64,000 nt of DNA. Origin: Carallia brachiata (taxonomy: Eukaryota > Streptophyta > Magnoliopsida > Malpighiales > Rhizophoraceae). The notes under the pieces were generated by a model that did no database searches, had not been told where the DNA came from, and saw nothing but the letters and a program-made list of their open reading frames with translations. Shown here in pieces: positions 1-64,000 of the stretch; position 1 is the stretch's first letter, and each line of letters opens with the position of its first letter. Where the stretch lies: contig JADCRB010000070.1 of the NCBI GenBank assembly GCA_021464245.1, positions 1-64,000 on the forward strand, read 5' to 3'. Position numbers and translations under genes: made by a program.

Positions 1-1020
1 GGCACAACCGATGTCTACTATTCGGGAAAACAACAGAAATGGCATTCCCAATTGCCGCACATTGATCAGTTATAATAGCATCTGGATGCTTACCTCCCAT
101 GCATCGCAACCAAGTCTCAAACAACCAAATGAATGTCTTGCATTTTTCGTTGTTTAACAGCGCACAACCGAGCAATATTGACTGTCCATGGTGGTTCACG
201 CCAACAAAAATTGCACATGGCATGTCATACTTATTTACAATGTATGTCGTGTCAAAAGTTACAACATCATTGAAGTCTTTATAGGCTGCTCTACACCTGC
301 CGTCTGCCCAAAATATATGCTTCAACCTCCCCTCTTTGTCGTGCTTCATAAAATAAAAAAATCTTCACTTTCTTTTTGTATTGTTGCAAACATGCCCATC
401 ACAGCTTGAGCATCACCGCCAAATAAATTAATTTTTCGGAACTTTGTTACATAGTTTCTGATATCACCACTCAAGCATGGCATGTGCTCATGGCCACCGT
501 GGAGGAAAACCACTGATTTCACATTGTTGGTAGGACGGATACCAGATATGTCATTTGCTTCTACCATTCTCCTTATATGTGGTTCAATAATCCGATGTTG
601 GCGTATAAATCTTGCCTCCTCTGCTTTAAGTTCATGATTGTGCCCTAGTTCCACTTTCGTTATTACCCATATCCCTTCTTTCTTTGCACAACAGACCCGT
701 GCTTTGCAACCGCACCTTCGAGTCGCCCTCTTAACTAATATGTTACACCCCTTACTATAGTACTTGCCCCCTTTGGTGCATGTTATCGTTTGCCATCTCT
801 CAATTCCACTCACTTCATCCTTTCTCCTACCCCTTTTCGCTATGCCAAAACCTATTGCTTTTGCATACTTCTTATAGAATTCAAACAATTCATCCAAACT
901 GTCAAATTGCATCCCACTCACAGGTTCCTTCGCTTCTGAAAGGTTTGCAGTAACGACAGGACTTTCAACCCCTACCATGCTTCCACCATAAACTTCAACA
1001 TTGTTCGATGTTCCTTCCAT
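1..1020 (-). CDS. FAR1-RELATED SEQUENCE (FRS)-like protein, 5' part, cut by window edge, one frameshift
   Basis: The reading frame starts at the ATG at 1020-1018. About residues 38-130 form a FAR1-type (WRKY-GCM1-like) zinc-binding DNA-binding domain: FDSLDELFEFYKKYAKAIGF, then cysteines in RRCGCKARVCC and the terminal GHNHEL histidines. After about 223 codons the frame hits a stop at 346-348. One extra T in the T-run at 355-361 would continue it into a MULE-transposase-like domain, including FDTTYIV and PCAIFVGVNHHG, open to the window edge at about position 1. In known FRS proteins this pairing (FAR1 domain plus MULE domain plus later SWIM finger) gives a nuclear, phytochrome-A-associated transcription factor derived from a Mutator transposase. 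The SWIM finger would lie outside the window. The frameshift could be a pseudogenising change or a homopolymer sequencing error. A free MULE transposon is an alternative, but no terminal inverted repeats are visible. Confidence 0.8.
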
Positions 1021-4000
1021 TACTTCCTAGCAGATCTGCAAGCCATACTACACAGTTTTAAATGACCAAAGTTTAAGAAATAAACTTTCATTAACACCAA
1101 GCAAAAGCTAGCTGCATAGATTAACTACCCCACAACAATCTCCATCAACAAAAGGTATCCAATCAAATACTTTACTATGTTCAGAGAACTTCACCCGAAA
1201 TTCAACGAGCTAGCAATTCAACACACATTTATGCACAACCCTTCTCTTCCCCAAATGCATGCTTTAGTTCCAAATGACTATCATAACTGTGAAGCTTCTG
1301 ATTATCCTCCAACAGCACACAGCTAATGGAGGAAATTTGGAGGCTCTGTGGTCATGACTCGTTATTACAAATAATTAGTTACGAATGCAATTCCCTCAAC
1401 TTTTAAGATCCACACGTATACCAAATAATTTTAAGTTTTACTCCCTATTTTTTTTTCAAAAAACTGCAAAACTAAATTTAGATGTTTGTTATCCAAACAT
1501 ATCCCTGTTTATATTATATGCCATTCTTTAACAAAATATATTTTTCCTGCAGAAAAAAATATTTTTTCCCTAATGCATTGAAAAAAAAAATTTATTATAT
1601 TCATGTGTGGAAGGTGCGTGCAAAATATTTCCAACACAAAAAGAAAAAATTATCCTCTGCATCATTAATTCATATACACTTCCTTCTCTCACAATATGGC
1701 CCCCCTATTCTGTCCTTCCTCTACCCTTGCTGGCACAATAGTTGGGTCCATCAATTTTTTTTTTCCTCTATTTCAATGCACAGCTAACGACAGGTTTTGC
1801 TCAGTGGAAGACTAATACCAAACAAAACAAAATTCTCATTCCATAACTAATCACTGTATCTACTTATCAACTTCATTCATTACAGTGCCTAAATTCTTCC
1901 ATATCTTCTTTAATTGCTGCTATTTGACAATCCCTTCATTCCAATTTTTCCTTATAAGACAACCAAACACGAATCAAGCGTACAATTTCTTCAAATGCCA
2001 ACATGTATGTAGGTATAGACATAAAAGTGCTCATAGATTTGCAAAATTTTTCTCTCCCAAATATTTAACCCTCACTTCTTTTCACCACAACAATTGCATG
2101 TGTGCTGAATACAACGCTTTTACTATAATAAAATAATAATGCTTGACCCATGTACGCCTACCTACACCAATCTCTCTTTGCACTTCCCTCCCCTCTGTTC
2201 ATCACTTTACTCCGTATGACCTTTCCAAATTTTGCATTGCCAAATATTTTCGCTTCACTTCCATCTGTTCCACCATTCTACAATACAACACTATACCATA
2301 TATGCGCAATTAGCTAAAGCAATTGACTCTCGCCAAATCAAAGCCTTGCATAAAACACTACCTTGAGTTCCAATTGTCTGCTCCCCTTCTGTCTCACTTT
2401 GAAGGTCTTTTTCCACCCAATGCCACCACCTATGCTACCACATACAAATAGGATCCTCTTCCCTCTATCTTCATTTTTAAAGATTCTTCCTTCAGCCACA
2501 CACCTCCCCCACCGTCACCCTCCAATCCCTTTGGTGTGCTTCAATTTTGCTGCTTTCGCGGCGCATTAACCTAGCTACATTTCTGTATTCCTTTTTGCCA
2601 AGTTGGTTTACATTACGCCTCCGTTTCATCTGACGTGGCTTAGCCTTTTACACATTTCATCTTGCCTGCCACGTTGCTGGTACCATTTAATGGTTCCACG
2701 TCACCTGAGTTTTCTCCTCGGTTCATAGCTTCGGTACATGTAACATTACCGATAACATAAACCCAATCCACATGTAAAGTCATTGGTTACTGGAATGTGG
2801 AATGAGAACTTATTAGTTGGCAGCTTCATGATGGCTTTGAATATTACAGCCGTCAGCCTGATGATATTAAATGCTATCGTAATCAGCTCAGATTTGTATG
2901 TGTCTGGTGTGTAAGTTTACGTGAAACGTGTCATGCTCTTTACGTATGGTTGATACTTGGATACCGACGTTTTTGGCACCGATCAAGCAACCTGACTACG
3001 ACAAAGAGTCCATTAACCTTCAAATTGGGGGCTGCTTAATTTTGCATATCCATTCCAAATTTCGTCAAACAAAGCTCGAGATACACGTAATGCACGCTAA
3101 GACTAAATAATGAAGTGCAAATTTCTTTTCAAGAATTTAAGAAAAAAAGGAAAACTATGGATTGGTAAACTTTGACGTCATTTTCCTTTAGGAATTTTGT
3201 GCACAGGTACAATGAACCATGACTTGGACCCTGTTTGTTTGATTTTCGGGTTCAGTCTTGTTTGCTAAACAAAAATTTTAAGAGTAGTTGGTAATTTTTT
3301 TTAGGTTGATTTTGATGGGGTGTGTTTAGAAAGTACAAATTAAAGGTTATTTATTAGACATAAATTACCCCTAATAATGTTTAAAATAATATTATTACCC
3401 TTACAATATGCTCTGGATTTATGTCTATATTTTGTATGCATGAAAAGTATCAATATGGTCACAAGGGTAGATTCGAAAATTAAGGGTTTGGTTTTTGATA
3501 CACTTTATTTTAAATTTGGATTCCACTGATTGTTGTTAAAAAATTTATAATTAAGAAAAACAAACAATCTCTCTTTTGTTTCTACAACATTCATTCATTC
3601 TAAAAATCAAATTAAAAAAATTAAAAAAAATCTTATTTGTAAGATATATTTTATGCAAAGTAATAAAATATGTATCTACAATTTATTTCATTATTCAACA
3701 CCAATAAATAAAACGTTGGCCAAGCAATAATCATTTTTTTACTCATCACTAACAACAACAGTTAAGTAAATAATTATGAAAAATAGTAATTAGCAATAAC
3801 AAACAATACAAATAATATCGATAATAGAGGACACAAGTGAATCAAACGGGCTCTTAATTAATTTGTATAATGAGCACGTAATTGTGCTAGGGCGCACATC
3901 ATCACGACAGGGCCAATACACATACTTCCAACTGCAATCACTATAGGTACACTGCAAATTAATATGCATACAATCCATTTAATCAAAAAGATTAAAGTCC

Positions 4001-4188
4001 AAATCACGGAAGACATCACGCGAATAATGGAGCAGAGAGAGATAGCATGAGTTTGTCATCTTACGTACGTACTAAAGGACGTAATTAAGTACAACATTCT
4101 CTTATTAGTAATTAATGAACCCACCACTTAATTAATTAATGTGCCAGCTGCTGCTATCGCCAGAGCTGGTTCCATGGGATCACACAGT
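1021..4188. other. Intergenic region between FRS-like gene and BAHD gene
   Basis: AT-rich, with no coding stretch I can support; the short ORFs are pyrimidine-rich and show no domain. It holds the probable promoter and 5' UTR of the FRS-like gene (its ATG at 1020 is preceded on the minus strand by a possible acceptor, TTGCAG) and the 3' flank of the BAHD gene. Two ACGT-core elements face each other at 2631-2638 (TGACGTGG) and 2696-2703 (CCACGTCA). Confidence 0.6.
2631..2703. promoter_or_regulatory. Inverted pair of ACGT-core (G-box/ABRE-like) elements
   Basis: TGACGTGG at 2631-2638 and its exact reverse complement CCACGTCA at 2696-2703 are 57 bp apart, with another ACGT at about 2671. Such motifs bind bZIP and bHLH factors in plants. 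They lie about 1.6 kb upstream of the FRS-like ATG. A regulatory role is inferred only from motif and position. Confidence 0.25.
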
Positions 4189-7100
4189 TTAATTAAGAGA
4201 GAGATAATCGTAAGTTAGGGGCCGAAACCAGTCAACTGCTTCGGTCTCAAAGAAATCTAACTGCCCTCTTAGTAAGTACATGTACACTATCCAATCGCCG
4301 TTCCCGGCCGGACTTGGCATCGGCATCACGTATCCGGTGTTGCCACCCCAGGGAAAGTAGTAAGACCCAAAGAGTGGCGCACCCCAGCCGAAGTTGACTT
4401 TTGAAAACGGAAACCTTCGGCCTGAAGAGACCACAAGAGCAGGCCCATCGTTAATTTCGCTGCAGTATACCTTGGTCACAGCCGGCTCTGGCCGACGAGC
4501 CTCGACCCAGTCTATCAGGTTCAAGAAGTGGTCCTTTGTCACTGCATTTTCCAAGAAACCATGGACCTCTTCTGCCACCCAACTCAAAGGATTTTCAATC
4601 AGTTGGTCCACTCGCTTAGTACCGTAGGGAATGGACAGCACGTTTCCAAAGTATGCAGCCATCAACGTTGCTCTGTCAGCAGCAACATTTTCATCATCGT
4701 CACTACTCAGCCTAGTCCTCCCATCCACAGCAATTCCCAATTTCGACGTCGCCGTCTTGGTGGCGTCATCTTCAGATGATATGTCCGCATATTTAGCAAC
4801 CATTTGCCATAAGAATGCACTGAATGATTCCAGTTTGCTCCTCTTGCACTCCTTGTTGGAGCTAGCAAGTGACTGCAGTCTATTCAAATCATCGGACTTG
4901 ATATAATATATGCGACTTATGAGACTATTATCGTCGGCGGCATTGGCTTGATGATGAGGATCTTTTGGAGTAGTTGGACGAGGAGGAGGTGGCATGCAGG
5001 AGATGGGAACATATAAGTTGTCCAGCAATGGGTCGATGTGACCAGCAGGACGCCTGGGGCTTAAAAGAGATCGCCTGAAACATGGAACCACTGAAATCGA
5101 TTTGGACTCCGCCATCTCCGCCCACGAAACAAGGAACATGTTGGCCGAGTAGGCGTCTGCTATTCGATGATCAAAAGCGCACGCCACCACTAGGCCTCCG
5201 CATTTCAGTTCCGTTATCTGGAACAAATATACATACATATGTATAAAATTATTTGAATTGATTTAATTATTTTGTAGATATTTCTTGAGAAAGAAGAAGA
5301 TTATATATAGCATTCATCCAGAGGACAAAAAAAAAAAAAAAAAGGAAGAAGATTTCGAGGAGAGGAACATTTTTTAAGTTAAAAGTCAACACAATATATA
5401 AAATACAAAATGTCCAGTGACACCCAATTAAAAGAAAAATAAAAAGACTAAAATATAAAAATATCACTTATTCCACTTAAAATAACAAATTTAACAATGA
5501 GTTTAAAAAGTAATAAATCTAATACTAATTTTTTCTAAATTAATAAATTTAGTATATTGTAAAATTTTTAAATAAAATTTATCTGTTACGATAATATTGC
5601 ACTAATTTATACGATTATCATGTTATCAAAACAGACATATTTTTCTAAATCTGTTATTGAAACTAACAGATTCTATTCGTATAAAATTATTATTAGATTT
5701 ATTACTTTTTAAAGTTGATATCAGATTTATTAATTTAGGTAAAATCGAAGATATTTTGGTATATTAACCCAAAATAAAATGTTAAACTGGTTTTGCCAAA
5801 CATAAAAGAAATATCTGATACTGTCACAAAAAAGTGAGTTTACTTAGTAATTACTTACAAGTAAATTTACTAGCATACATACGACCATAATGGCTTTCAG
5901 AGATGATTTTTTTTTTTTTTTTATTTAAGAAGAGATGAAAGCTTCAACCTCAACCTTTCTTTCTTCAAGTTCCTTCAAACTACTATTTTAAGAAACGGAT
6001 TTCATGCATAGTTAACTATCTTTTTAATCTGCATTGACTAGTCTTTTTATGTTATTTTTTGTTCAAATATTTTTATTTTTTAATTCTCATTTTATTATAT
6101 TTTTGCATCAATTAAGTTTTTTTTTCTTTGAGTATTCAACGGCAAATAATTGATTATATATCTATTAAATTATAATTATATATATGTAATAAGAAATCGA
6201 GGTGAGAATTGATAAAATTTTGTCTTTCTAGACCACCTATATTTATAATTCCTTTGTGTGTCCATAAATAAATCAAACCGCATTTGTTAGAGGATTATGT
6301 TCGTATGATGGAATCGCATGTTTAAATTCTAGTTAAAATGTTTAGTAAAGTTAAATGTAAGTCTAATTTTGAACAGTTATTGATTCTTGTTGGGTATCTT
6401 AAAATTTTCACTTTTATTAGTTTGATGAAAGAGCTAACTTACCATACAGAGAGACCGCCAAAATTTTCTTTAACAAGACCACAAGGCACATGTCTGCGTT
6501 TCTATGTTCTTTGCCAAAACAACAATTATATCATTCACCGGACATAAATGTATTTAATAATGTCCAGAGGTTGGTGATAACAGTGACTAGCAGACAAAAA
6601 TTAGTGACTAGAAGGGAAAAAATGTGTTTTAAGTGTAAAAGTATAACTTTTCCGCTGTGAAATATTGAACCATATATGGATCTGGTGCGAGAGACTTTGC
6701 AAGAAAAAAACATTGTTAAAGGAATTATCGGAATTGCGTGATGTCAAGCAAGCTCCATCTATCTTTTCAGTTACCCTTTTGGGGTGGAGGCAGGGGAGAG
6801 CAGGGGGGAAATTCCATTAATAATTACCAACAACATATGTCAGACAAGCTCGCTGATGAAGTTTCTTAGCATTATCCTTAAAAAGATACGTTAATTAATT
6901 ACCCTGCAAATGAATTTTTAAAAAAGGAAAATTATGAGAATAGTTTTAGTCACTTCAAGTAACTCTAGCTCTACTTAATTAGGACAAGACTTATATATAC
7001 TCTTAAATACAAACTCTCGGTTTAATTACTATTATTATTATTGTTGTCGTCGTCGTCTTCTGGCAGACATTTCAATTCTTCACATGCACCGGCAGGGAAT

Positions 7101-8660
7101 TAATAAAGTATAACAGCTAACAGCAGTAAATGATTCCCAAGATCGTCCGCAAGCGCCAGATATTCGATAAAAGAGGAGCACTTGACGGTGAAATCGAGGG
7201 TAATATTAATGTGCATATACTTGTACCTATTAATCTAATCTCACATAATTTATAATTTAGTTCGTAAAGTCTCTGTTGACTAGCTAGAGTACCCATCCCC
7301 CCCCCCCCCCCCCCCCTAAAATTTAAGGTTAAATTCGTCTAGAGACTCGAGACAGTTCACGGCATGGAACGGTCGCACACTCGCACATCAACATGATACA
7401 GGAAATCTCTGCTTCGGACTTCTGAGCCTGTGCTGTGGGTGTGTGTGCCCGCTCTATATATATAGCCAATAGAAATATATATAAAAACAAAAAAAAATAA
7501 GAGGGTATTTGTGGGTGTGCTGTTGCCATTGAGTTTGAAAAAGTGGAGTGCGAAGCGTACATATTTGCTCTCGAACGGAAATGGTACAGACCTGAATATG
7601 TGGTACGAATGGGCACAGAAGACAATTTTTTAAAGCGATTGGAAAATTATTTGTAATGAAAAAAAAAAGAAATACATCTTTTTATATGTTTTTTATTATA
7701 AAAAATTTTGTTGTGATTTTAAAAAATTATTTTTTCATTTTATTCAAACAATAATTCGAATGAAAAATTTGCTGAGTCCGTACCCGAACTCATTCTTTAA
7801 AGAGCTCCAAGCAGTTAAGCATTTACGTTTCTATTTTCGAGGTTTTTATTTAAATCTTATAAATGAGTATGAAATTTTTTTAAATAAAGAAAAAACTATT
7901 TATATTGTGCATTTGATCTCTCGGTATATATATAGCCACAGGCTACTGGATCCATTTATTACCTTATTAATTAGACTCAAATTTCATACTGTTACCTAAA
8001 TAAGGAAAGACGGTTAGCATACATGCCTGTTGCCTAATAATTAGGACTAGTAAAAATCCCCTCGTCCCAGAAGGATTGACGAACGTGAATTAATTAATTT
8101 TATGGAAAATATTTATGAACGTAAAGGGCGAGCGGCGTTATGCGCGCGCGAGTGTGTGTGCGCGTGTGAGAGAGAGAGAGAGAGAGAGAGACCTGGACAG
8201 CAAGGACACCAGACTTCTTCTTGGGCACGAGTTTGCCTTCAATGCTCTGATCAGGGTTGTACAAGTTGAGGTCCTTGAGCTCTATGCCTGCAAAAGCCTC
8301 AAAAAAGTCGACTCCCCTGTTGTTGCACAGTAGCTCCGGCTCACCCACCGAGTTAGCCGCGACCTCACCTGCAAAGGGGTAGTAGTACACCAGAACTTGA
8401 GCCAGGGCCCGCTTCAGAACCCTCGCCACGGACCCGAAACTAATGGTGTCGTTGTTTGTGTTAATATTGTTTGCCCCCAGTGGTCGGAAGACGCTAATAA
8501 TGGGTTTGTTGTAACAAAACAAAACTCCGACGTCCAGCGGAGGAAGCAGCAAGTCCAAGTTGGACAGAGGCAGCCTGTGCCCAAGCAAAGGCAGCACCGC
8601 TGCCACCACCTCCTTCCTGCTCACTGTCACGCTGAACGCGCCCTCTCTTCCCGCATCCAT
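4189..8660 (-). CDS. BAHD acyltransferase, two exons (8660-8193 and 5217-4189), 498 aa
   Basis: Exon 1 (8660-8193, 156 codons) starts [19 protein letters not shown] and ends in GVLAVQ. Exon 2 (5217-4189) starts ITELKCGG after a TTCCAG acceptor. This phase-0 intron right after the V-Q residues is the conserved BAHD intron position. The catalytic HXXXD motif is HRIAD (H173-D177). The DFGWG structural motif is present as NFGWG (about residues 431-435). BAHD enzymes are soluble cytosolic acyltransferases that move an acyl group from acyl-CoA to an alcohol or amine. The N-terminus ([12 protein letters not shown]) and C-terminus ([16 protein letters not shown]) resemble, from memory, the coniferyl-alcohol/hydroxycinnamoyl acyltransferase group, but the substrate cannot be read from sequence. 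Length is slightly above the usual 430-480 aa. No internal stop or frameshift is seen. The exon 1 donor (CAG|GTCTCT) is weak and sits in a microsatellite. Confidence 0.88.
7297..7316 (+). repeat. C20 homopolymer in BAHD intron
   Basis: Twenty consecutive C. Long C runs are unusual in an AT-rich plant intron. The exact length is uncertain for any sequencing method. Confidence 0.9.
8168..8191 (+). repeat. (GA)12 microsatellite abutting the BAHD 5' splice site
   Basis: A pure GA dinucleotide repeat on the plus strand, next to GT/GC dinucleotide stretches at about 8140-8167. On the gene strand it reads (TC)n, and its end supplies the T of the intron's GT donor, so the intron begins GTCTCTCTCT. 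Confidence 0.9.
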
Positions 8661-8789
8661 TTTACTGTGTATGTATCGACGACGGCTAAGAAAGAAAGCT
8701 TACAAACAAAGAAAGATTTAATGTAATCCCTTTATTTCCTTGTTTTGTTTATGGAGGAGATGGCTGATTTCTTGAGGATGGGGTTGTGG

Positions 8790-8796
8790 TTTTATA
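8790..8796 (-). promoter_or_regulatory. TATA box of the BAHD gene
   Basis: On the minus strand this reads TATAAAA in the context CCCTATAAAACCACA, 130 bp upstream of the ATG at 8660. That is a suitable distance for a plant core promoter with a 5' UTR of about 100 nt. Inferred from motif and position. Confidence 0.55.
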
Positions 8797-11700
8797 GGGA
8801 ACAAAAAAAAAAAAACAGTATTGAACTAGTCAGTGTTCAGGAATTACCATTAACTTGCAAGTTGCAATTTATGGACTTTTCGACGGTTGTTGGTTGATGG
8901 CGTAAAATAATTAAAAATAAGTTTAATATTTTTTTTAAGTCATTCAGTATTTAATTTATCAGACTGATTACTCTGAATCAATTCTAATAAAATTTTAAAA
9001 GATGATAAAAATTTTTCAACAAATAATTTTAGTATTTTTATATATAATTTGTGCAGTAGCACGTACGCACCAGTGTACGATACTGCTAAATTAAATTTTG
9101 AATTCCTTTTATGACATGTAAATTTAATGGTAAATCAATTTTAATTTGCTAAAATTACTTCTGAATTTAGGAGCACAGATGCCGTACGCTTATAACGAGT
9201 TGCAAAAACTTACATGTGGCTACAGACAGCCATAACAACAAACTGGCATTAAAACCACCTTTCTCGAAAATGAACAAATTAATAACAAGGACCTAGAAAA
9301 GAATTAATTATGCTTTGCTTTCTGACTACCTAGTGCGCAACTGTTATTCCTGGTTTTGGCCTTCTTTCTTTGTTTCATTTCCTCTTTTTGTTCGTCCAGT
9401 TTTATATTTTTATTTTAGAATATATAACAAATAAGAAATTATTACAATTTGGATATATAGATCGTTCACATCGTAGATATGACGTAAACTAAAAGTAGAA
9501 GCTACTTGATTAGAATGTATATAGATTAAATTGTGTATGATGACTTAAGATCCTAATTCACATCATGACATCAAAGCAACAAAGTTTCAATCCTAGTTAT
9601 TTGATCACAGTTAATAAAAACCCTGATATACTAAACCAACCACCCCCATAGTTGAAATACCGAAGGAGCCTCCTTCGACTGTCTGGGTACTGTCAAATGT
9701 GGATTTCCCTCTCTAGTGAATGTAGCTGGTTTATGTAAATTACAAATTATTTGGCACAGTAGTGAAATTACTATTAGAAAAAATCCAATAGAAAGTCTCG
9801 TGTTTCCCAAACAAATGGTTATGATACTTTTATTACAATGTTCTGGTTTTATGCTTGAGTTCTAGTAATTATATTCTCCTTTTTTATTCTTATAACCCCA
9901 AAAAAAAAAAAAAGGAAACTGTAATAGAATTTTGAAAGAGTTTAATCAGAGTGCTATTAAAATAACTGTTAATAATAAAATGACTATAAAGAATATTAAT
10001 GATAATTTATCTTATTCTTGAACTTTTAATTATATGTTACTAATTTCATATTTCAAACCTACTACTGACGAGTTGTGTTTATTTTCTTTTATGAAACTCT
10101 ATCATTGAACAATGAGAAATATTAATTTAGTTAATAATAAATAAATCAATTTATTTGAAATAATAATTTATTTAGAAGAGAACTTAAAAAAATATTATAT
10201 CTATCAGACATATCAAAAATATATTATCTTCAAAAAGATGTCATAAAGCAAAAGAATCAGGCAATCAGCTTTATTAATTTGTTGGCTTGGTATAAATTTT
10301 TTCTTTAATTTGCGAACTAAACTACTTAATTTGAGGCGTGGCAGGGGACTTTCCTGTTGTTATACATAACGCACATGAATGTTCGACTTTTCTCTCAAAA
10401 AAACCCCGGGGGGCGGGGTGTTGGGGTGGGGTGGGGGATACATAGTGAAAGTGATATTTATCGTTAAATAATTAAATTTAAAATAAAAAGATAAATTATT
10501 AAATATATTTAGATAATCTACATAAATATTTTACATAAATATTTTAATGTTATTTAAAATTAAATTATGTAGTAAAAAAAAAGAAAAAAAGAAAGCTCAG
10601 ATCCATAAAAAAATGTATAATAACTTTTTAGTAAGGATTTAATTTTAATTGCATATAGTATTATGGAAATATTATTATTAAATTAACTGCATATTTTTTA
10701 AATATTACAGATTACGTAGCTGCGTAATTTGGCTCATAATATAAATATGATGGAAACTTGAAAATTTATGTGTTAACAATGCAATGAAATTTTCATGTCA
10801 TCAGTGATTTCTGTTTTTTTTTTTCCTGCTAATTTTCTGTTCGGGCTGAGTATGGACGGCTCTTCGGGGAGTGTTTTTTTTTTTTTTTTGTGGGGTGGGT
10901 AGGGAGAGAGGAGGAATATTCTTGGGTTGGTGGTGTGGACTGAGGAGAAGGGTAGTTTCATGTGCTCGCAGCCTTAATACTGTACTCGGCAACTTTTCAA
11001 AAGAAAAGGAGAAGAAAATAATCTATTTATTTTCTTTTTTTATGTATTTTTTATTAATTTAAATAATTATTTTTTATTTTTTTCTTACAAATTATTATTT
11101 ATTTTTTTTCTCATAATCTTTTAATTATTATTTTTTATCGATTATAATAATATTATTATTATTTTATTATTTATTTTATTTTTCATTTACTTTCTAACAA
11201 AACGCATAAAAGACTAGGACATGTGAGAAATTCTATTTCTTCAACGCGCGAGGACTTTGATCATGTAGATGCTTCGCTGAAAATGCAGATGGCGCATAAA
11301 CTATTAGTCTACCATGTACGGTGGTAAAAATTCATGTACATATATGAAAACGTAAAACACGTTAATACTGTTCCTCTAGAGATATTTTAACTAAAAAGTT
11401 AGATTTTTGGAAGAAAAATTATAAAAAAGTGTATAGATACAACTGATTGAATTTTATGTGTAACCAATTAAATTTCATATAAAAAATAATAATAATAATT
11501 TTTTTAATTACATTTAAAATCAAAACAGTTATAAATTAAATATAATTAATTACATTCAGTTAACTTTTTAAATAATTTTTTATTTAAAGTATTTATATTT
11601 TAATGGGTCTCTTAATAAAGGTTGCAATTAATTCGTTGCACTTAAGATGGGTGGTAGTTTGGAAACTTGGCCCGACTTAATTGTTACCCGGCTAACTTTG

Positions 11701-12254
11701 GGAAATTTTGAGGGGTGACTCGGATCAATCAAAATCGATTAAGAACTGAGTAAAATTAGTGAAAATCAGATCGATTGGACTGGTTCAATGAAATTATAAT
11801 TTGACCCCAAATATTATTTAAATTATAATTTCAGTACTAAATTTAATTAACAAGTTCAATTTAATTCTAAATCAGATTAAAAATTTCAATTTCATTTTAA
11901 AATTAGAAAAATTAATATTTAATCACTATCTATAATTATTATTTTTTAATTACTTTTATACATATATATATATATATATTATTAAATACCGGTTTAAATA
12001 CTGGTTCAACTGGTTCAACCGGTTGAATCTTGACCCACTAATATTTCCGCTTCGATGACCGGTCTGGTTCTGACAAACTTGCTCTAACCTTCATATTTGT
12101 GGGTTACAAGTTTTATTTCAAAACTCAATTCTTAGGTCCAAATAATTGACATGATGAAAGCCGTCGAAATATTTCAGCTCTCTTTATTTCAGTCATGCGT
12201 TGAACGTGGACATAGTTCAGAAGTCTCAAGCCACACTAAAAATGAGTGGGTCAA
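8797..12254. other. Intergenic region upstream of the BAHD gene
   Basis: AT-rich, with many A/T runs. No gene recognised; ORFs around 10773-11062 lie in homopolymer-rich DNA and lack domains. A G-rich stretch lies at 10403-10438. At 11778-12030 there are repeated ACTGGTTCAA/CAACCGGTTGAA words that resemble ends of degenerate DNA transposons, but no clear terminal inverted repeats or target duplication could be drawn. Confidence 0.5.
10403..10438 (+). repeat. G-rich tract, potential G-quadruplex
   Basis: Several runs of three to six G follow one another (CCCCGGGGGGCGGGG, then GGGG, GGGG, GGGGG separated by one to three bases). This fits the four-G-run pattern of a G-quadruplex. It stands out in AT-rich intergenic DNA; no function is implied. 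Confidence 0.5.
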
Positions 12255-13590
12255 GCAACCCTAACCATATTTAATCTAATTGTGATCTTCTCTCGAACTC
12301 ACATAAAGTAAATTAAACTCATTAAAAATAGATAATTTTTATTGATATCATATGAATTTATCTCATGTCTGACTCAAAATTCATATATTTATCTATTTAG
12401 TGTACGATTGTGTCTCATCTGTCGATCTCAACACAAATCCTATGACTACTTTCATAATGGCCAGGCACAAAAGCATATTTAAGAACAAAATAGATAAATC
12501 AAATCAAGTTCTCAACATATAATAGTACTATAATCAAAAGAACTATAAAATATCCACAAAAATTATATAATCCAACCCTGAACTAAGTTACATCTCTTTT
12601 GCCTTAATTTAGAATTCTAGCTGCTCATGCTAAAAATTAAAGGAAAATTAACAATTAACATTAAAAGTTCAAAGGAGAAAAAAAACTAAAGGAAAAGAAT
12701 TAGAAAACTCATTTCCGACTTCTTTAAAGTCCTCCCTTGTGTTCTTCTCCTCTTCTCTCTATGTTTCTCTCTATGTCATCTTTCAAAATAGCCTCCAAAA
12801 GTCCTCTAACTCTTCTGTAACTTTAGTATTTATAGTCCCCTCAAATAATAAAATTATAAGCCTTAAAGAGTCCAACTTCAAATCGGAAAAGGATATGTAA
12901 ATCTTCTGGACAGTTTTAACCTTGTATCTTCGGATCCAAATTTCGACCCCTACCAGGAAAAATCTGAAGTCGGGCAAAACAGCAAACTTGTAGCTCTTAG
13001 GTTCGATTGCATTTAAGAATCATTCGATTCTGACTTGTGTAGAGGAAGTGATGGGTAAAATACCGAGCAGTGTGCAAAGCTAAAAAATCTATCCGAATAG
13101 TATCAAATCTGCCTCAATTACTTCTATTTGCATTCATTTAACTTACAAGATATAAAATAACAAATAGAATAAAATCCACCAATAAACATAATATTCACAT
13201 AAATAAATATCAAATTAAATATAACATTATACGTAATATCTATGCAAATATTAAACTTATCAATTCCCTCATACTTGAACTATTACTTGTCCTCAATCAA
13301 TCACATATCAAAAATATCACATGGCCTTCACCAAAATTCCATCCAAATCAAGTTCTCGAAACAGTGCCTCATTAACACAGTACAAGATCGATCTAAAAGT
13401 ATCACTCAACACTTTACTAATCAAATATAATTAACAATGTCATCATTCTCCACAAAACAAGTTTTAAATTGATTAACCGTATGCAAGAACCTTCATTGAT
13501 CAATGATAACACTTAACCACCGTCATGTAGAAAGTAATTACACACACTCATCCAAAATCCAAAGACCAAAATTATCTTCTTTTAAAAATA
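12255..13590 (-). repeat. Left (3') LTR portion of the Athila-like element
   Basis: Aligns along its length to 18366-19681, with scattered substitutions and small indels (for example the shared text around CCAACCCTGAACTAAG, and TTCCCTCATACTTGAACTATT). Its first roughly 330 bp, present in the right copy from 18032, are missing here. U3 sequence probably continues to the right beyond 13590, where the other copy is cut off. Confidence 0.75.
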
Positions 13591-15230
13591 TAAAACCACA
13601 CTAGGGATCAATGGGAATTAATTGTTTTAGCTTTTTTTTTTTTTTTTTGATTTATGTATCGGAGGCTTTAACACTCTTCTCTAAATACCGACATATTTTT
13701 TACACGAACACCATCACTTGTGGTGTCAGTACCCAATTACTACTTCACAAGCAAATATTTAGAGTGCTTTGCATACTTATAATTCAACTTACCGTTTGAC
13801 GTGAAGACCAACAATTGTAATGCTGACCCCTAGTTACTCAGTAACTCAAAACAGCGAAGTAGCTAACTTATTAGCAACTTGCAAGCCTCGTTCTTTTTTT
13901 TTTCTCAATTCCTAAATCATATCCCCAAAATTCTTCAGAAGAAAAGAAAATAATATTTGTTCAAGTACTTCAAATGAGTGTACATAATTAAAAATTGCAT
14001 AAAGATCTCTAAAAGTTAGCATCTCTCTTTAAAAGATCATCACACAATTTTAAAATTAAATTAGAAACAAAAATTTTTTAAGTGGCAAACAAGTTCACTA
14101 CTAACTATCTTTGACTAGTTAATATCAAATAATATTCAAAGACTAACGTTGGATGTATTAGTACTATCATCGGAGTCCAAAAATTTAGCTCAAACAGAAT
14201 TCAAGTGAAACTCATGTAAAATCGTGCAAATACACAAAAATTAGCATTAAAGAGCAAAAAAAAATTGGGCAAAAATTCAAAATAACACCTCTCTCCCACA
14301 CTTAGCCAACATTGTCCTCAATGTTGCAATAAAAACATAACTGAAAAAAAAAAACAAAGAGGACAAAACTACCCAAATAGAGCGAAGGGAAAAAAAAAAC
14401 AATACTCATATGCGTCGCATCATCGAACAAACAACCTACGAACAAACAATAGGAGATAAGAAAATTAAAGACAAAGAGAAGAAAACAGAGAGCGAAAACA
14501 TATGCTAGCCTAAATCCTAGAAAGCAAATAAATCTAATTCTAAATAATCTAAATCATTGAAAAGGAAAAATAAAAATAAAAACAAAAACAACGTAATCAA
14601 TAAAAAAAAAATTAGAAGCAAGGAGTTAGGTAGAATTAAGAAGAATAAAAAGAAAACAGATAAACCTTTTGTTTTTAATTAAATCGGACCTAGTCCGGAC
14701 CTGGACCAAGTCCAGTTCAATGATCTTGTGAAGGCATAATGGGTCCAGACCTTGTCTGGTCCATGATCGGACCAGGTCAGTCCTCTCTAATAATTCCAGC
14801 ATGGGACCAGACCCAGTCTGGTCTATGACTGGACCAGGATGCTCCCATATTCAATTCCAGCATGCAACCTAACCTTGTCCGGTCAATAACTAGACCAAAT
14901 CGTGCACTTTTTTTTTTTCAAATCTATTCTCAGATTCCCTTTGAGCATATATATGTATATATATAAAAACATTTCAATTAACACACATATATTCATCAAT
15001 AGGATTCCTTTATTACTCATGCCCACCCCACACTTAAGATAAACAATATCAATGTATCGAACAATAAGGTCAAAAGTGAGGGTAAGAAATACTTCCTGAA
15101 CCAAGTAACTTATAATTCATTGCTTTGCAAAGAACATGCTTTTCCTTCTCAAGTTCCTACAATCACACCAAAAGAAAACAAACTAAATTAAACTGATCAA
15201 TCAAATTAAATTAAAAAAGAGTAAACATTG
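13591..15230. other. Non-coding 3' region (U3 and/or untranslated) of the Athila-like element
   Basis: No coding sequence. It contains the phrase CCCACACTTAGCC, seen in 3' parts of Athila-type elements, and at 14690-14895 degenerate repeats built on GGACCAGGTC/GGACCAGACC. The boundary at about 15230 is marked by TTGTTGGGAGATAACCCAA (minus strand) just after the pol tail. Confidence 0.45.
14690..14895. repeat. Degenerate tandem repeats with GGACCAGRYC core
   Basis: Three to four imperfect copies of about 60-65 bp carrying TGGTCYATGAYYGGACCAGG and ATTCCAGCATG blocks (14750-14890). Visible by eye; unit boundaries are approximate. Confidence 0.5.
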
Positions 15231-15299
15231 GGTTATCTCCCAACAAGCGCTATATTTAACGTCTATAGCTAAACATTCTTCTCTTGAATTAAGAAGGAC

Positions 15300-15991
15300 A
15301 ATCACAAAGAGGATAAGGCCTTAAGTTGCCTCTGTGAACTTTAATCACCCGAGACTTCTCACTCCAAATATCAACTACTCCTTGGGGATACACCTTGTGC
15401 ACTGTGAATGATCCTAATAATTGTTTTTCTTTTGCTTCCACGGGATTGGCTCACCATAAACATCATAGAGAAGCACTTTCTCTCCCTTCTTGAAGTTACT
15501 TCCTGAGTTAGCCTCTTGGAGAGGTTGCTCAAATAGCATCTCAAATGCACTTGCCAAGTCTATGTCCACGTTCTTCGGATCCTCTTTGGGTGGGTTCGAT
15601 ATTTTCACCATGAAATATGTATCCTCCACTGATAAACTCTTCAATGCCTTAAATACATTGAATACAAGTTCTTCCTTTCCTACTCGAAATGTCAGCTTCT
15701 CTTACTCCACATCAATAAGTGCCTTGCTAGTGGCTAAGAATGGCCTCCCTAATATTATCGGGATGTCTACATCCTCATCCATATCTAGCACTACAAAATC
15801 AGCTAGAAAATAGAATTTTACCACTTTAACTCACACATTCTCAATCTTTCCATATGGGTACTTGATGGATTGATCAGCTAGCTGTAAGGACACTGAAGTT
15901 GGCTCCAATTTTCCTATCTTTAGCATCCTAAAAAGAGATAAAGGCATCAAATTAATGTTGGCACCTAGGTCACACAAACAACGTTCACTGC
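15300..15991 (-). pseudogene. Athila-like protease fragment joined to pol C-terminal tail
   Basis: Reading right to left, about 15991-15690 encodes a pepsin-like retroviral protease remnant (DLGANINLMPLSLF, then [17 protein letters not shown]). At 15644-15414 the frame continues through KALKSLSVEDTYF and ends with FKKGEKVLLYD. A shifted frame at about 15415-15300 gives GSFTVHKVYPQGVVDIW and LRPY, which resembles the segment after integrase at the end of Athila pol. The RT-RNase H-integrase block is therefore missing. Stops and frame changes break the frame. Confidence 0.65.
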
Positions 15992-17675
15992 CTAAACTAC
16001 CAATAGTATAAGGTATAATAAAACTCCCTGCTTAGGAGGTAATTTATTTTGGAGAATAGCACTGCACTCCTCAATTAAGGTAACTGTGGCGTGTTCCTCG
16101 AGTCTCTTCTTGTTTGATATAATCTCTTTCAGGAACTTTGCATATGAAGGCATCTGTGCAATTGTTTCTGCAAAAGGAATGTTGATGTGGATCTTCTTAA
16201 ACATGTCTAAAAATTTAAGAAAATTTTTGTCATCTTTCCTCTTCTTCAGCTTGTTGGGGAATGGAATTAGAGGGACATATGGCTTGACTTCTAGGGGAGA
16301 AGTGGTTGGAACTACCTCTTCATTGTTGTCCTGCCCTCCCTTTCCTTCATCATTAACTTTCTTAGCCACATATTCCTCTTCTTCGTGACCTCCCTTAATG
16401 AACTTATGTTTTTGCTGAGCATTAGTGGGATTTCCTACTACCTTCCCACTTCTCAATGTAATTGCCAAGGCATTCTCTATTGGATTCACCTCGGTGTTAC
16501 TAGGGAGTTGGCCTTGATTCCTATTTGAAACTACTTTTGCTAACTGACCAATCTGCACCTCCAAAGTATGAATGAAAGTTTGGTGTGTGGATGCAACTTG
16601 GTCAATCTTCAAGTTCAACTTCTTCATCTCAGTATCTTACTGTGACATCCTCTCATCCATCTTGAACATGTACTGCATGAACCTGTCTTCTATTTGTGAC
16701 TTCTTCTCCTAAAGTTGAGATGGTTGACCTTGAAATTGGGGTCTCTACTGCTGAAACCCTGGTAGTACTATTGGTCTTGCATTACCCTGCTCTTTTCACC
16801 CAAAAATTTGGATTGTAAGTGTTGGAGTATGGGTCATTCCTCTGCTATTCTCCAGCATAATTAATCTCTTCCACCGACTTGCCTAAGTCTTTACCCATGC
16901 AAGCGGCTTTGATTTGTCCAAAACGTCCACAATAAGAGCATTGTTTCCTCTGCACCAAGTCTCTACTCAACAATAACTTCACTTGACGAGATAAGTCATC
17001 TATCTTGAATGCTACATAAACGTGTGAAGATATCTCATAAACTCCAGCTCTACGTCCTCTGATAGCTTTTTGCTGGGAGTTATCTGCCAGCAACTCATAA
17101 ATATCATACAGCTCATCTGCTGACTTATTACTCACATAACGTCCAGCTGTTGAATCTACCAACATTTGAGAATTGCTAACAAGACCCTCGTAGAAGAACT
17201 GCATCTGGAGGGGTTTGGAAAATTGATGGTGTGGGCACTGTACTAGAAGCATTTTGAACCTCTCTCACGCCTCGTGAAAGGGCTTAGCATCCATTTGTGA
17301 AAAGGAAAAAATTTTGTTCCGAAGCTCTACAGTCTTTTGATGGGAGTAAAATTTTAGCATAAACTTGTTGTAAATTTGCTCCCATATAATGAGTGATCCA
17401 TCTGGCAGGTTAATGAGCCAACTCTTCACCATATCTTTGAGGGTGTAAGGGAAGCATCTCATTTTCAACTCATCCTCTGAACATCTCCTGAGAGAAAAAG
17501 TCTCTATCGTGCTATAGAAGTCTCGTAGGAAAGTAAGTTGGTCCTCACTTAGTAGACCATAAAACGATGGTAACATATTGAATAACATGGTCTTGAGATC
17601 GTAATTACGAGCTACTGTACTCAATCTGATGCCAGATGGTGAAGGACCAATCACAGGCCTTTGGATGTCCTTCAT
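15992..17675 (-). pseudogene. Athila-like gag, broken
   Basis: The segment 17675-17265 carries the retrotransposon gag capsid domain (LSEDQLTFLRDFYSTIETFS, MVKSWLINLPDGSLIIWEQI). 17252-16845 holds the capsid C-terminus and a zinc knuckle CSYCGRFGQIKAAC, in which the expected histidine is Q. 16627-15992 holds the gag-protease linker (IGQLAKVVSNRNQGQLPSNT, ALAITLRSGKV). At least two frameshifts or stops separate the segments. Gag would form the virus-like particle and package RNA; this copy cannot make a full protein. Confidence 0.75.
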
Positions 17676-18008
17676 TCTAATTCTCGTCTACTCCCTCACC
17701 TCTTGTCCATTGTTGAGTAGTTGCTCTTCTATAACCTGGCCATCTGTGTCACCTACTCTTTCAGCCATCTCTGAGCGTTTTAATGCCTGATTCTGTCAAC
17801 AAAATCTTTCGATCTTGAGGTTCAAGGGAAGAAGATTAGTGCTCTTAGATGATCGCAATTGCATGCACTACCTGCAATCACGAAAAAATAAACAAGTAAA
17901 CCGAAAACTTAAAATAAATAAATCAATAAAACTAAAATAAGCTAAATCTAAAACCTAATAAACAAAACGAATAATAAAACAATCAAAAATCACAATTAAT
18001 ATTCTATT

Positions 18009-18029
18009 CCCCAGCAACGGGACCAAAAA
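18009..18029 (-). other. Primer binding site of the Athila-like element
   Basis: The minus strand reads GTTTTTGGTCCCGTTGCTGG next to the LTR end at 18032. From memory, it resembles the tRNA-Asp-type PBS common in Athila elements, with a few mismatches. It fixes the element's orientation. Confidence 0.55.
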
Positions 18030-18031
18030 CT

Positions 18032-19681
18032 TGGTTGGGTAAAATCCTGCAAGTGTAAAGGACGGATCGTAGAAATAAAACCTGGTGAATATTTTAGGTG
18101 TCGAACCCAAGGGAACAAATGATCAATTATAATTTATGTTGTTTTAGCAGAAAGTTGATGTTACGAAAATTATAAAAAGAAAATAAATACTACTCAATTA
18201 AGCAACATAATTAATAAAACAAAACTAATGACAATTTAAAGACCACTCAAGAATAAAAACATTAAGGCTATGGGTTTTCACTTAGAAGGGATTGAACTAT
18301 ATGAAATTTTGTGGACAAGCAATTTGAATGTCAAATTCTTCTTATTTAGTTAGTATTCTTTATCAAACAACCTTAACTATATTCAATCTAATTGTGATCT
18401 TCTCTCGAACTCACACATAGTAGATTAAACTCATTAAAAACAGAGAATTTTTATTGACATCATATGAATTTATCTCATGTCTAACTCAACGTTCATATAT
18501 TTATCTATTTAGTGCACGATTGTGTCACATCTGTTGATCTTAACACAAATTTTATGACTACTTTCATGATAGCCAGGCACAAAAGCATATTTAAGAGCAA
18601 AATAGATAAATCAAATCAAGTTCTCAATATATAATAGCAATATAATCAAAAAAATTATAAAATATCCACAAAAATTATATAATCCAACCCTGAACTAAGC
18701 TATATCCCTTTTGCCCTAATTTAGGGTTCTAACTACTCATGCTAAAAATCAAAGGAAAATTAATAATTAACATTAAAAAGTTCAAAGGAGAAAAAAACTA
18801 AAAGAAAAGAATTAGAAAACTCTTCTCCGACGTATTCAAAGTCCTCCCTTGTGTTCTTCTCTTCTTCTCTCTATGTTTCTCTCTATGTCGTCTTTCAAAA
18901 TAGCCTCCAAAAGTCTTCTAACTCTTCTGTAACTTTAGTATTTATAGTCCCCTCATGTCGGAAAAGGATTTGTAAATCTTTTAGACAGTTTTGACCCGAT
19001 ATTTTCGGACCCAAATTTCGACCCCTTCCAGGCAGAATCTGAAGTCGGGCAAAACAGCAAACTTGTAGCTCTATCTCTTAGCTTCAATTCCGTTTAAGAA
19101 TCATCTGATTCCAACTTGTGTAGAGGAAGTTATGGGTAAAATACTGAGCAGTGTGTAAAGTTAAAAAATCTGCCCGAATAGTATCAAATCCCCCCCTCCC
19201 CCAATTGCTTCTATTTGCATCTATTTAAACTACAAGATATAAAATAACAAATAGAAGTAAAATCCACCAATAAACATAATATTCACATAAACAAATATCA
19301 AATTAAATATAGCATTGTACGTAATATCTATGCAAATATTAAACTTATCAAATTCCCTCATACTTGAACTATTGCTGGTCCTCAAGCAATCACACATCAA
19401 AAATATCACATGGCCTTCACCAAAATTTCATTCAAATCAAGTTCTCGAAACAGTGCCTCATTAACACAGTACAAAATCAATTTAAAAGCATCACTCAACA
19501 CTTTACTAGTCAAATATAATCAACAACGTCCTCATTCTCTACAAAACAAGTTATAAATTGACTAACCGTATGCAAGAACCCTTCATTGATCAATGATAAC
19601 ACTTAGCTACCGTCATGTAAAAAGTAATTACACACACTTATCCACAGTCCAAAAACAAAAATTATCTTCTTTTAAAAATAC
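18032..19681 (-). repeat. Right (5') LTR of the Athila-like element, outer end truncated
   Basis: Starts TGGTTGGGTAAAATCC beside the PBS. 18366-19681 matches the left copy. Homology stops at about 19681, 120 bp before the tandem duplication begins. Confidence 0.7.
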
Positions 19682-19802
19682 TATAACTCTTAGCAGTCCT
19701 TAGTGTAAAATCTCTTGTCTCAATATCTAAGCATTGCTTGCATGTGTTGAATAAATCCATAATGAATGCATAGTCCCATTCTAGATAGGCTATGTAGTCC
19801 TC

Positions 19803-21204
19803 TTTGCCTCCATAGTGGACCATGAGTCAAACCATTATGGTCCCTTATACCTGTCAACACGCAGACAAGCATTAGACCGAAAAAAAAAAAACGAAAACGA
19901 CAACACAACAAACCATTAACTTCCTCAAAAGCCACACCCACTACCGTTATGGTCACAGAAAATTAATTTAAAATCAATATTTGAGGAAACAGTCAAGAAA
20001 TTCATTCTTAGCCTAAGAGAAAATATCGTCTAAATGGTAAAATGCCACTTCAGATCGAAAAATCATATGTATTTCACATCCATAGACAAATCCTCACTTA
20101 AATGGGTTATTTTGATGTACAAAATATAAATTTCAACCATTGATTCTACTTTCTAAACAAAAAATTTATTTTCAACCCTAACGTTAATCTTAAGTCGCCA
20201 CCATCCCAAATAATCAACCAAATAACACATGAAAACTAATAAATCGACATCAAGAACCCTAAATCACTCACAAATTACTTCTTTGAAGTGAAATTATATG
20301 TTTTCTAGCCAAATCAAAGAGTTTCTCTTTTGAGTTCCTTTTTTCGGTGGAGAGAAATTGAAGAAAATTTATTGACGGCTTGGTTGCAAATAATTTTAGA
20401 TTTTTTTTCTTACATATATCTATGAGAATATTGTAGTCATTTTATCATTTTCATCACGATTGACTGACGACTTTTAATCAGAGTATATTTTTTATAATTT
20501 TTAAAATTAAGAAATATTAATTATAAATACACTCTATTTTAAAATAATAAATATAAATTACCTATTTTATAAGCACCCTTTGATCCGATATCGCCGAGTA
20601 GATTAGTTTGCGTTTGAAAAAGGAAAAAGCATCTGTTCAAAAAAACAAAAAAGAAAAAAGCCACAAAAACTAGCACGCACGACCGGCCCCCACACATTAA
20701 AGCAAGGTCCAAGTCAAGTCGGCCACTTCCTACAGTGCCAGGACAGCTTTATTTTCATTTGCTAAGATGCGTTGTACGGACATGCTTTTTTCTTTTTTGT
20801 TGGTGTATCTGTATTGAATATACGTCAGGCACAATATAAAAATTATCTATTAAATATATTTTTTATTAAAAAATTGAATACAGTTTGAAAATTTTGTAGA
20901 AATGCTAAGAACATGTTTCGAATATACCATGAAAATGCTTTAAAAAAAATAATAAAAAAGAAATTATCGATGGCCTGTTGTCCATTTCTCACGCGGACGG
21001 CAAGTCATCATTTTTTTTTTTAATTTTAAAATGAGATTATGTGAAGTATATCCATATATTCAAGTTGTATGCTCATTTTTGTTAGATTTTAATTTACATT
21101 ACGAGATTTCAAATATAATTAACAAAATTATATCATAAAATTTATTTTAACAAAAAAAAATAAATTTAATCTAAAAATTACTTTATAATCTATATTATAA
21201 TTTA

Positions 21205-21248
<44 letters not shown>

Positions 21249-22524
21249 GTACACATATCATTTTTATATTTTAATATTTTTAAAATTAACATATTAATAT
21301 ATCTATGCCTATTGTATCTATCTCTACTTGTATCTACGCAGAATTGCTTATTTTCGACACGCAAGAAACAAGTCATCGCCAATCACAATCAAATAGAGTT
21401 AGAAGCCTGCAAATCTATGGTGCTTACAGTGGAACAGCCAATGGTTGTTGCGCTATCATTGCATGGTAAGTTCACGTAGGTGGCCCTATCTAATCCGATT
21501 ATAGAATTGAAAGATTGGGAAAGTTTTAAAATACATAGATGAGGAAAATGTTTAACGCCAAAACAAAAGGCAATTATTTTTTTTAGTAATTTTTATATCT
21601 TTATTACATATTAATCTAAATGGTATCACTTATCATAAATGACTAAAAAAAAATTGTAAAAGCTTATAAAATTTACTAATAAAGTTGATTTATAATAAAT
21701 TTATACATACTATGCACTAAGAGTAATCTTGTCACTGTCTCGCCGCAATCCTCGGTTCTCTCTAGTTTTTCAATTCGAACAAGGTATGTTCACACTAGCA
21801 ACTACCTTACCATAGTTCCAATTGAGAAAAAGAAGAAAGAAAAGGAGGTTCCCAGCAGCTCGGTTAGGCCCATATCTTGGCTCGTCAATTTTTTTTTTTT
21901 AAATCAATCTCATCATCAAATCTGCCCAATGAAAATCATCAAATTTGTTAGCTCACCGAATAAAAAAGGTGGTGGATTAAAGAAGAATTTTTTTTATCAA
22001 AATTAAAGACGAATTTGATGACTGAATTTAGTGCATTGTCTAGAGATATTAGGCCAAATGGACTATTTAATTGGGAGCCCAAGCCATCTAAACTATAAAA
22101 ATAACAAAAATCTAACTAATCCGACTCTTTTTTCTAAAAAATAAAACTGGCAAATAAACGATGCCCCCTATTTCTTCTATGAACCCTAATGTGTAAAAAA
22201 AAAATTTTAAAAAAAAAAGAAAAAAAAAAAGAAAAACCAGGTCTTGATCGTGAGCAACTCCATGGAAGGTCCAATTAAAGCAGACCGAAGCTATTTCATT
22301 CCAAACCATGTATGCAATTGCAACCAATTTAGACAGTGCCAAATTTTAGCAAACGCAAATGCCCAATGGTTGAGGACAAAAAAAAATTATTGATTATTCT
22401 TCGATCATATTTATTAAATGAATCCAGACTTATTATCAGTTGAAAAAACAACATGCCAAACTACATCATTCTGAAGATGCAACAATTTGTCACCAAAGGG
22501 ATTTGTATGAGCTGCTTTTGTCAA
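19803..22524 (+). repeat. Tandem duplication copy A, left part
   Basis: From TTTGCCTCCATAGTGGACCA this segment matches copy B (33121 onward) along its whole length, with a low level of substitutions and small indels. It ends at the insertion point of element E1; the rest of copy A is at 32583-33119. Contents are non-coding AT-rich DNA, a TA microsatellite, and a weak ORF that is open in copy B (34624-34854) but has a stop in copy A (CACGTAGG versus CACGCAGG). No gene is recognised. Confidence 0.9.
21208..21246 (+). repeat. (TA)n microsatellite, copy A
   Basis: About 19 TA units. The copy B counterpart lies at 34521-34558. Confidence 0.9.
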
Positions 22525-23169
22525 TGTAAACAAATAAATAAATTTAAAAAAAAAAAAAAAAAAAAAAAGTGGTTGGCAGCTGCCAACCTTTGCCTTTAAT
22601 GCCACCAACCAATTGGTTAGTGGCAGGCATGGGGGAGGCCTATAAATGGCCTCCCCCCAATTAGAAAGAAGCAGAGAAAAGAAAGAAGAAAAAAGAAAAG
22701 AGACAGCCAGCAGCAGGCGAAAAAAAAAAAAAAGAAAGAAGAAAAAAAAAGAAAAAAAAAAAAAGAGAGATAGTAAAAAAAAAAAAATCAAAATATTAAA
22801 TCCGGCTGGGATTAAGCCTCATACGGCCCTCAGCAAAATCAGGCAGCTCATCCGAGAACAAGTCCATTCGACCCTCGGTGAAATTAAGTCAGATCGGCTC
22901 AGATCGAGTCTCTACGGTTCCTAAACGTAGTCAAAACATCCAAATCAGACACAGTTTCAGTCTATCCAGTTCAAGAAAAAGCGGTGGAAATTATTTCTGT
23001 CAAGATCAAGCTCGTGCAGCCCTTGACGGAGTCAAAAAAAGGAACACTAATCGGAGGATCTACGGAGATCGACCCCACGTAAATTTTCTTTTACTTTACA
23101 ATTTTTATTTGTAATTTATTTTTGTATTTTCGAGTTTAATTGTTTTAGACTCGAAATTTACGCTTTACA
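22525..23169 (+). repeat. E1 5' LTR (645 bp)
   Basis: Starts TGTAAACAAATAAA and ends CGCTTTACA. U3 contains an A-run, two palindromes (GGTTGGCAGCTGCCAACC at 22571-22588; GCCACCAACC AATTGGTTAGTGGC at 22601-22624, one mismatch) and a TATA box TATAAAT at 22641-22647. From about 22799 (AAATCCGGCTGGGATTAAG) it becomes homologous to the E2 LTR. Confidence 0.93.
22641..22647 (+). promoter_or_regulatory. TATA box in E1 5' LTR
   Basis: GGCCTATAAATGGCC, centrally placed in the LTR and present unchanged in the 3' LTR (32036-32042). It is the likely core promoter for element transcription. Confidence 0.6.
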
Positions 23170-23389
23170 AATTTTTGGCACGCTCGGTGGGACATCTTCA
23201 CCTCCCATCTCTTGTTCCTTAAAAAAAAAAAAGAGGTAAAAGGGGAGCCGAGAGAAAAAAAAAGTAAAAAAAAAAGTAAAAAAGTAAAAAGTAAAAAAAA
23301 AATAAAAAAGTAAAAAGTAAAAAAAAAGTAAAAAGTAAAAAAAAAAGTAAAAAAAAAAAAAAAAATTTTACAGGTGTTCAGCACATCAA
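23170..23389 (+). other. E1 leader: primer binding site and A-rich GTAAAAA repeats
   Basis: Directly after the LTR, AATTTTTGGCACGCTCGGTG follows. I recall this PBS-type sequence from Tat/Grande-like elements; the primer tRNA is not certain. Then comes a simple-sequence stretch of A-runs broken by GT (23221-23365), and TTTTACAGGTGTTCAGCAC before the gag ATG. Confidence 0.55.
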
Positions 23390-24990
23390 ATGGCACCGAA
23401 AAGGAGTACAACTGCTGCCACAAAAAAGAAGGCAACGGCTCCATTGCCTGCATCAACTACCCTACCTGGGTACGCAGGTCCAGAAACCCGGGGACGGACA
23501 CAATTTCTTGCCGTCCAAACCCGACAAAATGTCGAAATGGAGAGTCCACAGCTCGCACAACAGGATCTCTCCCCTGACTCTCTTGCCGCATGGAGGAGTC
23601 GATCACCCACCCCGATCGAAGTCGGGGGCAACACGACGAAACCCGCTCAACAGAATCCAACTCATTCTGTAGAGATCCACACAGAAGAATCAGAAGAGTT
23701 TTCTCCCCCAGTCTTTCCCGGAGCCTCATCTGTTGCCGTCATGATGACCAACACAACCAGCACAGAGGAAAGGATTTCAGAATTGGAGAACAAAATTTTA
23801 CAGCTGATCAGAGTCGTGGAGGAAAAAGATCAACAGATCGCAGCTCTCAAAGGAAAAGCCCCGATCCAAGTTGATCCCGAAATCCGCGAGGAGCAACCAT
23901 ATCCACCCGGTTTCACTCCAGAAGCCACACCAGCCGACGTCTTCCCTGCAGAAAAGCGACCAGGTAGTTCTACACAGCTGCCACCCTCAAATTCTGTAGC
24001 TTCGCTATCTGTTCAACAATTGCAGGAAATGATAGCCAATACGATCCGACTGCAACAAGCTACATCCTTCCAAGGATCAGATGTACGTCAAACCGTACAC
24101 CAGACGGATCGAAAGTCTCAACATGCCCTTGGGCTACCAGCCGCCCAAATTTCAACAATTCGACGGACGAGGCGATCCCAAACAGCACATCGCCCACTTC
24201 GTTGAAACCTGCAACAACGCAGGGACTTACGGAGATCTCTTGGTGAAGCAGTTTGTTCGTTCACTCAGGGAGACCGCTTTCACCTGGTTCATAAATCTTG
24301 AACCAGAATCGATCGACAGTTGGGAACAGCTACAACGAGAGTTCCTCAACAGATTTTTCAGCACTCGAAGGACGGTAAGTATGATGGAGCTTACCAGCAC
24401 CAAACAAAGGAAAGGAGAGCCCGTTGTCGAATACATCAACAGATGGCGTGCCCTCAGCTTGGACTGCAAAGATCGCCTGACGGAGACTTCTGCCGTGAGA
24501 TGTGCATCCAGGGAATGCATTGGGAGCTGTTATACATCCTGCAGGGTGTCAAACCCCGAACTTTCGAAGAACTGGCGACCCGCGCACATGATATGGAGAT
24601 AAGCATCCAGACTTCCGGAGGCACGGTTCCCATCCAGTTGGACCAGCAAGGGGGCAGAAGGGAGATTAAGAAACCCAACAGCTCCGGAAAAGGAAAGAAG
24701 TGATGACTGTTGAAGCCGCACCAGTAAAAGTGGGCGCAAAGCAAGGTAAATCCTCCGACCCAAATAACTCAGCCAAAACAACAGGAAAGGCGGAAGGTGA
24801 CATTGCGAGAGTTGGAGCAGAAGCAGTATCCATTCCCCGACTCAGACGTCCCCGACATTCTTGACAACTCTTGGAGGCGAAGCTGATCGAACTCCCAGAG
24901 TGCAAGCGGCCGAATGAAAAGGATCGAGTCAGCGATCCGAGATTCTGCAAATATCACCGGATAGTAAGTCATCCAACCGAGAAGTGTTTC
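23390..24990 (+). pseudogene. E1 gag, frameshifted
   Basis: Begins ATG (MAPKRSTTAATKKK). About residues 120-150 form a heptad-like coiled coil (EERISELENKILQLIRVVEE). The capsid (retrotrans_gag) domain follows in another frame at 24081-24480 (FQQFDGRGDPKQHIAHFVET, TAFTWFINLEPESIDSWEQL). Further frame changes occur near 24100-24140, 24475 and 24700. A C-H-H-C motif (CKYHRIVSHPTEKC, 24946-24987) stands where a zinc knuckle would be, as is usual in Tat gag. Most breaks are single-base differences from E2 in otherwise matching sequence. Confidence 0.8.
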
Positions 24991-25320
24991 GTCCTGAAGG
25001 AGCTAATCATGAAGCTCAAAAGCCAGAATAAAATCATTCTGGACCAGGAAGGCATAACTTCTGCAAACCAGACCACCATCACTTCAAAACCATCAGAGGA
25101 GGTGACACACCACAAGGAGGAGCCGCTCGACAACAAAAAGTCGACAACGGAGAAGGTATATGAAGCTCTCCAAACCCTTCTCGCTAACCCTCAGCTGTTT
25201 AGCTTTGCAACAACAGAAGTGTGGCAAAATCAAGTCAGCAATACTCTCCAGACCTCAGCTGAACCTCTGCCATCAAGTAATTCCAGCTCGACGGAGCAAC
25301 AGGCGGACCAAAATCACGTC

Positions 25321-26160
25321 GGATGTTACTCTGCTATCTCATTTTCAGATGAGGATCTCCTGCTGGGGTCCAAACCCCACAATCGGCCGCTGTATGTATC
25401 AGGCTATGTGAAAGAGCAGAAGGTCCGACGTATTCTGATCGACGATGGCTCAGCAGTCAATATTATCCCAAAATCCACCAAAAGGAGCTCGGCATGGCAT
25501 TGATGAATTATCAGACAGCCGCTTGATGATTCATGGCTTTAATCAAGGAGGACAGAAAGCAATTGGGATGATTCGCTTGGAGCTAACTATCGGTAATCTC
25601 ACTTCTAGCACTCTATTTCACGTGATTGATGCACGTACCACATATAAGATGTTGCTAGGACGACCGTGGATTCATGGAAATGGAGTTGTGCTCTCAAGCC
25701 TGCATCAGTGCTTCAAGTACTACAATGGTGGCGTTCAAAAGGTCAATGCTGACTTAAAGCCGTTCGATGATGCTGAATCACATTTGGCGGATGCAGTCTT
25801 CTACACGACACAGACAATCCGGAGATCATTCCATCAAAAGCTACTTGGACTGGGGGCATCCACAAAAAGGGAAAAGCTGTCGAAGAACCTGCCAATGCCC
25901 AACCCCAGGCTCCAACAAATGAAAAGCTGCCACAGCCTGCTGAACTCGTCCGAAGGATGTTGCATCTTCAAGCTCCACTCCAGTCCTACGCTATGTGCCG
26001 AAGTCACGACGCTCAGAAGGTCAACCCCCTTTCTCTTATTATATTGATCTTAAACAGGAGCAAGGTCATAGCCAACCCAAAAAAGAGCTGCACAACCTGA
26101 AGGGGACTTACACTCTGCCGATACCAAAGATTGAGCCGGTTTTGTCCTCAAAACCATTAA
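25321..26160 (+). pseudogene. E1 protease region, frameshifted
   Basis: Encodes the retroviral aspartic protease with active-site DDGSAVNIIP (GAC GAT GGC TCA at 25441-25452), then ILGRP-like MLLGRPWIHG. One base pair is missing after PKSTKRS relative to E2, which moves the rest into another frame (25445-26047). Protease cleaves the Gag-Pol polyprotein. Confidence 0.75.
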
Positions 26161-26547
26161 AAGGCTTCGTCAAACCACACACGGGGGCAGTCGAAGGCGG
26201 CTCACTTCCAGAAAGAAGAACACATGAAGGATTTGATCCTAATGCATACAAGCTTTTGGCAAAGGCGGGCTATGACTTCTCAAACCCGAGCACAATGGGT
26301 ACGCTGCCGTCCACACATGGCGCCGCTTCTCAAACATCACAGTCCCGACCTGGCTTAGGCTATCAGGAGAAGTCACCTGTGCGGATCACGCTAAAGAGCC
26401 GAAGCCGAGCAGCTGATGCACGTGCCATCACCACCACCACCAAACAGACAGGCTTATCCAGTCAAACAAAGAAGGTGAAGTCAGAGGTTCTGCATTTCAT
26501 GTCACAATTAGCGAGGAGGCTGAGTGACTCATCAGATGGTGAAGTGA

Positions 26548-28066
26548 AGGAGGCTCCCCCGGAACTTGAAGATGGTGGCCAAGCAACTGTTGATGAACTC
26601 AAGGAGGTCAATCTTGGCTCTCCGGAAGATCCTCGACCTACATTTGTAAGTGCTTTACTTACTGCAGAAGAAGAGCAAGAATATGTTCAGGTATTAAGTC
26701 AATACAGGGACGTGTTCGCATGGAGTTACAAAGAAATGCCTGGACTTGACCCAAAAATTGCGGTGCATCGTCTAGCAGTAAAGAAGGGTGTCCGTTCTGT
26801 CAAGCAGCCACAACGACGGTTCCGCCCGGAACTCATTCCACAAATCGAGGAGGAGGTGAACAAGCTGATCAATGCGGCTTCATCCGAGAGGTCACCTACC
26901 CAACGTGGATTGCCAACATTGTCCCGGTAAGAAAGAAGAATGGACAGTTGAGGGTATGTGTTGATTTTCGAGATCTTAACAAGGCCTGCCCGAAAGATGA
27001 CTTTCCATTGCCCATAACGGAGATCACAGTCGATGCAACAACGGGTCACGAAGCATTGTCTTCATGGATGGTTCTTCAGGCTATAACCAAATCAGAATGG
27101 CACCAGAAGACGAGGAGTTGACAGCATTCCGCACCCCAAAAGGTATATACTGCTACAAAGTTATGCCGTTTGGATTGAAAAATGCTGGCGCCACTTATCA
27201 ACGTGCTATGCAAAAAATTTTTGATGACATGCTGCACAAGATTGTAGAATGTTATGTTGATGACTTAGTTGTAAAGACTAAGAAGCGCAAAGACCACCTC
27301 GAGGATCTCAAGACAGTGTTCGAAAGACTTCGGAGGCATCAGCTCAAAATGAACCCTCTCAAGTGCGCATTCGGTGTCACATCAGGAAAGTTTCTTGGGT
27401 TCGTGGTGCGCCATCGTGGAATCGAAGTTGATCAGTCAAAGGTTGAGGCAATTCAAAAGATGCCTGAACCTAAAAACCTGCACGAGCTGCGAAGTCTACA
27501 AGGAAAGCTGGCTACATTCGCCGTTTCATCTCCAATTTAGCTGGGAGATGTCAACCTTTCCATCGGTTGATGAAGAAGGATGTCAACTTCGAGTGGGACG
27601 AAGCTTGCAGCAAAGCCTTTGAGAGCATAAAGAAGTACCTTTCCAATCCACCGGTCCTAGGTGCTCCAATTCAAGGAAAGTCGTTGATTCTCTACATTGC
27701 AGCGCAGGAAAGATCTTTGGGAGCCTTGCTTGCACAGGAAAACGAGCAGGGAAAGGAAGTTGCCCTGTACTACTTGAGCAGAACACTAAACGGTCCGGAG
27801 CTGAGTTATTCGCCCATTGAAAAGACATGTCTAGCACTGTTCTTTGCCATTGACAAGCTGAGGCACTACATGCAAGCTCACACGGTACGTCTCATTGCCA
27901 GAGCTGATCCTGTCAAATATATCTTATCTAGACCAATCTTGTCAGGACGACTTGCCAAGTGGGCAGTAATCCTACAAAGCTACGACATTGTCTACGTGCC
28001 TCAAAAAGCAGTCAAAGGACAAGCTCTAGCAGACTTCCTTGCAGATCACCCTTCCGTCAGATTGGG
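26548..28066 (+). pseudogene. E1 reverse transcriptase and first RNase H, frameshifted
   Basis: RT motifs in order: VRKKNGQLRVCVDFRDLNKA, YNQIRMAPEDEELTAFRTP, YCYKVMPFGLKNAGATYQR, YVDD at 27253-27264, and GFVVRHRGIEVD. RNase H follows from about 27660 (LYYLSRTLNGPELSYSPIEK). Relative to E2, single bases are missing near 26877, 27058 and 27513, which break the frame, while substitutions in this stretch are very rare. The catalytic residues are intact. Confidence 0.85.
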
Positions 28067-28550
28067 AGTTCACAGATGATCTTCCAGATGAAGAGGTCTT
28101 TTACATTGAGACACTACCACCATGGACGATGTTCTTTGATGGTGCAGCAAGGCGTGATGGTGCTGGTGCCGGCATAGTGTTTGTCACTCCTCAACGACAA
28201 ATACTACCATATGCTATCATTCTCGGTGAGTTATGTTCAAATAATGTTGCTGAATACCAGGCTTTGATCATTGGTCTTCAAATGGCTGTCGATATGAAGA
28301 TTCCAACTATAGAAGTCCATGGAGATTCCCAGCTCGTCATCAACCAACTTACAGGATTGTATGTGAAGAAAGAGGATTGCACCTTACCATCAACGTGCTC
28401 GACAGCTAATGGATGAATTTGAAAGCATCACCTTGGAGCATGTGCCTCGACGAGAAAACACTCAGGCAGACGCGTTGGCTAACCTGGCCACTCTCTTGCA
28501 AAGTCAGAAATCCAGGCTACAGTTGTTGCCGTATGCCAGAAATGGATAGT
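28067..28550 (+). pseudogene. E1 second (archaeal-type) RNase H
   Basis: Encodes WTMFFDGAARRDGAGAGIVF, NNVAEYQALIIGLQMAVDM and VHGDSQLVINQLTGLY, then RRENTQADALANLATLL. These carry the D, E, D and D catalytic positions of a ribonuclease H of the type acquired by Tat-lineage elements beside the standard RNase H. Frameshifts lie near 28060 and 28365. Confidence 0.8.
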
Positions 28551-28799
28551 GCCACAAAGGATGATGAAGAAACTACAGCAGCCAACGCTGTATCTATACG
28601 TCTCGCGGAGGACGAGGATTGGCGCCAACCAATCATTGACTACTCTACAGCACGGGAAGCTGCCCGAAGATCGTCGTCATAAGACAGAAATTCAACGACG
28701 AGCTCCCCGTTCATATATCTCAAGGATGCTCTGTATCGAAGGTCTTTTGATGGAGTTTACTTCGCTGCCTAGCCAATGAAGAGGCAAAAAGGCTCTCAC

Positions 28800-29830
28800 T
28801 GAAGCACATTCTGGTGTTTGTGGCGGACATCAATCGGGGCCTAAGTTGCACTTCCAACTCAGAAGGATGGGATACTACTGGCCAACCATGGTACGTGATT
28901 CAATTGAGTTTGCTAAAACTGTCAAGCTTGTCAATTTCATGCGAATTACATACATCAACCACCGGAGCCACTGCATCCAACTGTCTCATCCTGGCCCTTT
29001 GAAGCTTGGGGTCTCGACTTAGTGGGGCCCTTGCCAAAGTCATCCCTGGGTCACCTGTACATCCTCGCAGCAACCGACTACTTCTCAAAATGGGCTGAAG
29101 CCATTCCACTTAGAGAGGTAAAGAAGGAGCATGTTGCCAATTTCATCCGGACTCAGCTGATCTATCGCTATGGAGTCCCTCGATTCATCATCACTGATAA
29201 TGGTAAGCAGTTCTACAACAGCTTAATCGACAAGCTCTGCGAGAAGTTCAAGTTCAAGCAGTACAAGTCATCCATGTACAATGCCCCAGCAAATGGCTTG
29301 GCCGAAGCATTCAACAAGACCTTATGCAACCTGTTGCGGAAGGTAGTCTCTAAATCCAAAAGAGATTGGCATGACAGAATTCCGGAGGCATTATGGGCGT
29401 ATCGTACAACTTACCGGACTCCAACACAGGCGACGCCATACTCACTTGTCTACGGTGTCGAAGCAATACTGCCGTTGGAAACACAGATTCCATCCCTGCG
29501 CATGGCTGTTCTGGAAGGACTCACACAGGAGGAGAATGCTCGCCTACGTCTGGATGAGTTAGAAGCCCTTGATGAAAGGAGGCTTGAAGCACAACACAAC
29601 TTGAGTGCTACCAAGCCCGGCTCACCAACACGTTCAACCGCAGGGTCCGCCCTCGATCTTTTCAAGTTGGAGACCTTGTTCTTGCAGTGCGACGGCCCAT
29701 CAACATGAAGCATCGGCCTGGTGACAAGCTTACTTCCAAATGGGATGGGCCATACCTAGTGCAGGAGGCCTACTCACAACGCTTACATGCTGTCAGACCA
29801 AGAAGGCGTCCGAATCGGCCCACATCAATG
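28800..29830 (+). pseudogene. E1 integrase, frameshifted
   Basis: The zinc-binding N-terminus at 28800-28960 is split between frames (RMGYYWPTMVRDSIEFAK). The catalytic core at 29022-29520 is open: ATDYFSKWAEAIPLR (first D), IITDNGKQFYNSLI (second D) and NGLAEAFNKTLCNLLRK (E region), giving a DDE signature. The C-terminal part with SFKLETLF/FQVGDLVL-like sequence is frame-shifted after 29600. Integrase inserts the cDNA and made the GTCAA duplication. Confidence 0.8.
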
Positions 29831-29859
29831 GTAAATTTCTGAAAATTATGTGATGTGAA

Positions 29860-29886
29860 AATAGAAAAAAAAAAAAAAAAAAAAAT

Positions 29887-29929
<43 letters not shown>

Positions 29930-30200
29930 ACAAAGTCCCGATCTGAAAGTCCAAGCGAAAATCCAAACCCAAAAAAAAAAAAAAAAAAAATCCAAACCCA
30001 AACACTTGAGCCCAATTCAGAAAACACAAAACCTAAGTCCAAAACCCAAACACTCAACCCAAATCCAAAAGTCCAAACCCAAACACTCGATCCAAAAACC
30101 CAAATCCAAATCCAAAACCCAAACACTCAACCCAAATTCAATTCAAAGCCCAAAACCCAAAAAATTCCAAGTTCCAAACACAGTCCAGAAACCAAGTTCA
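29860..30200 (+). repeat. E1 A-run and CCAAACACTCGA-type minisatellite
   Basis: A-runs totalling about 60 A (29863-29930) are followed by degenerate tandem words: CCAAACCCAAACACTCGA, CCAAATCCAAAAGTCCAA and AACCCAAACACTCAACC. Related but differently arranged repeats occupy the same place in E2. Repeats between integrase and the 3' LTR are common in Tat-lineage elements. The ORFs here are simple-sequence artefacts. Confidence 0.8.
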
Positions 30201-30254
30201 AAATCCAATCCAACTCCTGGCCCGCATGAGTATAAACTGTGAACGGCCCAAAAA

Positions 30255-30261
30255 TATAAAA
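30255..30261 (+). promoter_or_regulatory. TATA-like box upstream of the E1 WOX ORF
   Basis: TATAAAA in the context CCCAAAAATATAAAAGCAAC, 93 bp before the WOX ATG. The same box is in E2 at 51096-51102, 96 bp before its ATG. It may be an internal promoter. Confidence 0.4.
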
Positions 30262-30347
30262 GCAACGGAGGGTTTGAGTCTGAAACTCAGCATCAGTCTC
30301 AACCGATCTTCACCACACAAGACCTTTGCTCCTCTGCCACAAGAAAG

Positions 30348-30964
30348 ATGGAACCAGTTGCAGAACCTCAAGACAAGGGAGAAGAAAGGTCACCCCGCAC
30401 AAGGTGGCAACCAACCATGGCGCAACTGCAAATTCTAGAGGAAGTCTTCCACAACAATGGAGGTATTATGCCTAATGCATCTCAGATTTACCAACTTGTC
30501 TCACGATTGCGCCCACTCGGGGCAATCGAAGGAAAAAATGTGTTTTATTGGTTCCAGAATCGGAGAAGCAGGAAGAAACCAGCACTGAGAGCTGATTTTT
30601 CCAAAGAACAGTCTGCTTCCGATGGTAGATCCCACCAGTACAACTTCGCCGTCAAATGAAGCAGGTCCGAGTTCTTCCACTACAATAGTCTCTCACGGTA
30701 TGTTCATCAAAGCCGTAGCCCATGGGAGCATGCATGCTGGTCCTGGTGGTCTTACGGAGTCAGCCAAGGGTTCATCCCTCCTAGGTACTTAAGTCTAGGA
30801 GGAATTTTTCTAGCAGAAAGGAGTCATTCCGGCGAAACTTTGCCTCTCTTTCCAGAATATTCCGAGCATCAACCAGCGGAAAGCGACGTCGACGTGACAT
30901 CAACATCATCGGCCCACCAGACGAGGTCGAGCTTGACTTGGAGTTGCACCTCGGGCCCCGCTAG
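30348..30964 (+). pseudogene. E1 captured WUSCHEL-related homeobox (WOX) gene, frameshifted after the homeodomain
   Basis: Opens at ATG 30348 (MEPVAEPQDKGEERSPRTRW). The WOX homeodomain is intact (about residues 17-79), with recognition helix NVFYWFQNRRSRKK preceded by IEGK, the WUS-clade signature. The frame closes at 30659, because two bases are missing near 30617 relative to E2; one base is also missing near 30695, and further indels lie near 30868-30890. In the shifted frame, 30837-30854 encodes TLPLFP, an exact match to the WUS-box, and the end of the gene encodes the EAR-like LDLELHLG up to the stop at 30962-30964. The gene is in sense with pol and has no intron, so it looks like a captured cellular mRNA. 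Confidence 0.85.
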
Positions 30965-30984
30965 GACGGCCGACAAGATAAGGT

Positions 30985-31071
30985 GCAACGACTTCTGAAC
31001 GACTTCTGCAGCACGCGGCAACGACTTCCGCAGCACACGGCAACGACTTCTGCACACACGGTAACGACTTT
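30985..31071 (+). repeat. E1 22-bp tandem repeats after the WOX gene
   Basis: Four imperfect units of about 22 bp with consensus AACGACTTCTGCAGCACACG. They lie just downstream of the WOX stop codon; the same array is in E2 (51837-51910). Confidence 0.85.
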
Positions 31072-31260
31072 CGTGACACGCGTCAGCCGCTGCCTCTTTT
31101 GTCTCTTATGCAGGAAAGGGACGTGGATGACCCTACCTGATTCTGCGTACCTTTTTTGACTTTTCAAAAAAAAAAAAAAAAAAACTCTTATTATTTGTAT
31201 ATATCTCCTGCATGCCCGAGTTGTAATATTCACCCCTCAGCTCTTCTTTCTCAAAAGAAA

Positions 31261-31563
31261 ATGGCTAGTCTCTGCACTTGTCTCAGGAAGTTCTTCGATC
31301 AAGAAGTTGGAGGCGCACGAGCTAAGAAAAGAAGGAGTAGTCTTCTTCGAGGGATCCCTAAAAGCCCTCGAAACTCAGTCTCCAACGCCATCGGTGTCAT
31401 GGAGTTCCAACTACTCTCCTTAGTTCACATCTACCACAGAGGGATGAGAAGCTGCAATTATCCTAATCTTTCTTTGGATGCAGCGACGTACAGGGAAGTT
31501 CCAACTACTCTCCTTACGTCGAAGCAGACTTGGAAATCATCACTACAGTCAGTCTCTCTGTGA
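31261..31563 (+). CDS. E1 small ORF near the 3' LTR (100 aa), doubtful
   Basis: ATG at 31261 opens MASLCTCLRKFFDQEVGGAR followed by a basic KKRRSSLLRG stretch. I recognise no family. The E2 counterpart (52094) has one extra base and stops after 21 codons, so the frame is not conserved. It lies between the WOX gene and the polypurine tract, where Tat elements often have non-coding sequence. Probably not a protein gene. Confidence 0.2.
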   Translation: MASLCTCLRKFFDQEVGGARAKKRRSSLLRGIPKSPRNSVSNAIGVMEFQLLSLVHIYHRGMRSCNYPNLSLDAATYREVPTTLLTSKQTWKSSLQSVSL

Positions 31564-31910
31564 GCCGGTCTTGAAGTTCCAAGGTCCTGAACCTTTCTCT
31601 TGGGGAGGTTGAAGTTCTTTGCCTACCGGATCATCCTCACCAGAGCTCTGGAACTTTAAGAGATATAAAAAATCCTTTGCGGGCTATGGAAGCTCGAATG
31701 CACCTGGAGCCAAGGCTTCAATTTCTATATTGGCTGGGCTGCTAACTTCTTCAAGATCATATCGGTTTCCTATTGCGATCCAACAACAGCAGGCATGGTC
31801 AAAGATAGAAGACTCCAAGATTCAATGTTCATCAGGACTTTCCAAATTTCAAACTGGACTTCAAGACTCGGTTCGAATCATCTCTGTAAAATCTTCCTTA
31901 CCGACCCTTG

Positions 31911-31923
31911 AAGTGGGGGCATT
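31911..31923 (+). other. E1 polypurine tract
   Basis: AAGTGGGGGCAT directly before the 3' LTR TGTAAAC. It is the priming site for plus-strand DNA synthesis. The identical sequence is at 52718-52729 in E2. Confidence 0.7.
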
Positions 31924-31930
31924 TGTAAAC

Positions 31931-31961
<31 letters not shown>

Positions 31962-32577
31962 TAGTGGTTGGCAGCTGCCAACCTTTGCCTTTAATGCCAC
32001 CAACCAATTGGTTGGTGGCAGGCATGGGGGAGGCCTATAAATGGCCTCCCCCCAATTAGAAAGAAGCAGAGAAAAGAAAGAAGAAAAAAGAAAAGAAGGC
32101 AGCCAGCAGCAGGCGGAAAAAGAAAAAAAAAAAAAAAAGAAAGAAAAAAAAAGAAAAGGAAAAAAAAAGAGAGATAGTAAAAAAAAAAAAAATCAAAATA
32201 TTATAAATCCGGCTGGGATTAAGCCTCATACGGCCCTCAGCAAAATTCAGGCAGCTCATCCGAGAACAAGTCCATTCGACCCTCGGTGAAATTAAGTCAG
32301 ATCAGCTCAGATCGAGTCTCTACGGTTCCTAAACGTAGTCAAAACATCCAAATCAGACACAGTTTCAGTCTATCCAGTTCAAGAAAAAGCGGTGGAAATT
32401 ATTTCTGTCCAGATCAAGCTCGTGCAGCCCTTGACGGAGTCAAAAAAAGGAACACTAACCGGAGGATCTACGGAGATCGACCCCACGTAAATTTTCTTTT
32501 ACTTTACAATTTTTATTTGTAATTTATTTTTGTATTTTCGAGTTTAATTATTTTAGACTCGAAATTTACGTTTTACA
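31924..32577 (+). repeat. E1 3' LTR (654 bp)
   Basis: Matches the 5' LTR with few substitutions and A-run length differences. The second palindrome is perfect here (GCCACCAACC AATTGGTTGGTGGC, 31996-32019). It ends TTTTACA, followed by the GTCAA duplication at 32578-32582. Confidence 0.93.
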
Positions 32578-32582
32578 GTCAA

Positions 32583-33119
32583 TAGATGCCGATTAGGGAA
32601 AAAGGCAACCTTAAGGCAGCCTAATATTTTTACCAAATGCTCAAAGAATATTAACAGCAACAGCAACATCTATCAGCAAAATCAAACACCCACTTATTTC
32701 TTCATTTTTGGTCTGAGAAGAAGCTGTTGAGCGATGGGCATGATTTCTATAGTCATGTTGCCAAGGCAACAAATTTCCTCAAATCGTGCTTTTCATATTT
32801 TTGCATGGTTGTCTAAAACTCCAACAGCCCTATTCTGCTTGTTAATCCTATTTTAAGGAGGATTAAACACCAAAGACAGTGTTCTGAGTCAGATGCTCAA
32901 ATTTACTCAACTAATTTGACGCAATTTGTTAATAAAAATAAAAAATCAGAAGATATATCAAGGAAGATAGAAAATTCACTTCTTTTCTTCGTCTAATACT
33001 TCCTTCATCTCGTTTCTCCTCAAAGAATGGGTTCTTAGAAAAGGCAAATGGGATTGGAATGGAATATGTCTCGTTAAAGAAGAGGAGTGGCTATCATCAA
33101 CACTATGCCGTCCCAACCC
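32583..33119 (+). repeat. Tandem duplication copy A, right part
   Basis: Continues copy A after the E1 insertion (TAGATGCCGATTAGGG) and matches 35836-36372 of copy B. Ends at the direct junction with copy B (CCCAACCCA|TTTGCCTCC). Confidence 0.9.
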
Positions 33120-33120
33120 A

Positions 33121-34518
33121 TTTGCCTCCATAGTGGACCATGAGTCAAACTATTACGGTCCCTTATACCTGTTAACACGCAGACAAGCATTAGACCAAAA
33201 AAAAAAAAAACGAAAACGACAACACAACAAACCATTAACTTCCTCAAAAGCCACACCTACTACCGTTATGGTCACAGAAAATTAATTTAAAATCAATGTT
33301 TGAGGAAACAGTCAAGAAATTCATTCTTAGCCTAAGAGAAAATATCGTCTAAATGGTAAAATGCCACTTCAGATCGAAAAATCATATGTATTTTACATCC
33401 ATAGACAAATCCTCACTTAAATGGGTTATTTTGATATACAAAATATAAATTTCAACCATTGATTCTACTTTCTAAACAAAAAATTTATTTTCAACCCTAA
33501 CGTTAATCTTAAATCGACACCATCCTAAATAATCAACCAAATAACATATGAAAACTAATAAATCGACATCAAGAACCCTAAATCACTCACAAATTACTTC
33601 TTTGAAGTGAAATCATATGTTTTCTAGCCCAATCAAAGAGTTTCTCTTCTGAGTTCCTTTTTTCGGTGGAGAGAAATTGAAGAGAATTTACTGAAGGCTT
33701 GGTTGCAAATAATTTTAGATGTTTTTTCTTACATATATCTATGAGAATATTGTAGTCATTTCATGATTTTCATAACGATTGACTGATGACTTTTAATCAG
33801 AATATATTTTTTCTAATTTTTAAAATTAAGAAATATTAATTATAAATACACTCTATTTTTAAAATAATAAATATAAATTACCTATTTTATAAGCACCCTT
33901 GGATCCGATATCGCCGAGTAGATTAGTTTGCGTTCGAAAAAGGAAAAAGCATCTGTTCAAAAAAACAAAAAAGAAAAAAGCCACAAAAACTAGCACGCAC
34001 GACCGGCCCCCACACATTAAAGCAAGGTCCAAGTCAAGTCGGCCACTTCCTACAGTGCCAGGACAGCTTTATTTTCATTTGCTAAGATGCGGATATGCTT
34101 TTTTCTTTTTTGTTGGTGTATCTGTATTGAATATACGTCAGGCACAATATAAAAATGTATCTATTAAATATGTTTTTCATTAAAAAATTGAATTCAGTTT
34201 AAAAATTTTATAGAAACGCTAAGAACATGTTTCGAATATACCATGAAAATGCTTTAAAAAAAATAATAAAAAAGAAATTATCGATGGCCTGTTGTCCATT
34301 TCTCACGCGGACGGCAAGTCATCATTTTTTTTTTTAATTTTAAAATGAGATTATGTGAAGTATATCCATATATTCAAGTTGTATGCTCATTTTTGTTAGA
34401 TTTTAATTTACATTGCGAGATTTCAAATATAATTAACAAAATTATATCATAAAATTTATTTTAATAAAAAAAATTAAATTTAATCTAAAAATTACTTTAT
34501 AATCTATATTATAATTTA

Positions 34519-34560
<42 letters not shown>

Positions 34561-36372
34561 GTATACATATCATATTTATATTTTAATATTTTTAAAATTA
34601 ACATATTAATATATCTATGTCTATTGTATCTATCTCTACTTGCATCTACGCAGAATTGCTTATTTTCGACACGCAAGAAACAAGTCATCGCCAATCACAA
34701 TCAAATAGAGTTAGAAGCCTGCAAATCTATGGTGCTTACAGTGGAACAGCCAATGGTTGTTGCGCTATCATTGCATGGTAAGTTCACGCAGGTGGCCCTA
34801 TCTAATCCGATTATAGAATTGAAAGATTCGGAAAGTTTTAAAATACATAGATGAGGAAAATGTTTAACGCAAAAACAAAAAGCAATTATTTTTTTTGTAA
34901 TTTTTATATTTTTATTACGTATTAATCTAAACGGTATTACCTATCATAAATGACTAAAATAAAATTGTAAAAGCTTATAAAATTTACTAATAAAGTTAAT
35001 TTATAATAAATTTATACATACTATGCACTAAGAGTAATCTTGTCACTGTCTCGCCGCAATCCTCGGTTCTCTCTAGTTTTTCAATTCGAACAAGGTATGT
35101 TCACACTAGCAACTACCTTACGATAGTTCCAATTGAGAAAAAAGAAGAAAGAAAAGGAGGTTCCCAGCAGGCTCGGTTAGGCCCCATATCTTGGCTCGTC
35201 AATTTTTTTTTTTTTAAATCAATCTCATCATCAAATCTGCCCAATGAAAATCATCAAATTTGTTAGCTCACCGAATAAAAAAGGTGGTGGATTAAAGAAG
35301 AATTTTTTTTATCAAAATTAAAGACGAATTTGATGACTGAATTTAGTGCATTGTCTAGAGATATTAGGCCAAATGGACTATTTAATTGGGAGCCCAAGCC
35401 ATCTAAATTATAAAAATAACAAAAATCTAACTAATCCGACTCTTTTTTCTAAAAAATAAAACTGGCAAATAAACGATGCCCCCTATGTCTTCTATGAACC
35501 CTAATGTGTAAAAAAAAATTTTAAAAAGAAAGAAAGAAAAAGAAAAACCAGGTCTTGATCGTGAGCAACTCCATGGAAGGTCCAATTAAAGCAGACCGAA
35601 GCTATTTCATTCCAAACCATGTATGCAATTGCAACCAATTTAGACAGTGCCAAATTTTAGCAAACGCAAATGCCCAATGGTTGAGGACAAAAAAAAATTA
35701 TTGATTATTCTTCGATCATATTTATTAAATGAATCCAGACTTATTATCAGTTGAAAAAACAACATGCCAAACTACATCATTCTGAAGATGCAACAATTTG
35801 TCACCAAAGGGATTTGTATGAGCTGCTTTTGTCAACAGATGCCGATTAGGGAAAAAGGCAACCTTAAGGCAGCCTAATATTTTTACCAAATGCTCAAAGA
35901 ATATTAACAGCAACAGCAACATCTATCAGCAAAATCAAACACCCACTTATTTCTTCATTTTTGGTCTGAGAAGAAGCTGTTGAGCGATGGGCATGATTTC
36001 TATAGTCATGTTGCCAAGGCAACAAATTTCCTCAAATCGTGCTTTTCATATTTTTGCATGGTTGTCTAAAACTCCAGCAGCCCTATTCTGCTTGTTAATC
36101 CTATTTTAAGGAGGATTAAACACCAAAGACAGTGTTCTGAGTCAGATGCTCAAATTTACTCAACTAATTTGACGCAATTTGTTAATAAAAATAAAAAATC
36201 AGAAGATATATCAAGGAAGATAGAAAATTCACTTCTTTTCTTCGTCTAATACTTCCTTCATCTCGTTTCTCCTCAAAGAATGGGTTCTTAGAAAAGGCAA
36301 ATGGGATTGGAATGGAATATGTCTCGTTAAAGAAGAGGAGTGGCTATCATCAACACTATGCCGCCCTAACCA
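33121..36372 (+). repeat. Tandem duplication copy B (3.25 kb), with empty E1 site
   Basis: Matches copy A (19803-22524 plus 32583-33119) and lies head to tail with it. GTCAA at 35831-35835 is the unoccupied target of E1. No gene is recognised. A minus-strand frame ending at 35725 (HLLTKAAHTNPFGDKLLHLQ) is seen in both copies but matches nothing I know. Confidence 0.92.
34521..34558 (+). repeat. (TA)n microsatellite, copy B
   Basis: About 19 TA units, equivalent to 21208-21246. Confidence 0.9.
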
Positions 36373-39300
36373 CATCATAGAATTAATAGATCCAAAAAAC
36401 AGGCAACTAACTTGATTGGCAAACAAATCACTTGCAATTTTCCTTTTGCAACACTAATGAATATAAGGATCAGAAACCAAGACCTTTCTTTCTTTAATCT
36501 CCGCGCAAAATCGGCCATCATTTCCATCTCCTTCTGCTTTTAATCAGTTGTCTTCGTTCATTTTTGGATTTTTCTTTTTATATTTTTCATAGTATTCTTA
36601 AAATTTGTAGATTTTTTATTTATATTTTTTATAAAAATTTTCGTATCTTTTAGAAAAAAAATTAAGATTTTGTTTAATTTTCATTTAATTAAAAATAAGA
36701 AAAAACTTAGTAGTGTCATTTAAATAACTTCAAAATAGATATAAAGTAATACGAGCTGTTATATGATTAAATTTATAAAAAAAATAAAAAAAATTGATAA
36801 ACTATTAGAACTGTTAGATAAGACTATAAATTACTTGTTACCATCTATCTGAAATTATTTAGTATTTTTCTGAAAAAAATGATGACATCTAATTCTTAGC
36901 AAATCATATGCCAGCAACGTAGCTGCTACGCTAGAAAATGCAGGAGAACATGGGTCTACTGGGTTGATTTATGTCATTGATGTTAATTTTGATGTCCTAA
37001 TGGAACGCAGCGGATGGATTATTTATTTTTGCTCATACGACAAGCTTGAGGTGCGTACATGACGGTTAACTGAGTCTTCCAAGGTGCTTCGTGCATGTGA
37101 CGAATAGCTAAGTCCATGGAAAATTGACCTCCATTATTGCTAGACTTTCTTTTTTGGTAATGATTTATATTATCAAATCTGTATCATGAAATATGTCAAA
37201 ACTTATAGTTATAAAAATAATTCTCAATTTTTTTCTTTTTTGGTTTAACAGATCATGTTTAAAAAAAATTAATACTTTTCACAATTGTAAATTTTGAAAT
37301 ATTTTCTAACATAATTTTTAAAATATTTATCATTATTCTTTTTTTTTTTTTTGCTACATTGGAAAGAAATTTTCGGTAGACTTTGATTCACTAGTCTACC
37401 TCATGTTTTTTTTTTTTTTAATTATGCCACGAGACAAGTTGATTTTACTGTGATTCGCGAGATAGACGCTTGACTTTGGTCGCAAATTCCACTTTGTCAT
37501 TCTCGAATTCTAGTGTGCGTGCATGCTACGAAGAACAGAGACAACCGATCGATCGAAGCTTGAGGGTAGGCTGATTGTGCAGCGGAGGTGGCGGTAACAA
37601 TGGATGGTAAGTGGAGCGGCGGCGAGAGGAGGAGGAGTTCCTTTTGGACAGTCGTGTTAGCAGCCGTAGGAAATCTTTGATTTTATTTAATTTCTTTCAT
37701 TTTAGTTAGTTCTTTTCCATTTTATTTTAGGATGAAAATTTGGGGATTGAGGTACGAGTTAATTATAATTCAAATAGTTTATCGAATTTGTGTCAGTGGG
37801 TTTGGATTTGATTTTTGGTAACACAACTTATCTAAACATCCAACTGATTATTAATCACATATCACCATGTTACCCTAATGAAAAAGTAGGGGATTAAAAA
37901 AAAAAGTAAGAAATTAAATTTTCCAAACATATACTTAATCACACTTAATACTCTCTGAGAGAATTGAGTTCATGACTTATGGCATATAATAAACAATCTC
38001 TCTCATCACAAAACCATAATTTTTGTGACCTTTTCTTTTTCGGGAAAATAGATAAAAGAGATGTTACAAGTCATGATAAACAAACCACACTCTAATGCTG
38101 CACCGACAGTATGTTTATTCTTATTGCTTAGCTTGACACAACTTCGAACCTGTAGACCAAGCAGTTAATTACTCCAAGTGGTAGTACCGGAAGATGTCGA
38201 AGAGTTCCTCGGTGGCCTTTCTTTGTTATGACATGACGATGACTTGACTTGCCCGATGTATTTAGGTTCATACTGGAGATAGCTTATTGAATTGGGAATG
38301 GAAATTTTGTATTTAACCTTTTGTCAATGCCCAGAAAAAAATGTATTTATTGAATAAAAAAAAGTGTATTTATTGTGAGAAAGAAAGCTTGACTTTGGAT
38401 GCAAACTCTCCTTAAATATTAATGGACTTAAAATACATAGATATTACATGAAATTTGGAACATCTATTACTTCTTAATTGTGTAAAAATGTGTAATTCTG
38501 GCAACAAAGAAAATTTAACTTTCATGCAAGAGAATTAAATGTTTTACAAGTTAATTTATTACATAAAAGGCCCTCTGCGTGTGATTTCTTAACCTGACCC
38601 ATCTTCCACAAGAATCTCATGCGGACCACTACACTGGAGCAACAGACAGATAGTACAGGTTAAACGTCATGTGATTAGAAGCATCAGAATCCCATAAGCC
38701 AGTTTTCGGGATTCATTACATGGCCAAATAAAAATTTAGCTATATAATATTTATATTATAATAAATAATATATTTTATATAATTATAAATAAAAAAATAT
38801 AAATTAAAAAAATAATGATAATTTTTTTATTATATATTTTTTTATTACAGTTATACAAAATATAATAATTATTATAAATATAAATACTGTTTTGAAAAAT
38901 TTTCATCTAACATTCTTAACTGAGCTAGATGACGCGCAGTTGGCAGAAACCAGGTTTGAGTGAGTTCGAGCACAATTTTTGTCAGTGCCGCCAGGTTCAT
39001 CAAACAATTTCAAATAATTTTTAAGGACTTGGATGTTGTTTTTGTCGATAATGATTTCCACACGTGATCAAAACTTGCGATGGACCCACTGGACCACATT
39101 CTCAACATCGTCTCTTTTTCATGTGGTCCAAGAATGGTGTGTCCGATGCTTTCGCCATTTTAATGCATAATGTAATTCTTTTGAAGGGGGCAATTACATG
39201 TTTCAAAACTTTTATCTTAGAATTTTGTGTTAAATAAAATTGTAATTGTTATTTTTGAAACTGTGAATGATATTTTTAAAATGTAAAATTAACAATTGAT

Positions 39301-39976
39301 TCAAAAATACCAATTTTAGTTTCAAAAATAACAGTTTCAATTTCATTCAGTACATAATTCGACACAAAAATCACCTACTCACTAATATTTATTTCTTTTG
39401 AAAATACACTAATAATGATATAACATCATTTGATTTTTCTGTTATGTACGTGACTGTCCTTTGTGCCACTACATCTCTTAATGTACGTGCTTGTGTTGTA
39501 AGTGTGTGTAAAAATTAATTCTTATATAAAAAGACCAAGTCATACGACTTGAAACTACATATAGTTCTGAACACAGCGAGTTTATTATAGCTGCGAGCAG
39601 TTCCCAATTAAATTTTGGGTGCTTTTCCATTTACTATAAAATAATCGGCATCTTATGCAATATTGTTTATTTTCCTCAGAAACTAATTAACGATCCGAAA
39701 GGACAAACAAAAATTAAATGCATGATGGCATCAAACATCTAATATTTTCAACTTACTGATAGTAAGACAAATCAAGTCTCAAGTTGTCATAATTTGGGCT
39801 TTCTTACTACATAACACAATATCTATGATAGCAATAACTGATCAAAAACTGTTTTGGGAGGGAGGGGAGCATTATTATATGGTATATGAGTCAAGAATTG
39901 ACCTTTTGCATGGATGAGAAGAATTTCAAGTCGCTTCTTGGGATTCCATACGCTAAATACGCTTGTTAACAGTATA
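36373..39976. other. Intergenic region
   Basis: AT-rich DNA with no recognised gene. The only feature of note is a GC-richer island at 37560-37680 with a 26-codon ORF (37600-37680). Poly-T runs lie at about 37340 and 37405. Confidence 0.55.
37600..37680 (+). CDS. 26-aa ORF in a GC-richer island, possible first-exon remnant
   Basis: AACAATGG is a good plant start context. The frame reads MDGKWSGGERRRSSFWTVVL and stops at 37678-37680. A GTAAGTGG donor-like sequence overlaps codons 3-5. The island differs in composition from its surroundings. It may be a gene fragment; no family recognised. Confidence 0.2.
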   Translation: MDGKWSGGERRRSSFWTVVLAAVGNL

Positions 39977-42564
39977 TTATGCATTGAAGTCAGGCAATGA
40001 GCAGTTTAATCTATTTACTGCGTTAAATAAACATTCCATAATGTGGCATAGTGGATTACGTGGGACACAAGCAAGGAAGCCTATATGCATGATTAGTGCA
40101 TCGTACAGGTTAATAAGCTTCTCATCACACCTCAAGTGGATTGGGTTCACTTTGGCCAGTTGCTCAACAAGAGTTCTATTCTCGAATTCCAGGCAATAAA
40201 ACCAACAACGATTATCAGATCCAGTCCTAGGCAACAACTCAACCAATCTGTTATGTAATGGAGTAACAATTTTTCCAGTATTTGTTTGATTCAAAGCACA
40301 AAATAAATTGTGAAACTAGAACAAAGTAGCAAAAGCGTGCAGGTAAAATACTAGATGGCATTAAGTCTCCTTGAGTTATCAAAGAATAAGCAGGAAAAGG
40401 TGACACGAGTGTTGCAGCTTTTCCCTTTATATTTTCTCATTAGCATCTGTCATTTTATCACTTTTTTTCTTCCCCGTGATAATCAAAGTTCTACAGTTAC
40501 TTGGCTCGGCTGTGATTTTGATATATAATCAATAAACAATCATAATCAGGTGATAAAAGAAGATGGAAAAGAGGATGTGAGATTATAATTGGATCTATAG
40601 GTTGGAAGGAACTGATCATAAAGAGAACATCCTGCAAGAAGGCTGCCATCAGAATACTGTTGAAAAAGAGGATATGGCCTCAGTATAACATCCATAGCTT
40701 TGAAGAATTCAATTATGAAGAGGAGGACATCCTGCGACTAGCTTGCAGCCTCTTTACCAGCAGAATAATGTTGGGCCTGTCATAGAATGATGGGCTGCAC
40801 AACATCCAGCAGATGAGGCAAGCCCAAGGTGCACAAATCCTCTCCATGGCATTGTCCCAAATTTCAAATTGAAAGAAAGACTAACAAAATTATATTGCCT
40901 GGAAGAATTATACTGCAAGTAGTTCTTGACTTGCACTCTAAATCAGAAGAGAGAGAAAATGGAATATCTCAAATAAAGTACTTGAACAGTATCTTACCTG
41001 AACCTCCTTAAGACCCCTGAGGCATATTCTAATTCCTTCTTCCAAACTAACATCCAAGAAACTTAAGTTGCTAAACTATAGTTTCCAATATCTACCCAGC
41101 TCAACTTTCCATGGACTCTATAGGGATCAAAAACATTTTCCTCCAAAGCCAACACTTCAGAGCTACTCTGTACATCAACTTGTGGGCTCTGTATCCACGA
41201 TGAACTCATGGATCACTCAGATGATGACCACCACAATGAATTAGAGAAGTTTCCTCGTGGTGACACTGGTTAAGATTGGCTCTCCAATGTAGACTTTGAT
41301 GGCATTTGCAGTATCCATCAGGGATATGAATATATTCTTCATACATCTTACCATCTCCTCTAAAAGTTGATTAAGGTTATCCCAAAGGCCCTCAGGTGGC
41401 ATTCCTTTTGAAAGCTTCTTGCCTCTGGAGCTTGAACATCATTGGTATCCATTTTTGTTGAAACTTTCTTCACATTAAAAGGTGCAGTTGACTTTACTGC
41501 ATTCTGACATAAGTAGTCATGTGTTAACTGCATATTGTCCACAATATTTTAATTCTACGATAAAGTTTTTCAGCTTTTGAATTAGGTTTGCCATTACAAC
41601 ATGTAAGTTTAAGTTTGTGATAGAGTTTTTTGGCTTATAAACTTCATCCACAAAAGGTAAATATGTTTAATTCAACGAGACAATTTCTTGTTCAAGTTTT
41701 AAAACTGTGACCTCCAAGACTATAATTGTGTACAGTAGCTCCTGAGCCTGTCAAAGCATATGAAAGAGTATTTATTATTGATTTGAAACCCTGATGGTAT
41801 CAGTCCCTGTATATGAAATGTAAGCTAGAACACACAAACCTACCAATAAACACCTGTGATTTACCTTATTGATACTCCATCTCAATTAACTAAAAATCAC
41901 TGAAGTCAAGGCAATCTCATTAAATGGAAAGGTTTTCCAATAATTGATAAAGTTCAAAACATTTGCTTTAATATAAGCTCTTTCCAAACATTTGCTTTAT
42001 TATAAGCTCTATGGAAGACCATATATACAAGCTTCTTGACATTGCTCTGAGCCACTTCCAAAATTACACCCTTATACAATTCAATTATGGGGAGCTGAAG
42101 GAAATAGGGACGTCCTGAATATTGTCAAGCAAAAAAGAAAAAAATTGTAACAAGAAATCAGTGGCCTAAGAATCAGTCAAGAAAATTAAACTACCCCTTA
42201 GCCAAAGTTGCAAACCAGGAGGTCCTTTGAATAGGCTTTGTTAAGAGAAGGCTACCAACATTGTATCAGAAGTGGACAATGGTGGCAAAATACAACAACC
42301 ATCGAATCCAGTACCTAAAGCCATGACCGTGCAAAGAATTTGACGTGTACGCACAAATGAAGTCTTAAGAAAACAATGTTTAGAGTCTACAAACTAAAAT
42401 GCGCACGTTATAGCACAAAGGCAAAATAAAATTTTAGAAACATAGCATACATGTAGTGGGAGGCATGACGCGCAAAACAATTTTGAAAATTTTTTTTCCT
42501 TAGCATTTTCCAAAATGGCATGCACTTCCATTTCTTCTTGCAACAGCTGTTGTAATCTTTGTAC
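39977..42564 (-). pseudogene. MIP1-type leucine zipper / DUF547 protein gene, decayed
   Basis: Pieces appear in the right order on the minus strand. An exon from 42564 (after a CGCAG acceptor) encodes VQRLQQLLQEEMEVHAILEN, the MIP1 leucine-zipper. About 41350-41290 encodes LLEEMVRCMKNIFISLMDTA, the conserved linker. About 41190-40998 encodes NVFDPYRVHGKLSWVDIGNY, then a TAA stop where the family has a glutamate, then VSWMLVWKKELEYASGVLRR, ending at a GTAAG donor. About 40175-40055 (after an AATAG acceptor) encodes the DUF547 start TLVEQLAKVNPIHL and INLYDALIMH, with three residues (AFW in relatives) deleted. Later DUF547 sequence is unrecognisable. The stop, deletion and frame changes show a dead gene. 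The family's function is not well known. Confidence 0.8.
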
Positions 42565-43168
42565 CTGCGACAAGGCAAAACCTATAAGGTACGGAATCAT
42601 TATACAATGGCAATTTAGTGAATTTCCTCATGCAACTCTGGGAAAATACAGTGATAAAAGAGTTTACAACAACAAAATGCGTGCTCAGTCACTGCCATTA
42701 TTATGACCAAATCGCACCTAAAAGCCAAACTACAGAAACAACATGGCAACAGGCTTTCATGGGTAAAGAACTCGCATCCTATTCAAGTTGGAATTTGCGA
42801 GGATAAAAAGTATTGTACTTGGTGCATGATCCGAGACTTGTAGGACATTCAACGATGTTGCTTGCCTAAAAACCATAAAAAATTGGTTATTAAAATGTCA
42901 GCTGTGGCTACAGAAGAGGAGACAACATAAATGAGTGCTAGTGGACAAACTATAAAAATATAAAAAAGTTAGCACAGATGAAATCAATTAGCTAGAGAGC
43001 ATAGAGGATTCTGAAACGTTGCAAGGGAAATTTCAAAAGGGATTTATATTTAAAGGCAGAGAGTGTTTGATTCAACAAAGCATATCAAAATTTAGTAGGA
43101 AACTTCTGGCATACTATTGATATCGCTAACAGCAAATTACAATGTGGAAAATATAAATTGAAGAAGGC
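42565..43168. other. Upstream part of the decayed zipper/DUF547 gene, up to the E2 insertion
   Basis: No further exon could be assigned with confidence. A short minus-strand frame near 42865-42800 (ASNIVECPTSLGSC) may be exon-derived. E2 is inserted at 43173. Confidence 0.35.
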
Positions 43169-43173
43169 GTATG

Positions 43174-43969
43174 TGTAAACATATTAAAAAAAAAAAAAAA
43201 AGGTCAAGTCTTTTGAAATTGACAACGCCGACTTTGAAAAAAAAATTTTCAAAAAAAATATATTCCTTTCTCACGATGTTTTCACACGGGAAAGAAATCC
43301 TATAATTAGGTACCTGTCCCTCAGTTCAAAACATATTCAGCAAATCTGTAAACAGAAAAATTTAGAGAATTTGAGAGAAAAAGAAAATTTTGAAAATCTC
43401 TTAAGAAAATTTCTCATTTTCTTGCGTGCTTTTACTCTGCAGTATACTCTCCTAACTCCTTTTTGAGAGATATTTCAGGGGTAAGCCCCAAAAAATTTGC
43501 TGTTTCCATTTCTAAAATTATTTTTAGGTTTATATTCTCGGATCGCTTTAGATCTGAATTTCTGAGAATATAGATCTAAAAATATCAAATTACTACAAAT
43601 CCGGCTGAGATTAAGTCTCATACGGCCCTCAGCAAAATCCAGGCAGGTCATCCGAGAACAAGTCCCTTCGACCCTCGGTGAAATTAAGTCAGATCGGCTC
43701 AGATCAGATCTCTGTGGTTCTTAACCATAGTCAAAACGTCCAAATCAGATCTGGTTTCAGTCTACCCAGTTCAAGAAAAAGTTGTGAAAATTATTTCTGT
43801 CAAGATCAAACTCGTACAGCCCTTGACGGAGTCAAAAAAGGAACACTAATCGGAAGATCTACGGAGATCAACCCCACGTAAATTTTCTTTTATTTTTAAA
43901 TTTTTATTTGTAATTTATTTTTTGTATTTTCTAGTTTAATTGTTTTAGACTCGAAATTTACTCGTTACA
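43174..43969 (+). repeat. E2 5' LTR (796 bp)
   Basis: Starts TGTAAACATATTAAAA and ends CTCGTTACA. Compared with the 3' LTR it lacks about 20 bp of one hairpin arm, and the TATA box is altered (CTATAATTAGG at about 43300-43310 instead of CTATAAATAGG). The shared R/U5 region starts near 43596. Confidence 0.92.
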
Positions 43970-44193
43970 AATTTTTGGCACGCCGGATGGGACATCTTCA
44001 CCTCCCATCTCTTGTTCCTAAAAAAAAAAAAAAGAGGTAAAAGGGGAGCCGAGAGAAAAAAAAAAGAAAAAAAAAGAAAAAGAAAAAAAAGTAAAAAGTA
44101 AAAGTAAAAAAAAAAAAGTAAAAAGTAAAAAAGTAAAAAAAAGGTTAAAAAAAAGTAAAAAAAAAAAAAATTTACAGGTGTTCAGCACATCAA
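43970..44193 (+). other. E2 leader: primer binding site and A-rich GTAAAAA repeats
   Basis: AATTTTTGGCACGCCGGATG follows the LTR, matching the E1 PBS region with small changes. Then an A-rich stretch broken by GT, G and GG, and TTTACAGGTGTTCAGCAC before the ATG. Confidence 0.55.
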
Positions 44194-45800
44194 ATGGCAC
44201 CGAAAAGGAGTACAACTGCTGCCACAAAAAAGAAGACAACGGCTCCACTGCCTGCATCAACTATCCTACCTGGGTACGCAGGTTCAGAAACTCTGGGACG
44301 GACACAATTTCTTGCCGTCCAAACCCGACAAACATTCGAAACGGAGAGTCACAGCTTGCACCAACAGGACTCTCCCCTGACTCTCTTGCCGCATGGAGGA
44401 GGAGTAGATCACCCACCCCGATTGAAGTTGGGGGCAACACAACGAAGCCCGCTCAACAGAATCCAACTTATTCTGTAAAGATCCACACAGAGGAATCAGA
44501 AGAGTTCTCTCCCCCAGTCTTTCGCGGAGCCTCGTCTGTTGCCGTCATGATGACCAACACAACCAGTACAGAAGAAAGAATTTCAGAACTGGAGAACAAG
44601 ATTTTGCAGCTAATCAGAGTCGTGGAGGAAAAAGATCAACAGATCGCCGCTCTCAAAGGAAAAGCTCCGATCCAAATTGATCCCGAGATCCGCGAAGAGC
44701 AACCATATCCACCCGGTTTCACTCCAAAAGCCACACCAGCCGACGTCTTCACTGCAGAAAAGCGACCAGGTAGTTCTACACAGCTGCCACCCTCGAATTC
44801 TATAGCTTCGCTATCTGTTCAACAATTGCAGGAAATGATAGCTAATACGATCCGCCTGCAACAAGCTACATCCTTCCAAGGATCACAGATGTACGTCAAA
44901 CCGTACACCAGACGGATCGAAAGTCTCAACATGCCTTGGGCTACCAGCCGCCCAAATTTCAACAATTCGACGGACGAGGCGATCCTAAACAGCACATCGC
45001 CCACTTCGTTGAAACCTGCAACAACGCAGGGACTTATGGAGATCTCTTGGTGAAGCAGTTTGTTCGTTCACTCAGGGAGACCGCTTTCACCTGGTTCATA
45101 AATCTTGAACCAGAATCGATCGACAGTTGGGAACAGCTACAACGAGAGTTCCTCAACAGATTTTTCAGCACTCGAAGGACGGTAAGTATGATGGAGCTTA
45201 CCAGCACCAAACAAAGGAAAGGAGAGCCCGTTGTCGAATACATCAACAGATGGCGTGCCCTCAGCTTGGACTGCAAAGATCCTGACGGAGACTTCTGCCG
45301 TGGAGATGTGCATCCAGGGAATGCATTGGGAGCTGTTATACATCCTGCAGGGTGTCAAACCCCGAACCTTCGAAGAACTGGCGACCCGCGCACATGATAT
45401 GGAGATAAGCATCCAGACTTCCGGAGGCACGGTTCCCATCCAGTTGGACCAGCAAGGAGGCAGAAGGGAGATTAAGAAACCCAACAGTTCTGGAAAAGGA
45501 AAAGAAGTGATGACTGTTGAAGCCGCACCAGTAAAAGTGGGAGCTAAAGCCAAGGTAAATCCTCCGACTCAAATAACTCACCTAAAACAACAGGAAAGGC
45601 GGAATGTGACATTGCGAGAGTTGGAGCAGAAGCAATATCCATTCCCCTACTCAGACGTCCCCGACATTCTTGAACAACTCCTAGAGGCGAAGCTAATCGA
45701 ACTCTCAGAGTGTAAGCGGCCAAATGAAAAGGATCGAGTCAACGATCCAAGATTCTGCAAATATCACCGGATAGTAAGTCATCACCGAGAAGTGTTTCGT
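44194..45800 (+). pseudogene. E2 gag, frameshifted
   Basis: ATG at 44194 (MAPKRSTTAATKKK). Frame changes lie near 44350, 44935, 45285 and 45783. The coiled coil (EERISELENKILQLIRVVEE), capsid domain (FQQFDGRGDPKQHIAHFVET) and the first part of the C-H-H-C motif (CKYHRIVSH at about 45756) are present, with bases missing in the last. The N-terminal third differs from E1 by several percent; the capsid part is nearly identical to E1. Confidence 0.8.
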
Positions 45801-46085
45801 TGAAGGAGCTAATCATGAAGCTCAAAAGCCAGAATAAAATCATTCTGGACCAGGAAGGCATAACTTCTGCAAACCAGACCACCATCACTTCAAAACCATC
45901 AGAAGAGGTGACACATCATAAGGAGGAGCCGCTCGACAACAAAAAGTCGACTACGGAGAAGGTATATGAAGCTCTCCAAACCCTTCTCGCTAACCCTCAG
46001 CTGTTTATAGCTTTGCAATCAACAGAAGTGTGGCAAAATCAAGTCAGCAATACTCTCCAGACCTCAGCTGAATCACAGTCATCAA

Positions 46086-46970
46086 ATGATTCTAACTCAG
46101 CGGAGCAGCAGGCGGACCAAAATCGTCGGATGTTACTCTGCTATCTCATTTTCAGATGAGGATCTCCTGCTGGGGTCCAAACCGCACAATCGGCCGCTGT
46201 ATGTATCAGGCTATGTGAGAGAGCAGAAGGTCCGACGTATTCTGATCGACGATGGCTCAGCAGTCAATATTATCCCAAAATCCACCATAAAGGAGCTCGG
46301 CATCGGCATTGATGAATTATCAGACAGCCGCTTGATGATTCATGGCTTTAATCAAGGAGGACAGAAAGCAATTGGGATGATTCGCTTGGAGCTAACTATC
46401 GGTAATCTCACTTCTAGCACTCTATTTCATGTGATCGATGCACGTACCACATATAAGATGTTGCTAGGACGACCGTGGATTCATGGAAATGGAGTTGTGC
46501 TCTCAAGCCTGCATCAGTGCTTCAAGTACTACAATGGTGGCGTTCAAAAGGTCAATGCTGACTTAAAGCCGTTCGATGATGCTGAATCACATTTGGCGGA
46601 TGCAGTCTTCTACACCGACACAGACAATCCGGAGATCATTCCATCAAAAGCTACTTGGACTGGGGGCATCCACAAAAAGGGAAAAGCTGTCGAAGAACCT
46701 GCCAATGCCCAACCCCAGGCTCCAACAAATGAAAAGCTGCCACAGCCTGCTGAACTTCGTCCGAAGGATGTTGCATCTTCAAGCTCCACTCCAGTCCTAC
46801 GCTATGTGCCGAAGTCACGACGCTCAGAAGGTCAACCCCCTTTCTCTTATTGTATTGATCTAAACAGGAGCAAGGATAGCCAACCCAAAACAAAGGAGCT
46901 GCACAACCTGAAGGAGACTTACACTCTGCCGATACCAAAGATTGAGCCGGTTTTGTCTCAAAACCATTAA
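46086..46970 (+). pseudogene. E2 protease region
   Basis: An open 294-codon stretch that contains DDGSAVNIIP (DDGS codons at 46248-46259) and MLLGRPWIHG, so the protease domain itself is intact. The frame closes at 46970 because bases differ from E1 in VLSQNH/VLSSKPLK, before the RT. Confidence 0.8.
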
Positions 46971-47349
46971 AAGGCTTCGTCAAACCACACACGGGGGCAG
47001 TCGAAGGCGGCTCACTTCCAGAAAGAAGAACACATGAAGGATTTGATCCTAATGCATACAAGCTTTTGGCAAGGCGGCTATGACTTCTCAAACCCGAGCA
47101 CAATGGGTACGCTGCCGTCCACACATGGCGCCTTCTCAAACATCACAGTCCCGACCTGGCTTAGGCTATCAGGAGAAGTCACCTGTGCGGATCACGCTAA
47201 AGAGCCGAAGCCGAGCAGCTGATGCACGTGCCATCACCACCACCACCAAACAAGACAGGCTTATCCAGTCAAACAAAGAAGGTGAAGTCAGAGGCTGCAT
47301 TTCATGTCACAATTAGCGAGGAGGCTGATCCGACTCATCAGATGGTGAA

Positions 47350-48880
47350 GTGAAGGAGGCTCCCCCGGAACTTGAAGATGGTGGCCAAGCAACTGTTGAT
47401 GAACTCAAGGAGGTCAATCTTGGCTCTCCGGAAGATCCTCGACCTACATTTGTAAGTGCTTTACTTACTGCAGAAGAAGAGCAAGAATATGTTCAGGTAT
47501 TAAGTCAATACAGGGACGTGTTCGCATGGAGTTACAAAGAAATGCCTGGACTTGACCCAAAAATTGCGGTGCATCGTCTAGCAGTAAAGAAGGGTGTTCG
47601 TTCTGTCAAGCAGCCACAACGACGGTTCCGCCCGGAACTCATTCCACAAATCGAGGAGGAGGTGAACAAGCTGATCAATGCTGGCTTCATCCGAGAGGTC
47701 ACCTACCCAACGTGGATTGCCAACATTGTCCCGGTAAGAAAGAAGAATGGACAGTTGAGGGTATGTGTTGATTTTCGAGATCTTAACAAGGCCTGCCCGA
47801 AAGATGACTTTCCATTGCCCATAACGGAGATCACAGTCGATGCAACAACGGGTCACGAAGCATTGTCCTTCATGGATGGTTCTTCAGGCTATAACCAAAT
47901 CAGAATGGCACCAGAAGACGAGGAGTTGACAGCATTCCGCACCCCAAAAGGTATATACTGCTACAAAGTTATGCCGTTTGGATTGAAAAATGCTGGCGCC
48001 ACTTATCAACGTGCTATGCAAAAAATTTTTGATGACATGCTGCACAAGATTGTAGAATGTTATGTTGATGACTTAGTTGTAAAGACTAAGAAGCGCAAAG
48101 ACCACCTCGAGGATCTCAAGACAGTGTTCGAAAGACTTCGGAGGCATCAGCTCAAAATGAACCCTCTCAAGTGCGCATTCGGTGTCACATCAGGAAAGTT
48201 TCTTGGGTTCGTGGTGCGCCATCGTGGAATCGAAGTTGATCAGTCAAAGGTTGAGGCAATTCAAAAGATGCCTGAACCTAAAAACCTGCACGAGCTGCGA
48301 AGTCTACAAGGAAAGCTGGCCTACATTCGCCGTTTCATCTCCAATTTAGCTGGGAGATGTCAACCTTTCCATCGGTTGATGAAGAAGGATGTCAACTTCG
48401 AGTGGGACGAAGCTTGCAGCAAAGCCTTTGAGAGCATAAAGAAGTACCTTTCCAATCCACCGTCCTAGGGCTCCAATTCAAGGAAAGTCGTTGATTCTCT
48501 ACATTGCAGCGCAGGAAAGATCTTTGGGAGCCTTGCTTGCACAGGAAAACGAGCAGGGAAAGGAAGTTGCCCTGTACTACTTGAGCAGAACACTAAACGG
48601 TCCGGAGCTGAGTTATTCGCCCATTGAAAAGACATGTCTAGCACTGTTCTTTGCCATTGACAAGCTGAGGCACTACATGCAAGCTCACACGGTACGTCTC
48701 ATTGCCAGAGCTGATCCTGTCAAATATATCTTATCTAGACCAATCTTGTCAGGACGACTTGCCAAGTGGGCAGTAATCCTACAAAGCTACGACATTGTCT
48801 ACGTGCCTCAAAAAGCAGTCAAAGGACAAGCTCTAGCAGACTTCCTTGCAGATCACCCTGTTCCGTCAGATTGGGAGTTC
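47350..48880 (+). pseudogene. E2 reverse transcriptase and first RNase H
   Basis: 47350-48468 is one open frame through the whole RT (VRKKNGQLRVCVDFRDLNKA, YCYKVMPFGLKNAGATYQR, YVDD at 48061-48072). One base is missing near 48462 relative to E1. RNase H then continues in the frame from 48491 (LYYLSRTLNGPELSYSPIEK). Substitutions versus E1 are almost absent over about 1.1 kb of RT. Confidence 0.87.
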
Positions 48881-49363
48881 ACAGATGATCTTCCAGATGA
48901 AGAGGTCTTTTACATTGAGACACTGCCACCATGGACGATGTTCTTTGATGGTGCAGCAAGGCGTGATGGTGCTGGTGCTGGCGTAGTATTTGTCACTCCT
49001 CAATGACAAATACTACCATATGCTATCATACTCGGTGAGTTATATTCAAATAATGTTGCTGAATATCAGGCTTTAATCATTGGCCTTCAAATGGCTGTCG
49101 ATATGAAGATTCCAACTATAGAAGTCCATGGAGATTCCCAGCTCGTCATCAACCAACTTACAGGATTGTATGACGTGAAGAAAGAGGACCTTGCGCCTTA
49201 CCATCAACGTGCTCGACAGCTAATGGATGAATTTGAAAGCATCACCTTGGAGCATGTGCCTCGACGAGAAAACACTCAGGCAGACGCGTTGGCTAACCTG
49301 GCCACTCTCTTGCAAAGTCAGAAATCCAGGCTACAGTTGTTGCCGTATGCCAGAAATGGATAG
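48881..49363 (+). pseudogene. E2 second (archaeal-type) RNase H
   Basis: Encodes WTMFFDGAARRDGAGAGVVF, then an in-frame TGA at 49004-49006 (CAATGA where E1 has CAACGA), then NNVAEYQALIIGL, VHGDSQLVINQLTGLYDV and RRENTQADALANLATLL to 49363. This copy is better preserved than E1 in its second half. Confidence 0.8.
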
Positions 49364-49599
49364 TGCCACAGAAGGATGATGAAGAAACTACAGCAGCCAA
49401 CGCTGTATCTGTACGTCTCGCGGAGGACGAGGATTGGCGCCAACCAATCATTGACTACCTACAGCACGGGAAGCTGCCCGAAGATCGTCGTCATAAGACA
49501 GAAATTCAACGACGAGCTCCCCGCTTCATATATCTCAAGGATGCTCTGTATCGAAGATCTTTTGATGGAGTTTTACTTCGCTGCCTAGCAATGAAGAGG

Positions 49600-50650
49600 C
49601 AAAACAGGCTCTCACTGAAGCACATTCTGGTGTTTGTGGCGGACATCAATCGGGCCTAAGTTGCACTTCCAACTCAGAAGGATGGGATACTACTGGCCAA
49701 CCATGGTACGTGATTCAATTGAGTTTGCTAAAACTGTCAAGCTTGTCAATTTCATGCCAATTACATACATCAACCACCGGAGCCACTGCATCCAACTGTC
49801 TCATCCTGGCCCTTTGAAGCTTGGGGTCTCGACTTAGTGGGGCCCTTGCCAAAGTCATCCCTGGGTCACCTGTACATCCTCGCAGCAACCGACTACTTCT
49901 CAAATATGGGCTGAAGCCATTCCACTTAGAGAGGTAAAGAAGGAGCATGTTGCCAATTTCATCCGGACTCAGCTGATCTATCGCTATGGAGTCCCTCGAT
50001 TCATCATCACTGATAATGGTAAGCAGTTCTACAACAGCTTAATCGACAAGCTCTGCGAGAAGTTCAAGTTCAAGCAGTACAAGTCATCCATGTACAATGC
50101 CCCAGCAAATGGCTTGGCCGAAGCATTCAACAAGACCTTATGCAACCTGTTGCGGAAGGTAGTCTCTAAATCCAAAAGAGATTGGCATGACAGAATTCCG
50201 GAGGCATTATGGGCGTATCGTACAACTTACCGGACTCCAACACAGGCGACGCCATACTCACTTGTCTACGGTGTCGAAGCAATACTGCCGTTGGAAACAC
50301 AGATTCCATCCCTGCGCATGGCTGTTCTGGAAGGACTCACACAGGAGGAGAATGCTCGCCTACGTCTGGATGAGTTAGAAGCTCTCGATGAAAGGAGGCT
50401 CGAAGCACAACAGCAACTTGAGTGCTACCAAGCCCGGCTCACCAACACGTTCAACCGCAGGGTCCGCCCTCGATCTTTTCAAGTTGGAGACCTTGTTCTT
50501 GCAGTGCGACGGCCCATCAACATGAAGCATCGGCCTGGTGACAAGCTTACTTCCAAATGGGACGGGCCATACTAGTGCAGGAGGCCTATACTCACAACGC
50601 TTACATGCTGTCAGACCAAGAAGGCGTCCGAATCGGCCCAATCAATGGTA
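49600..50650 (+). pseudogene. E2 integrase, frameshifted
   Basis: The zinc-binding part (49620-49800) is split between frames. One extra base in TCAAATATGGGC (49900 region; E1 has TCAAAATGGGC) alters the start of the core. The core continues through IITDNGKQFYNSLI and 50090-50575 is open (NGLAEAFNKTLCNLLRK ... FQVGDLVLAVRRPINMKHRP). The C-terminal segment ends near 50650. Confidence 0.8.
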
Positions 50651-50683
50651 AATTTCTGAAACAGTATTATGTGTAAATATGTT

Positions 50684-50710
50684 TAAAAAAAAAAAAATCA
50701 AAAAAAAAAT

Positions 50711-50753
<43 letters not shown>

Positions 50754-51045
50754 CGGAAGTCCCGATCTGAAAGTCCAAGCGAAAATCCAAACCCGAAAAT
50801 CCAAGCCCAAACAGTTGAGCCCAATTCAGAAAACTCAAAGCCCAACTCAAAAGCCTGAAAACTAAGTCTAGACTCAAAACCCAAACACTCAACCCAAATC
50901 CAAAAGTCCAAGTCCAAAACCCAAACACTCGACCCAAATTCAAAAATCTAAGTCTAGAAGTCTAAACACTCGACCCAAATCCAATCCAAACCCAAAACCC
51001 AAAAATTCCAAGTTCCAAACACAGTCCAGAACCCAAGTTTAAAAT
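50684..51045 (+). repeat. E2 A-run and CCAAACACTCGA-type minisatellite
   Basis: A-runs at 50684-50750, then degenerate repeats (AACCCAAACACTCGACC, CAAGTCCAAAACCC, AAGTCTAGAAGTCTAA). The copy number and order differ from E1, so this is a fast-changing part of the family. Confidence 0.8.
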
Positions 51046-51095
51046 CCAATCCAACTCCTGGCCCGCATGAGTATAAACTGTGAACGACCCAAAAA

Positions 51096-51102
51096 TATAA
51101 AA
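51096..51102 (+). promoter_or_regulatory. TATA-like box upstream of the E2 WOX ORF
   Basis: TATAAAA in CCCAAAAATATAAAAACAAC, 96 bp before the ATG and conserved with E1. Confidence 0.4.
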
Positions 51103-51191
51103 ACAACGGAGGGTTTGAGTCTGAAACTCAGCATCAGTCTCAACCGATCTTCACCACATACCAAGACCTTTGCTCCTCTGCCACAAGAAAG

Positions 51192-51815
51192 ATGGAACCA
51201 GTTGCAGAACCTCAAGACAAGGGAGAAGAAAGGTCACCCCGTATAAGGTGGCAACCGACCATGGCACAACTGCAAATTTTGGAGGAAGTCTTCCACAACA
51301 ATGGAGGTATTATTCCTAATGCATCTCAAATTTACCAACTTGTCTCACAATTGCGCCCGCTCGGGGCAATCGAAGGAAAAAATGTGTTTTATTGGTTCCA
51401 GAATCGGAGAAGCAGGAAGAAACCAGCACTGAGAACTACTTTTTCCAAAGAACAGTCTATCGTTCTGATAGTAGATCCCACCGGTACAGCTTCACCCTCA
51501 AATGAAGCAGGTCTGAGTTCTTCCACTGCAATGGTCTCTCCACGGTATGTTCATCAAAGCCGTAGCCCATGGAAGCATGCATGCTGGTCCTGGTGGTTTT
51601 ACGGAGTCAGCCAAGGGTTCATCCTTCCTAGGTACTTAAGTCTAGGAGGAATTTTTCTAGCAGAAAGGAGTTATTCCGGCGAAACTTTACCTCTCTTTCT
51701 AGAATATTCCGGCAGCATCAACCAGCCGGAAAGCGACGTCGACGTTGAACTCAACATCATCGGCCCACCAGACGAGGTCGAGCTTGACTTGGAGTTGCGC
51801 CTCGGGCCCTGCTAG
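51192..51815 (+). CDS. WUSCHEL-related homeobox (WOX) protein captured by retrotransposon E2, 207 aa, open frame
   Basis: The ATG at 51192 opens an uninterrupted 207-codon frame ending at TAG 51813-51815. Residues about 17-79 form a WOX homeodomain: RWQPTMAQLQILEEVF (helix 1), ASQIYQLVSQLRPLG (helix 2), then IEGKNVFYWFQNRRSRKK (helix 3). IEGKNVFYWFQN is typical of the WUS clade; RRSRKK is closer to WOX8/9/11-type homeodomains. Residues 165-170 are TLPLFL (51684-51701), a WUS-box with the last proline changed; E1 keeps TLPLFP. Residues 198-205 are LDLELRLG, an EAR-like repression motif, in the usual WUS order. The gene is intronless, in sense with pol, 540 bp downstream of integrase. WUS-clade proteins are nuclear repressors/activators that keep stem cells. 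Whether this one is expressed is unknown; capture from a host mRNA is inferred. Confidence 0.88.
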   Translation: MEPVAEPQDKGEERSPRIRWQPTMAQLQILEEVFHNNGGIIPNASQIYQLVSQLRPLGAIEGKNVFYWFQNRRSRKKPALRTTFSKEQSIVLIVDPTGTASPSNEAGLSSSTAMVSPRYVHQSRSPWKHACWSWWFYGVSQGFILPRYLSLGGIFLAERSYSGETLPLFLEYSGSINQPESDVDVELNIIGPPDEVELDLELRLGPC

Positions 51816-51836
51816 GACGGCCGACAAGATAACGTG

Positions 51837-51910
51837 CAACGACTTTGGCAGCACACGGTAACGACTTCTGCAGCACACGGCAACGACTTCTGCAACACAC
51901 GGTAACGACT
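51837..51910 (+). repeat. E2 22-bp tandem repeats after the WOX gene
   Basis: About three and a half units of AACGACTTCTGCAGCACACGG. Unit number differs from E1. Confidence 0.85.
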
Positions 51911-52729
51911 TTTGTGACACGCGTCAGCCGCTGCCTCTTTTGTCTCTTATGCAGGAAAGGGACGTGGATGACCCTACTCGATTCTGCGTACCTTCTTTTT
52001 GAATTTTCAAAAAAAGAAAAAAAAAATCTTTATATATATCTTGTATTCCCGAGTTGTAATACTCACCCCTCAACTCTTCTTTCTCAAAAGAAAATGGCTA
52101 GTCTCTACGCTTGTCTGAGGAAGTTCTTTGAATCAAGAAGTTGGAGGCGCACGAGCTAAGAAAAGAAGGAGTAGTCTTCTTCGAGGGATCCCTAAAAGCC
52201 CTCGAAACTCAGTCTCCAACTACTCTCTTTAGTTCACATCTACCACAGAGGGATGAGAACCTGCAATCATCATAATCTTCCTTTGGATGCGGCAACGTAC
52301 AGGGAAGTTCCAACTACTCTCCTTACGTCAAAGCAGACTTGGGAATCATCACTACAGTCAGTCTCTCTGTGTGCCGGTTTTGAAGTTCCGAGGTGCTGGG
52401 CCTTCTTCTTGGGGAGGTTTAAGTTTTTTGCCTACCGGATCATTCTCACTAGAGCTTTGAAACTTCAAAGAACCTTTGCCAGCCTTTACGAGCCATGGAA
52501 GCTCGAACGCACCTGGAGCCAGAATGTCAATTTTTATATTGGCTAGGGTGCTAACTTTCTCAAGATCGTATCGGATTCTTATTGCGATCCAACAACAGCA
52601 GACATAGACAGAGTTAGAAGATTTCAACATTCAATGTTCATCAGGACATCTCAAAGTTTCAAACTGGACTTCAAGATTCGGTGCGGATTTGTAAAGTTCT
52701 TCCTTACCGACCCTTGAAGTGGGGGCATT

Positions 52730-53543
52730 TGTAAACATATTTAAAAAAAAAAAAAAAGGGTCAAGTCTTTTGTCGGCGTTGCCAATTTCAAAATTGGCAA
52801 CGCCGACTTTGAAAAAAAATTTTCAAAAAAAATATATTCCTTTCCAATGATGTTTTCACACGGGAAAGAAGCCCTATAAATAGGCCCCTGCCCCTCAGTT
52901 CAAAATATATTCAGCAAATCTGTAAACAGAAAAATTCAGAGAATTTGAGAGAAAAAGAAAATTTTGAAAATCTCTCAAGAAAATTTCTCCTTTTCTTACG
53001 TGCTTTTACTCTGCAGTATAATCTCCTAACTCCTTTTTGAGAGATATTTCAGGGGTAAGCCCCAAAAAATTTGTTGTTTCCATTTATAAAATTATTTTTA
53101 GGTTTATATTCTCGGATCGCTCTAGATCTGAATTTCTGAGAATATAGATCTAAAAATATCAAATTACTACAAATCCGGCTGAGATTAAGCCTCATACGGC
53201 CCTCAGCAAAATCTAGGCAGCTCATCCGAGAACAAGTCCCTTCGACCCTTGGTGAAATTAAGTCAGATCGACTTAGATCAGGTCTCTGCGGTTCTTAACC
53301 GTAGTCAAAACGTCCAAATCAGATCTGGTTTCAGTCTACCTAGTTCAAGAAAAAGCTGTTGAAATTATTTCTGTTAAGATCAAGCTCGTACAGCCCTTGA
53401 CGGAGTCAAAAAAGGAACACTAATCGGAGGATCTACGGAGATCGACCCCACGTAAATTTTCTTTTATTTTTAAATTTTTATTTGTAATTTATTTTTTGTA
53501 TTTTCGAGTTTAATTGTTTTAGACTCAAAATTTACTCGTTACA
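52730..53543 (+). repeat. E2 3' LTR (814 bp)
   Basis: Starts TGTAAACATATTTAAA after the polypurine tract AAGTGGGGGCAT and ends CTCGTTACA before GTATG. Contains a 36-bp near-perfect hairpin at 52772-52807 (17-bp arms GTCGGCGTTGCCAATTT, 2-nt loop) and TATA box TATAAATA at 52875-52882. Confidence 0.92.
52772..52807 (+). repeat. Inverted repeat (hairpin) in E2 3' LTR
   Basis: Perfect 17-bp arms around CA. The 5' LTR has lost most of the left arm. E1 LTRs have two other palindromes at the same relative place. Confidence 0.9.
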
Positions 53544-53548
53544 GTATG

Positions 53549-53868
53549 AATGCGAATGATCCCATACTCGCTTAAAATGAAAAACGAGAAACCCTCCAGC
53601 ACCCACCTCCAAAGAGGATCAATCGCTCCGAGGTTCACCCAGATGGTGAAATTGATCGCATATTACTCTGGAACTTTGAAAGTTAGATATACAGTCACTC
53701 CTAGCCCAGAATAGGATCATCAGAAAATGAATTTAGTAAAAAATTAGAAAAGAAGGATTTTTCAACGCAAGGAAGGAACTAGAGAAAGAGTTGCTAGGGA
53801 AAAGGGATCTCAATGGAATCAAGGCAGATTGGGGAGCTAGAGAGTCGCACATCCTCCTGCTATTATTA

Positions 53869-53899
<31 letters not shown>

Positions 53900-55245
53900 G
53901 CTATCATCATGGGGGGGGGGGAGATTTGGCTTTTATATCGAAAAAGAAATCTCGAAGGGGCCTTCGCACTCAAAAAGGACTAAGCTCACCCACGTACAAA
54001 CCAAGCGTCTCAAAAAACCAAACCTACCTACCAACTTACCTACCTACAACATTTAAACGATGAAGAGAAAGGATTTCAGTTTTCAGATTAAAGGAAAATA
54101 AAATAAATAAATAAATAAGTTCTCAAGAAGGACGGGATAGGACATCCTAGTGATATGATTATGATTAAGATGAAGCAGTTTTTGAGAATTGGGAAGAGGA
54201 ACACTGTGCCACCTGTGAGTGAACATGTGGTAGTGAGGACAAACAAGCTCATGAATGCCACAGGTATCCGTCATTATCAAAACCCACCGCGGATCCATAC
54301 CCCAATACAAATACAACCACCAAGCGGCAGTAGCAACTAGCCAACTACCAACCCAATTTATTTATATAAGAAGAGGAATATCAAATCATGAAAACAAATT
54401 AAAAAAAACGGGGGGGGGTGAATCTGAAACTTATTAATATGATGTAAGGGAAATAGTGGACGCCGAAAGATAGAGATATGAATCGTTTGGAGCTTTATTC
54501 CACCAAAGAGAGGAGAGGGCGGCCAACTGAGAAATCGGGAACAGAAGTGGGGTGGTGCCCTTCCCTTCCTTTCCATTCCAACCATTATTAAACAACAAAT
54601 GTAGCTTAAGGAATTTCTGTGTGCAAACAAACATGAAACACATGCATGCTCTATTTGAATTAAAAAATAATTAAAAAAATACATTAATCAATCAAGCACC
54701 CAATAAAAAAAATTGGGGGGGGGGAAAAAATCAGCGACCACTTTTCTAGGGAGAATGGATGGGTAAGTGACTATTGTAATAAAGTTAGGCTGGATATTTC
54801 GTTGGATATATATATATATATATATACTTATATCAAAGAAATCTCAATCCAACAATGTCTGTCTGTTTGTGTGTCACAGTGTCAAGTCTAATGCAATGCA
54901 ATCTCACAACCAACTCAACAGTAGTAGACAGACAGTTCTTTTTTCCTCTCTTATTACTCCTAACATTCAATTCAACCGATTATTAAAATTCTAATTCGAT
55001 ACATCAAAACTATCAAAAGGTCACTCATGCAGCACATATAGTACAACAATTCCAAAAACTACATACTGACAATCAGAAATCATATAGACTCGAATAATAA
55101 ATAAATAATTAAATAAAGAGAAGCTGACTATCTCAATAATCTCTCTAAGACAATCCACATGCGAGCAAACAACTTACGCCCAATGCGGACCGTTGATGGA
55201 TGATGTCGTGTTCTCCTTCTTTCTACTCTTTGTCCCTAAAGAGAA
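53549..55245. other. Intergenic region between E2 and the Copia element
   Basis: No gene recognised. Contains a TTA/TAT trinucleotide microsatellite at 53861-53899, G-runs near 53911, 54411 and 54715, and a (TA)n run at about 54807-54825. It may hold the original 5' flank of the zipper/DUF547 pseudogene, separated from it by E2; that is inference from position only. Confidence 0.45.
53861..53899 (+). repeat. (TTA)n microsatellite
   Basis: About 13 units with one interruption (TTG). Confidence 0.9.
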
Positions 55246-55250
55246 TGCGA

Positions 55251-55677
55251 TGTTAGATTTAAACATAAATCTAATCAATCATCAAATATAATTTTAGGAT
55301 CTTGAAACTGAATAAAATCATATAATAAACGATAAACGATATACCTGAATTAGCGGAAGATATAGCCATTATGCGTCGGAATAGAGACTAAGACCTTTCG
55401 TAACCTTATAACTGATTTCTCTCTCCTGACCTTTACTGTAATCACACATTATAGATAGAGTTTTCGTGTATATGGAGGCAGAGAGAGGACCAGCTATATA
55501 TATACAAAACTTTAGGGTTTTTAGACCTAATTCAGTATGTCCATCAATACTGAGATCAACGGACGAGATTGATTTAATTAATTATTTCCTTATTAATCGG
55601 ATCACATTAATAATATTCCTTAACGTAAGCATTCTTTGAGTCTACTCCAAGGAATACTAATTGGGAATATTCTAACA
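55251..55677 (-). repeat. Copia left (3') LTR
   Basis: 427 bp, TGTTAG...CTAACA. Aligns to 61134-61561 with about 14 substitutions. Confidence 0.95.
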
Positions 55678-56089
55678 TTCTCCCACTTGATCCGATTATA
55701 ATTCATTACTTTAATCGTTATGCGCAAATGACGATAATAACCAATCTCTTGTCGTTTATCATAATGCCACAATATATAAACTGTTAGTGCGAGTTATGGC
55801 GGTCATACCTATTAATTCAGAATACTCCCTTCCATATACCACAACACTTGCAGATTACCATATCAGGCTCATAAGGTAATATATGAAACACAATTCATAA
55901 TGGTCCACAATAATGTCTCATAGAGACTTTCCTGTTAACTTTAAAACTTTAAGTGTACACAATCATGAGATAACAGGAAAACATAATGTATATCAGAAAC
56001 ATATAAATGAGCTCAGAGTGTTATTACAAGCATAACATATCAATCATCAATACAACCAAGTCCCATCCTAGAACATGTCTCTAAAAGAC

Positions 56090-57540
56090 TTAGGTTGTAA
56101 ACCTTTTGTTAAAGGATCTGCAACATGAGATCCGTACTAATATGCTCAATAGACACTCTCTGCTTCTGAACCTCCTCCTTAACGGCAAAATACTTTAATT
56201 CCATATGCTTGGCACCCTTTGAGTATTTGTCGTTCTTAGAGAAGAATACTGCTGCAGAATTATCACAGTAAATTTTCAGCGGCTTGATAATGGTGTCGAC
56301 AACCCCAAGTCCTGAAATAAAGTTCCGCAGCCATAATGCATGAATTGTAGCCTCAAAACATGCTACAAATTCTGCTTCCATAGTGGATGAAGCAATGATA
56401 GACTGTTTCGCACTTTTCCATGAAATTGCTCCTTCAGCTAATAGGAACAGATAACCAAAAGTGGATTTTCTGCTATCAAGGCATCCAGCAAAATCTGAAT
56501 CCGAATATCCAATCACTTCTAAAAGGTTGGATTTTCTGTACGTGAGCATGTAGTTCTTTGTTCCTTGCAGGTACCTCATTACTTTCTTTGCAGCTTTCCA
56601 ATGATCCATTCCAGGATTGCTTTGATCTGCCCAGCATTCCGACCGCAAAGCTGATATCCGGTCTAGTGCAAGTTTGCAGATACATCAGGCTACCAACAAC
56701 AGAGGCATATGGATTGACTCCATTGCCTTACGTTCCACATCATTCTTGGGACATTGCATGAGACTGAATTTGTCACCCTTCTGTACAGGAGCAATCCCAG
56801 GTGAACACTTATCCATATTAAACCTCTCTAGAATTTTCTCGATATAGCCTTTTTGAGACAATCCTAACATTCTTGTGATCTGTCACGGAAATCTCTATTC
56901 CTATCACATAGGATGCCTCTCCCATATCCTTCATTTCAAAATTCTTTGAGAGAAAATCTTTAGTCTCATGCAACATACTCAATCATTAGCAGCAAGCAAA
57001 ATGTCGTCAACATATAGGACTAGAAAGATGAACTTACTCCCACTGATCTTTTGGTATATACACTGATCAACAGTGTTTTCCTTAAAAAAAAGATGTAATG
57101 ATATCATTGAACTTAATATACCATTGTCGGGAAGCTTGTTTCAGTCCATATATTGACTTCTTTAATTTACACACCAACTGTTCTTTTCTTTTATGGAAAA
57201 CCCTCAGGTTGATCCATATAAACTTCCTCTTGAGATCTCCATTAAGAAAGGCGTTTTCACATCCATTTGGTGTAACTCCAAATCATATTGAGCCACCAAA
57301 GCCATAATTATCCTTAATGAATCCTTTTTCGAGACCGGAGAAAAAGTCTCTATATAGTCAATGCCACTCTTCTGAGTATAACCCTTGGCAACAAGTCTAG
57401 CTTTATATCGTTCGATATTGCCATTGAGTCGCGTTTGTCTTAAAGACCCATTACAACCAACTCTTTTACAACCTTCTAACAATTCGACAGATCCCAGACT
57501 TTTCTTTTCCATGGATTTCAACTCTTCTTTCATGGCATCA
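56090..57540 (-). pseudogene. Copia reverse transcriptase and RNase H, broken
   Basis: The RT N-terminus is at 57533-57204 ([36 protein letters not shown]). The RT active site LVLYVDDIL is at about 57030-57000, outside any long frame. RNase H at 56685-56109 carries CTRPDISFAVGML, YSDSDFAGCLDSRKSTFGYL and IASSTMEAEFVAC, with CDNSAAVFFSKN. The segments are in different frames. The order and motifs are those of Copia pol. Confidence 0.85.
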
Positions 57541-58063
57541 ACCCATTTTCAGATTCAGTACTTTCTATGGCTTGTGAAAAGAAACTGGATCCTTATTGAT
57601 TCCATATCGAAATCTGACTCTTGCAAATAAACCACATAATCGTTAGGAATAGCTGATCTCCTTTCTTTTGAGATCTTCTTAATGCTACTTCTTGTGGTTC
57701 ATGTGCATTATTCATTGGTGGGTTAGTCTCTTCAGGGAGTATTCTTCATCCAAATGCTTCCATTTCTGGAACAACATTTGGTGTTGTAGTGGATGAAGAA
57801 CTGTTATGGGTAAAGGAACATTTACCCTTATTTCCTTTATTTCCACTCTTGGCGTTCATTACTCCCACTAACCTCGTCATTCTCAATGAATCTTGCATTT
57901 CCAGTTTCTACTATTCTCGGACCATGGTTTGGGCAATAGAACATATACCCTTTAGACTTCTCTGGGTAACCAATAAAGTAACCACTGATCGTTCGAGAGT
58001 CTAATTTCTTTTCATGTGGATTGTAAATCCTCGCTTCCGCTGGGCAACCCCAAACATGGTGCC

Positions 58064-58660
58064 TTAAACTAGGTTTCCTTCCTGTCCATAGTTCAATAGG
58101 GTACTTTGAACTGCCTTACTAGGAACCCTATTAATTAAATAATTTGCGGTTTTGAGTGCATACATCCACAAAAATTTGGGTAGAAGAGAGTTACTCATCA
58201 TACTCCTAACCATATCCATTAATGTCCGATTCGCCTTTCTGCCACACCATTTTGTGAGGTGTGCCTGGCATAGTATACTGTGCACATATGCCATGACTTT
58301 CGAGGAATTTCGCAAATGGACCTGGACACTGCCCTGACTCATTATATTTGCCATAATATTCACCACCTCTATCAGATCTTACAATCTTCACTTTTCTGTC
58401 TAATTGCCTTCAACCTCCTTTACGAATACCTCGAGGGCATCTAATGATTGAGATTTTTCATGAAGCAAATAGACATAACCATAACGTGAAAAATCATCTA
58501 TAAAGGTGATGAAATATTTTTCTCCATTAAGGGCTGGAGTGTCAAACGGTCCGCATATATCGGTGTGTATAATTTCAAGAAGCTGGGTGCTTCTTGTGGC
58601 TCCTTTCTTACTGTGTTTAGTTTGCTTTCCCTTAATGCAATCTACACACATTCCGAAATC
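58064..58660 (-). pseudogene. Copia integrase, broken
   Basis: 58651-58400 encodes the end of the zinc-binding domain and first catalytic D (CVDCIKGKQTKHSKKGA, HTDICGPFDTPALNGEKYFI, DDFSRYGYVY). 58391-58064 encodes the second D (VRSDRGGEYYG) and, in a shifted frame, RTLMDMVRSMMSNSLLPKFL. The E-bearing segment (family text NGVAERRN) is damaged at about 58245. Confidence 0.85.
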
Positions 58661-58990
58661 AGTAAAATTAGATTCGGGAGAATCTCATTGCTTACTAATC
58701 TCATCAATCTTTCTCTGGATATAACCCAGACGTTTATGCCACAAGTAAGCAGAATTTCATCCATCGTACTACGTTAATTCCAGTATGATGTACATAAAGT
58801 AAGGATTCAGCAAACACATTGTCAAGTTTCAATTTATATAAACCATCAATAAGAATACCAGAACCAATAATATGAGTATTCTTATAAACTAAAATTGCAC
58901 ATCCAAATTAACATTAAACCCAGAATTATCCAATTTGGAAACAGAAATAAGGTTCCTTGAAACTGAAGGTACATAAAGAGTCTAATAGGT

Positions 58991-60000
58991 CTAAATGATA
59001 GCCAGTATCCAAGACCAAACGATAAGTCCTATGCCTTCAATTGGAGCCTTCATACGATTTCCCATAGAGAGAAAATCCTTAGTTGGGTTTGTGGTTTGGA
59101 TCGTAATGAATCCCTGCATCATATTGGATACATGAGTAGTAGCACCAGAATCAAGCCACCAAGTATTATGAGGAACTTCAGCTAAATTTGATTCGAAACA
59201 TACTAAGGCATTAAATTTACCTTTCTTTTCGAACCAAGACTTTCGTTCAGGCAGTCTTTCTGATAATGTCCAACCTTCTTGCAGAAGTGACATGTATCAC
59301 CCTTTCGTTCCTTCTTTCCAGCCTGAGAAGCATGAGCAGGCTCTTTCCCTTTTTGAACTGGTTGGCTTTGACTTTCATGGCTTTCCCAGCTTTCTTTCCC
59401 ACGAGATTAATAGAGTGACTCTTTTGACTTTTCAATCTCGTTTCCTCCTGAACAAGCATACTGGCCAATTCATTAATATTCCACTTATCCTTTATAGTGT
59501 TATAATTAATTTGAAATGGCCCATACTCAGAAGGTAGCGTTCAAAATGAACTGCACAGAAAAGAGTCCTCCACTGTCAATCCCAGGGTCTTAAGTCTTGC
59601 TGCTATATTAGTCATCTCAATAATGTGCTCTTGCATAGTTCGCGACCCATAAACTTCATGGTTGTGAGCTCTGCCATAAGAGTACCAGCAAGTGACTTAT
59701 CCGCAGAACGGAAACGTTCTTCCACAGACTGCAAAAATTGTTTTGCACTTTCTGTCGGTGGAATTGTTGACTTAATGTTGTTGGCAACAGTCATCTTTAG
59801 AAACATAAGGCTTAATCTGTTACTTCGTTCCCATGCCTTATGATGTAACTTCTCTGCCTCGCTGCTTGAGTCAGTAATAGCAGCAGGCTTCTCCGTTAAT
59901 AGTGCCAAGTCAAGATCCATAACACCTAAGTGGAAATTGACTTGTTCACGCCATTCAGAGAAGTTCAATCCATTGAACACAGCAACAGAGGAAGCATGCG
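58991..60000 (-). pseudogene. Copia gag and protease, broken
   Basis: 59980-59612 encodes the gag UBN2-type capsid region (FNGLNFSEWREQVNFHLGVM, SLMFLKMTVANNIKS). No in-frame ATG precedes it, only a TAG a few codons upstream. The zinc knuckle CHFCKKVGHYQKDC lies at about 59291-59250, and the protease active site WWLDSGATTHVSNMM at about 59160-59115. The three parts are in different frames. Confidence 0.8.
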
Positions 60001-61133
60001 ACTAAACGGAAATAGCTGCACAATAAATGCTCATAATTAATCATAACTCGGATTCAATGAACAGTTGAAGCATATTACAGTTCTCCTTTGGGAAATACTA
60101 TAATATACTATCATAAGTAAATACCATATAATCAATTAATAGGTAATTAAATATTTTTTTCAATTAAATATATTTGATATCTTTGGATAAACAAATATAT
60201 TCAACTAAAAATACTAATATACCTCGATTACTTTACTAATCACAGAATAATAATTTACCTTTGGGTAAATCCTGTAGTTCCAATAATTAGTAACGTCAAT
60301 TTATCCAATCATTTTTTTTTGTGGTATTTCATTATAATCATGGATAAATGACTATTTATGTGTGCCATCGAACATACTAGTTTGGCCACTTTGGTGACTA
60401 ACAAACTATAAACATAATTATACAAACATTTTAACCAATCATTCAAGTTTGGTCACTTTGGTGACTGCAAACTATTAATATAACATACGCATGAAATAAT
60501 TTAAATTCAAACATCATCAATACATGCATAATAAAACAGTACTCATAACACATACATGCTTTCGAGTCGTAAAAGATTATTAGTGAGATCTAATTATAAC
60601 AATAATTTTAAATAATAAAAATTAAATCTCAAATAACAGTAATCAACTATCTTTAACAAATAATAATCTTAAATTCGGAACCCACAAAAATATAAAATTG
60701 ATACATCAACTTCAGTACAAAATACCAGCCACTGTAGCTTACACGTTCAAAAGAAATATTCCTTCACAGAAATTGCAATTTCAACTGGCTTGCCGTGTGC
60801 ACTGTGCTCTCTTGCAGTAACAATTTTTTTTTTATTAAACCTCAATCGGTCTGTTTCTATTGAATTCATAATTTCTTTTAACTGTACAGCCTTAATAGTG
60901 AAACTAATTCCTTTTATTTCATTAAAACATCATCAATAAAGTTACGGTTCTTACCATTAGCCGAGGACATCAAAATCTAAATGGATAATATATGTATATG
61001 AGGCTAATCATGAATATGGCCGAGAGGAATCAATGGAATCATATTATAATATAAAAGACCATGAATCAAGTATATACGTTCTTTATCATACATAGAAAAT
61101 ATTCAGTTTCAAAACGCATACTCTGATACCACA
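60001..61133 (-). other. Copia 5' untranslated leader and primer binding site
   Basis: AT-rich, without coding potential. Next to the right LTR, the minus strand reads TGGTATCAGAGTATGCG (initiator-Met tRNA PBS). A repeated phrase GTTTGGCCACTTTGGTGACT / GTTTGGTCACTTTGGTGACT occurs at about 60381 and 60449. The leader is long for a Copia element. Confidence 0.55.
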
Positions 61134-61561
61134 TGTTAGATTTAAACATAAATCTAATCAATCATCAAATATAATTTTAGGATCTTGAAACTGAATAAAA
61201 TCATATAATAAATGATAAACAATATACCTGAGTTAGCAGAAGACATAGCCATCATGCGTCGGAATAGAGACTAAGACCTTTCGTAACCTTATAACTGATT
61301 TCTCTCTCCTGACCTTTACTGTAATCACACATTATAGATGGAGTTTTCGTGTATATGGAGGCAGAGAGAGGACCAACTATATATATACAAAACTTTACGG
61401 TTTTTTAGACCTAATTCAGTATGTCCATCAATACTGAGATCAACGTACGATATTGATTTAATTAATTATTTCCTTATTAATCGGATCACATTAATAATAT
61501 TTCTTAACGTAAGCATTCTTTGAGTCTATTCCAAGGAATACTAATTGGGAATATTCTAACA
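61134..61561 (-). repeat. Copia right (5') LTR
   Basis: 428 bp, followed by the TGCGA duplication. Confidence 0.95.
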
Positions 61562-61680
61562 TGCGAAGGCCAGAAGCGAATAGACCCGTAGAGTCTAGAG
61601 ATGGCTCTCTCGTGGATGAAATACCACTGCGCCCCCCCCCCCACACTTTCCTTGGCATGCTTAATAATAAATAATATTAT

Positions 61681-62323
61681 TGATGCGAACCCCGCGGATA
61701 GCACCGGAAGACCCAACGCTTATAGGGAGACGCGAACCCCACGGATACACCGAAAGACCCACGAACGAGATTGAAATCACAACTCAAGGAAAGTCAAGTC
61801 AGGTTTGAAGGAACCTTGACCCAACGTCTATATGGAGACGCGAACCAAAGGTATAAAAGAAGGATATAGTCGTCACACCCTAGAAAAGGAAGAAGGAGGG
61901 TGATAACACTTGAGTTGAACGCCACAAGGAGGTGTCCTTGATAAGTTCGGTAAAAAGAGTTTTAAAACTCTAAAGAACGATTGTTCTCAAATCATCAAAA
62001 TTATTCAATTCTTAAAATAAAAGTCTTACAAGCCTTTTATAGGCAAACCCAAATAGTTAGGGTTTTAAACCTACTAAACTTTAGAAAACCTACTAAGACT
62101 AAAAAATCAAGTTCCTACACAAATAAGGAAAACTTAATTCAACTAGAAACTTGAAAATTAAAACTAATTCCTACTTGCAAACGGATTGGGCTTAAATAAA
62201 ACATTGTTTGGCCCAAAACAACAATTAAAACTATAAGCTAAACAATCCAAAGCAGTCCACACATAGTCTTGCATTAGGCCCAAATAATTATTGTTGGCCC
62301 AATCTTCCTCAATTTGGTTAACA
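61681..62323 (-). repeat. Probable 3' LTR of a second Gypsy element
   Basis: Ends on the right with GGTTAACA, directly followed by CTCCTCTTCTTGCAC, whose complement is a polypurine tract beside a TGTTAACC LTR start on the minus strand. The left end TGATGCGAACCCC is a guess. It carries direct repeats of GCGAACCCCRCGGATA (61686 and 61730) and a GGTATAAAAG box at about 61852. The partner LTR is outside the window. Confidence 0.5.
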
Positions 62324-62453
62324 CTCCTCTTCTTGCACTTGGATCACATTAATGTAGACTTATAGGACCTCCAATCTTCATTGCTTGTTCCACAAGTAAA
62401 GCACGTTTCTTGCTCTCCAAGGAAAGTCCACCGAGCCATAAAATCACACCAAA

Positions 62454-63983
62454 TCATGTAGTGAGGGTGCTAGCCAGACTCACATCATTCCCCCTTTCTT
62501 CAAAAAGATTTGTCCTCAAATCTTGCTGTTGTTCTACTTCAAAGCCTGGAGGAATGTCTTGAGCTACAAGGAATTGATGTCTCCCATGCCAAAGAAATAG
62601 ATACTTAGAGTATTTTGATGCCTTCTCTGCAAAGCAAAATCTCCTCTTTTGAATTACCACCAAGGGATCAAACAAAGAAAATGAGCTAAGGTGGTTCAGC
62701 ACTTGATCTGCAATGACAAAATCAACATGAGTAGACACATTAAGCATAGAATCAACAAAATCCCTTGGTTGTGGTGTAGTTGAACTGAATGGTAGCTCTA
62801 TAGTAGGGCATTTTGCTAACTCTCCACCATCTACTAATTCAACTTCATGCACGGATTCCACATCCAATTCACAATCTTCCACAAGTTGAAGCTTATGGCC
62901 TTTAAATTCACATTCTACAATGTCAACCAAAGTCTCCACTTCACCATCACGAACAACTTTCTCATGTGACACACAACCAAGCTCAACAACTTCAGTTTCA
63001 ACCTCTAAATCAACTCTCATGCTTGATACCACACACCCGTAGTCAAATGTATAATCAACAACCTCATCTTCAACTTTATGTTCTTGTGCAACTTCTTGGA
63101 CCACATCAACACAAGATTTAGAACTCACATGCTTTGATTTAGAACTCTCCACTTGCTTGATATATTGACTAAACATTTTGAGAAAATCTTCATCAAAAAT
63201 CCTTTCCTTCATTGACACATTCATCTTACTCTTCTCTTGGCTACTCCCAAGTTCCTTACTTTTGTTTGGATCAGACTTGAATTTGTTTGATGCTTTATCC
63301 TCCTTTTTGTTCCAATTCGGCTTCCATGCTAAGGAAGAAGTTGAATTTGAACTATATCGTGATGTTGTACTCCTTCCTTTGAGCTGCCTTTCAACCTTCA
63401 TAGCCATGTGAACCATGTCCTCCAACTCCACATAATGTCGCAGCTCTACTATATCGGTTATGTTCTTGTTTAGCCCTTGTAGAAATCTAGCCATTGTAGC
63501 TTCTCGATCTTCCTCAACATTGGCACGGATCATAGCTATCTCCATCTCCTTATGGTACTCCTCCACACTCTTGGTGCCTTGAGTAAGCCCTTGCAACCTG
63601 CGATAAAGCTCACGATAACAATGGTCAGGAACAAATCGTTTTCTCATAATTGCCTTCATCTCATCCCAAGTGTCAATTGGTCTCTCACGATTTCTTCGAC
63701 GATTGAGCACCAATTGGTCCCACCAAATTATGGCATAATAGGTGAACTCCACGGCTGCTAACTTCACCTTCTTCTCCTCAAAGTAATCATAACAGTCGAA
63801 CACAAGCTCTACCTTCTGTTCCCACTCCAAGTAGGCATCAGGATCACTTTTGCCTTGAAATGGAGGAATCTTCATTTTGATGCTTCCAAGGTTGCGATCT
63901 TGTTCCCATCTCCCAATGTTCCTATCTCCTCTACCTCTATGGCCTACTTCATATCTACCTCTCTCTTCTCTACCACGCGCCAT
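62454..63983 (-). CDS. Gag-like protein of an internally deleted Ty3/Gypsy element, 509 aa, open frame
   Basis: The first in-frame ATG is at 63983 (MARGREERGRYEVGHRGRGD); the frame is also open further upstream, to about 63992. Residues about 35-200 form the retrotransposon gag capsid domain: KIPPFQGKSDPDAYLEWEQK, FTYYAIIWWDQLVLNRRRNR, KRFVPDHCYRELYRRLQGLT and EEDREATMARFLQGLN. The expected zinc knuckle and protease are absent. A long acidic, V/E-rich segment (about 290-400) of unknown role replaces them. The C-terminus (PPGFEVEQQQDLRTNLFEER) resembles, from memory, the last residues of Gypsy polyproteins, so RT, RNase H and integrase were deleted. The frame is intact, which is notable next to broken neighbours. 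It may supply particle protein to a non-autonomous element. Confidence 0.78.
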   Translation of the reverse strand: MARGREERGRYEVGHRGRGDRNIGRWEQDRNLGSIKMKIPPFQGKSDPDAYLEWEQKVELVFDCYDYFEEKKVKLAAVEFTYYAIIWWDQLVLNRRRNRERPIDTWDEMKAIMRKRFVPDHCYRELYRRLQGLTQGTKSVEEYHKEMEIAMIRANVEEDREATMARFLQGLNKNITDIVELRHYVELEDMVHMAMKVERQLKGRSTTSRYSSNSTSSLAWKPNWNKKEDKASNKFKSDPNKSKELGSSQEKSKMNVSMKERIFDEDFLKMFSQYIKQVESSKSKHVSSKSCVDVVQEVAQEHKVEDEVVDYTFDYGCVVSSMRVDLEVETEVVELGCVSHEKVVRDGEVETLVDIVECEFKGHKLQLVEDCELDVESVHEVELVDGGELAKCPTIELPFSSTTPQPRDFVDSMLNVSTHVDFVIADQVLNHLSSFSLFDPLVVIQKRRFCFAEKASKYSKYLFLWHGRHQFLVAQDIPPGFEVEQQQDLRTNLFEERGNDVSLASTLTT

Positions 63984-64000
63984 TCTACCCACACTATAAT

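Follow-up and report, generated by a model that had tools for sequence, protein, structure and literature searches.

A WUSCHEL-type homeobox gene carried as an extra open reading frame by Tat-type LTR retrotransposons of Carallia brachiata

Steinbauerova reportedly described, in 2011, extra open reading frames (ORFs) such as LOGL4 in Athila elements and histone H3 in chromoviruses; these are host-gene-like, as is the frame described here, but involve other genes and other lineages. Within the Tat family, Phalaenopsis has Ogre/Tat-like elements that carry an ORF for an AlkB-type m6A demethylase (PMC9289625). Both cases involve a Tat-family element and a host-type extra ORF kept over several rounds of replication, but the Phalaenopsis frame encodes an RNA-demethylase domain, whereas the one presented here encodes a developmental DNA-binding transcription factor. 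Retand elements, also Tat kin, likewise have extra coding sequence between pol and the 3′ LTR, and include members without gag or other domains. According to the Retand survey, those ORFs of this region that have a recognised domain (TRP28 and others) run antisense, and no sense ORF there encodes a known domain (PMC11963269); the ORF here is, unlike those, in sense and of WOX type. In searches of the open-licence PMC literature, judged by titles and opening lines of abstracts, no paper described a plant LTR retrotransposon with a homeobox gene, and words starting with homeo or WUS(CHEL) occur 0 times in the main texts of five papers on extra ORFs or gene capture (PMC7264820, PMC11728184, PMC13317346, PMC11963269 and PMC9289625). 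Tat-family elements were already known to carry host-gene-like extra ORFs; what appears to be new here is a WOX homeobox gene as such an ORF.

The window, by which we mean the whole 64,000-nucleotide stretch of C. brachiata DNA analyzed (contig JADCRB010000070.1), contains two such elements on the plus strand, E1 (22525–32577, TSD GTCAA) and E2 (43174–53543, TSD GTATG). The 5′ and 3′ LTRs of E2 (43174–43969 and 52730–53543, both plus strand) show 38 differences over 753 aligned bases (5.0%), and the E1 pair diverges by 2.5%. Internally, and also on the plus strand, E2 contains gag (44936–45397; Pfam Retrotrans_gag), pol sequence for reverse transcriptase and the first RNase H, in an interrupted frame (47350–49006), and the C-terminal part of integrase (50090–50575), recognized by its resemblance to a pol relative and without a Pfam match. 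E1 has an integrase piece (29022–29705; Pfam rve) and a second RNase H, the mark of Tat elements (28039–28416, plus strand; RVT_3, 2.4e-12), which is located between RNase H and integrase (tested in E1). The domain order is that of gypsy elements (gag, protease, reverse transcriptase, RNase H, integrase), with broken frames, protease under the Pfam cut-off and integrase detected by Pfam in E1 only. By LTRs and TSDs, domain order and RVT_3 in E1, E1 and E2 are Tat-type Ty3/gypsy LTR retrotransposons; relatives at about 81% occur in Malus and elsewhere. In both TSD-bounded elements, a WOX gene lies between integrase and the 3′ LTR, in sense relative to pol, as an earlier note on this DNA had proposed.

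Identity between E1 and E2 is patchy: the LTRs differ by 21%–23%, most pol windows by ≤1% and the WOX region by about 4%–6%. Across the pol block (46200–50600), most 300-base windows are ≤1% different, yet there are about 31–33 small indels against 29 substitutions. The pattern points to conversion, recombination and/or assembly indel errors in repeats; frame breaks in this assembly are to be read cautiously. E1 is itself inserted in a tandem LTR structure (19803–36375), at the junction of its internal and LTR sequence; the structure comprises ORF-poor internal sequence of 2.7 kb at 19803–22524 and 33121–35835 (97% alike) and LTR-like copies of 545 bp at 32578–33121 and 35831–36375 (99% alike). 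Elsewhere in the window, an approximately 1.3-kb repeat pair (12251–19687, about 90%) surrounds minus-strand ORFs that look gag-like by eye and is probably an older LTR element, and 430-bp repeats (55250–61562, 96.7%) flank a minus-strand pol piece that looks copia-like by eye.

The extra ORF of E2 (51192–51815, plus strand) is an uninterrupted frame of 207 codons, and it is a WUSCHEL-type homeobox gene. Its sole Pfam match is the homeodomain (PF00046, 1.3e-12; residues 17–77 in Pfam, taken here as 51246–51428 on the plus strand, residues 19–79; recognition helix NVFYWFQN), and it matches two solved sequences, WUSCHEL (WUS; 7.2e-17), the best PDB match, and STENOFOLIA (5.7e-16). An AlphaFold2 model reaches pLDDT 94–97 across most of the homeodomain, with the remainder low-confidence, and the top Foldseek matches of the model are WUS homeodomain chains. 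In frame with the homeodomain and 3′ of it are a WUS-box-like TLPLFLEY (51684–51707, plus strand) and, further 3′, an EAR-like LDLELRLG (51783–51806, plus strand). The earlier note had read an open 207-codon frame, a WOX homeodomain and the C-terminal LDLELRLG from this sequence, all of which we confirm, with WOX the best match in the homeodomain search. Its further statement that E1 has the same gene at the same place is correct for the position (30348–30964, plus strand); the E1 frame is open only through the homeodomain and is broken behind it by several small indels. A chance ORF is ruled out by the homeodomain matches in Pfam and the PDB, together with the finding that 0 of 2000 shuffled pol–3′ LTR regions contained a comparable sense ORF. 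The three antisense ORFs of E2 that were scanned (73–91 aa) gave no Pfam match to TRP28, though assembly indels may have disrupted reading frames there.

A protein database search with the ORF returned 20 matches, all with local identity ≤52%, and the best 120 of 3359 matches in a larger search were WUS/WOX, uncharacterised homeobox or unnamed proteins; the viral and prokaryotic contig collections searched gave no match. The protein is like WUSCHEL and WUS-clade WOX proteins in its homeodomain fold and length (the latter equal to that of WUS), in IEGKNVFYWFQN, and in having a WUS-box and then an EAR motif, with the order kept. It is unlike WUS in that its homeodomain matches at ≤32 of 61 positions and has QNRRSRKK where WUS has QNHKARER, in being short, and in being encoded by a multi-copy gene within a mobile element.

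Searching the 337.5-Mb host assembly with the ORF, an approach that favours intact copies, gave 2285 first-look candidates, from which 150 near-full-length copies were scored. Nearly all of these span residues 1–206 at 84%–94% identity (the query itself apart), and 105 are without an internal stop. The retro-WOX family therefore numbers well above one hundred copies in the host, and the 150 scored copies rule out an accident confined to the two in the window, for which the earlier note had allowed. The note's claim that the gene belongs to a Tat-type element family and is no chance insertion is borne out by RVT_3, by the copy number and by the flanks of the copies, whose pol side resembles E2 at 6 of 7 loci. 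For alignment, we hand-picked 60 copies from the 149 non-window rows, thinning near-identical ones and leaving 89 rows outside; the aligned set comprises 61 ORFs. An internal stop is absent from 47 of the 60, and 55 begin with Met as cut.

A second sample, blind to frame, was collected through the 132 bases upstream of the ATG (1109 candidates, 40 scored, 98%–100% identical); removing the window copy and three already in hand left 36. All 36 have the ATG, and 18 are stop-free up to codon 79. Since a stop-free copy may still be out of frame, the homeodomain was counted separately: it is entirely in frame in 8 (10 by a looser test). At least 195 codons can be read in five copies, four of which have the homeodomain in frame. 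Frameshifting indels number 131, 72 of them in codons 1–89, and are not depleted in the homeodomain. They may reflect decay or assembly indels; one-base deletions fall at homopolymers in 46 of 93 cases against 25% expected, an excess suggesting that assembly error may explain some of the frameshifts. One copy represents a young insertion, with 2 mismatches over the 861-column alignment of its LTR pair; four further pairs are 89.5%–92.9% identical, a pair having been found for 5 of 10 copies tested at the distance fetched.

Among 20 further copies, pol is present within 3 kb upstream in 15 and absent there in five. LTR pairs flank all six pol-less copies examined (those five and locus L003), and WOX-carrying pol-less LTR elements of about 4.6–5.9 kb are found at L010, L019, L028, L044, L061 and L068. 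Two pol-less carriers have a gag stretch and four have no gag or pol match save a short integrase-end remnant; such elements would need help from others in order to transpose. Compared with E2, their LTR, leader, gag and spacer sequences are about 69%–83% alike. Just 5′ of the ATG, by contrast, ~138 bp are 94%–97% identical to E2 in five carriers and 90% over 204 bases in C77; WOX and this upstream stretch travel together into short pol-less elements. In E2, the stretch (51060–51191, plus strand) contains TATAAAA at 51096 and is a candidate promoter; E1 and E2 show 2 differences over 129 aligned bases there. From the sequence we infer that the ~138 bp may provide WOX with its own promoter, and the simplest reading is that a WOX cassette with this putative promoter is common to elements with and without pol.

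Across the 61 aligned copies, the WUS-box reads TLPLFPEY in 44 and fits TL-x-LFP in 48, and LDLEL is kept in 58, a conservation seen only among copies that were selected for full-length similarity. A (DV)n repeat at residues 180–190 varies in length by whole codons among these copies. The residues with which WUS reads DNA, namely R38, Y86, Q89, N90 and R94 according to PMC7203112, are retained in 59–61 of the 61. At ORF residue 17, the position equivalent to S36 of WUS, 60 of the 61 copies have Arg; replacement of S36 by Arg moved WUS towards typical TAAT binding (PMC7203112). With this Arg and the retained R94, the retro-WOX protein would be expected to bind TAAT better than WUS does.

To assess selection, we counted nonsynonymous (N) and synonymous (S) variants, dropping multi-change codons and columns with fewer than 40 (61-ORF set) or 20 (frame-blind set) copies. 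In the 61 ORFs, the homeodomain counts are 3N:8S (omega about 0.15) for variants found in at least four copies, 7N:10S for variants in two or three copies, and 27N:13S for singletons (omega 0.85; Fisher p = 0.014 versus the rest). The frame-blind sample gives shared variants of 3N:6S against singletons of 32N:5S (p = 0.003), the latter being above neutrality, perhaps through misalignment beside indels. The shared variants on which both contrasts draw are few, 11 and 9, respectively. Outside the homeodomain, shared variants of the frame-blind sample are 32N:13S, and the comparison of homeodomain with outside reaches only p = 0.053. For the linker and C-terminal part, shared omega is 0.7–1.2 over both samples (0.7–0.8 in the 61 ORFs), with no clear constraint. 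Frame-blind copies differ from E2 by substitutions at 3.2% in codons 1–89 and 6.0%–6.1% beyond, and the E1 and E2 homeodomains differ by 6S:3N (p = 0.015). In simulations of neutral divergence to the distance between retro-WOX and WUS, the ORF stayed open in 0.3% of runs. Because shared homeodomain variants are mostly synonymous and singletons are not, the homeodomain seems to have been under purifying selection while the family propagated. The comparison of N and S among copies that the earlier note had proposed thus points to constraint in the shared variants but not in the singletons.

The best homeodomain identity among 131 WOX-type proteins collected is 32 of 61 residues (52%), and with identity to WUS no higher than this, the capture was not recent. 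Homeodomain trees place retro-WOX on the side of WUS and the modern clade, away from WOX11-type proteins (98/94 and 97/94). The retro-WOX branch is long (about 1.1), a split joining retro-WOX with the WOX11-type (76/80) occurs in the same unrooted tree, and retro-WOX may lie just outside the modern clade. An AU test rejects none of the placements tried (WUS, 0.16; WUS+WOX7, 0.35; WOX3, 0.18; WOX5, 0.22), and the WUS-like homeodomain length is also found in some WOX2 proteins. By motif and resemblance to family sequences, we take the host WOX genes to be two WUS, two WOX1, WOX2, WOX3, two WOX4 and WOX5. Retro-WOX groups closely with none of the host WOX genes found, and a recent origin from a gene now in the host is unsupported. 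The phylogeny suggested as a means of finding the donor therefore yields a side of the WOX tree and names no host gene. Among the collected WUS/WOX proteins, those closest to host WUS are two Erythroxylum proteins, a resemblance that would place the host in Malpighiales, probably close to Erythroxylaceae.

The earlier note had envisaged capture of a host WOX transcript. A transcript would be one possible source: splice-site-like strings inside the ORF also allow capture at the DNA level, and the 32 of 61 identity is too low for a recent capture. In both host WUS genes, more than 1 kb of DNA separates the homeodomain from the WUS-box; we read this as introns. Inside the retro-WOX ORF lies a 119-base stretch (51545–51663, plus strand) with a donor-like GTATGT and an acceptor-like TTTTTCTAGCAG, which may be an intron or an unconstrained linker. 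Among the 61 copies, GGTATGTT is present in 51 and the acceptor-like ATTTTTCTAGCAG in 35, and five share a stop inside this stretch, 5′ of the WUS-box and EAR motif. Against an intron, the frame continues through the stretch, the nearest CAG acceptor would shift it, the AT content (0.52) matches that of the rest, and codon scores are better for the ORF frame.

We consider it an evenly balanced proposition that a Tat-type LTR retrotransposon long ago acquired a WUS-clade WOX gene and that the family has since carried it, between pol and the 3′ LTR, as an accessory gene acting in trans for the element. The protein would be made from its own short upstream promoter, enter the nucleus and bind WUS-type DNA sites through its homeodomain; family knowledge suggests that it would then repress through the WUS-box and EAR motif by recruiting TOPLESS. 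Acting in trans, it might increase the permissiveness of host cells towards the element, probably in meristems. Judging from the conserved residues and motifs, a trans-acting nuclear WUS-type DNA-binding repressor is the most likely product. The main competitor, somewhat unlikely but with an appreciable chance of being right, is a passenger gene copied with the element and without a present role, its apparent constraint arising from chance, gene conversion or recent shared ancestry. Such a gene would fit the 28 of 36 frame-blind copies in which the reading frame is not maintained through the whole homeodomain, the unconstrained linker and C terminus, and the patchy E1/E2 identity (pol mostly ≤1% different, LTRs 21%–23%), a sign that conversion or homogenisation occurs. 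It fits poorly with the different N:S balance of shared and singleton homeodomain variants, seen in both samples, the near-universal retention of the DNA-reading residues, the upkeep of WOX in pol-less elements whose LTRs have otherwise diverged, and an E2 ORF that is open at ≤52% homeodomain identity to WUS.

Two further roles start from DNA binding. It is improbable that the protein acts on its own element, binding that DNA to regulate how it is transcribed or silenced in the manner of retroviral regulatory genes, even though WOX travels with its ~138-bp upstream stretch and extra ORFs of Retand elements with predicted DNA binding have been proposed to be regulatory (PMC11963269). TGAA, TGAA pairs, TAAT, TTAATGG and TTAATSS showed no significant enrichment in the four LTRs or the E2 pol–3′ LTR region, a result that counts against self-binding through LTR sites as far as WUS motifs represent the site of this diverged homeodomain, which may differ. 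WUS functions include keeping viruses out of stem cells. That the protein is a decoy, occupying WUS sites and blunting such functions, is very unlikely: constraint on the homeodomain and not clearly on the effector region would suit it, as would the stop ahead of the WUS-box and EAR motif in 5 of 61 copies, but TL-x-LFP and LDLEL persist in 48 and 58 copies, and a homeodomain so strongly unlike that of WUS makes common sites only putative.

The accessory gene acting in trans can also be given a more specific form. The plant germ line is set aside late, from shoot meristems maintained by WUS. A selectively kept, trans-acting WUS-like regulator could reprogram or pre-empt the host stem-cell programme and so favour copies in meristem and germ-line-founding cells, one cassette serving elements with and without pol; we regard this as a distinctly doubtful extension. 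If a mobile element indeed carries and selectively retains a WUS-type homeodomain, it would offer a direct handle on the route by which plant retroelements reach heritable cells, and would exemplify a parasite putting a host master regulator to its own use. Moreover, WOX gene counts of plant genomes can include transposon genes.
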